Origin: Armatimonadota bacterium
Lineage (GTDB): Bacteria; Armatimonadota; UBA5829; JAUSEB01
Reading direction: 5' to 3'
Assembly: GCA_030649165.1 (NCBI GenBank)
Contig: JAUSGG010000073.1
Location: forward strand, 1-33,883
Length of the DNA stretch: 33,883 nt
Shown here: positions 1 through 33,883 of the stretch, one piece after another
Position numbering within the stretch: the stretch's first letter is position 1
Layout: each line of letters begins with the position of its first letter
Translations under genes and position numbers: made by a program
Notes under the pieces: generated by a model
Databases searched by the model: none
Told to the model about the DNA's origin: nothing
Seen by the model: the letters and a program-made list of their open reading frames with translations, nothing else

Positions 1-104
1 TCGATACGCCGCCGGAGCGGCTACTCGGGAACGCGGAGGTATACTTTTCCGGCACGAAAACAACAAGTCCGTGTCCCCGAGTAGGTCCTCTGGGACCGTA
101 TCGA
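1..104. other. Perfect four-way-junction structured element
   Basis: The first 104 bases fold into nested and branched stems with almost no unpaired bases at the junction. Bases 1-8 pair with 97-104. A 5-bp hairpin spans 8-21 with loop CGGA. Bases 21-29 pair with 76-84 (CTACTCGGG/CCCGAGTAG), closing an arm that holds a further hairpin (51-56 with 70-75). A second 5-bp hairpin spans 84-97 with loop TCTG. The stems abut each other, as in a four-way junction. I do not recognise the family. It could be a structured RNA, an element end or an extruding DNA cruciform. The left boundary may lie outside the window. Confidence 0.5.
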
Positions 105-144
105 GGGGCTGTACAACGCGGTATTCGTGAATAATGCGGGCTAT

Positions 145-231
145 CCGTTGTTTCGGGATTTGAGGGTTGGGCGGCATACGCATGCTATAGCGGACAACTT
201 CCGGTCCCAACCCGGAAATCCCGAAACGGGG
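145..231. repeat. 87-bp palindromic dispersed repeat, copy 1
   Basis: An imperfect inverted repeat with arms of about 25 bp (TTTCGGGATTT..GGGTTGGG against CCCAACCC..AAATCCCGAAA) and a central segment of about 35 bp. A near-identical copy lies at 22708-22796 and a fragment of the left arm at 22602-22626. The 11-mer TCGTGAATAAT flanks this copy at 125-135 and 293-303. Between the repeat and the right 11-mer is a degenerate GAATGACG-type segment also seen after the second copy. The 61-codon open frame over this region comes from the repeat and is not called as a gene. Nothing else is visible between 304 and 372. Confidence 0.8.
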
Positions 232-372
232 CGCTTCCTTAGCAGCGAAGCGAAGAATGACGTGTCTGCGCACTGCCATCAATACAGGCACATCGTGAAT
301 AATCCAGGTTAGAACCTTAGGACCCTGAAACCCTATGACCCTGGTAATAATACCAGTTTTTGCCCGACCCTA

Positions 373-401
373 TTGACATTGCAATCCAGTCGTTCTATAC
401 T
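373..401 (+). promoter_or_regulatory. Sigma70-type promoter of PEP-CTERM gene
   Basis: TTGACA at 373-378 and TATACT at 396-401 are separated by 17 bp, close to the sigma70 consensus. Transcription is expected to start near 408, giving a leader of about 120 nt before the ATG at 529. Confidence 0.75.
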
Positions 402-408
402 GACGATA

Positions 409-481
409 CCTGATGAACTCAGGATAGAAGCGCGGCGATTACTTAAGCCGGCGCATACATCGGCGATTCCCTTAAAGCCGA
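409..481 (+). promoter_or_regulatory. 5' leader with twin look-alike hairpins
   Basis: Three hairpins follow the predicted start. The first pairs CCTGA with TCAGG (409-423). The second spans 430-454, with GCGC/GCGC and GGC/GCC stems and loop GATTACTTAA. The third spans 460-481, with TCGGC/GCCGA and loop GATTCCCTTAAA. The second and third share stem-loop sequence (CGGCGATT..CTTAA..GCCG), so they look like a tandem duplication or two copies of one binding module. I cannot match it to a known riboswitch. Confidence 0.45.
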
Positions 482-528
482 GATAACAAAACCTCAGTAT
501 TACCTCACAGAAGGGAGGGAGAAAAAGG

Positions 529-1314
529 ATGAAGTATCTTGTGTTTCTAATGGTATTGGCGCTTACGTTGTGCCTTACCACCTCAGCGATGGCATTGTAC
601 GTCGAGAATTACGAGATGGACAATGACATGACCACAGCAGCAGGAACCGCGAACGGAAACGTTATGTCTCTGAACGGCGCCGTCGCTTCTGGCTGGTCAT
701 ATGCCGGAGGTATCGGGCAGTTCAACGATGACAACGCCCTGAACGGTGGCGTTAACGTTGGCCTGTCCCTCACAGGCGCAGCCGGGTTGGCGGTTGTTGG
801 CGCCGGTGGGTACACTGTTGATATGAGGCTACAGTGGGTCGCGGGCTGCGCCGGAGGCGCTAGCGCGAAGACATTTGGCTTCAGCGGAAACAATGGTAAT
901 GGCCGTGGACTTCGCATCAACGAGAGCGACGTAGCCTACATTTCCAGTGGCGTTGTAACTTCCGGTGGTCTCGACTTGACCGGTGGCCAGTGGCAGTCCA
1001 TTCGGATCATTGTCCAGGCTGACGGCAGCCAGGACATCTATAGATCTGATAATAGCTGGATCATGGGCATCGTCGCTCCTGGTGCGACCGGTCTTCCCGG
1101 CGCCTCAGGTGGCGCTCCGATCATTGCATTGGGAAACTACGCCGGTGGCAGCACTACCCTGACAACAATTAACGTCGACTATGTGCGCATAGCCCAGGGC
1201 ACTGATCTGTATGCCGACCACAACCCAGTAATACCTGAGCCCGGCAGCATGCTGGCTCTTGCGTCCGGTCTGATCGGAATGGCCGGATTCGCGATTCGCA
1301 GGCGACGCGCGTAA
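529..1314 (+). CDS. PEP-CTERM sorted exported protein
   Basis: A 261-residue exported protein. Residues 1-22 are a classic signal peptide ending in TSAMA. The last ~28 residues are a PEP-CTERM sorting tag: IPEPGS, a hydrophobic helix (MLALASGLIGMAGFAI) and a basic RRRRA tail. Such tags are recognised by an exosortase, which removes the tail during export to the surface or matrix; no exosortase gene is in this window. The middle ~200 residues are Gly/Ala/Thr-rich with alternating hydrophobic strands, consistent with a beta-sandwich, but I recognise no named domain. The ATG at 529 follows a strong GGGAGGGA site. It is monocistronic: its own promoter lies at 373-401 and a terminator follows at 1347. 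Its role is unknown; a structural or matrix protein is likely. Confidence 0.85.
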   Translation: MKYLVFLMVLALTLCLTTSAMALYVENYEMDNDMTTAAGTANGNVMSLNGAVASGWSYAGGIGQFNDDNALNGGVNVGLSLTGAAGLAVVGAGGYTVDMRLQWVAGCAGGASAKTFGFSGNNGNGRGLRINESDVAYISSGVVTSGGLDLTGGQWQSIRIIVQADGSQDIYRSDNSWIMGIVAPGATGLPGASGGAPIIALGNYAGGSTTLTTINVDYVRIAQGTDLYADHNPVIPEPGSMLALASGLIGMAGFAIRRRRA

Positions 1315-1346
1315 TCGCTCTTCTTAACTTCAAACCGTTACAATAC

Positions 1347-1384
1347 AGACCAGCCCGATTCTCCATCGGGCTGGTCTTTCTTTG
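1347..1384 (+). terminator. Rho-independent terminator
   Basis: A perfect 13-bp stem (AGACCAGCCCGAT/ATCGGGCTGGTCT) with loop TCTCC is followed by TTCTTT. It lies 32 bases after the PEP-CTERM stop codon. Confidence 0.9.
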
Positions 1385-1475
1385 TACGGAAGGAGTCGGA
1401 AGAGTCGATGGGTTGTTGTGCGGAACGGGTTGTTGTGGCAGAATAGGGACAGTCGTTGCTTAAAGGAGTTGCACA

Positions 1476-3206
1476 TTGGGCGTGTGGGGTAAATGGCGCG
1501 GGGAAATAGTCGTATGTCTGCTGCTTCTATTTACAACGTTGTTTATATATTGGCAGACGGTGGATTTCGATTTCATCCGGCTCGATGACAGGGACTTCGT
1601 GCTAGACAATCTTTATGTTTCTGACGGATTGAGTCATCGCGGGCTCAACTACGCGTTCACCGCGCCTCGCCAGGGGAACTACATCCCTCTCGTTTGGGTT
1701 TCGTATATGATCGACGCCGAGCTGCATGGGGTCGATCCGGGCGCATTTCATCTGACCAACGTCCTGCTGCACGCCACCGCCGCTCTGCTTCTGTTTCTGA
1801 CTCTCCGGTTGATGACGGGTTCGGTGTGGCGGAGTGGGGCCGTCGCCGCCCTGTTTGCCATCCATCCGGCGCACGTCGAGTCTGTCGCATGGGTAGCGGA
1901 ACGCAAGGACACGCTCAGCGCCGTGTTCTGGATGCTTTGTATGCTTGCTTATGCAGCCTATGTCAGGCGTCCGGACGCCAGGAAGTATAACCTCCTGGCG
2001 ATCGTGTTCATTCTGGGCCTGATGGCGAAGTCCATGCTGGTAACACTGCCCTTCGTGTTATTGCTCTTGGACTACTGGCCACTGCGCCGTCTTGCGCCCG
2101 GGAATGGGTCCCGGTTCGCAAAGGCGTCTCTCCCCCGCCTCCTACGCGAAAAGATCCCCCTCTTCATTATTGCCGCGGCATTCTGCATCGTGACGTTGTG
2201 GGCGCAGCGCGCCGGCGGCGCCGTCAGCTCGCTTGCGGAGATTCCACTAGGTATTCGCCTGTCGAACGCTGTGGTATCCTGCGTTGCGTATCTCGGCAAG
2301 CTGGTTTGGCCGGCCCATCTGGCGGTCATATACCCCCACCCAGGCAGCAGCCTTCCCGTATGGCAGGCGGCGGCATCAGGCTGCCTCATCGTCGCTTTCT
2401 CCTGGCTGGCCATCAGAGCGAGGAGAACGCGGCCCTATCTGCCAGTGGGGTGGCTCTGGTATCTGATAACGCTCGTGCCCGTGATCGGGATCGTGCAAGT
2501 GGGCTACCAGGCGATGGCCGACCGTTATACCTACATCCCTTCCATCGGCTTGTTCGTGGCGGTCGTGTGGGGACTCGGCGCCGTAGTTTCCTCTGCACGA
2601 GCCAAGATGGAAGGAAAGCATCTAACCCTGATACCGCCAACGTCCGCGATTTCAGTGGCGGTCTTGATCTTGTGCGCATTGACAATCCAGGCTCGGTTTC
2701 AGACAAGTCGCTGGGTGGACACATTGACCCTGCTTACTCACGCGACAGCAGCGACCAGGGATAACACCGAGGCGCATATGATGCTCGGACACGAACTGGC
2801 CTGGATCGGACGGACGGATGAGGCTCTGGTACAGTACAAAAAGGTTCTGCGGATCGATCCGGGCGACTTTAAGGCCCACCTGGGTATCGGCATGGTTCAT
2901 TCGAAGGAGGACCGGCACGACGCGGCCATGAAAAGCTACCTGAATGCTCTGCGGATTCGGCCGAACCTGCCGGTGGCCCACGCGAACATGGCGGTGGGGT
3001 TTATTCAGCAGGGCAGAGTCAGAGAGGCGATTCGCGAGTACAAGAGCGCGGTCGAACTTGACCCCGCGGACCCCGCCATTCGCGAGTCCCTCGCTCGGGC
3101 TTATCTTCTCGTGGAGGATGTCGCGGGAGCCAAACGAGAAGCGCGCGAGTGTCGGAGGTTGGGGGGGACGCTGCCCCCTGAACTGTCGAATTTGCTTTCC
3201 CGATAG
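1476..3206 (+). CDS. TMTC-like multipass membrane protein with C-terminal TPRs (putative GT-C glycosyltransferase)
   Basis: A 576-residue protein. It starts at a TTG, 6 bases after AAAGGAGTT. An N-terminal membrane helix (about 10-28) leads to a first outer loop with an acidic LDDRD motif at 36-40. About nine further hydrophobic helices follow to ~residue 405. Landmarks are HPAHVESVAWVAERKD at 130-145, MAKSMLVTLPFVLLLLDYWPL near 182-203 and a central EKIPLF...AQRAGGAVSSL segment. Residues ~428-570 form three to four TPR units (A..Y..L...P pattern). This layout matches a common bacterial family related to eukaryotic TMTC/PMT-type GT-C enzymes, which move sugars from lipid carriers to proteins outside the cytoplasm. 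Activity here is inferred from the fold and the acidic loop. It lies just downstream of a PEP-CTERM gene but beyond that gene's terminator, so separate transcription is likely. Upstream is an imperfect tandem GGGTTGTTGTG repeat. Confidence 0.75.
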   Translation: MGVWGKWRGEIVVCLLLLFTTLFIYWQTVDFDFIRLDDRDFVLDNLYVSDGLSHRGLNYAFTAPRQGNYIPLVWVSYMIDAELHGVDPGAFHLTNVLLHATAALLLFLTLRLMTGSVWRSGAVAALFAIHPAHVESVAWVAERKDTLSAVFWMLCMLAYAAYVRRPDARKYNLLAIVFILGLMAKSMLVTLPFVLLLLDYWPLRRLAPGNGSRFAKASLPRLLREKIPLFIIAAAFCIVTLWAQRAGGAVSSLAEIPLGIRLSNAVVSCVAYLGKLVWPAHLAVIYPHPGSSLPVWQAAASGCLIVAFSWLAIRARRTRPYLPVGWLWYLITLVPVIGIVQVGYQAMADRYTYIPSIGLFVAVVWGLGAVVSSARAKMEGKHLTLIPPTSAISVAVLILCALTIQARFQTSRWVDTLTLLTHATAATRDNTEAHMMLGHELAWIGRTDEALVQYKKVLRIDPGDFKAHLGIGMVHSKEDRHDAAMKSYLNALRIRPNLPVAHANMAVGFIQQGRVREAIREYKSAVELDPADPAIRESLARAYLLVEDVAGAKREARECRRLGGTLPPELSNLLSR

Positions 3207-3275
3207 CCGGACCGATGACTTTCCACGGGCGCGGAGTGGAAGGAGTCGGATGGGTCGGATCAGCCAGACGGAACC

Positions 3276-3303
3276 CCCAACCACCAACCATCAACCATGA
3301 ACC
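3276..3303 (+). repeat. Heptamer tandem repeat (ACCAACC type)
   Basis: Four 7-base units (CCCAACC, ACCAACC, ATCAACC, ATGAACC) lie in the spacer after the TPR protein. A short nonamer-like run precedes them (AAGGAGTCG, GATGGGTCG near 3240-3258). Confidence 0.6.
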
Positions 3304-3316
3304 GAGGCAAAAAAAT

Positions 3317-3449
3317 ACCCGCCGGCTTAGCGCCGTCGGGCGTCCGGGAAAACCCCGAACCTTACAAGCATATCTCAGGAAGGAGAAAAGGAGATAACGC
3401 TGGGTTTGCCGCAAGCGGCATCTCCAGGACCTTCGCTCTCCAGTGAAGG
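3317..3449 (+). other. Spacer with several hairpins
   Basis: No gene is visible between 3207 and 3837. This part holds a GC-rich hairpin at about 3318-3341. An extended hairpin follows at 3390-3425, with GGAGAT pairing ATCTCC and GCCGC pairing GCGGC inside it. A third hairpin lies at about 3430-3449 (CCTTC/GAAGG). Two purine-rich ribosome-site-like runs precede the second hairpin, but no convincing reading frame follows. Around 3505-3545 a run of AACGCAGATAAACGCAGAT-type units resembles dispersed repeats common in environmental bacteria. Confidence 0.35.
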
Positions 3450-3643
3450 CCATTACGTATTATCGGAACGTCGCGCCCATATCTTCAGCGCTGGGGTTCA
3501 GAGAAGAACGCAGATAAACGCAGATATCCGCCGATGAACGCGGATGGGAGGATTGGGGAGAAGGAGACCTGCGGTCGGTGTGTGTGCGGGGTCGGGAGAC
3601 CCGTGCACAGCGGGGGTGTGGAAACGCCGTTCACCGCCCGCTC

Positions 3644-3792
3644 TTCACTGCTCACTGTTCACCGCTCACCGCTTACTGTTTACTGTTCACTGCCGTTGTG
3701 CGCGATCTTGCGGAGCTGCCCGCGACCGTCCCCCGCTTCACTGCTCACTGCTCACTGTTCACCGCTCACTGTTTACTGTTTACTGTTCACTC
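3644..3792 (+). repeat. Two heptamer arrays, YTYACYG
   Basis: Seven contiguous 7-base units occupy 3644-3692 and eight more 3737-3792. They are variants of TTCACTG/CTCACTG/TTTACTG with T-C changes at fixed positions. A 44-base unrelated spacer divides them. The second array runs to about 10 bases upstream of a TATAAA at 3803-3808 that may serve the next gene; a TTTACT in the last units sits 18 bp upstream of it and could act as a -35 box. Related units recur at 4892-4919. The arrays are open in several frames, which explains the Ser/Leu/Thr-rich spurious ORFs here. Confidence 0.85.
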
Positions 3793-3837
3793 GCACTTGT
3801 GCTATAAAGGGAGGGGTTGTATTACAAGGAGTCGGAC

Positions 3838-4674
3838 ATGCAGATAGGTTTTCTAACAACGCCGTTTCGCGGGGAAACGCTTGAGCGCGTGGTCGAGTTC
3901 GCGGCGAGGGAGGGCTTCCTGGCCATTGAGATAGACTCAGGGCCGGGGAAGGACCACCTCGATCCCGCGGCGCTGACGGATAAGCGGGCGCAGGAGATAA
4001 AGGGCCTGCTGGCGAAGAGCGGAGTCGCGATTTCGAGCCTCGCCCACTACACGAACGTCACCGACGCCGATCCCGCGAAGCGGGAGGAAGCGTCGGCAAA
4101 TCTCATAGCAGTGATAGACGCGGCGGCGAAGCTGGGAGTGTCCATCGTCTGCGCAATGGCGGGTATGCCGGTCCCTGGGAAAACCAAGATTCACACCATA
4201 GAGCAAGATGTTGCGGCCGTTTACCCTCCCATCCTGGAGTATGCAAGCAGGAAAGGCGTCAAGATCGCTCTTGAAAACTGGTACGCCACGAACATCCAGA
4301 ACCTGGCGCACTGGAGGCGGCTGTTCGACGTGCTGCCGCACGAGAACATCGGGCTCAACTTTGACCCTTCACATTTGCTCTGGCAGGGTATAGATTACAT
4401 AGAGGCAGCCGATCAGTTCGCCGGCCGGATCTTTCACACACATGCGAAGGATACGGAGGTTAAGGAGCACGTTCTGAGATTGGTTGGAAACCAGGAGCGC
4501 GGATGGTGGAGGTATGTAATCCCCGGCTTCGGACGCGTGAGGTGGGGGGAGTTCATAGCGACCCTGAAAGCCATCGGATATGATGGAGTCCTGTCCATAG
4601 AACACGAAGATAAGGCGTTCGGGCGAGAAGAGGGATTTGTAGCCGGCAAGAAATTTTTGAGTTTGTACGTTTAG
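3838..4674 (+). CDS. Sugar phosphate isomerase/epimerase (xylose isomerase-like TIM barrel)
   Basis: A 278-residue protein of the AP endonuclease 2/xylose isomerase-like TIM-barrel superfamily, cytosolic and metal dependent. It begins MQIGFLTTPF. The expected metal and substrate residues fall at the ends of the later strands: Glu in VKIALENW, Asp and His in LNFDPSHL, His in FHTHAKD and Glu in LSIEHED. The ATG at 3838 has AAGGAG 6 bases upstream; an in-frame ATG seven codons earlier lacks a site and is less likely. The family interconverts ketoses or inositol-like sugars, but sequence alone does not give the substrate. The xylulokinase and transaldolase genes downstream suggest sugar catabolism feeding the pentose phosphate pathway. 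Confidence 0.85.
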   Translation: MQIGFLTTPFRGETLERVVEFAAREGFLAIEIDSGPGKDHLDPAALTDKRAQEIKGLLAKSGVAISSLAHYTNVTDADPAKREEASANLIAVIDAAAKLGVSIVCAMAGMPVPGKTKIHTIEQDVAAVYPPILEYASRKGVKIALENWYATNIQNLAHWRRLFDVLPHENIGLNFDPSHLLWQGIDYIEAADQFAGRIFHTHAKDTEVKEHVLRLVGNQERGWWRYVIPGFGRVRWGEFIATLKAIGYDGVLSIEHEDKAFGREEGFVAGKKFLSLYV

Positions 4675-4723
4675 TTCAAAGCAGAGGGTTGGTTAACTAT
4701 GGCAGCTTTCACCCTCACCCCAA

Positions 4724-4868
4724 CCCTCTCCCTCAAGGGAGAGGGGGGATGGGCACACAGTTGACCGTTCACTGAGTTGAGGGTTGAGAATTGGGAGAAC
4801 GGACTAACCTCCCCCTAACCCCCTCCTAAGAGGAGGGGGGCGCTGTTCCCTCCCCATTCAGGGGAGGG
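4724..4868. repeat. Cluster of three CT/GA-rich palindromes
   Basis: Three hairpins lie between the epimerase and HEPN genes: CCCTCTCCCT/AGGGAGAGGG at 4724-4745, CCCCTCCT/AGGAGGGG at 4819-4838, and CCCTCCCC/GGGGAGGG at 4848-4868. Each is flanked by CCCAACCCC or GTTGGGGTGGGG-type sequence. The same design recurs at 5385-5403 and 7863-7885. Such CCCTCTCCC palindromes are dispersed in many environmental genomes. The first may also act as a terminator for the epimerase gene. Confidence 0.75.
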
Positions 4869-4891
4869 TTGGGGTGGGGTCGATCCGGCGG

Positions 4892-4919
4892 TTCACTGTT
4901 CACTGATCGCTGTTCACTG
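4892..4919 (+). repeat. Heptamer array (TTCACTG)
   Basis: Four 7-base units (TTCACTG, TTCACTG, ATCGCTG, TTCACTG) end two bases before the GGAAAGG site of the HEPN gene. Confidence 0.7.
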
Positions 4920-4936
4920 TTGGAAAGGTAACGTAG

Positions 4937-5341
4937 TTGGAACGAGAGCAAGAGGGATGGCTAGGGCTACGGAGGGTGGCGGAAGCCTGCTGGGCGCAGG
5001 CAAGGGCTGATTACGCCGCCGCGGTCACTTTGCTGGACGCGGGTGTATACTATGCCAGCGTCTTCTTCAGCCAGCAGGCGGCGGAAAAGGCGCTGAAAGC
5101 CGCGTCCATAGACAAGCTGCAGAAGCTGCCCAAAAGCCACAACCTCATACAGATGGCAAATGCGCTCGGCGCGCCGCTTGAGGTAATGAACGCCGCCGCG
5201 GAGCTGAACCCGGAGTTTCTGGCCACGCGCAACCCCGAGAACAGCGAGGGAGTCCCTGCTCAGAATTACGACAGGCGCTCCGCCCGCCTTCACCTCAGGT
5301 GCGCGCAGACGATTGTAGACTGGATAAAGGCGATACGGTAA
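4937..5341 (+). CDS. HEPN domain protein
   Basis: A 134-residue all-helical protein with the HEPN pattern: A..DY..A..LL..G.YY.SVFFSQQAAEKALKA at about 24-56, then KSHNL and a C-terminal helix ending in IVDWIKAIR. HEPN proteins are often toxins (RNases) or RNA/nucleotide-binding partners of MNT nucleotidyltransferases. An R-x4-H stretch (RSARLH) is present in the last helix, as in RNase HEPNs, but this may be chance. No MNT partner is next to it; the neighbours are sugar genes, so it is either an orphan or a regulatory subunit. It starts at TTG 4937, 8 bases after GGAAAGG. No stable toxin-antitoxin pairing can be claimed. Confidence 0.75.
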   Translation: MEREQEGWLGLRRVAEACWAQARADYAAAVTLLDAGVYYASVFFSQQAAEKALKAASIDKLQKLPKSHNLIQMANALGAPLEVMNAAAELNPEFLATRNPENSEGVPAQNYDRRSARLHLRCAQTIVDWIKAIR

Positions 5342-5344
5342 GGC

Positions 5345-5445
5345 GGAAAGAGTGGAAAGAGTGGAAAGTTGACCTCCCCCCAACCCCCTCCTAAAAGGAG
5401 GGGGAGCCGTTTCCGATAACTAACAACCAACAGCTAACAACCAGG
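5345..5445 (+). repeat. Nonamer repeat, palindrome and heptamer array before xylB
   Basis: Three kinds of repeat are packed into the 111-bp spacer. GGAAAGAGT units with 9-base period occupy 5345-5371. A CCCCTCCT/AGGAGGGG hairpin spans 5385-5403. Four heptamers (AACTAAC, AACCAAC, AGCTAAC, AACCAGG) span 5418-5445. The last heptamer runs into the AGGAGG ribosome site of xylulokinase. Confidence 0.7.
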
Positions 5446-5452
5446 AGGTTCG

Positions 5453-6991
5453 ATGAGTCATTTACTGGGTATTGACGTAGGCACGAGCGGGACAAAGGCT
5501 CTGCTGATTTCGACTGACGGAGACATGATCTCCTCCTCGACCCGAGTTTATCCCCTCTACACTCCCTATCCCCTTTGGGCCGAACAGGACCCGGAAGATT
5601 GGTGGCAGGCGACTATCGGCGCGATTCGCGACGTGCTGGCCGAGTCGGGTGTAGGCCCAAAGAGCATCCGGGGAATGGGCCTGAGCGGGCAGATGCACGG
5701 AGCGGTTTTCCTGGACGAGAACAACCAGGTGCTGCGGCCGAGCATTTTGTGGTGCGACCAGCGCACCGCCGCGGAGTGCGACTGGATAACGGGCACAGTC
5801 GGAGCTGAAAGGGTCGTGGAGCTTACCTGCAACCCCGTTCTGACGGGATTCACCGCGGGCAAGATCATCTGGGTCAAGAACCACGAGCCAGATATCTTCG
5901 CCCGCACGCGCAAAATTCTCCTGCCGAAGGACTACATCCGTTTCAGGCTTACGGGCGAGTTCGCGACTGAGGTCTCGGACGCATCGGGGACGGCGTTGTT
6001 CAACGTTCGCGACCGCAAATGGGCCGACGAGGTCTTGGATGTCACTGGAATCCCCCGCGACTGGATGCCTCGCTGCTATGAGTCGCCGGAGATCAGCGGC
6101 AGAATTTCCAATGAGGCCGCCGGCCTGACCGGACTGAGGGCGGGCATGCCGGTGGTCGGTGGAGGCGGCGATCAGGCAGCCGGGGCGGTCGGAAACGGCG
6201 TGGTGGAATCGGGGATTATCTCCTCCACCGTCGGCACGTCAGGGGTGGTATTCGCGTTCGCCGACGAGCCTGTCATCGACCCGCAACTCCGCGTGCACAC
6301 GTTCTGCCACGCCGTGCCTGACAAGTGGCACGTGATGGGAGTTATGCTCTCGGCGGGCGGTTCGCTCAGATGGTATCGCGACACATTCGCGGAATGTGAA
6401 ACCGCCGTGAGCAACTCGATAGGCGGCGAGGTCTACGACATCCTGTCGGAGCAGGCGGACAGCGTGGAGGCGGGCTGCGAAGGGCTGATTTTCCTACCAT
6501 ATCTTACCGGCGAGCGGACACCGTATCCCGATCCAAACGCGCGCGGCGCTTTCTTCGGTATAACCCTTCGCCACAGCAAGGCGCATTTCGTGAGATCGGT
6601 CATGGAGGGGGTCGCTTACGGGCTCCGCGACTCTTTCAGCATCCTCGACGAGATGAATGTGCCGATCCATCAGGTGCGGGCATCCGGCGGCGGAGCGCGC
6701 AGCGCGGTTTGGCGGCAAATCCAGGCGGACGTTTCGGCGCGCGAGCACGTCACGATCAACGTGGACGAAGGGCCGGCCTTCGGCGTCGCGCTCCTGGCGG
6801 GGGTCGGAACGGATTACTATGGCAGCGTGGAAGAGGCCTGCCGCGCGACGATAAAGGTCGTCCTCTCCACTGCTCCCGACGATACCAACCACGCCCTGTA
6901 CAGCAAGTACTATGAGGTTTACCGGAATCTATACCAATCATTAAAGAGGGATTTCGCCGCGGTATCGGAAGTGGTGAGGTTTGCAGGGTAA
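5453..6991 (+). CDS. xylB: Xylulokinase (FGGY kinase)
   Basis: This enzyme phosphorylates D-xylulose to xylulose 5-phosphate with ATP, the entry step to the pentose phosphate pathway. At 512 residues it is the usual FGGY length. The N-terminal phosphate motif DVGTSGTK is at 8-15, GLSGQMHG at 76-83 (the xylulose-specific MH), WCDQR near 100-104, GGGGDQAAGAVG near 227-238 (the Asp is the expected catalytic base), and the C-terminal adenosine motif ASGGGARS near 406-413. The ATG at 5453 follows a full AGGAGG. The downstream transaldolase and upstream isomerase support a xylose/xylulose catabolic cluster, though no clear xylose isomerase (xylA) is in the window. Confidence 0.93.
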   Translation: MSHLLGIDVGTSGTKALLISTDGDMISSSTRVYPLYTPYPLWAEQDPEDWWQATIGAIRDVLAESGVGPKSIRGMGLSGQMHGAVFLDENNQVLRPSILWCDQRTAAECDWITGTVGAERVVELTCNPVLTGFTAGKIIWVKNHEPDIFARTRKILLPKDYIRFRLTGEFATEVSDASGTALFNVRDRKWADEVLDVTGIPRDWMPRCYESPEISGRISNEAAGLTGLRAGMPVVGGGGDQAAGAVGNGVVESGIISSTVGTSGVVFAFADEPVIDPQLRVHTFCHAVPDKWHVMGVMLSAGGSLRWYRDTFAECETAVSNSIGGEVYDILSEQADSVEAGCEGLIFLPYLTGERTPYPDPNARGAFFGITLRHSKAHFVRSVMEGVAYGLRDSFSILDEMNVPIHQVRASGGGARSAVWRQIQADVSAREHVTINVDEGPAFGVALLAGVGTDYYGSVEEACRATIKVVLSTAPDDTNHALYSKYYEVYRNLYQSLKRDFAAVSEVVRFAG

Positions 6992-7064
6992 TAGGGTCGC
7001 AGGTTTTCCGATCCTTCGGTAGCAGAGTGGCAGCGACGCTGCCGAAGGACGCGCAAGTACGACG

Positions 7065-7180
7065 CCTATCCCTCCAGGTATCCTACCTGGAGGGTCAACT
7101 CGGAGACAGCGGTGAAATATCCTATCCCTCCAGGCGCGCTACCTGGAGGATCAGTTCGGAGGACAGTAGTGAAATTCTTT
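7065..7180 (+). repeat. Tandem duplication covering a hairpin, ribosome site and start codon
   Basis: Two ~56-bp direct units begin at 7065 and 7121 (CCTATCCCTCCAGG...). Each holds a hairpin (CCCTCCAGGTA/TACCTGGAGGG in unit 1; CCTCCAGG/CCTGGAGG in unit 2), then TCGGAG(G)ACAG and GTGAAAT. Thus the ribosome site and GTG start of the next gene are present twice, 57 bases (19 codons) apart and in frame. Confidence 0.75.
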
Positions 7181-7816
7181 GTGGATACGGCGAACGTCAA
7201 CAGCATCAGGGAGGCCTACTCCTGGGGCGTTGTCGATGGAGTCACGACAAATCCCACTCTTATATCGAAAGAGGGGCGGGATTTCAAGGAGACCATCGTC
7301 GAGATTTGCAGCGTTGTGGACGGCCCCGTGAGCGCGGAGGTCGTGAATCTGGACGCCGAGGGGATGGTCAGAGAAGCGCGAGAGATAGCGAGCTGGCATA
7401 AGAACATCGTGATCAAAATCCCCATGACCAAGGAAGGTATGCGCGCGGCAAAAACGCTCAAGGCCGAGGGCATCCGTACCAACATCACTCTGATCTTTTC
7501 GCCGAACCAGGCGCTGATCGCGGCAAAGGCGGGCGGCATGTTCCTCAGCGTATTCGTTGGACGGCTCGACGACATCGGCGCGGAGAGCATGGGTGTCATC
7601 CGCGACACCGTCGATATGATCGACACCTACGGTTTCGACAGCGAGGTCATAGTTGCGAGCATCCGGCACCCCATGCACCTGGTGGAATCCATGCGCGCCG
7701 GCGCGCATATTGCCACGATTCCGTTCGCGGTTTTGGACCAGATGTTCAAACACCCATTGACGGACATCGGAATCGAGAGGTTTCTCGCGGACTGGGCAAA
7801 GGTCCCGAAGGGATAA
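7169..7816 (+). CDS. Small transaldolase / fructose-6-phosphate aldolase family
   Basis: A 215-residue TIM-barrel class I aldolase of the TalC/Fsa subfamily, which transfers or cleaves dihydroxyacetone units from sugar phosphates in the cytosol. It starts [26 protein letters not shown] follows, and the Schiff-base lysine lies in VIKIPMT at about residue 83. Length matches the ~220-residue subfamily. The GTG at 7169 with GGAGG just upstream is chosen because family members begin at this point. An in-frame GTG at 7112 with its own copy of the ribosome site would add 19 residues (see the tandem duplication). With xylulokinase it would channel xylulose 5-phosphate into central metabolism. Sequence cannot separate transaldolase from aldolase activity. 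Confidence 0.88.
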
Positions 7817-7821
7817 GAGGG

Positions 7822-7885
7822 AGTCGAGCCAGTCGAGCCAGTCAAGCTAGTCGAGGTCAACTCCCTCTCCCTGGAAGGGAGAGGG
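7822..7885 (+). repeat. Nonamer tandem repeat and CT/GA palindrome
   Basis: Four 9-base units (AGTCGAGCC twice, AGTCAAGCT, AGTCGAGGT) occupy 7822-7857. A CCCTCTCCCT/AGGGAGAGGG hairpin follows at 7863-7885. They lie just after the transaldolase stop codon. Confidence 0.7.
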
Positions 7886-7935
7886 CTGGGGTGAGGGTTG
7901 AACTTGAGTCCAACTTCCAACCTCCAACTCCTATC

Positions 7936-7993
7936 CCGCGGGAACGGCCTAATACGAATAACTGACGGACATAGGCAGAGTCAGTTCCCGCGG
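7936..7993. repeat. GCGGGAACGGCCT hairpin element, copy 1
   Basis: A 10-bp stem (CCGCGGGAAC/GTTCCCGCGG) closes a 58-bp element with an inner AACTGAC/GTCAGTT pairing. A second copy with the same left end lies at 22633-22688. It sits between convergent genes (transaldolase on +, secreted protein on -) and could terminate both. Confidence 0.6.
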
Positions 7994-8035
7994 CGCGCCC
8001 CGCCCAGCATAGCTATGCCTGCTGTATAGCTTCGC

Positions 8036-10465
8036 CTAAGTTTTTGCGGCAATCTCAAACACCGCCGCATTTGTGGACTTCGCGGTGTCCACGCTTATCG
8101 TGTCCACCAGTGGGCTCCGCCGACCCGTGAGCCGGTCGATCAGGACCAGTCCCCTGCCCTGGTTTGGCAGTCGCTTACGGTCGATCCGCAGGGTAACCTT
8201 TTCGCCCAATCCCTGCTCGCTGTGAGTAAGCACGGTTATCAGCGCGATTCCAGCGCCTTTCTTCAGCCTATGAACACGCGCGGTTGTGGCTAGTTGCGGC
8301 TTTATCATAGCCTGATTTCCTTCCATGTCCATGCCGGGAATCAGACCAGCCGGCGATAAGGCAGGGCTGAGTTTGACGAGACTGTCCTCACGGACACCAT
8401 CGGCGTAGTAGTCTTCCACATCCGCAAGAAGCGTGTGCGCGTGGGAGAGGCCGACCATGAACTTCGCATCCACAAATGCGTACGTCCCAATGTAGTAGCC
8501 GATGCCCTTGACCGAATTGCCGGCGGAGCACATATCGAGTATCTTGAATCGGAGCGCCTGCGGATTCTCCAGCCTGCCTCCCATCGAGAGATAGAGCAGC
8601 GGAATGACGTCTGTACCACCATTGCTCCTGCCGAACACCTTCTCCGCCTCACCCTGCTTCAACTGGTCGAGATAGGCGGAACCATAGTAGTTCGCGGCGT
8701 ACCACTGCGGCATATTGTAGTCGAGCGAGCGGGCCCATTTCATGCGCTCCGCCGCGGTCAGTTCCTGGAATCCGGCGGGGCCGTACGTGTCCGCCGTATT
8801 GACGATCTTCACATTCGGATCGGCGCGGCGCATCTCCGCGGTCCACACGTCGATAACGCCGGTGTAAAGGTCCATGTTGAAAAGAATCCAGTCTCGCTTC
8901 CACTCGCCGTCGAGCTTTCCCAAAGTGACCTCGGTGGGAGCTACACCCTTGTACGCGGCAAAGGCAGCGAGCGTGGACGCATCGTAGCTGTATGGCATTC
9001 CTTCGAGGCCGTCGTTGATGAACCCGGAGTATCTGAACGGCAGGCCCTTCTCCACCGGCCTTCGCTGGGAACGAGTCCATGCCACCATCGTAGACTCCAT
9101 CCAGGCCCGGCCCCTGTTGGCGGCATAGTTGAGGTTGTATAACTCCTTCACGACCGTACCGTCTCGCCGGACGACGTACATATCCTTGCCGGCCAGCTCT
9201 TCAGAGGCCGCGCTGTAGGCCCCGCCGCCCGACACACTGATGAACTCGGAGAAGTTGGGCCAGAACCGGCGCACCCCACGGTTATAGGCCGCCAGAACGA
9301 CTTCTTCCTCCGCCGTAAGACCGTTTGGAGGCTTCTCCGGGGAAAGACCGTAGTCGCTCCAGACGTTCATGCCCATCATCTGAAACTGCGCCGGCAGGGC
9401 TTTCACACGTTCGTCTTTAGCCATCTGCCAGTTCTGGACGCAGTAGGGCACAGTGAAGAAGCGTTTGGGCGTCCGGGCGCGTTTCGGCGGATCGACCGGC
9501 ACGAGCGAGATCACTTCGCGCGCCAGCGTGGATTCGCCTTGAACGATTTCCATTATCAGCTTCGCATTCCTGGGAGGCGCGTCGGAGATCCAGCATCCTC
9601 CGAACCACAGAGGGTGGTCAGCGCCGCTGACAAATCTCGGCAGGGCAAAGGAATACCCGTGATATCGCCGTCCGTCGCGCGTTACGTTCTCCCTCCGCGG
9701 CTTGACTTCTTCCTCCTGCCGCATTCGATAACCGTTGATAACCGACTCGTTCAAACCTGAAAGCCGGACGGGGTCAGAGGCGAGGATGCGCATCACCGGC
9801 CTGTCGAGCTTGCTCGGCGCGAGGCAGGTGACGGCGAAGTTGACCCACTGTGGAGCGCCTTTAAGGCAGTACTGGATACCAACGGCCCTGTCCCTGCTGC
9901 TTGGAAACAGGTCGATATGCAGGACCGGCGACGAGGCGTCCGAGGCGGCGGTGATCTTCTCCAGCGATATATCGTCAAACGCGACCCCGTAGGAGCGGGA
10001 CAGGAATCCGGCCTCGTACTCCCCGGCCTCTCCGATCTCGAAATGCGCCCACAGCGGCGTGTAACGCTCGGAGGCCAGGGGCAGCACAACGGTCTCATCT
10101 CCCAGCGCCAATTCTATGGGTGAATAGTCCGGGGTGTTGTTCAACCTCGCCCACGCCGACAGCCGATAGGCCCCTGGCTCCAGCGTCACCTTCTGAGTCA
10201 AGTGAGTTTGCCTATCAGAAGAGTATATCTCGACGGCGTTGGCGCCGGTGCGAGGCCGGGCGTCGCCGTGGCCGCCGCCCTGAGCGGTTATGCGGTAGTG
10301 ATATGTTAGATTGCCGCCGTTGGCGTCCCTGATGGTCCAGTGCGCCGACCAACCGGCAGGATCTTCAAAACCGGGGTTCCTGAGCAGGTTTTGAGCGGAT
10401 GCGACCCCGTATCCAAGCACAAACAGCAATAGCAAAGCCGTGTTGACCGCGAAACCGCGTTTCAT
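8036..10465 (-). CDS. Secreted protein with N-terminal carbohydrate-binding-like domain and glycosidase-like barrel
   Basis: An 809-residue exported protein. The ATG at 10465 gives a good signal peptide (basic MKRG, then a Leu-rich core ending GVASAQ); the open frame extends 64 codons upstream but without signal-peptide logic. Residues ~25-175 (LLRNPGFEDP..W...W) match the galactose-binding/CBM-like jelly-roll style. A beta-rich segment follows, then a long region (~residues 300-680) with TIM-barrel-like patterns such as MGMNVWSDYG, RFWPNF, GFINDGLEG and VWTAEMRRADPNVKIVN, resembling GH42/GH5-type glycoside hydrolases. I cannot assign a GH family or confirm the catalytic Glu pair. It lies 50 bases after the stop of the large modular protein, so they are probably one operon. 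Likely role: action on an extracellular polysaccharide or glycoprotein. Confidence 0.7.
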   Translation of the reverse strand: MKRGFAVNTALLLLFVLGYGVASAQNLLRNPGFEDPAGWSAHWTIRDANGGNLTYHYRITAQGGGHGDARPRTGANAVEIYSSDRQTHLTQKVTLEPGAYRLSAWARLNNTPDYSPIELALGDETVVLPLASERYTPLWAHFEIGEAGEYEAGFLSRSYGVAFDDISLEKITAASDASSPVLHIDLFPSSRDRAVGIQYCLKGAPQWVNFAVTCLAPSKLDRPVMRILASDPVRLSGLNESVINGYRMRQEEEVKPRRENVTRDGRRYHGYSFALPRFVSGADHPLWFGGCWISDAPPRNAKLIMEIVQGESTLAREVISLVPVDPPKRARTPKRFFTVPYCVQNWQMAKDERVKALPAQFQMMGMNVWSDYGLSPEKPPNGLTAEEEVVLAAYNRGVRRFWPNFSEFISVSGGGAYSAASEELAGKDMYVVRRDGTVVKELYNLNYAANRGRAWMESTMVAWTRSQRRPVEKGLPFRYSGFINDGLEGMPYSYDASTLAAFAAYKGVAPTEVTLGKLDGEWKRDWILFNMDLYTGVIDVWTAEMRRADPNVKIVNTADTYGPAGFQELTAAERMKWARSLDYNMPQWYAANYYGSAYLDQLKQGEAEKVFGRSNGGTDVIPLLYLSMGGRLENPQALRFKILDMCSAGNSVKGIGYYIGTYAFVDAKFMVGLSHAHTLLADVEDYYADGVREDSLVKLSPALSPAGLIPGMDMEGNQAMIKPQLATTARVHRLKKGAGIALITVLTHSEQGLGEKVTLRIDRKRLPNQGRGLVLIDRLTGRRSPLVDTISVDTAKSTNAAVFEIAAKT

Positions 10466-10515
10466 AAGGTTTCTTACTCTGCGCGAGGAAGTAATACCTC
10501 CCCGGACCAGCCCGG

Positions 10516-10898
10516 CTACAGTAGTGGCGCTATGTCGCCAGATGAGCGCGCGCGAAGAAGCGGCAGAAGATCGCCGGACTCCCGGCGGCAGGAGCTTATG
10601 CCCGTAACTGCCACAAAGCGCCAATTGAGGTCGAGGTCGACGCTGTCCGGGACACATCCGACGACGACCGTGGAGCCATCGTCAACCGCGAACGTCCGTG
10701 CATCGATGTAAGTAAACTTGCCAAAACACCGGACGAGCAGTCCGATGTTGCTCAATCCCTGCCCGCCGACCACGCCTTCCTGGATCCCCATCGGTCCTCC
10801 TCCCATCCGGCGGCCACTGAGTCCAAGCGGGCCGGGCATAGTGAGCAGTTGGGAGACGATCTCCACTGTTGCGTTAGCCAGTTCCACTTCGCCGTCCC
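10516..10898 (-). pseudogene. Out-of-frame 3' end of the large modular protein (OB-fold modules)
   Basis: This frame encodes DGEVELANATVEIVSQ and on to SSGDIAPLL, and it matches the missing end of the upstream gene. In that gene's intact first OB pair, GLMTTYGEERMIDASVV is followed by a GLLVRVWGKV...VTGISSC segment. Here DGEVELANATVEI is followed by GLLVRCFGKF...VTGISSC. The join falls at the GGG run (CCC on + at 10896-10898). Dropping one G turns the upstream ATSGRR... into ATSDGEVEL and fuses the frames: 17269 to 10516 minus one base is exactly 2,251 codons. Either the strain carries a frameshift or this is a homopolymer sequence error. It has no start or ribosome site of its own. Confidence 0.8.
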
Positions 10899-13800
10899 GA
10901 AGTCGCGCCGACCACACCATTGACCGTGATTATGTCCCCCACTTCCACGGCCGCGTTGGAACCGATTCTGATCCCACACATGCGGCTAAGGTCTTGAGCG
11001 TAGAGGAACCCGCCCATTTGCTCCGGAGTCGCAGTGACGACCAACTCAGAAAGCCGCGCCGGAGCGCCCGACAGCCGTCGTCTGACCGCGCCGATTGAAG
11101 CAACAGCGGTGTCGGACCACTTGATGAGGACGATGTCCGACCTGCCGCGAGCCAGAACACGCCGGACAATCTGACCGCCCGCGGTCCTGAAGCAGGAGCT
11201 GATACCGGTAACCTGCACGAAGTCACCCGGCATGTAGCCGGTCGGGTCGCAGGCAACGCGAACTCCGGTGTTGGGATCGGCCCCCGTGGTCGTGCCGTCG
11301 GTCAGCGGTGAGCCGTCGTGGACGTAGAGATAATCCGGCCCGATCTGAGTCACTTTCCCCCAGACGCGAACCAGCAGGCCGATGTTGTTGATGCTTTGCG
11401 CTCCCGCGACCCCAACCTGGCCGCGCGGCGGCGGACCGGCCTGATACGAATAGGGCTTGCCGCCCAGCAGAGGGTGGTTCAAGCCAAGCGGACGAGGGTC
11501 TGAGCCACGTGCTGTGACAGTAACGACCGAGGCGTCGATCATCCGCTCTTCCCCGTAAGTCGTCATCAAACCTGAAACGTCCACCAGGTCACCGACCGCC
11601 GGCATGCCCTGGCTCCAACGGACTCCAATTCCTCCCATACGCTTCTCGTCTTGAATATAGAAGCAGTCGCCGAACACGGCGCTTACCTGTTTGCCCACGG
11701 TCTCGGCCCTGGCGCCGTCCTCGCACAGCTTGAGCGAGCATAGGGAATCAACCGTCGCTCCGCTCCCACTTAACTCAACCAGCGTCGACGGCTGTTCCGC
11801 GCCGAGCGTCGTGATCATAAGCGTCGCCTGCGAATGGCCTGCTGTCTGTGGCTGGTAAATCACGCCCAGATTTGTCTCTTGTCCCGGCGCAAGTGTGATC
11901 GGCAGCGTGGGAACGCCGTCCAGCTTGAAACCTGATACCCCGTTTGAAGATTGCGCAAGAGGCGGAGCCACAAAGACATCGTCGTAATAATAGTTGGTCT
12001 GCGTATACCACGCCGGCCCTACCAGGCCCACTCGACCGGAAAGTCGCATCGAGTCCGTGACCGTATCCACAAGATTTCCATTGATGTAGAACTGAAGCGT
12101 TGAACCGACGGCATTGACTGCCAGCGTATTGCGCGCGTCGAAGTCGCGTATGAACATCGTAGGGGTTGTGTTGCGAATATAGGCAAGGTTTCCGTTCACT
12201 TGCCTCCTGATATAGTAACCGAACTGGGTAGTATTCCCCATACGAATGCCAAACCAGTAACCGGATCCACGCCCAGCGGAGAAGTCGGAACTGTATCGGA
12301 ACGCGATGACAGGACCTTCCGCGGAACCCCCTCGCACGGTTGCGCTGTAGAAGAAGTCGCTGAAGTCGGAGCGGCTGTACGTCGCGATCACAGTGCGGTT
12401 GTAGGGAGGAACGGCCTGGTATTGTCCGTTGGACAGAGTCCAGCCCGCGTCCCAGTCCTCCTGCCAATCCTGCGCCAGACCATCGTCGAAGTTCTCCGCG
12501 TACGAGGCGAGGCGGATATCGGTTAAGGTCGCATCGCAACTCCCCGTGTTGCGAACGCGGGCTGTCTCTCTGTGGCTGGAACCCAGAGCGACTGCCCCAA
12601 ACGGGATGCGCAAGTCGTCTTGCGGCGGAAGGGAATCGTTAACGGCAATATCGCCCATACAGCACGGCGGATACGCGGACAGGTCACTAAACTGCAGCTC
12701 GTACGGAATCCCCTGCCCCTCTGACAGGCCTGCGATCCACTGATACAGGCCGGCAATCGCCAGGTAAGAGAGCCGAATTTCGCCATTGAAGAACAGCTCG
12801 ATCTGGAACGTGTTTCGGTTGCTCGGCGTGTACGCGTCAGGAATGTCAAGGTAGGTGATCGCCACCCTGTCGTCGGTCTGCTTGTACGAGACTGACCCGC
12901 CGGCCGCGGGATTAACATCGCAGAACATGCCGGAGACACGTTTCAGCCGGAAGTGGTTCGTCGGGTCACCGGCCCCGTTGGTGTCGCCCTCGTCCAAAGT
13001 GATGTATCCGTTGCTGCCGACGAAGAACGATGACCGGCTGTTTCCGTACAGGGAAACCTGCGCTCCGCCGGTGAGATTGACCTGAGCGTAGCTGTTGTCA
13101 CTAAGCGCCAGGGTTGTTCCCCCTGTTGGGTCAGTGGGTAGACTGGCTATGAGCGAAGTGCAGGCGGAATAGATATCCCGCGATCCATCAGGCGTAAATC
13201 TTACGGATGTGAACGCCAGGTCGGTAAGTGAGTATTTGATGAGGTACTTCTCGGTAAAGTAATCCCTGACCGGCACGACCTCGTAGCGATGATAGCCGGA
13301 CCCCGGATGTCTCGCCGTATTGCGGGCGACGGCCCCGTCCACCGCCTCCAGATGGTAGTCGATCACGTCACCAACTATGCCGCCGGGTATCGTGCCGTTG
13401 TACTGCTGCGAGGAACTGCTGTACGTCATTACAACCGGGGTAAAGGCTCCCCCGTTCTTGCTCCAGTACAACGTGACGCTCGCGACCCCGAGGTTGTCGG
13501 TCACTGCCGCGGAGACCGTTCTGCCCGATGTGCCGCTGGTATTAGGCAAAGGAGTGTGGGTTATGACCGGCGGCTGGTTGTCCGGCAGAAGCAAGAAGTC
13601 GGCGTCGGACACATCATTGATCGCGGGATCTTCGTTGAAAGATACCCTCACCCTATAGCGGTCCGATGAGGGACAGCCGGTAGTGTCCCAATTGTAAGAC
13701 GACGAATTGTAAACGACGGCCTCGGCGCCGGGTATACCGACCCACGTCGCTCCGCTGTCGGCGGAGTATTCGAATCGGACGGTGTCGTCCGGCTGCCAGT

Positions 13801-16800
13801 TGACGCCGCCGGAACTCCAGCGGATTTCGACCAGGTTGCCGGGCTCGTGCCACACGTTACCGTTTGGCTCGGTAATCCGCAGCGTTCTCGTGTCGCGGCA
13901 AGTGGACAAACGCTGATAGAACGGCGGATCGCCCGTAGAGGAGGTGGTGTAGGGCGGCGGATAGCCGCTTACCTCATAGCCAATCGTCGTGTCCCCAAAA
14001 ATGGTCTGAATGGGGTTCTGGTATGAGATATGGTAGGCCGTATGCGAGCCGGCGACACCGACCGCGATAATATAATACTTTCCGGGGGACAAAGCTACCG
14101 AAATCGGCCCGGAGCTGTACCAGCCGGCGCCGGTCACTGAACTCGCGACCGTGGTTTCGTGAATCTTTGCGTAGTTCCAATAGTCTGAGTCCGACTCGTA
14201 CGCGACAAACTTGAGTTCGACGGAAGAGGGAATGCTCAAATACTCCTCTATCTGCGTGAGCCGCGACTCGACCAAGCAATGAAAACGGTTCCCGCGACAG
14301 TAGGCGCCACCCGAGTCCGTGTAAGTCATTCCGCCTATAGTATCTACGCCGCAACGGGCAATTGAGAAACAGTGTGTGGACGACGGCCCGCCTGATGGCT
14401 CGACGGCGGCATTGTGGGCGGCAGAGCCGTCCGTCGCGGCGATATAGTAGCAGTACCGATCGTCAAGCAGGCTGGGACCGGGTATGTCGGCGCAATACTG
14501 GCCGTTGGAAAGGCTCATCGAGACAGCCGTGAAGGCCCCGCCGTTCTTGCTCCAATAGAGGGTTACGGAATCGACCCGGTAGTTGTCGGTCACGGCGGCG
14601 CACACCCGGTACGACCCTGTCAGATAGGGTGTATCCGCAAGCGCGGCATGGCTGATGACAGGCGCGATATTGTCCGTCGCAATCGCGAAATCGGCGTCGG
14701 AAGCGTCTTCCACCGCGGCGTCGCCGTTGTAGACGACCCTCACTCTGCACCACGTCGACTCGCCAATGCCGCTCGGCGTCCACAGGAAGGAGCCGGCGTT
14801 GTAGGGCAGGTTCCCCGCGCTCGGTATCTGCGACCACGTAGAACCGCCGTCGGTCGAATACTCGAGACGAACCGTGTTCGAGGGAAGCCAGTATGGTCCG
14901 CCGGATGTCCACCGGATTTCAACGCTTTCTCCCGGCTCAAACCATTCGCCGCCATTTGGCCCAGTAATAGTGAGCAGCCGCGGTATCGGACATGCCGACA
15001 CTCTCTGATAGTACACCGTCCCGGACTCGTTGTTTATCACAGTTGGACCGGGAGGGAAATAGCTCATATACACTCCGGCGCGAGACCGGCCGAAGGAAGT
15101 TGTTACCGGATGCCCTGGATAGCTGCCGTAAGACACGGCGGCGCCCTGCCACGCCGTACAGATCACATAGTAGCGTCCGGCTTGCATCGGAACGGAGATC
15201 GGTCCAGAGCTGTACCACGTGGCCCCGACGCCGGAATCCGCAACCACGGTCTCGTGTATCTTGTTGTAGCTGCCGCTGTAGACTGTCGATTCGTAGACGC
15301 AGTACCTGAGTTCCGTTGAAGTCGATATGTTGAAGTAATGCTCTATCTGCGTCAGCACGGAGGAGTACGTGCACTCGTACGCGTTACCCCTGGCATCTCC
15401 GGTTTCAGTACCGGAGAAAGACGCGCTTCCGATGGTGTCCGTCCTGCAGGTCGTCACGCCGAAGCAGCAGTCTTCGGACGGATCTCCCGCCGGATATGTA
15501 GCGATGTGTTGGGTCGCAGCCGTATCGCGAGCTTCTATATAATAGCAGTAGGAATCGCCGAAGTTGCCTGGACCGGGAATGTCCGCGCAGTACCCCGCGG
15601 GAGCGCCCGACGGCGTCATCGGAATAGTGTTGAAGCTGCCGCCGTTCCTTCGCCAGAACAGCGTAACCTGGCCCACTCCCACCTGGTCCGTGACTTGCGC
15701 GCATACCCGATAGGGACCGAGTTCGCTGTTGGTGTCGGCGAGTCGAGTATGCGCTATGACGGGCGGCGATGTGTCCGTTCGCACGGTAAAGTTCGCATCC
15801 GAGGCATCGCTGACCGAATCGTCGCCGTTCAGCGTCACACGGACCATGTATTGGTCCGACTCCGTATACCCCGCCGTGTTCCACGCGAACGAGCCGGCGG
15901 TGTAGGGCAGGCTTTCCGCGCCCGGTATCGGAGCCCACGTCGAGCCCCCGTCGGTCGAGTACTCCAGCCGCACGGTGTCCGAAGGTAGCCACGTCGAGCC
16001 TGTCGCCGTCCACTCTATGCTCAACGGTTGTCCAGGCTCATACCAAATGCTTCCGTTTGGCTGCGTTATGTTGAGGAACATCGTCTGCGGGCAAGCGGTA
16101 AGCCGCTGCGAGTATACGTAGGTATCGGCGTAATACGATGCCGGCGCGCTTGGTGGGTAGCCTAGCCTCCTATAGCCGCTTATTGTATGCCCGAAGTTGG
16201 TGGGCCTGGGATGACCATCGTACCCCATATAATGCGACGTCTGCGGCTGACTGGCCACCCCTATGATATAGTAATAGCCCGCAACAAGCGTGACCGAGAT
16301 CGGTCCCGAGTTATGCCAACGCGCTCCAGTTGGCGCGCCGGCAACCACTTTGGTGTACTTTGCGGTAAACGGCCCGCCGCCGGTCGACGACTCGAAGACG
16401 AAGTACGTGATCTCGCCTGAAACGCTTAAGGACAGATACTGCTCGATTCCTGCCAGCTTGGACTGTGTTTCGCAATAGTACGAGTTGCCGGACGACAAGC
16501 CGGAGGAAACATTGTAAGCGTTGATCTGTCCCACCGCCACCGGGCTGCACGAAGATATTGAAAAGCAGTGCAAAGAGCCGGGCGCCGAGCTTGGACTCCT
16601 GGTGACATACCCCGCCGCCGACGTATCCCGCGCCTCGATGTAATAGCAGTACTGGTCTTCTTGAACCGACGGGCCGGGGATTTCCGCGCGGAACTCATTG
16701 GCGACTCCCGAGGCTGCCATAGCCGTCGACGTGAACGAGCCGCCGTTCCTCCGCCAATACAGCGTCGCCGAGGCCACTCCTTTGTTATCGGTGATGACAG

Positions 16801-17269
16801 CGCGGACGCGATATGGTCCGGCTCGATTCGGCGTATTGCCAAGAGTGGTATGCGTGATAACAGGCGGACTGCTGTCGACCTGGATGGCGAAGTTGGCATC
16901 CGAGGCGTCAGAAGCGGAGCCTGAATTCGAGGTAACTCTGACCCTGTACCACAGGGAAGTCGAGCGTCCCGCGGTGTCCCACGAATACGAGGCGACGTTA
17001 TAGGGAACGTGGTTTGCGCCCTGAATTCCTCTCCAACTGGCGCCGCTATCGCTTGAATACTCCAGCTTTACCGTATTGTTGCTCTGCCAGTCGGACCCGC
17101 TGAAGCTCCAGCGGATTTGCGCCGTCTCGCCCGGCTCGAACCATTCGCCGCCGTTTGGGCTGATCAGTGTTAACGTACGAGCGGAAACGACCTGGGTACA
17201 GATTGCGACAAAAGCTGCAATCAGTGCGGCGAGAAAGATCAGCCGCGCACGACTGAGGGATACCGTCAC
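10874..17269 (-). CDS. Giant secreted modular protein: four Ig/Kre9-like modules, HYDIN-like domain with LamG-like insert, OB folds
   Basis: As read, 2,131 residues, stopping early through a one-base frameshift (intact form about 2,250). The GTG at 17269 with AAAGGTGGG upstream gives a signal peptide ending VVSA. Four tandem modules of ~366 residues start near residues 33, 400, 768 and 1131. Each begins PNG..W.EPG...I.W (Kre9/KNH-like), then an SDASDANF link and SPPVI.H..L..T with a VTLYW..NGG.F Ig-like domain. Modules 1-3 continue into a Cys-containing domain with SGPISV and YYVI motifs; the fourth lacks it. Then come an FVGSNGYITL domain, a choice-of-anchor-D/HYDIN-like domain split by a LamG-like jelly roll (~1590-1768), and OB-fold pairs (GDLVDVSG, GDFVQVTG, GDIITVNG). 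No PEP-CTERM tag or membrane anchor is visible. A cell-surface or matrix role is inferred. Confidence 0.75.
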   Translation of the reverse strand: MTVSLSRARLIFLAALIAAFVAICTQVVSARTLTLISPNGGEWFEPGETAQIRWSFSGSDWQSNNTVKLEYSSDSGASWRGIQGANHVPYNVASYSWDTAGRSTSLWYRVRVTSNSGSASDASDANFAIQVDSSPPVITHTTLGNTPNRAGPYRVRAVITDNKGVASATLYWRRNGGSFTSTAMAASGVANEFRAEIPGPSVQEDQYCYYIEARDTSAAGYVTRSPSSAPGSLHCFSISSCSPVAVGQINAYNVSSGLSSGNSYYCETQSKLAGIEQYLSLSVSGEITYFVFESSTGGGPFTAKYTKVVAGAPTGARWHNSGPISVTLVAGYYYIIGVASQPQTSHYMGYDGHPRPTNFGHTISGYRRLGYPPSAPASYYADTYVYSQRLTACPQTMFLNITQPNGSIWYEPGQPLSIEWTATGSTWLPSDTVRLEYSTDGGSTWAPIPGAESLPYTAGSFAWNTAGYTESDQYMVRVTLNGDDSVSDASDANFTVRTDTSPPVIAHTRLADTNSELGPYRVCAQVTDQVGVGQVTLFWRRNGGSFNTIPMTPSGAPAGYCADIPGPGNFGDSYCYYIEARDTAATQHIATYPAGDPSEDCCFGVTTCRTDTIGSASFSGTETGDARGNAYECTYSSVLTQIEHYFNISTSTELRYCVYESTVYSGSYNKIHETVVADSGVGATWYSSGPISVPMQAGRYYVICTAWQGAAVSYGSYPGHPVTTSFGRSRAGVYMSYFPPGPTVINNESGTVYYQRVSACPIPRLLTITGPNGGEWFEPGESVEIRWTSGGPYWLPSNTVRLEYSTDGGSTWSQIPSAGNLPYNAGSFLWTPSGIGESTWCRVRVVYNGDAAVEDASDADFAIATDNIAPVISHAALADTPYLTGSYRVCAAVTDNYRVDSVTLYWSKNGGAFTAVSMSLSNGQYCADIPGPSLLDDRYCYYIAATDGSAAHNAAVEPSGGPSSTHCFSIARCGVDTIGGMTYTDSGGAYCRGNRFHCLVESRLTQIEEYLSIPSSVELKFVAYESDSDYWNYAKIHETTVASSVTGAGWYSSGPISVALSPGKYYIIAVGVAGSHTAYHISYQNPIQTIFGDTTIGYEVSGYPPPYTTSSTGDPPFYQRLSTCRDTRTLRITEPNGNVWHEPGNLVEIRWSSGGVNWQPDDTVRFEYSADSGATWVGIPGAEAVVYNSSSYNWDTTGCPSSDRYRVRVSFNEDPAINDVSDADFLLLPDNQPPVITHTPLPNTSGTSGRTVSAAVTDNLGVASVTLYWSKNGGAFTPVVMTYSSSSQQYNGTIPGGIVGDVIDYHLEAVDGAVARNTARHPGSGYHRYEVVPVRDYFTEKYLIKYSLTDLAFTSVRFTPDGSRDIYSACTSLIASLPTDPTGGTTLALSDNSYAQVNLTGGAQVSLYGNSRSSFFVGSNGYITLDEGDTNGAGDPTNHFRLKRVSGMFCDVNPAAGGSVSYKQTDDRVAITYLDIPDAYTPSNRNTFQIELFFNGEIRLSYLAIAGLYQWIAGLSEGQGIPYELQFSDLSAYPPCCMGDIAVNDSLPPQDDLRIPFGAVALGSSHRETARVRNTGSCDATLTDIRLASYAENFDDGLAQDWQEDWDAGWTLSNGQYQAVPPYNRTVIATYSRSDFSDFFYSATVRGGSAEGPVIAFRYSSDFSAGRGSGYWFGIRMGNTTQFGYYIRRQVNGNLAYIRNTTPTMFIRDFDARNTLAVNAVGSTLQFYINGNLVDTVTDSMRLSGRVGLVGPAWYTQTNYYYDDVFVAPPLAQSSNGVSGFKLDGVPTLPITLAPGQETNLGVIYQPQTAGHSQATLMITTLGAEQPSTLVELSGSGATVDSLCSLKLCEDGARAETVGKQVSAVFGDCFYIQDEKRMGGIGVRWSQGMPAVGDLVDVSGLMTTYGEERMIDASVVTVTARGSDPRPLGLNHPLLGGKPYSYQAGPPPRGQVGVAGAQSINNIGLLVRVWGKVTQIGPDYLYVHDGSPLTDGTTTGADPNTGVRVACDPTGYMPGDFVQVTGISSCFRTAGGQIVRRVLARGRSDIVLIKWSDTAVASIGAVRRRLSGAPARLSELVVTATPEQMGGFLYAQDLSRMCGIRIGSNAAVEVGDIITVNGVVGATSGRRSGTG

Positions 17270-17372
17270 GGCGCCCACCTTTCGCTCAAGGTTTTGGTCA
17301 GCGCGTCTCCACCACACGCGCAGGCAACCTCGCGAATCGTCAATTCGCCTGCTCGCCAGCGAACACATAACA

Positions 17373-17402
17373 TACCTATCACGATTTCGCGGCTGCTGTC
17401 AA
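17373..17402 (-). promoter_or_regulatory. Candidate promoter of the modular protein gene
   Basis: On the minus strand TTGACA (17402-17397) is followed after 18 bp by TAGGTA (17378-17373). The -35 is perfect but the -10 is poor; a TATGTT four bases further on is an alternative at a long spacing. Start would be about 100 bases before the GTG. Confidence 0.4.
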
Positions 17403-17429
17403 GCTGGTAATATTACGGGGGTGTATCCC

Positions 17430-17690
17430 ATAATCAAGGTGGCTGAGACACTCGGATTTAACCACGAAAGCATCGAAACTTGGGAAAGCACATATTTTAT
17501 GGAAGGCGGAGTTGACCCTCGTTCAACAGGCGACCGTGAGATGACCCTCCGAGACACGACTCCCACCGGGCTGCAAAACCAACAGTTCCAGCGTCACGCT
17601 CAGGATTCCAGCTTAGGTCAATCGTCCAAATCTTTCGTGTTTTCGTGCCTTCGTGATTGCCCCCGCGTGCTTGGGATGCGCCCTTACGGG
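17430..17690. repeat. Degenerate intergenic repeat, copy A
   Basis: This spacer shares a long, gapped similarity with 27945-28155. Both carry GACACTC(C)GGATTTAACC and C-TCAA-AGG, CGAGAC-(C)-GACT-CCACC-GGCTG, GCTCAG-ATTCCAGC and GGTCAATCG near their middle. Both end with TTTTCGT-C-TTCGTG-TT-, then GC-TTGGGATGCGC. Neither copy encodes a protein I can recognise. A 9-base-period run (GGGTTGAAC, GGGTCAGAC) lies just outside it at 17717-17734. Confidence 0.65.
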
Positions 17691-17743
17691 GAGTGGAGAG
17701 TGGAGAATATCGGACGGGTTGAACGGGTCAGACTTGCGGCGTT

Positions 17744-18547
17744 CTAAAAGTAGTTGCCCCAGTACCTGCCGGTTGTGAACTTTACGTTCTTGACGTGGCC
17801 GTCGTAGATCAGCACGTTGGCGCCGCCCTGGTGGGACACTCTTATGCCATAGATCTTGCATGTCGTGCCGCCGTAAGCGCCGACCTTATCCCCATTCATC
17901 GGCACGGGATCGTTGGGCTGAGGAAAAATACTGGTCCACCCCACCGGGCCGCTTCCATCCTTGGGAGCGCTTTCATTGTCAACGTTTGCGCCGCTCTGAT
18001 AAGCTATGCCAAAGCCGGGCCAGCCCATGGAATCTCCGATATGGATGAGGTAGCCAGGTCTCTTAATCGACGCGTCCATTAGACTATTCACGAGGCAATT
18101 GGCGTCTCTCAATTGCCGCGGCATTCGACCATCCGTCCACCCGGTTTCGTTGATCTGATACGCGAATCCTTTTCTTTCTCTATTGGTGCTTCCAATCGTC
18201 CAGTCCTGCTTCAGCCACGAGGCGCTGGGACACTTGACAATGTTCCGTGCATCCTTACCCATGCGGCTCTTGATGTAGGAAAGCATTACCCACCAGAAAG
18301 ATGCCTTGTCGTCCCAGGATCCGCTTTGGCCCCAGTTGGCCCAGATGCCGGGATTGTGGCCGTCGTATTCGTCTCTGTACATTGCCAGGGCGTTTCCGAT
18401 TTGTTTGAGGTTGGCCAGGCAGGACGCTTTCTTGCCGGCTTCCTTGGCGGCGGCGAAGATGGGGAAAAGAATGGCGGCCAGAATCGCGATGATGGCTACC
18501 ACCACCAGAAGCTCGATGAGAGTGAAACCGGCGCGACGACGACTCAT
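17744..18547 (-). CDS. Prepilin-like H-X9-DG (DUF1559) protein
   Basis: A 267-residue protein. It opens with a type IV prepilin/pseudopilin signature: short basic leader MSRRRAG, cleavage before F in GFTLIELL, Glu at +5, then a long hydrophobic helix ([18 protein letters not shown]). A conserved [23 protein letters not shown] segment follows. Near the C-terminus [12 protein letters not shown] fits the H-X9-DG motif of the DUF1559 family. Such proteins are abundant in Planctomycetota and Armatimonadota and are processed by a prepilin peptidase; their exact role is unknown. The ATG at 18547 has AAGGGGG upstream, and a promoter lies at 18612-18640. Its stop is followed by the degenerate repeat at 17430-17690. 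Confidence 0.88.
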
Positions 18548-18611
18548 CCGTAAACCCCCTTACATGGTCTTCATCCGCTGGGTCGAAGCCGTTACGTTTC
18601 GTCGTACTTTA

Positions 18612-18640
18612 CATGTACCACGACAGAGGGAAACTGTCAA
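18612..18640 (-). promoter_or_regulatory. Sigma70-type promoter of the prepilin-like gene
   Basis: TTGACA (18640-18635 read on -) is followed after 17 bp by TACATG (18617-18612). The -35 is perfect and the -10 fair. It lies about 65 bases upstream of the ATG at 18547. Confidence 0.5.
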
Positions 18641-18711
18641 GCGCAAAATGGATACCGTGTTATGCCACTGGGTGACATCACTCGCGAGCAGGTTTGCGAA
18701 TCAAGAGACGG

Positions 18712-18802
18712 CAAGTGGCGAGTGGTATTGCCACTTGAGTACCATGTTCCCCATGCGCCTCCCCAGAAAACACTCCGTTTCGGCATTTGAAATGCTGAAA
18801 CG
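18712..18802. other. Two inverted repeats in an otherwise empty spacer
   Basis: The 400-bp gap 18548-18948 has no credible gene. It contains CAAGTGGC/GCCACTTG (18712-18719 with 18730-18737) and CGTTTC..GCATTTGAAATGC..GAAACG (18776-18802). The direct repeat ACCATGTTCCCC occurs at about 18740 and 18807. Function unknown; an operator or attenuator for the prepilin-like gene is possible. Confidence 0.35.
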
Positions 18803-18890
18803 CCGACCATGTTCCCCTCCTTTGGCGGCGTCGCTTCCCGATTTTCGGGACAGGCCCGCTCTGCTCCCGAAGGATCGGAAACACCGGCCA

Positions 18891-18922
18891 AGAGAAAGGC
18901 CGGGCATCGGATGCGCCCGGCC
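18891..18922 (-). terminator. Rho-independent terminator of the cytochrome-porin operon
   Basis: On the minus strand an 8-bp stem GGCCGGGC/GCCCGGCC with a 9-base loop is followed by TTTCTCTT. It lies 27 bases after the porin stop codon. The T tract is interrupted, so strength is uncertain. Confidence 0.65.
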
Positions 18923-18948
18923 TCGATGAGTACGCGTTTCTACGAACC

Positions 18949-21114
18949 TTAGTACCTGTGCGACCAGGCGAAGCGAATGAGGCCAAATCGACCGCTCTGA
19001 CCGGAATCGATACCATCTTCCCAGTCAGAGACCGAGAAGTCAACCCGGAGTTCCTCCTTGGGCGAGATCTCATAGCCGAAACCGAGAGTATACCTGCGCT
19101 CGGTTATATCGACCGGAGTCCAGACGGGACCGACGGGAAGGTCTGCCCCCGCGCCAGTGGTCAAATCGATCAGAGTCCTGCCTTCAGACTTGGCATTGGT
19201 GAACCGGCCGTACACGCGCCACTTCGGACGAAAGGCGTACGCCAGTCCCAAGCTCCAAACGTGGTCCTCAGCGTCGTACGGAGCAAAGTCCGGGAACAGG
19301 TTAGGCAGCCGGCTGGCGGCGCTCGCGCTCGAGCCGATCACGAAGAGCGTTCTGGCCTCCGCGTCCACAAGTCCGTAGTTCACGTCCAGAGTGAGCTTGG
19401 GTGTAGGCGCGTACCAAGCCCCTATGGTCGTGGTCGTCATATTGTTCCGGAAGTTTTGTCCCGCCGCCGCTATTCGCAGCTCTTGGTACTCGGTCGCGGT
19501 GAGAATGTCGCTCGAACCATCTGCGAAGGTCACGCTGACCTGGCTTTCGTCGACACCGGGAGTAAGAGGGTCATCAACGGCCAAAACCTCCGTTGCGGTG
19601 GGAACCGGGTCCACCCGGATTTCGTCGTTATGCTCCTTCCAGCGGTTGTAGTTTGCGAACAGCGCGAAGTTGTCGCGCGCGAGGTAGGTCGCTTCCAAGT
19701 TCAGGCTGTCGCGGTCTGACGCAGCCCCGCCGAACTCGGGGCCGTCGATATTCCACTTCTCCCATTTGCCCGACATGCTGAGCTTCGCGCTGGGGTAATA
19801 GCGCGCGCCGAGGCGCCAGATGTCCGAGTTGGTTGACTCGCTCGTGAACGGGTGCTCGAATCCATCGTCTTCGGGATCGTCGTGCAGCGGATGAATCGGG
19901 CTTTGGTCGCGGTCGATATCCCGGTTCTCGAACGACGCGCTCAGAAACGCCCGACGGATGCCGGTGTATGAGGCGTCGAGGGACAGGGCCGATTCATCAC
20001 GCGAAGTCGCCTGGTTGTCGGCAAAGCCGAGGGCGTCCAGAACGGGCGGAACCAGGTTCGTTAGCTGGTACTTGCGATATCGCCCGGTCAGACTAAGCGA
20101 GTTCGTTGCAAGGAACGACAGGGCGACATTGGTAGAGTCGATATCCACCGCGTTCGTCCGTGCAACCGGAAGTCCCGTTAATGTGCTCAGAGTCGAGGTC
20201 CGGTTCTCTCGATTGCGCGAAATCTGAACGCCTGTGAAGTACAGCCTGTCGGTAATCCTGCTGCGCGCCTTCACGGCGTGCACGTCCGTCTCGGTGTCTG
20301 GCTGGATGATCCTGCTCAACGCCGGGAACGGCGGCTGAAAGGCGCCTGTCACAGGCGTGCCCGCGTCATCGCTGAACCGAATGTGTGAGAAACGATAGCT
20401 CAACGCGGACGATTTCCCCAGCGTCAGGTCGGTCCCCACCGATCCTTCGTTTGTGTCCCTGTCGATGAGCAACGCTCCGCCGTACCTGGTTCTGTTAACT
20501 ATCCCCGCTGGGAAAGACTCACCCGGCAACAGAGTCCGTGAGCGGAAAAGGACTTGCCGAGACCCGTCCTCATGCTCCTGCCACCATGTTCCGAGAAGTC
20601 GAACCTTTTGCCCCTTCCACGGCGTCAGACTCAGCGCGGCGTCATTCACCCGCCGGTCGATTTGGAACTGTGTGGTATTCGGTATCAGGTCGATGAAGAA
20701 GTCTCCGTCCGCCGGCGGTGTGCCCGCCGGTGTTCCCGCGAGAAACGGGTTGATAGCGGGAATTCTGTCCAGCCGGTGTAACAACGCGTCCGTTCCCAGA
20801 TGCAGGCGTATCGCGTTCTCCAGACTCAGGTCAAGATCCGCCTTTTCGTCCTGGATGATCAGATCCCGAATCCCGAGCGAATAGGCGAGCCCACCCGTGT
20901 AACCATAGGTGTCGAGCTGTTCTATCCCAAGATCGAACAACCTGCCGTCGTACTCCCGGACCCAAGACTGGTTGCCGGAATCATCGTGGTGGTACACGCC
21001 CATGCGAAGGTCCGTGACATCGTCCTGGCCGTTCAACATATCCACCTGGGCAACGGCAGGAACACAAGTCGTGAGCGCAATTGCGCAAAGCAAACAGATG
21101 ATATGCAATTTCAT
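18949..21114 (-). CDS. MtrB/PioB-like outer-membrane beta-barrel
   Basis: A 721-residue outer-membrane protein. A signal peptide (MKLHIICLLCAIALTTCVPAVAQ) precedes a short N-terminal region, then a long series of alternating amphipathic strands with aromatic girdle residues (KVRLLGTWWQEH, ALSYRFSHIRFSD, LSLTGRYRKYQLT, FALFANYNRWKEH, WRVYGRFTNAKSE). The chain ends with an aromatic residue (RFAWSHRY), the outer-membrane insertion signal. Size and pairing with a decaheme cytochrome 29 bases upstream match the MtrB/PioB family, whose barrel sheaths the cytochrome to carry electrons across the outer membrane. The N-terminal CxxC seen in some MtrB proteins is absent. The ATG at 21114 follows AGGAGG 10 bases upstream. 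Family assignment rests on context plus barrel features. Confidence 0.78.
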   Translation of the reverse strand: MKLHIICLLCAIALTTCVPAVAQVDMLNGQDDVTDLRMGVYHHDDSGNQSWVREYDGRLFDLGIEQLDTYGYTGGLAYSLGIRDLIIQDEKADLDLSLENAIRLHLGTDALLHRLDRIPAINPFLAGTPAGTPPADGDFFIDLIPNTTQFQIDRRVNDAALSLTPWKGQKVRLLGTWWQEHEDGSRQVLFRSRTLLPGESFPAGIVNRTRYGGALLIDRDTNEGSVGTDLTLGKSSALSYRFSHIRFSDDAGTPVTGAFQPPFPALSRIIQPDTETDVHAVKARSRITDRLYFTGVQISRNRENRTSTLSTLTGLPVARTNAVDIDSTNVALSFLATNSLSLTGRYRKYQLTNLVPPVLDALGFADNQATSRDESALSLDASYTGIRRAFLSASFENRDIDRDQSPIHPLHDDPEDDGFEHPFTSESTNSDIWRLGARYYPSAKLSMSGKWEKWNIDGPEFGGAASDRDSLNLEATYLARDNFALFANYNRWKEHNDEIRVDPVPTATEVLAVDDPLTPGVDESQVSVTFADGSSDILTATEYQELRIAAAGQNFRNNMTTTTIGAWYAPTPKLTLDVNYGLVDAEARTLFVIGSSASAASRLPNLFPDFAPYDAEDHVWSLGLAYAFRPKWRVYGRFTNAKSEGRTLIDLTTGAGADLPVGPVWTPVDITERRYTLGFGYEISPKEELRVDFSVSDWEDGIDSGQSGRFGLIRFAWSHRY

Positions 21115-21143
21115 TGTCGTTGTCGCCTCCTATTCCTGCCCTA

Positions 21144-22265
21144 TTAGTAATGCAACGCCTGATGCCGGTCAGACCCGTGGATCGAGCCGTGGCAGTCGGT
21201 GCATTCGGTGTAATATCTGGAAAAAGTCGTGGGCGCGCCGAGAGCGCCGCTGCTGCTGTGAGGGCCGGCGTGGCACTTGAGACACAGGAACGGCTGACTC
21301 TGGGTCAGCAGCTTGTTCTGGACAGACCCGTGAGGCTTATGGCAGATACTGCAATCCTCATTGACGGGCGGGTGCTCGAAAGTGAAAGGACCGACCTTTT
21401 CGGCGTGGCATCTGGCGCAAGTGTCCTGCACGGATTCCTCGCGCAGCATATTGTTCGGTCCGCCGTGCGGATTGTGGCAGTCGCTGCACTTCATCTTTCC
21501 CTCGACTAACGGGTGATGTGAAGGCATGCGCGACTGCGCCTGCTGAGCTTTGTGGCAGTTGTAGCACATAAACGGCTCAGCGGCTTTGTGATATTCGGTC
21601 TCAGCTCCTTTAGCGTCGGCCTCAAGCTTCGCTCGCTTCTCCTGCAGCTTCGCGACTTGCGCAAGAGCTTCCGTCTTCTCGGAGATGCCCTCGTCTGCGA
21701 TGCCCGATCTCAACTGCGCTTCTTTGATTGTCTTGTTCAACCCCTCGACAGCTATCGTGGCGCTCTGCATGTCGGTGAGGAGAGTTCGAGCGTCCAGGCT
21801 GTGGGGATTGTGGCAGTTCATACAGGTGAGCTTAGCGCGAGCGTGTCTGCCGGTCGCCCACAGCATGGTCTTCTCCTGCGTGTGGCACTTGAGGCAAACC
21901 GCCGACGACTTCTCACTATTGAGCTTGCTAAGATTGACGATGCCCACGCCGCGTCCGCCTCCGGCGGCGACGTGCGCGCTGCCCGGCCCATGACAGGCTT
22001 CGCAGCCCTTGCGCGACGCTTCAGTATTGAAAAGCGTCTTCCTGTGGATAGTCAGAGCCCATTTCTTTGCTACGTCGGCGTGGCAGGTGGCGCAGGCCTC
22101 AGAACCCACGTACTGGGGCTGTTCCTCCGCCGTTGAAGGCTTCGGGGAATAGCACACCCATAGAGCTGCGATCGCCGCCGACAGAAGCACGGTGTACACC
22201 GATCTGTTTTTCATCAATAGCCCGCGCCAGTTGACCCTTGGTTGACACGTGCGCAACCGGGTCAC
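21144..22265 (-). CDS. Decaheme c-type cytochrome, MtrA/DmsE family, with coiled-coil insert
   Basis: A 373-residue exported multiheme cytochrome with exactly ten CXXCH heme sites, beginning at about residues 58, 88, 124, 148, 234, 260, 283, 305, 328 and 355 (CATCH, CEACH, CLKCH, CMNCH, CYNCH, CSDCH, CARCH, CSICH, CLKCH, CTDCH). Ten hemes and a barrel partner downstream are the MtrA/DmsE hallmark: a periplasmic wire inserted in the barrel. Other heme gaps are about 22-36 residues, but sites 4 and 5 are 86 apart. The extra stretch (~157-227) is charged, Lys/Glu/Ala-rich and helical, with heptad-like LNKTIKEAQL and LAQVAKLQEKRAKLEADAK. The GTG at 22265 is preferred because AAAGGAGGTGA lies 5 bases upstream. 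An ATG at 22214 directly before the hydrophobic signal helix is an alternative. No outer-surface MtrC-like partner is in the window. Confidence 0.87.
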   Translation of the reverse strand: MTRLRTCQPRVNWRGLLMKNRSVYTVLLSAAIAALWVCYSPKPSTAEEQPQYVGSEACATCHADVAKKWALTIHRKTLFNTEASRKGCEACHGPGSAHVAAGGGRGVGIVNLSKLNSEKSSAVCLKCHTQEKTMLWATGRHARAKLTCMNCHNPHSLDARTLLTDMQSATIAVEGLNKTIKEAQLRSGIADEGISEKTEALAQVAKLQEKRAKLEADAKGAETEYHKAAEPFMCYNCHKAQQAQSRMPSHHPLVEGKMKCSDCHNPHGGPNNMLREESVQDTCARCHAEKVGPFTFEHPPVNEDCSICHKPHGSVQNKLLTQSQPFLCLKCHAGPHSSSGALGAPTTFSRYYTECTDCHGSIHGSDRHQALHY

Positions 22266-22458
22266 TGGCTTCACCTCCTTTAAGGCTAGCTGGATCTGAT
22301 CAGGAAACGTCCAGCCTTTTCTCATCCCTGAACGGAGCTCACTGCGCAAGCTCGGCGCTGGTGTTATGTTTTCCCGTTTTGGCGTGATGCGAATCGCTTA
22401 GCGCTCACCTCCTTTCGGTCGCGCCAAACGGGATCAAGCTTTGTGCCATGTCGCACAA
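22266..22458 (-). promoter_or_regulatory. Structured leader of the cytochrome operon with two perfect ribosome sites
   Basis: From the predicted start near 22458 the leader RNA is about 190 nt. An 11-bp long-range stem pairs CCCGTTTGGCG (22432-22422) with CGCCAAAACGGG (22384-22373, one bulged A). It encloses AAAGGAGGTGAG (22415-22404), a perfect Shine-Dalgarno with no usable ATG after it. A small GAGCT/AGCTC hairpin follows (22353-22335). A hairpin at 22318-22282 (AAGG/CCTT and CTGGA/TCCAG) then directly precedes a second AAAGGAGGTGA at 22281-22271, which serves the GTG at 22265. Translational control by ribosome decoy or ligand is possible; it fits no riboswitch class I can recognise. Confidence 0.5.
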
Positions 22459-22465
22459 TGCTATG

Positions 22466-22494
22466 AGCATACTGGCTTACAGTGAGCCTGTCAA
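22466..22494 (-). promoter_or_regulatory. Sigma70-type promoter of the cytochrome-porin operon
   Basis: TTGACA (22494-22489 on -) and TATGCT (22471-22466) are separated by 17 bp. This is a strong match upstream of the decaheme cytochrome leader. Confidence 0.75.
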
Positions 22495-22601
22495 GCGTTT
22501 GCGGAGGTTATGTTTGCGGAGGTTAGTGACAGTTCAGTCTTCCGGGAATCGTCATTTCGAGCAACCGACCCCGCAGGCGGGGTTATTTCGGAAAGGAACC
22601 A

Positions 22602-22626
22602 CCCCGTTGTTTCGGGATTTGAGGGT
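22602..22626. repeat. Left-arm fragment of the 87-bp palindromic repeat
   Basis: CCCCGTTGTTTCGGGATTTG and the following AGGGT match the left arm of the repeats at 145-231 and 22708-22796, then diverge. Upstream (22545-22600) is GTCATTTCGAG-type and CCGCAGGCGGGG palindrome sequence with no gene. Confidence 0.7.
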
Positions 22627-22632
22627 CTATTC

Positions 22633-22688
22633 TGCGGGAACGGCCTCTTCTAGCTGAGGTTTTGGCATCGCTACCTGTAGTTCCCGCA
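22633..22688. repeat. GCGGGAACGGCCT hairpin element, copy 2
   Basis: TGCGGGAAC (22633-22641) pairs GTTCCCGCA (22680-22688). It shares the left end GCGGGAACGGCCT and right end GTTCCCGC with 7936-7993; the interiors differ. Confidence 0.6.
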
Positions 22689-22707
22689 ACGCATCCGGCG
22701 TTTCATT

Positions 22708-22796
22708 CCCCGTTGTTTCGGGATTTGAGGGTTGGGCGGCATACGTATGCTATAGCGGACTACTTCGGGTCCCAACCCGGAAATCCCGAAACGGGG
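22708..22796. repeat. 87-bp palindromic dispersed repeat, copy 2
   Basis: Nearly identical to 145-231, with only scattered substitutions (for example GCATACGTATGC for GCATACGCATGC). It is followed, as copy 1 is, by a TTCCT..GAATGACG-type segment (about 22800-22875) that resembles widespread AGATTCTTCG..GAATGACA dispersed repeats. No gene is supported from 22495 to 22921. Confidence 0.8.
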
Positions 22797-22921
22797 CAAG
22801 CAGATTCCTCGTCGTTCCTCCTCGGAATGACGTCCTCCGGGGCTTCTTTTGGTATACGGTCGGAATGACATTCCCGTAGAACTGAACTCTACGGAGGTTA
22901 TTGGCTGATGCGAATAGATGC

Positions 22922-25051
22922 TTACTTGAACTGCGGGAGGATGATTCCTCTGAGGATTATCTGCTGGCAGAAGACGAATATGAGCAGGGTCGGTATGGAG
23001 GCCAGGACAAGCGCCGCCATCATCATCGACGAGTCGCCGCCCATGGAGAACTGGAAGAGGTAGACCATGAGGGTCCACATCTCCTCTTTCCGGCAGACAA
23101 GGTACGCCCACATAAACCCACCGTAGGCGGCGGTGAACGAACCCAGCGCGTTGATTGCAAGGATCGGCTTAATCAGCGGGATCGCCACATTCCACAACTG
23201 CCTCAGCTCCCCTGCCCCATCGATCCTCGCCGCTTCGAACAGCTCCTCCGGCAGGCTGTCGAAGAAGCTCTTGAGGATGAAAATGCCGAAGCCGTTGGCA
23301 AGTCCGGGCAGCACCAGCGCCCAATACGTATTGAACAGGTGGAGGTGCTTGAGCATCAGGAAGCTTGGCAGGGCGGCCACGTCGCCGGGAAACGCCATGG
23401 TCGCGATCAGGAACAGCAGTACTTTGTAGGTATAAGGCAGCCGGAATCTGGACAAGACAAACGCCGCCATCGGCGTGACTGTCAGGTGTGTTCCCACCGT
23501 CATCAGCACCAGGATGAGGGTGTTCAACGCGGCACGTCCCTTTAGGGCCAGGTAGTTGAACACCGCCTTGAAGTTCCGGGTGGCGTAGATCCAGCGAAGC
23601 TGTCTGTGCTGATCGAAAACCTCGATGAAGTCGGTCTCTCTGTAAGGCGGGAATATAGTCTCCAGGGACCGTGCGCCGAGTCCCTGGGCTCTGTTTATCC
23701 CGTCGAGCGATCCGTACTTCTTGGCAAGGAACTCTCTGTAGAGCTGTTCGGAATCTATGATCTGAATATGCTGAATGGGAAGCTTGGTCTTGACGAAGGT
23801 CGCCCATTCGATCGTCCGCTGGAACTTCGGCGTCAATTCCCGATGCGCCAGTTTCCGGAACTTCCTGACGGAGTCCACGGTCGGAAGCGTCTCAATCCCG
23901 CCTACCTCAGCCTCGTGCACAGGCAGATAGGCGGGCAGTTCGATCGGGAATAAGTCCGGGGCATCAAACGATGAGAAACTCGTCCTCCACGCTTTGTTGA
24001 CCTTCTCAATAGTCCCGTATCTCCTCCTGAGATGATCCACGAAAAGGTCTTGGCCGCCTGTTGCGCGCAGGTAACGAGCAGACCACATCGTTCGCACGAA
24101 TTCTTCCCACGCTTCGGCTTCGGCCGGATTCAAGGGTACTGAGCCCGGCAGAGGGACCTCGCGCAACTTGGTCGCGACGATGCCGTACGTCTTGCGCAGA
24201 GCCGGAATCGTCACCTTTTCGCCATCTTCCGGGGCCAGATCGATTCGTTTCAGAAGAAGCCGCTGGTAGTCGAACCTACCGGCCAACGTTTGCCGCCACT
24301 CCGGTTTCGTACGTGCTTTGAAAGCATACCAGTCCATTTGTCGCAGAAGCACCGGCTCGTCAAGCTTTCCAGTGTTGAGTTTCTCATCTATCGAGCCGCT
24401 GGCCCACCAGTCGGGTCTCAGGAGAATATCCATGCCCGGTCCCGGGGATGAGCCGAGTAAAGAGCCCGGGTAGAACGATGTAAAGGTGTCGCCGTAAGCG
24501 TTGTTCAGTGCGTCGATGTTGCGGTAGCGCTTCTCCATCAACTCACCGAACGCGTGGAAGGGCTCGCCGGGCAGCATCGGCCCCCCCAGCAAACAAAGGT
24601 TGAAGTAGTTAGGGCTGAGGGTCTTGCGAAATTCGTTGTAGTCGTCTACTCGGCGCCTGATCTTCGGGTCGCGCCCGTTGAACCGGGGCGCTTTAGTGTA
24701 TTTCCCTTTGGCGTTCTGCGCGTGCCAGCCGCCGATGTCCCTGGCAGTGTAGAGTTCCTCGCCGTACCGGTCGCTCAACTCCTGGAGGGCCCAGTTGATC
24801 ATCCCGTCGGCTCTGATTCCCGAATTATACTTCTCGGCCACGTACTTGCGGTGCAGCAGACCGTCGTCCGTAAAATACTTCGGCAACACGCGCATGTCGT
24901 CGAAGTCGACGGCCGACGTAAACCCCGACGATACCATCAACGCAAACGGGTACACGACGGTGAGCGCGCCGGCCGCGACCACCAGGTAGAGCAGAAATAA
25001 TACCAGCCTTAGTTTCCAGCCTCGCCGTCCTACTACCGGTATGATTGGCAT
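22922..25051 (-). CDS. MalG-type sugar ABC permease with ~440-residue extracytoplasmic insertion
   Basis: A 709-residue inner-membrane permease of the CUT1 family, about 430 residues longer than normal MalG (~280). One N-terminal helix (~15-40, ending YPFALMVSSGF as in MalG) is followed by residues ~45-480 outside the membrane. The usual MalG core then resumes (LNTLILVLMTVGTHLTVTPMAAFVLSRFR) with the cytoplasmic EAA loop EAARIDGAGELRQLWNVAIP that docks the ATPase. The insert repeats a pattern at ~172-194 (KRYRNIDALNNAYGDTFTSF), ~343-362 (RRYGTIEKVNKAWRTSFSSF) and ~444-465 (KKYGSLDGIN...). This resembles the RYG..E.LN.AWGT.F segment of GH42-type beta-galactosidases. The ATG at 25051 follows CAGGAG. 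It lies 12 bases after the fused binding protein-permease gene: same operon, same importer. Confidence 0.87.
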   Translation of the reverse strand: MPIIPVVGRRGWKLRLVLFLLYLVVAAGALTVVYPFALMVSSGFTSAVDFDDMRVLPKYFTDDGLLHRKYVAEKYNSGIRADGMINWALQELSDRYGEELYTARDIGGWHAQNAKGKYTKAPRFNGRDPKIRRRVDDYNEFRKTLSPNYFNLCLLGGPMLPGEPFHAFGELMEKRYRNIDALNNAYGDTFTSFYPGSLLGSSPGPGMDILLRPDWWASGSIDEKLNTGKLDEPVLLRQMDWYAFKARTKPEWRQTLAGRFDYQRLLLKRIDLAPEDGEKVTIPALRKTYGIVATKLREVPLPGSVPLNPAEAEAWEEFVRTMWSARYLRATGGQDLFVDHLRRRYGTIEKVNKAWRTSFSSFDAPDLFPIELPAYLPVHEAEVGGIETLPTVDSVRKFRKLAHRELTPKFQRTIEWATFVKTKLPIQHIQIIDSEQLYREFLAKKYGSLDGINRAQGLGARSLETIFPPYRETDFIEVFDQHRQLRWIYATRNFKAVFNYLALKGRAALNTLILVLMTVGTHLTVTPMAAFVLSRFRLPYTYKVLLFLIATMAFPGDVAALPSFLMLKHLHLFNTYWALVLPGLANGFGIFILKSFFDSLPEELFEAARIDGAGELRQLWNVAIPLIKPILAINALGSFTAAYGGFMWAYLVCRKEEMWTLMVYLFQFSMGGDSSMMMAALVLASIPTLLIFVFCQQIILRGIILPQFK

Positions 25052-25063
25052 AGCGTTCTCCTG

Positions 25064-27814
25064 CTACTCCCCCTGCTCCGCCGTTGAGAACTTCATCCTC
25101 GCAAAGATCCGCATCTGCATTACGGCAAATCCAACGAGCAGGGACGCCAGCATCCACGCAATGGCCGTAGACTGGCCGTAGTTCGCAAGAACATAACTCT
25201 GGTACCAGAGCTCCAGCCCCATGACGTGAGTCGCATGATCGGGTCCGCCGCCTGTCATGATCAGGATGCCCCCCATGCCGTGAAACGCTCCAATGAAGGC
25301 CCCTACGAAGTTGATCAGGACAAGAGGGAATATGGCAGGCAGCGTCACGTGCCAGGCCTTCTGGAATATCCCCGCCCCGTCCAGGTCCGCTGCGTCATAC
25401 TGCTCCTCGGGAACAGCTTTCAGTGCGGCAAGATAGATGATACAACCCGGCCCCATGCCGCCCCAGACGCCAGGCAGTATGCACGCCGCCATCGCCAGCC
25501 TTGGATTGGTGAGCCACTGCTGGGCGTGCAGAAGCGGGACATGCCACGGTATGTGAAGCAGTTGCAGAAGCTCGTTGATGTGTGTGATGATGTTGGGGTT
25601 CAGACTGAGCAAGACCCTGTTCATCAGCCCCAATTCCGTCGGGTCGTAGAACCTCTTCCACAGGAGTATCGTCACGATCCCCGTTGTCAGCGCCGGCAGA
25701 TAGTAGAGGGTTCTGAACAAGGTCTTGCCTTTTGGAATCTCGGACAAGAGCAAAGCCAGTGTTATGGGAAGCGCAAAGCCCATTGCCAAGCTCAGACCCA
25801 CAAATATGAAAGTGTTCTTCCACGCAAGCCAGAACAGCGGCCTCATCGCCACCCTGATGAAGTTCTCCAGGCCCACCCACTCGCTGCCGCCCATTATGTG
25901 CACGTTCATGAAAGCCATCACTGAGCCCCAGGCCACTGGGATATACTGCCAGAGAAAGACCGAGAGAATCGCAGGCGCCAGGAACAACCACGCGAGAACG
26001 TGCTTCGACTTGGGAAGCTTCTTTCTGTAGACCTTTTCCCGTTCGGCCGCCAGATCCTCATTCCCCCTCAACTGCGCCCTCAGCATGAACGCGCCGCCGC
26101 CTACCATTATCGCAGCCAGCAATACGACGACCGCAAACGCAATCTTCTCGTTGCGGGCCCATTCCTGAGGCGTCGGTGTGTAGAGGTACGAGCGGCTTAC
26201 GACATTCTGGACCTTCCTCAGTTGCCCTTCGATGTCATGCTTGCCCGGCCTTATAAGGTCTCTGCACGGTCCATCCATCTCAAGCAGGATAGACGGCAGG
26301 CCAGGGGGGCTTGGAAGAACGCGAGCATTGGCAAATATCTGTTTGTAGGCGATCGCCCAATCTTCCGGCACCTGGTCGATCACCTTCTGTGGGTAGCCAT
26401 ACTGTCTAAGAATATCGGGGTTGACATACCGAGCGACCCCGTTATCGACGAAGTATTTCGTCTTCTCCCTCTCGCCCTCGTCACCGCACATATAGGAAAT
26501 ATACTCCCAGGCGGCGGCGGTGATCTTCCTGTTGAGGATCTCGTCGGGTCCGACCGCGCCGAAGGCCTTCATCGCTATGCCGCGATAGTCCGAAGCGACC
26601 GGCAGAGTGTCTCCCGGCGCCAGAATAGGATCCTGCTTGGTGGGTTCTCTGCCGTCGGTCGTGTAGTGTATCTCAACACCCGGTGTGGTTTTCAGCGTGG
26701 ATTTAATGCCGAAGACCGTGCCGCCGATCCTGGCAACGTATCTTCCTTCCGGCCCGGGGTACCTGGGGAAAGGCACGATGCCGAACTTCAGAGGGTCCTT
26801 GTAGACGCGCTCGTTGAAAACGCTCCACAGGGTATTGCCCGACATGGCGACAATTCCCTCTTCCATAAGATCGCGTTGATCGAGCGTCTGCGCCGCTCTC
26901 TGTCCGCTGCCCTGGGTGGCGGCGCGAGACATCTCGGTGATCCCTTTGATGCGCCTTCCCTTGGGATCGGTCCATTCGCCCCAGCACAGCTTCTCCATGA
27001 ACTTCATAGAGCGTACGACCGGCTCTGAGGTTAGCCGCGTCTCCCACGTTCCATCGGGGTGTTTCACGGCCCAATCTCCGCCCGCCATCGGCGGAAGTCC
27101 CTGCAAGAACCATCCGTACAGGTAAACGTCCATCGCCCAATGTTTGGGGTAATGCGTTTCCAGATCGATGTCCGCATCGTACAGCTTCTTCCCGAACTCC
27201 CACAACTCGTCCCAGTCGCGCGGCCCTCTCGTCAGACCGACTTCACGAAACCGCTTCCTGTTGTAGAGCATGCAGTCCGCGCCTACACAAAACGGGAGCG
27301 CGTAGATGTGCTTCTTGCCGTCCGGGCCAACGGCGCTGCACAGATCCCGCACCGGACCCGTCAGCCGATACTTCGCCTGAGGCCAACTGGCGACGTAATC
27401 GTCCAAAGGCATCAGAAAGCCTTCGTGCACCGCCTTGGTGATCTCTTCGGACTGCAGGCTGATCACGTCCTCAGCCGCGTCACCTACCATGGACATAGTC
27501 AGGCTGGCGCCCGCGACGTCCATCCCGGGCGGCAGCTTCAGGCTGGTCAACATTTTGAGCTGAATGTGAGGGCGGTCCTGGAAGAACTTCTTGTTGATAA
27601 CGGAGTTGGCCCGCCATTCGATCTTCGGTGAGCCTTCCGATATCCATAGACTCGTGAACCGCAGCGGCACTTTTTCTATCTTCTTACCGGCTGCCTGGGA
27701 CGGTTTCGGAACGTTCACATGCTTCTTGGAACAGGATGTGAGCAGTACGGAGAGACTTGCGACGACCAGCGCTAAGCAAACGCCGCGGAGGGATCTGGAA
27801 CTGAAACACAACAT
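25064..27814 (-). CDS. Fused solute-binding lipoprotein and MalF-type permease
   Basis: A 916-residue fusion. Residues 1-28 are a lipoprotein signal peptide with lipobox LTSC (Cys28). Residues ~48-550 are a family 1 (MalE-like) sugar-binding domain (WISEGSPKIEW, DVISLQSEEITKAVHEGFLMPLDDYV, YALPFCVGADCMLYNRKRF, EGIVAMSGNTLW). Inside it, ~379-418, is a chitobiase/hexosaminidase C-terminal-like insert (VEIHYTTDGREPTKQDP). A membrane helix (~556-580) and charged linker lead to a complete MalF-like permease (~605-910) with the EAA loop EEQYDAADLDGAGIFQKAWH. If the Cys28 lipid anchor is used, the binding domain is tethered twice. The start at 27814 is chosen because the promoter (27878-27907) lies inside the longer open frame and the signal peptide begins here. 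No ATPase is adjacent, so a shared MsmX/UgpC-like ATPase is inferred. Confidence 0.88.
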   Translation of the reverse strand: MLCFSSRSLRGVCLALVVASLSVLLTSCSKKHVNVPKPSQAAGKKIEKVPLRFTSLWISEGSPKIEWRANSVINKKFFQDRPHIQLKMLTSLKLPPGMDVAGASLTMSMVGDAAEDVISLQSEEITKAVHEGFLMPLDDYVASWPQAKYRLTGPVRDLCSAVGPDGKKHIYALPFCVGADCMLYNRKRFREVGLTRGPRDWDELWEFGKKLYDADIDLETHYPKHWAMDVYLYGWFLQGLPPMAGGDWAVKHPDGTWETRLTSEPVVRSMKFMEKLCWGEWTDPKGRRIKGITEMSRAATQGSGQRAAQTLDQRDLMEEGIVAMSGNTLWSVFNERVYKDPLKFGIVPFPRYPGPEGRYVARIGGTVFGIKSTLKTTPGVEIHYTTDGREPTKQDPILAPGDTLPVASDYRGIAMKAFGAVGPDEILNRKITAAAWEYISYMCGDEGEREKTKYFVDNGVARYVNPDILRQYGYPQKVIDQVPEDWAIAYKQIFANARVLPSPPGLPSILLEMDGPCRDLIRPGKHDIEGQLRKVQNVVSRSYLYTPTPQEWARNEKIAFAVVVLLAAIMVGGGAFMLRAQLRGNEDLAAEREKVYRKKLPKSKHVLAWLFLAPAILSVFLWQYIPVAWGSVMAFMNVHIMGGSEWVGLENFIRVAMRPLFWLAWKNTFIFVGLSLAMGFALPITLALLLSEIPKGKTLFRTLYYLPALTTGIVTILLWKRFYDPTELGLMNRVLLSLNPNIITHINELLQLLHIPWHVPLLHAQQWLTNPRLAMAACILPGVWGGMGPGCIIYLAALKAVPEEQYDAADLDGAGIFQKAWHVTLPAIFPLVLINFVGAFIGAFHGMGGILIMTGGGPDHATHVMGLELWYQSYVLANYGQSTAIAWMLASLLVGFAVMQMRIFARMKFSTAEQGE

Positions 27815-27877
27815 GCCTTTGCCTGACTCCTGCTCGCCGGATCCTGGCCGTACCGGTCCTGGTGTTGGACCTGAGCC

Positions 27878-27907
27878 ATTATAGCGTCCATCCGGGGATA
27901 AGGTCAA
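27878..27907 (-). promoter_or_regulatory. Sigma70-type promoter of the ABC importer operon
   Basis: TTGACC (27907-27902 on -), 18 bp, then a perfect TATAAT (27883-27878). The predicted start is about 57 bases upstream of the ATG at 27814. Confidence 0.8.
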
Positions 27908-27944
27908 CAATTGGCACGGAATTATGTACCAAAATCCGGCTGGA

Positions 27945-28155
27945 GGTCAGCGTGAGGCTAAGACACTCCGGATTTAACCGCCGTCGCTCAATAGGTAACC
28001 CTAAGGCCCTTCGAGACCTGACTGCCACCAGGCTGTAAAGCTAAGCACTTCCTGTGGTATGCTCAGCATTCCAGCGGTGGTCAATCGCCCAAGCACTTGG
28101 TGTTTTCGTCCTTTCGTGCTTTCCTGATTGACTCCCTCAGCCGCTTGGGATGCGC
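27945..28155. repeat. Degenerate intergenic repeat, copy B
   Basis: The partner of 17430-17690 (see that entry for shared blocks). This copy lacks the ~60 bases of copy A around 17470-17515. It ends about 11 bases from the tldE stop codon, and its other end is about 40 bases upstream of the importer promoter. Copy A occupies the equivalent place between two minus-strand genes. Confidence 0.65.
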
Positions 28156-28165
28156 GCCGAGCAAA

Positions 28166-29536
28166 TCAGAACTCCGTAACGCCCGTGAAGCGGAAGTCGC
28201 GAATCTTTATCGAGGGCGCGCAGGCTACTCCGGGCATAGTCCGCTCCAGTCCCACGGGACGAATATCCGACCCGACCAGCTCAACATTGGAGAGAGCTTT
28301 AAGGATACTTTCGGTAAAGCGCAGGTTCTTCACCGGCGAGGTAATTCTGCCGTCTTCTATAAGGAAAGTCCCATCCCTGGTCATGCCTGTGAGGATCGTT
28401 TGGATGGGATGCAGGACGTTCACGTAGTGGAAGCGACTCACGAGAATCCCGCGTTTCGTGCTGGCAATCATATCTTCCAAGCTAGAGGTTCCGGGACGTA
28501 GAAACAGGTTGGCCGGCATGGGGCCGTACAGGCCGGTCAAGTCCGTCGCATGTCCGGTTGACTCCTTGCCCTCCTTTTTTGCGGTGTGGGAATCGTAAAC
28601 GACGGCTTCTGCGACGCCATCCACAATGAGGTCCACGCGCTGTTTCGGCGTTCCTTCACGGTCGAACGGCCTGACAATCCCCATAGGGTCAAGGCCGTCG
28701 TCCCAAATCGTGACCGCCTCGCTGCAGATACGTCGACCAAACTTGCCGCACACGAAACTCCGGCCTTCCTGCACCGATAGCGCGCCTAGTCCAAGAATGC
28801 CTAAGAATTCGATCAATTCTGCGACAGCATACGGCAGAAGGACAACGTCATACTCGCCTGGCTCGATCCCGATAGGCCCTCTGCTCGCCGCCGCTCTGTC
28901 GGTGGCTTCCGCGCCCACCCTTGAAGGGCTGATGCTGGCGGCGTCCATTGCTGTTCCGGTTGCCGCGCCAAAACCGGAGCCGGCCGTAATCACTGTTGAG
29001 AGAAACGCGGAAGTGTGATTCACGTAAGCGTCGACACCAAGGGAATTGGCAACAGCGGATTCTCCTACAACCGTCATGAATGAGCCGGCAGCTTCCGCTT
29101 CTCTCTGGTCCGCTTCCGCGATAACCGCGCCGACGGCCGCCGCCCGCTCCTCCGGGCCGAACGCCGCGGTCGACTCGTGGAATGTTTCGGGATAGTATCC
29201 AATTGGCTTGGGCTCGGGCAGCGACACGAAATCGGGATTGTCCCGCTGGTTTTGCGCGACCTCGACAGCCTCGGACACCACGGCGAACACCGACCTCTCG
29301 TCCAGCGAACTCGTCAATGCGAAACCGATTCTCTTGCCGATAACCGCCTTTACTGCCAGACAAGCCGTCCGCTCCGCCACATTCTGATGGATGGCGGAAC
29401 GGGCGAACCTGGTCAGGCCCGAACGCTTCAAGGAAAGACTTACCTGCGTCTGCTCAGCCTCTGAGCGCTCCAAAGCAGACTGCAATATCTCCGTAATGCG
29501 ACCTCTTCCCATCAACTGAGCGTTTTCCGCGATCAC
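28166..29536 (-). CDS. tldE: TldE/PmbA family metalloprotease partner subunit
   Basis: A 456-residue TldD/PmbA family protein, the non-catalytic half of the cytosolic TldD/TldE heterodimer that degrades or matures unfolded or modified peptides. It lacks the HExxxH zinc motif, as TldE should. It keeps family landmarks: an N-terminal domain ending around NPDFVSLPEP, then SGFGAATGTAMDAASI, GEYDVVLLPYAVAELIEFLG and the C-terminal DGTFLIEDGRITSPVKNLRFTES. The GTG at 29536 is chosen because it overlaps the tldD stop (GTGA) and has AGGAG 7 bases upstream, giving translational coupling; an ATG at 29512 is the alternative. The pair is an operon, tldD then tldE. Confidence 0.9.
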   Translation of the reverse strand: MIAENAQLMGRGRITEILQSALERSEAEQTQVSLSLKRSGLTRFARSAIHQNVAERTACLAVKAVIGKRIGFALTSSLDERSVFAVVSEAVEVAQNQRDNPDFVSLPEPKPIGYYPETFHESTAAFGPEERAAAVGAVIAEADQREAEAAGSFMTVVGESAVANSLGVDAYVNHTSAFLSTVITAGSGFGAATGTAMDAASISPSRVGAEATDRAAASRGPIGIEPGEYDVVLLPYAVAELIEFLGILGLGALSVQEGRSFVCGKFGRRICSEAVTIWDDGLDPMGIVRPFDREGTPKQRVDLIVDGVAEAVVYDSHTAKKEGKESTGHATDLTGLYGPMPANLFLRPGTSSLEDMIASTKRGILVSRFHYVNVLHPIQTILTGMTRDGTFLIEDGRITSPVKNLRFTESILKALSNVELVGSDIRPVGLERTMPGVACAPSIKIRDFRFTGVTEF

Positions 29537-30975
29537 TTGACGACTCCTATCCGCACGTTCCGAAAACGAGAAGGGGCGACTCCGTGACCTACACGCGCGA
29601 TTTGCATCGGCTCTCCCTTGCCGCAGTTCGGCACACCCCAAAGCCGCCATTCATCTTCTCCCGCAACGGCGTCACAGCTTCGCCAGAAGTCGTAGGTAAT
29701 CCCGGTGTAGGTTGGACTTCTAAACATGCGTCCGAGCGAGCCGTCCACGATCTCATAGGCCACTTCCGTACCGAACTGGAAATTCAGCCGCTTGTCGTCG
29801 ATGCTCCACGATTTCACCGAAGACGCATACAGGCCGTGCTTTGTGTCCGCCAATATCTCATCCAGAGTCCAATCTCCCGGAAGAAGATTGATGTTGGTCA
29901 TCCGTATTAGCGGAATGCTGTTCCAGCCGTCGGCCCTCATTGCCCCGCTGCTCGGGCGGCCGATCTTCGGCGCGGTTTCCCGCGACGTCAGATAACCGTT
30001 GAAAATACCCTCATTCACTATGTCTACGCGCTGCGCCGGAACGCCCTCATCATCAAAGAAGAAGCTGCCCAGACCGCCCGGAATCGTAGCATCGGCGACG
30101 ATGTTCACGGCTTCCGAGCCGTAACGGAAACTCCCCAGCTTATCGGTTGTCAGAAAGCTCGTGCCGGCAAAAGACGATTCCATTCCGAGGACTCTGTCCA
30201 GTTCGATAGGATGGCCGCACGATTCGTGCACTTGAAGCGCCAGCATGGAGCTTTCCAGGACAAGGTCCGTCGTCTCCGACGGACAGAGCGGCGCCTCAAG
30301 TAACTGCGCGGCGTCCCTGGCCGTTTCCTCCGCGTGCCCGGTGAGGTCTTGCGCTTCTACAAACTCGTAGCCCGCGGCGGCAAAATCACCTCCGAACGGC
30401 GCCGGATAAGACCTGCGCTGAATCTCCTCCCCACCTATTGCCGTTGCCAGTATCCCGGCGCCGCTCTGCACGTTCACCTGCTCGATATAGGAGCCTTCGC
30501 TGCTCGCGAACACCTGTTCCTGACGCCAGAAATCCATGGACGATTCGGCGATGGCGATCTTGGGATTCTGCCGCATTATCGAATCTGCTTCGAGGAGGAC
30601 ATTAATCTTGTCGGCGAGAGGCACGTCGAAGGGGTCGATCTTGAACTGTGACTCGAACCGGCCAGTCGCCGGCTCCACGTCCGCAAGCGTCACGTCTTCT
30701 TTCTTGTGTGTGGAGCTCGCGCGCGCTATTCGGACCGCGAGGTCAGCAACTTCCATACCTTCGTCGTCGTTGACAACGAAGCTGCATGCGAATCCCCAGG
30801 CGCCCCCGACGAGAGCCCTCACTCCGAAACCATAGTCGGTGGCAGAGGCAAGTTGTTCCACCTTCCCCGTCTTGACTTCGATCGACTCAGACGCGCGTCT
30901 GACCACGCGCACATCCGCATAAGTGGCGCCCTGACTCGCCGCTCGCTCCAGAATCTTCCTGCAGAAGTCCTCCAA
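29533..30975 (-). CDS. tldD: TldD family zinc metalloprotease
   Basis: A 480-residue catalytic subunit of TldD/TldE. The zinc motif HESCGH (HExxxH) sits at about residues 250-255 in LQVHESCGHPIELDR, and the third-ligand region NCGKGEP lies near the C-terminus. Family motifs YADVRVVRR, SAIGGEEIQ-like ATAIGGEEIQRRSYP and DDEGVPAQR are present. TTG 30975 is preferred: AGGGAGG lies 7-8 bases upstream, and a -10 box at 31013-31018 would start transcription near 31006. That is too close for the earlier TTG at 31002, which would add nine residues. TldD/E complexes act in peptide antibiotic maturation and general proteolysis; no peptide precursor is visible here. Confidence 0.9.
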   Translation of the reverse strand: MEDFCRKILERAASQGATYADVRVVRRASESIEVKTGKVEQLASATDYGFGVRALVGGAWGFACSFVVNDDEGMEVADLAVRIARASSTHKKEDVTLADVEPATGRFESQFKIDPFDVPLADKINVLLEADSIMRQNPKIAIAESSMDFWRQEQVFASSEGSYIEQVNVQSGAGILATAIGGEEIQRRSYPAPFGGDFAAAGYEFVEAQDLTGHAEETARDAAQLLEAPLCPSETTDLVLESSMLALQVHESCGHPIELDRVLGMESSFAGTSFLTTDKLGSFRYGSEAVNIVADATIPGGLGSFFFDDEGVPAQRVDIVNEGIFNGYLTSRETAPKIGRPSSGAMRADGWNSIPLIRMTNINLLPGDWTLDEILADTKHGLYASSVKSWSIDDKRLNFQFGTEVAYEIVDGSLGRMFRSPTYTGITYDFWRSCDAVAGEDEWRLWGVPNCGKGEPMQIARVGHGVAPSRFRNVRIGVVK

Positions 30976-31012
30976 GACGCCGACCTCCCTGTCTTCGCAC
31001 AACCCGTCGCCT

Positions 31013-31018
31013 ATTATA
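31013..31018 (-). promoter_or_regulatory. -10 box upstream of tldD
   Basis: A perfect TATAAT on the minus strand about 40 bases before the chosen tldD start. The matching -35 region (TAGCAG at 17 bp) is poor, so an activator or weak promoter is likely. Confidence 0.45.
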
Positions 31019-31094
31019 CCTCAACATCCGCCCGACTGCTATGGTGGAGTTATGATGAGTTATGAGGGTAACGGTTCAGTTTTGTGTCAGAAAA

Positions 31095-32003
31095 CTAGCT
31101 GAACCTGATCGATGCAAACCGGCGGCGAACGGAGCGCTGGAATTTTACCGCCGGGTATCCCAGAATCAGGACCATCCCAGGTTTGTTGCCGGCAGGCACG
31201 CCGTATTCCCCCATCAGTTTCTTGTTACGCGCAAGTATCGGAGCGACGGAACCGATCATGCAGCTTCCGAGACCGAGCGATTCGGCTGCGATCATAGCGT
31301 AGGTTGAGGCTATTATGCTGTCCGACGGGTCTGCGTAAGGAGATTGGTGAAAGAGCAGCGCGACCGGCGCGTCGTAGAACAACCAGTCCCTACCCGTCTT
31401 GCGGCCTTTGAGAAGCATCCGCCCGACTGGTATCACCAGCGTTCTGATAGACTCATACGCGGTCCTGCCGATAAACAGCCTCATCAGCAGCAATATCGGC
31501 GACCTCAAGAACTTCAGCGCCTGATCGTACAACTTTACAATATCGAGGGCGAAAGACTGCACTTTCTCGCGACCCTGGAAAACGACTATCCCCACGTCGG
31601 ACGGCGGTATACCCATTGGGGCAGTGGAGGCCATGCCAATGAACTTCTCGATAACCTCAGGTTCTACCTCGCGCGCATCGTAACGCCTGACGCTGCGTCT
31701 GGAGAGCAGCAGAGCTTCGAGCTGATCGGGAGTCGCGCGCAGGGCTTCACCGGGCAAATCGAGGACATCGTCCGGCGACACATCTCTGCCGGTAACCGTT
31801 ACAGCTCCGGTGGGACACACCATCATACAGTGGCCGCACCCGATGCATCCGAACTCGGTGTCAGGATCGATCTTAATCGCGCCTTCCACGACTATCAGGG
31901 TCTCAGTGCAGCAGATCTCCGCACAAAGACCGCAGACATCGCAGAGGTCTATGTCGATCGCGGGCTTGCCCGGTTTGTCTCCGAATCCGGTCTTTATGGA
32001 CAT
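31095..32003 (-). CDS. Nitroreductase-family flavoprotein with N-terminal 2x[4Fe-4S] ferredoxin domain
   Basis: A 302-residue redox protein. Residues ~15-70 hold two tetracysteine clusters: C21, C24, C27 and C31 (CDVCGLCAEIC), then C53, C56, C59 and C63 (CIGCGHCMMVCP), typical of bacterial ferredoxins. The nitroreductase FMN fold follows, opening with RRSVRRY (102-108), then STAPMGIPPSDVGIVVF. A middle section holds a longer hydrophobic helix (SPILLLMRLFIG), then APVALLFH, ESLGLGSCMIG and PGMVLILGYP. Electrons probably pass from the clusters to FMN. It lies 27 bases after purN and is likely co-transcribed with purM-purN, though no purine role is known for this family. Substrate unknown. Confidence 0.88.
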   Translation of the reverse strand: MSIKTGFGDKPGKPAIDIDLCDVCGLCAEICCTETLIVVEGAIKIDPDTEFGCIGCGHCMMVCPTGAVTVTGRDVSPDDVLDLPGEALRATPDQLEALLLSRRSVRRYDAREVEPEVIEKFIGMASTAPMGIPPSDVGIVVFQGREKVQSFALDIVKLYDQALKFLRSPILLLMRLFIGRTAYESIRTLVIPVGRMLLKGRKTGRDWLFYDAPVALLFHQSPYADPSDSIIASTYAMIAAESLGLGSCMIGSVAPILARNKKLMGEYGVPAGNKPGMVLILGYPAVKFQRSVRRRFASIRFS

Positions 32004-32030
32004 GGCGCTTCGTTCGTGCTCCGGTCGCCG

Positions 32031-32672
32031 CTATTCCAGTATTCTGACCTTTCGGCCTTCAACCCTGAGTCTCCCACGTGCGAAGAGCTGAATGGCCTCA
32101 ACGTAAGCCCTGTGCTCCTCCGGTAGGATACGAGCGGCGAGGGTGTCGGGGGTGTCATCGAACATCACGGTGACGAATTTCTGAATGATGATCGGTCCGG
32201 TGTCGTAGTCCTCATCGACGAAGTGCACGGTCGCTCCGGAGACCCTTACGCCTCTTTCGATCGCGGCTTCGTGCACGTGGTGGCCGAACATCCCCTGCCC
32301 GAAGAACATGGGGATAAGCGCGGGATGGACGTTCATTATCCTGTTGCGGTAAGCGTCTATAATAGGCTGTCCGATCTTCCGCATATAGCCCGCAAGGCAG
32401 ACCAGATCGACCTTGAAGTCGCGAAGTACGGACAGAAGAACCGCATCGTAATCCTCCGGCGAATAGTCCTTCGGACTGGCGGCGACAGCCTCAACCTGCT
32501 GGTCCCTTGCGCGCTGCATGGCCGGGGCGTCGTCCTTCACCCCGATGACGACGGCGACCCTACCGTCGATCCTGCCGTTGGCGCAGGCGTCCATGATAGC
32601 CTGAAGGTTGGTCCCCCTGCCCTGCCCGGAGACCAGGACGGCTATGTTAATGCCCTGGCCGTCGGATGTCAC
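32031..32672 (-). CDS. purN: Phosphoribosylglycinamide formyltransferase
   Basis: Transfers a formyl group from 10-formyl-THF to GAR in de novo purine synthesis. At 213 residues it is the expected length. Catalytic residues are visible: N114 and H116 in NVHPALIP, H150 and D157 in HFVDEDYDTGP. The substrate loop SGQGRGTNLQA is near the N-terminus. It starts at GTG 32672, overlapping the purM stop codon by 4 bases (GTGA), which implies coupled translation with the next enzyme in the pathway. Confidence 0.95.
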   Translation of the reverse strand: MTSDGQGINIAVLVSGQGRGTNLQAIMDACANGRIDGRVAVVIGVKDDAPAMQRARDQQVEAVAASPKDYSPEDYDAVLLSVLRDFKVDLVCLAGYMRKIGQPIIDAYRNRIMNVHPALIPMFFGQGMFGHHVHEAAIERGVRVSGATVHFVDEDYDTGPIIIQKFVTVMFDDTPDTLAARILPEEHRAYVEAIQLFARGRLRVEGRKVRILE

Positions 32673-33706
32673 AGGACCGCTACCTCCCGTCCGCCCTTGT
32701 GCACTTCGCCGATAATCCAGGCCGTCTCGCCCAAATCGTCAAGCTCCGCGACAATGCCGATAGCCTGTTCTTTCGGAACAATCATGACGAGACCGACGCC
32801 CATATTGAACGTGTGATACATCTCTTTCTCACTGATAGCGCCGCGCTCCTGTATCAAGTTGAATATCGGCTGCCGGGCCCAGGACCGCCGCTCGATCGTT
32901 ACCTGGCAGTCCTCGGGCAGAACGCGGGGGATATTGTCGTAAAAGCCGCCTCCGGTGAGGTGCGCCATCGCATGCACGTCGTGGTTCGCCAGGATTGTCC
33001 TGACCGGCTTATAATAGCAGCGGTGCGGCTCCAGAAGCTCGTCCCCAAGCGTTTTCGCAAGTTCGGGAACGTACTGGTCAATTCTCATCCCGCACTCTTC
33101 GAGAAGGAGCTTGCGAACGAGCGAATAGCCATTTGTGTGCAAGCCGCTGGAGGCTACGCCGACCAGGACGTCACCGGCCGACACTTTGGTTCCATCGACG
33201 ATCCTGCTCCTGTCTACTACCCCTACGATGCAGCCGGCGAGATCGAACTCTCCCTCGCAGTAGACGCTGGGCATTTCGGCGGTTTCGCCGCCGATCAGGG
33301 CGCAGTCCGCGGCGCGGCAAGCCTTCGCCATGCCCTTGACTACCTCGGTCAACACGTCCCTGTCCAGCTTACTTGTGGCGAAATAGTCGAGGAAGAAAAG
33401 GGGTCTCGCGCCCAGCGCCAGGATGTCATTGACACAATGGTTGACAAGGTCCGCGCCGATGGTGTCGTATCGCCCGGTAAGGGCGGCGATCTTGACTTTC
33501 GTCCCAACGCCGTCGATGCTGGATACCAGCACAGGCTCCGATTCGCCCAGCCGGCCCAGGCTGTACATACCTCCGAACGCGCCCACGTCGGTGAGAACGG
33601 ACTCGTTGAAGGTCGACCGCAGCGATTCCTTCATCCGGTGGATCGCTCCGGTCATTGCGTCTATATCGACGCCCGCGCTTTTGTATGTAACCTCCTGATC
33701 AGGCAT
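32669..33706 (-). CDS. purM: Phosphoribosylformylglycinamidine cyclo-ligase (AIR synthetase)
   Basis: Converts FGAM to AIR with ATP in purine synthesis. A 345-residue protein, typical length. Motifs: TYKSAGVDIDA at the N-terminus, SIDGVGTKVKIA near 63-74, NDILALGARPLFFLDYFA, ALIGGETAEMP, ASSGLHTNGYSL and HLTGGGFYDNIPRVLP. The ATG at 33706 follows GAGGAGG. It is the first gene of a purM-purN-nitroreductase run. Upstream (33707-33883) no promoter consensus is clear. Confidence 0.96.
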   Translation of the reverse strand: MPDQEVTYKSAGVDIDAMTGAIHRMKESLRSTFNESVLTDVGAFGGMYSLGRLGESEPVLVSSIDGVGTKVKIAALTGRYDTIGADLVNHCVNDILALGARPLFFLDYFATSKLDRDVLTEVVKGMAKACRAADCALIGGETAEMPSVYCEGEFDLAGCIVGVVDRSRIVDGTKVSAGDVLVGVASSGLHTNGYSLVRKLLLEECGMRIDQYVPELAKTLGDELLEPHRCYYKPVRTILANHDVHAMAHLTGGGFYDNIPRVLPEDCQVTIERRSWARQPIFNLIQERGAISEKEMYHTFNMGVGLVMIVPKEQAIGIVAELDDLGETAWIIGEVHKGGREVAVL

Positions 33707-33785
33707 GTGGTCAGCCTCCTCAGCAATTCGAATAGTTGTTAGCCCGATTTATTCACGGAACGCTTGTTTTGCGGACGCCCCGCGG

Positions 33786-33883
33786 ATGTCATCCTGAGCT
33801 TGCGAAGGATCTTCTCCCGGATAGCTGCAACGTCCAACTGCGAAGCCGAACCTGGCGCTTATGCGATAGAAGATTCTTCACTG
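33786..33883. repeat. GTCATCCTGAGC-type dispersed repeat
   Basis: GATGTCATCCTGAGCTTGCG and AAGGATCTTCTCCCGG match a sequence style found in many copies across environmental bacterial genomes; AGATTCTTCACT at the window end looks like its partner arm. Related fragments occur near 235-265, 22550-22570 and 22800-22875. It lies upstream of purM and may be cut by the window edge. Confidence 0.5.

Follow-up and report, generated by a model that had tools for sequence, protein, structure and literature searches.

A five-unit repeat array related to a glycosidase arm in the first periplasmic loop of a MalG-type permease, a possible dock for a tethered binding protein

The window (the whole stretch of DNA that was analysed, 33,883 nucleotides; all of its features described here lie on the minus strand) encodes a MalG-type permease with a repeat-array insert, an open reading frame of 709 amino acids with an ATG start (22922..25051). 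Its neighbour, 12 nt upstream of malG, is a 948-residue protein in which Pfam recognizes a solute-binding protein (SBP) fused to a MalF-type permease (25064..27910). Directly after malG follow a multi-CXXCH cytochrome gene (21144-22349) and then an MtrB/PioB-like porin gene (18949-21114), and in a genome of the same family similar-sized genes (413 and 675 aa) follow malG in the same order (locus L049). Elsewhere in the window there are an open reading frame of 2164 aa (10874-17368) and two adjacent TldD/PmbA-type metallopeptidase genes with overlapping ends (28166-29650 and 29533-31002).

Judged by sequence, neither the permease core nor the binding protein departs from the ordinary MalFG type. 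The membrane core of MalG (residues 499-709; 22925..23557; delimited by Pfam and PDB profile matches) contains the domain BPD_transp_1 at residues 543-701 (E 2.3e-14, 54 bits vs a cut-off of 26.4), which is found in 29/29 homologues of this long MalG. The EAA loop for the ATPase, EAARIDGAGELRQLW, is located at residues 606-620, and E606, D611, G612, A613 and E615 are invariant in the 29 homologues. Profile searches of the PDB return AlgM2 (5e-24), MalG (3e-19) and SugB, with AlgM2 and MalG as the closest solved proteins; the best NCBIfam matches, UgpE and MalG, are both far under their cut-offs. By the OB_MalK domain, the genome encodes a single MalK-type ATPase, unlinked to the malG locus, which could serve all such importers of the genome.

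In the fusion protein, SBP_bac_1 is matched at residues 137-396 and BPD_transp_1 at 731-931. The likely start is M33, a lipobox-like LLTSC occurs at residue 60, and hydropathy places a transmembrane helix at 590-608, between the SBP and the MalF core. Compared with AlgM1 13-224, this core (residues ~639-942; 25085..25996) has no large insert, and its alignment to E. coli MalF starts only at residue 360, i.e., it has no loop of the MalF-P2 type. Inside the SBP part, residues 396-426 resemble a chitobiase C-terminus (CHB_HEX_C_1, E 1.5e-5), and a 43-residue piece of this region shares 52% identity with another large open reading frame of the genome (G000:C5).

What sets this MalG apart is its first periplasmic loop (P1). 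Six hydrophobic helices are predicted from hydropathy, one before the insert and five regions after it: helix 1 spans residues 16-34 (24950..25006) and the next begins near residue 501 (~501-530), which means that about 450 residues are inserted at P1. According to an alignment of the 29 homologues, this extracytoplasmic insert comprises residues 45-498 (454 aa; 23558..24919); the first-pass annotation had counted roughly 440 extra residues. Residues 1-15 contain four K/R and no D/E; this positively charged N-terminus indicates that the insert faces outward, and from the topology it presumably lies outside the membrane.

The first-pass annotation took the insert for one giant outer domain in which a motif recurs at three places. 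The three copies are real: KRYRNIDALNNA at residue 174, RRYGTIEKVNKA at 343 and KKYGSLDGINRA at 444. Not one of 20,000 shuffled inserts had even a single match to the motif pattern, and chance as its origin was rejected; since the pattern was written after the sequence had been seen, more weight is given to the independent evidence from a unit profile and from separate alignments. The profile, derived from the 29 homologues, locates not three but five units in the window protein, at residues 66-154, 164-273, 282-334, 333-433 and 433-487, each of which matches the unit HMM at E 8e-7 to 2e-16. Unit 1 (residues ~62-158; 24578..24868; E 8e-7) is diverged, and unit 2 (~160-254; 24290..24574; E 2.5e-14) has an expanded linker. 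Unit 3 (256-334; 24050..24286; E 2e-13) was also modelled with AlphaFold2 (see below), unit 4 (~333-431; 23759..24055; E 2e-16) includes residues 334-376, where Pfam GH42 is matched best, and unit 5 (~432-498; 23558..23758; E 2.4e-11) runs into the second transmembrane helix. The unit size is ~70 aa, longer where the linker is expanded. After iteration, the unit HMM gave 130 unit matches at E<0.05 in the 29 inserts, compared to 2 in 145 shuffled inserts. Most inserts consist of five units, and the number drops in those that are shortest and most diverged; insert length ranges from 248 to 460 aa among the 29 homologues. Because the HMM had been iterated on the same sequences, alignments of units 1-5 were built separately for each position and compared: every pair matches by hhalign (E 5e-8 to 4e-17; reversed-alignment controls 3e-3 or worse), with unit boundaries still taken from the unit HMM. 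Five mutually matching units identify the insert as a tandem repeat array rather than a single domain.

Disorder of the insert had been named as an outcome that would speak against the first-pass proposal, but the array folds at least at the level of the unit. With an alignment of 13 in-register rows, AlphaFold2 confidently predicts unit 3 as three helices (pLDDT 84.3, pTM 0.71); a prediction of full-length MalG from a three-sequence alignment reached a pLDDT of 33 and was discarded. A Foldseek search of the unit model against the PDB returned nothing significant (the top entry, the beta-amylase 3VOC at E 4.8, is not evidence), so that the link to glycoside hydrolase family 42 (GH42) rests on sequence profiles. 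In the window MalG, Pfam GH42 (PF02449) is matched above its cut-off (E 1.3e-7, 31.8 bits vs 21), limited to profile positions 151-193 of 376. Among the 29 homologues, 21 have a Pfam GH42 match (best E 4.5e-20) and 10 a GH14 match; one of them (L019) contains four separate GH42 stretches. Conversely, the unit profile finds GH42 beta-galactosidases at the top of the PDB (1kwg_A 154-218, E 4.6e-7, over 58 of 75 positions), followed by many other GH42 entries, GH14 beta-amylase, GH167 and others. By profile comparison, the resemblance between the unit and GH42 is genuine homology, and the GH42-like segment proposed in the first-pass annotation holds to this extent, although the segment is neither catalytic nor complete.

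The Pfam match above the cut-off could suggest a glycosidase domain in the permease, functional or degraded, whose hydrolysis is coupled to uptake. However, in the homologues inspected it is always the same part of GH42 that is matched, repeatedly, namely profile positions 135-210 of 376. BiBga42A, a GH42 enzyme from bifidobacteria, uses Glu-160 as its acid/base and Glu-318 as its nucleophile (PMC10688820). Counted along the profile alignment, the matched segment starts ~12 residues past the acid/base, and it includes neither this residue nor the nucleophile. The MalG insert has neither the catalytic TIM barrel of GH42 nor a segment with its acid/base or nucleophile, and is filled by five helical units. 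A glycosidase in any state is thus very improbable, and an active one was rejected, as the catalytic parts are absent.

The segment that is retained corresponds to a distinct part of the enzyme. In the BiBga42A trimer, the substrate site of one subunit is completed by Trp-200 and Phe-221 of its neighbour, two residues located at the tips of long helices (PMC10688820), and by our own residue counting and the position relative to the acid/base, the matched segment spans the equivalents of both. The GH42 arm (1KWG 154-218; the Trp-200/Phe-221 region of BiBga42A) and the MalG unit share a helix, YG, a helix ending in LNxAxGT, SF, P, and a helix with DxxxF. Whereas the GH42 enzyme has one copy of the arm, the permease has five in tandem, with the Trp-bearing tip deleted and with neither barrel nor catalytic residues. 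The unit profile aligns to GH42 with a deletion of five residues exactly at this tip, and an FWSQ-type tip with its sugar-contacting Trp was found in 0/130 units. The equivalent segment of GH14 beta-amylase (1B90 200-234; 3VOC 190-232, E 7e-6) shows the same motif and differs from the MalG unit in the same respects, the match being shorter. The MalG unit thus retains the framework of the intersubunit arm but not its sugar contact. With no catalytic residue and the Trp loop deleted, the insert is not a glycosidase.

The loss of this contact also bears on glycan binding by the loop itself, which the first-pass annotation had suggested. The array might act like a carbohydrate-binding module (CBM) that concentrates oligosaccharides, or holds long chains while the SBP takes the end. 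The GH42 relative of the unit is a sugar enzyme, sugar-related genes lie near several homologues, and the insert contains 11 Trp and 21 Tyr, all of which would fit such a role. Yet the only sugar-contacting GH42 loop that can be checked is missing from all units, most conserved positions hold residues typical of a protein core or of helix caps (F, L, Y, G, N, P), and no CBM profile was matched by Pfam in the window protein and the 29 homologues. None of the observations demonstrates glycan binding by the array, which is considered unlikely.

The long MalG is widely distributed. It was detected (E<1e-50) in 32/61 related genomes from many families of the phylum, and in 6/99 sampled Planctomycetota genomes, the starting genome included. 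The homologue set comprised the related genomes and two named records, one from Armatimonadetes (L038) and one from Planctomycetota (L039). In a tree of the membrane core, L038 is nested within the rows of the 61-genome phylum (support 83/76 and 89/82), and this placement implies that the phylum is probably Armatimonadota. A scan of viral contigs yielded no relatives of the long MalG. The insert is conserved in homologues; its absence from close relatives, the other outcome named as damaging to the first-pass proposal, was not what was found. The genome is a draft of 266 contigs, and an unrelated gene could have been joined to malG by misassembly; this is refuted by independent homologues, i.e., by the same architecture in the related genomes and in Planctomycetota, including a full-length copy of 66% identity in a genome of the same family, and its probability is negligible.

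The pairing of the long MalG with a fused binding protein, pointed out in the first-pass annotation, turned out to be the rule. Of the 61 related genomes, 30 encode both the long MalG and the fusion subfamily, 2 the long MalG only, none the fusion subfamily only, and 28 neither; the remaining one (G017) has fragments of both. As the genomes are related to one another, the tally is given without a p-value. In both genomes with the long MalG only (G023, G024), malG is located at the end of a small contig. In 21/23 loci with enough sequence the fusion gene is the immediate neighbour of malG, mostly on its upstream side, and in the two unlinked exceptions (L065, L067) as well as in other split genomes the same fusion subfamily is encoded elsewhere; the genes are unlinked in G037, G038, G039 and G051. 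A second pair of long MalG (592 aa) and SBP-MalF fusion (827 aa) exists in the same genome as the window (L048; G000:C37:5448-9713), with an array that is shorter and more diverged than that of the window. SBP-MalF fusions of other subfamilies in this genome are paired with array-free MalG; tethering alone does not require the array.

To test the docking idea, the divergence of the insert, the SBP and both membrane domains was compared over 21 linked pairs. Insert and SBP divergence are correlated when both membrane domains are controlled for (partial r 0.48, permutation p 0.0005), but insert and MalF divergence are not (r 0.16, p 0.14). However, the MalG core also co-varies with the SBP (partial r 0.44, p 0.001), and the test thus discriminates weakly: it supports docking and does not settle it. 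As to the substrate, genes for LacI, GH106, GH42M (a GH42 trimerisation-domain protein), GFO/IDH and PIG-L proteins near homologues fit a carbohydrate. Neighbourhoods vary between homologues, and the malG gene of the window adjoins the cytochrome and porin genes, not glycan genes.

The array could also serve passively, as a spacer or anchor by which the SBP is raised or oriented, or by which the importer is tied to the peptidoglycan or the outer membrane. Spacers often consist of repeats whose number and linker length vary, and the insert does vary in length among the homologues. On the other hand, the array has to loop back, since the same protein enters the membrane at each of its ends; the unit number is mostly five; no peptidoglycan- or outer membrane-binding domain was matched by Pfam in the 29 homologues; and the divergence of the insert tracks that of the SBP after control for the membrane domains. 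A passive role is thus rather doubtful.

Docking of the binding domain, as the first-pass annotation had also proposed, is the reading preferred here. For E. coli MalE, contacts with the P2 loop of MalF and the P1 loop of MalG are reported (Daus et al., 2007, as cited in PMC3150292). With an array in MalG-P1, a MalF that lacks P2 and an SBP tethered to this MalF, the array as a dock is the economical reading, and a chain that occurs across the phylum almost always together with an SBP-fused partner is probably a built-in docking arm. The locus would accordingly encode a type I (MalFG-family) importer, in which the SBP is tethered to MalF and the P1 loop of MalG carries five putative three-helix modules. 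These modules share ancestry with the helical arm that projects from the GH42 barrel to the neighbouring subunit. The array would most likely flank the mouth of the translocation pathway and cradle the tethered SBP, holding or positioning it, and may take over the role of the MalF-P2 loop. We give an even chance to a carbohydrate ABC importer of this kind, with its MalF-tethered SBP docked on a non-catalytic five-unit array; in this, both the docking on the binding protein and the import of carbohydrate are inferred.

Compared to known systems, MalFGK2-MalE of E. coli and AlgM1M2 of Sphingomonas share the MalG core with BPD_transp_1 and EAA loop, the MalF partner, a MalE-type SBP and a separate MalK-type ATPase in the genome; what differs here are the ~450 residues of repeats in MalG-P1, the fusion of the SBP to MalF and the lack of MalF-P2. 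Tethered binding domains are already known: in importers of the GlnPQ type, the SBP is covalently linked to a permease subunit, but these belong to the amino-acid family, and no repeat array is mentioned for their other permease subunit (PMC8025302). For the window protein and the 29 homologues, Pfam gives separate permease, GH42 and GH14 matches only. Among the open-licence papers searched (on Armatimonadota, Planctomycetota and GH-permease fusions), none was found to describe an importer that carries this array or combines the two changes; the first-pass annotation likewise knew of no described system that combines them.

The Pfam GH42 match on these permeases could cause their misannotation as beta-galactosidases. 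MalFGK2 serves as the model for type I importers, and a central question is in what way the binding protein is held in the course of the transport cycle. Tentatively, with somewhat less than even confidence, we propose a new carbohydrate importer architecture in much of one phylum: a five-fold array, derived from an intersubunit arm that is also present in a glycosidase, would permanently cradle a MalF-tethered SBP and, in place of MalF-P2, combine capture, docking and translocation in one two-subunit machine. If true, a piece of an enzyme would have been turned into a repeat scaffold, and a widespread natural variant, with a tethered SBP and an array on the opposite subunit, would offer a system for trapping and imaging the step at which the binding protein is held.

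Follow-up and report, generated by a model that had tools for sequence, protein, structure and literature searches.

The window analysed here, a stretch of 33,883 nucleotides from an Armatimonadota bacterium (contig JAUSGG010000073.1 of assembly GCA_030649165.1), encodes a solute-binding domain and a MalF-type permease in a single reading frame, followed by a MalG-type partner whose P1 loop is enlarged by an array of repeats. The layout is a real single-frame fusion, in which binding domain and permease are present in a 1:1 ratio by construction. Together, the two proteins likely represent a carbohydrate ABC importer of the CUT1 (type I) class, whose single binding domain is permanently tethered and would dock on the enlarged MalG loop; the ATPase would be a shared orphan MalK. 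As judged from sequence comparisons, the fusion and the MalG insert are both old and mark the same transporter family.

Architecture of the fusion protein

The fusion protein (P0001) is encoded at 25064..27814; this and all further coordinates of the transporter pair and its promoter refer to the minus strand. The gene translates into 916 residues plus a stop codon with no internal stops, and Pfam matches SBP_bac_1 at residues 105-364 (PF01547, 55.4 bits) and BPD_transp_1 at residues 699-899 (38.4 bits) in this one frame. Translation, Pfam, NCBIfam and an AlphaFold2 model (mean pLDDT 80.7, 27 sequences) agree on the architecture proposed in an earlier sequence-only reading, namely a signal, a complete MalE-like domain, a helix with a linker and a complete MalF-like permease, uninterrupted by any stop or frame break between the halves. 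The promoter and start described there also fit together: a candidate sigma-70-type promoter of the transporter pair, defined by consensus match only (TTGACC-18-TATAAT, 27878..27907, 11/12 in a consensus scan), is followed by the ATG at 27814, about 60 nt in the 3' direction.

Behind the signal peptide (residues 1-28, 27731..27814), the sequence of which contains a lipobox, LLTS-C28, the protein continues with the MalE-type solute-binding domain (residues about 46-547, 26174..27679), as assigned by SBP_bac_1 and by comparing the model with solved sugar-binding proteins. Residues 45-547 are modelled as a complete two-lobed domain, which matches solved oligosaccharide-binding proteins of the MalE type with Z values of up to 32 (366 residues, 3.0 A), so both the Pfam and the fold match identify the binding domain expected in a CUT1 importer. 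An insert of about 53 residues within this domain resembles CHB_HEX_C_1 and Fn3_assoc (residues about 376-428, 26531..26689; PF13290, 25.3 bits; PF13287, 23.5 bits); it lies in frame, is of low pLDDT and uncertain in the model, and is missing in the alignment from the two nearest relatives (63-65% identity). The Pfam family of this insert is also represented elsewhere in the genome, in a few further large proteins.

The matched binding fold ends at residue 547, about 13 residues ahead of the hydrophobic membrane tether (residues about 560-582, 26069..26137), which was recognized by hydropathy and as a helix of the model; there, a long helix (549-595) leads up to the permease helices. The adjoining basic linker (residues 583-605, 26000..26068) is predicted to be cytoplasmic by the positive-inside rule. 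The MalF/UgpA-type transmembrane domain occupies the remainder of the protein (residues 606-916, 25067..25999), as indicated by Pfam, NCBIfam and the model. NCBIfam aligns residues 605-904 with UgpA and residues 645-903 with positions 263-514 of E. coli MalF, and since the latter alignment begins at position 263, the permease half is devoid of the large P2 loop of the E. coli protein. Its EAA (coupling) loop, EEQYDAADLDGAGIFQKAWHVTLP (residues about 804-830, 25325..25405), is evident from sequence and conservation, and the transporter consists of distinct MalF- and MalG-type halves which each carry such a loop, as is typical of CUT1 systems.

Fate of the lipid anchor and of the tether

Close to the signal peptide, 4 of 33 fusions show a tetrad resembling a lipobox, which is clear in three and doubtful in one; the others have ordinary signal peptides. 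A lipid anchor as a family trait is ruled out by this distribution. The lipobox reported for P0001 in the sequence-only reading is indeed present, but the tethering at both ends that had been derived from it is left unsupported and, because the lipobox is not conserved, would be a local trait at most. This also bears on the idea that the finished fusion protein is cut in two, giving a permease on its own and a binding protein that is free or lipid-anchored, which would result in an ordinary CUT1 importer in the cell. The lipobox of P0001 would suffice to anchor the released binding domain, but a membrane helix and a linker join the halves in all fusions viewed, most relatives are without a lipobox and no cleavage site came up in an unsystematic inspection, which makes such a cleavage very improbable.

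The MalG partner and its repeat array

The gene for the partner protein P0002 (22922..25051, 709 aa) starts 12 nt behind the stop codon of the fusion gene. Pfam, NCBIfam, the tree and the model all identify P0002 as a MalG/UgpE-type permease with a large insert in its P1 loop. The sequence-only reading was correct with respect to the fusion, but overlooked this altered partner. E. coli MalG is matched by 264 residues of the P0002 model (Z value 21.3, model range 12-709). The insert separates TM1 from TM2 (residues about 46-495, 23567..24916, about 450 aa; predicted to be periplasmic), and a fold search of the PDB with the full-length model yielded matches to the permease part only.

The insert is a tandem array, as established with a repeat-unit profile built from 41 units of relatives only, excluding the window and its sister. 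On P0002, this profile recovers three clear units at residues 131-193 (24473..24661, 26.3 bits), 305-364 (23960..24139, 52.6 bits) and 415-474 (23630..23809, 45.2 bits), compared to 8.1 bits for the best of 500 shuffles, and two degenerate units in addition. The relatives contain up to five or six units at a spacing of about 70 residues. Each unit is modelled in P0002 as helix, short strand, helix and helix, and its final pair of helices is similar to one stretch of GH42 beta-galactosidases, GH14 beta-amylases, GH86-type agarases and a GH167 enzyme, with the best match to GH42 (E 8.5e-8); the numbers GH14, GH86 and GH42, but not GH167, were deduced from enzyme names. The second clear unit is itself GH42-like (PF02449, 31.8 bits). 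However, the PF02449 match covers positions 151-193 only, which are 43 of 376 model positions, and therefore no enzyme is claimed for the insert. A helix-loop-helix segment of about 40 residues is what recurs from the GH42 enzymes, whereas their complete catalytic barrel is missing, which rules out the insert as a complete GH42 enzyme. Large frames in related genomes are recognized by the repeat profile as well, and these may represent glycosidases.

Among the outer parts of ABC importers, an array whose building block is otherwise a glycosidase segment is unusual. It may be asked whether the array binds carbohydrates or guides glycans, so that long polymers would be held in place for the tethered domain. 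Such a role would be compatible with the tethered importer favoured here, and it would fit the profile matches to glycosidases over one helical segment as well as the glycosidase genes found near several homologues. It remains rather doubtful, as about 40 residues are held in common without any catalytic part, and a structural or docking role would account for the same facts.

Distribution and phylogeny of the fusion

When the MalF half alone was used to query 291 genomes of the phylum (E <= 1e-60), 121 of them gave matches, and among the matches listed the frames comprise 756-1139 aa with one exception of 513 aa. Two relatives from the same family of genomes show the same architecture at 63-65% identity, as do dozens of relatives at greater distance. 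In a collection of named genomes, the same layout occurs in Armatimonadetes/Fimbriimonadaceae, Phycisphaeraceae, Verrucomicrobia, Lentisphaerae, Cloacimonadota and a MAG labelled Chlamydiae, and below these fusions the matches fall to ordinary separate MalF genes. The database search suggested in the sequence-only reading therefore places the architecture in 121/291 genomes of the phylum and in further phyla of the named collection; the same reading had allowed for relatives that mostly carry two genes, which is not the case, as the fusion is the rule in its clade. Separate genes as the rule in the clade are ruled out by the 121/291-genome search. Since the layout is common to the relatives, it is not a sequencing join, and a frame error or an assembly join is ruled out as the cause of the fusion. 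None of the plasmid records searched spans the whole fusion.

A tree of 75 MalF sequences unites 30 fusions in a single clade (support 1.0, stem 0.62) which takes in MAGs of Planctomycetota, Verrucomicrobiota, Lentisphaerota and Cloacimonadota, with taxon labels as given in the records. The separate-gene MalFs of this tree are those recovered by the same search, so their sampling is non-exhaustive. The single well-supported clade argues for an old and inherited fusion in the window. Two more fusions of the same genome, on contigs C42 (L022:4900-7215, 772 aa) and C239 (L023:4979-7435, 819 aa), fall among the separate MalFs instead, on branches that are weakly supported. Their position outside the clade suggests that other fusions probably arose independently, and as judged from these placements a fusion of binding protein and MalF probably came about more than once.

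Some further loci may be noted here. The MalG partner of C239 (437 aa) has extra N-terminal hydrophobic segments, and contig C37 of the same genome (L021:5451-9713) contains a paralogous pair that belongs to the subfamily of the window's transporter, an 827-aa fusion and a 592-aa MalG with insert, adjoining a 683-aa WG-repeat protein. Two fusion homologues contain one internal stop each (TAA at G028:C24:15335-16243, TGA at G220:C1:2619447-2620196), perhaps through decay or sequencing errors. Record L042 (SYKE01000135.1), labelled Actinomycetota, appears to be the same 34,443-base contig as G059 from the phylum of the window, so its label looks wrong and single record labels are not to be trusted. 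The affiliation of the window's own genome was assessed by an rpoB tree, in which it groups together with same-phylum genomes and with records of Fimbriimonadaceae and Armatimonadetes (support 1.0), which indicates that it belongs to the Armatimonadota; two wrong-strand rows in this tree (Cohnella and Phycisphaeraceae) lie outside this group.

The MalG partners of the fusions are likewise united in a single clade (support 1.0, stem 0.75). All members of this clade of MalGs with insert have a conserved permease domain that begins 300-400 residues later than in ordinary MalGs. A MalG permease domain is present 1.2-1.6 kb downstream of the fusion stop in all 19 testable distinct loci outside a subclade of the Fimbriimonadaceae and their neighbours. 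In this subclade, none of seven loci (two of them with little room) shows an adjacent MalG, and related MalGs are encoded elsewhere in the genome, so the pairing rests on relatedness there. The fusion and the MalG array appear to be hallmarks of one and the same family, and a joint function of the two is thereby suggested.

Comparison with known transporters

The sequence-only reading pointed out that these parts are normally separate proteins in CUT1 importers. The fusion is not without precedent, as a fusion of MalE to MalF is already known and reported to be transport-competent (Licht 2019, as cited in PMC7756565 and PMC9045158). Like P0001, the fusion of Bdellovibrio bacteriovorus carries a single MalE-type domain on MalF in one frame and is of the CUT1 type. 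The binding domain of P0001 matches the Bdellovibrio MalE domain (PDB 6ffl, which we take to be the protein of that study) with a Z value of 28.8 over 371 residues at 16% identity. The MalG of the Bdellovibrio system is an ordinary one, in contrast to the MalG with repeat insert described here. A description of the wide fusion clade and of its coupling with a repeat-bearing MalG was not found in the literature, the coverage of which was partial; a literature search for such fusions in Planctomycetes or Armatimonadetes, likewise of partial coverage, returned nothing relevant. We consider it unlikely, though worth stating, that these transporters form an undescribed CUT1 subfamily of Armatimonadota and PVC-type bacteria in which the tethered domain and a glycosidase-derived MalG array would capture or thread polymeric glycans.

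The E. coli systems MalEFGK2 and UgpBAEC share the permease folds, the EAA loops and the fold of the binding domain with the fusion system, but their binding protein is separate. Moreover, the P2 loop of E. coli MalF is missing here, whereas the P1 loop of MalG is larger by about 450 residues. E. coli MalE contacts both MalF P2 and MalG P1 (Daus 2007, listed in PMC3150292). Covalent attachment of the binding domain to the permease is also found in OpuA and GlnPQ, which belong to other importer families with other substrates and do not show an enlarged partner loop. OpuA is built in the same manner, its binding domain being tethered by a short linker of 11 residues and a hydrophobic transmembrane anchor (PMC11065425). 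These transporters contain two or more binding domains because their permeases are homodimeric. The permease of the window is not homodimeric, as a different MalG-type gene without a binding domain adjoins the fusion in nearly all loci.

ATPase, substrate and proposed mode of action

The genome yielded a single OB_MalK protein, encoded by an orphan gene (387 aa, L041:742-1905), compared to 17 permease-domain matches, which makes a shared ATPase of the MsmX kind the natural inference. A sensor or signalling complex that looks like a transporter, but whose permease pair is no longer engaged in transport, would be in line with the lack of a linked ATPase gene, with the unusual outer domains and with a cytochrome-porin pair that is conserved as neighbour in two genera. 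Nevertheless, the EAA loops are kept in both halves across the clade, as expected if the ATPase still binds, and a MalK is present in the genome, so we regard a complex of this kind as extremely unlikely. As for the substrate of the tethered importer, genes for GH94, GH106, GH38, GH42M and Gfo/Idh/MocA proteins occur near several homologues, and no glycosidase gene adjoins the transporter pair within the window. Family membership and the neighbours of the homologues suggest a putative carbohydrate substrate.

The tethered binding domain would capture an oligosaccharide, swing on its short tether and dock on the outer face of the MalF-MalG pair. There, the MalG P1 array may take over the steadying role of E. 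coli MalF P2 and MalG P1, as suggested by its position, and the shared orphan ATPase of the MalK/MsmX type, the gene of which is unlinked, would power the transporter. Capture kinetics and specificity may be altered by the fusion, as proposed in the sequence-only reading. Affinity in ordinary importers is set by a free binding protein which is present in large excess and is able to supply several transporters. Here, the tethering would keep the domain at a high local concentration and thereby substitute for this excess, and a native family with one binding domain per heterodimer would make it testable whether release of the binding protein is required in every transport cycle.

Genomic neighbourhood

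The transporter pair is followed by genes for an MtrB/PioB-type outer-membrane porin and a multiheme (CXXCH) cytochrome (18949-22349, minus strand), the order of which is kept in the other genus of the window's family (L025:704-3991). The cytochrome gene seems to have its own promoter-like site (22494-22466). Further along, a 2164-aa frame with weak matches to Reelin-repeat and Ig-like domains (10874-17368, minus strand) adjoins an 873-aa frame without Pfam matches (8036-10657). Finally, genes for a sugar-isomerase-like TIM barrel, a HEPN protein and an FGGY sugar kinase stand in a row with a transaldolase-like gene on the plus strand (3817-7816).
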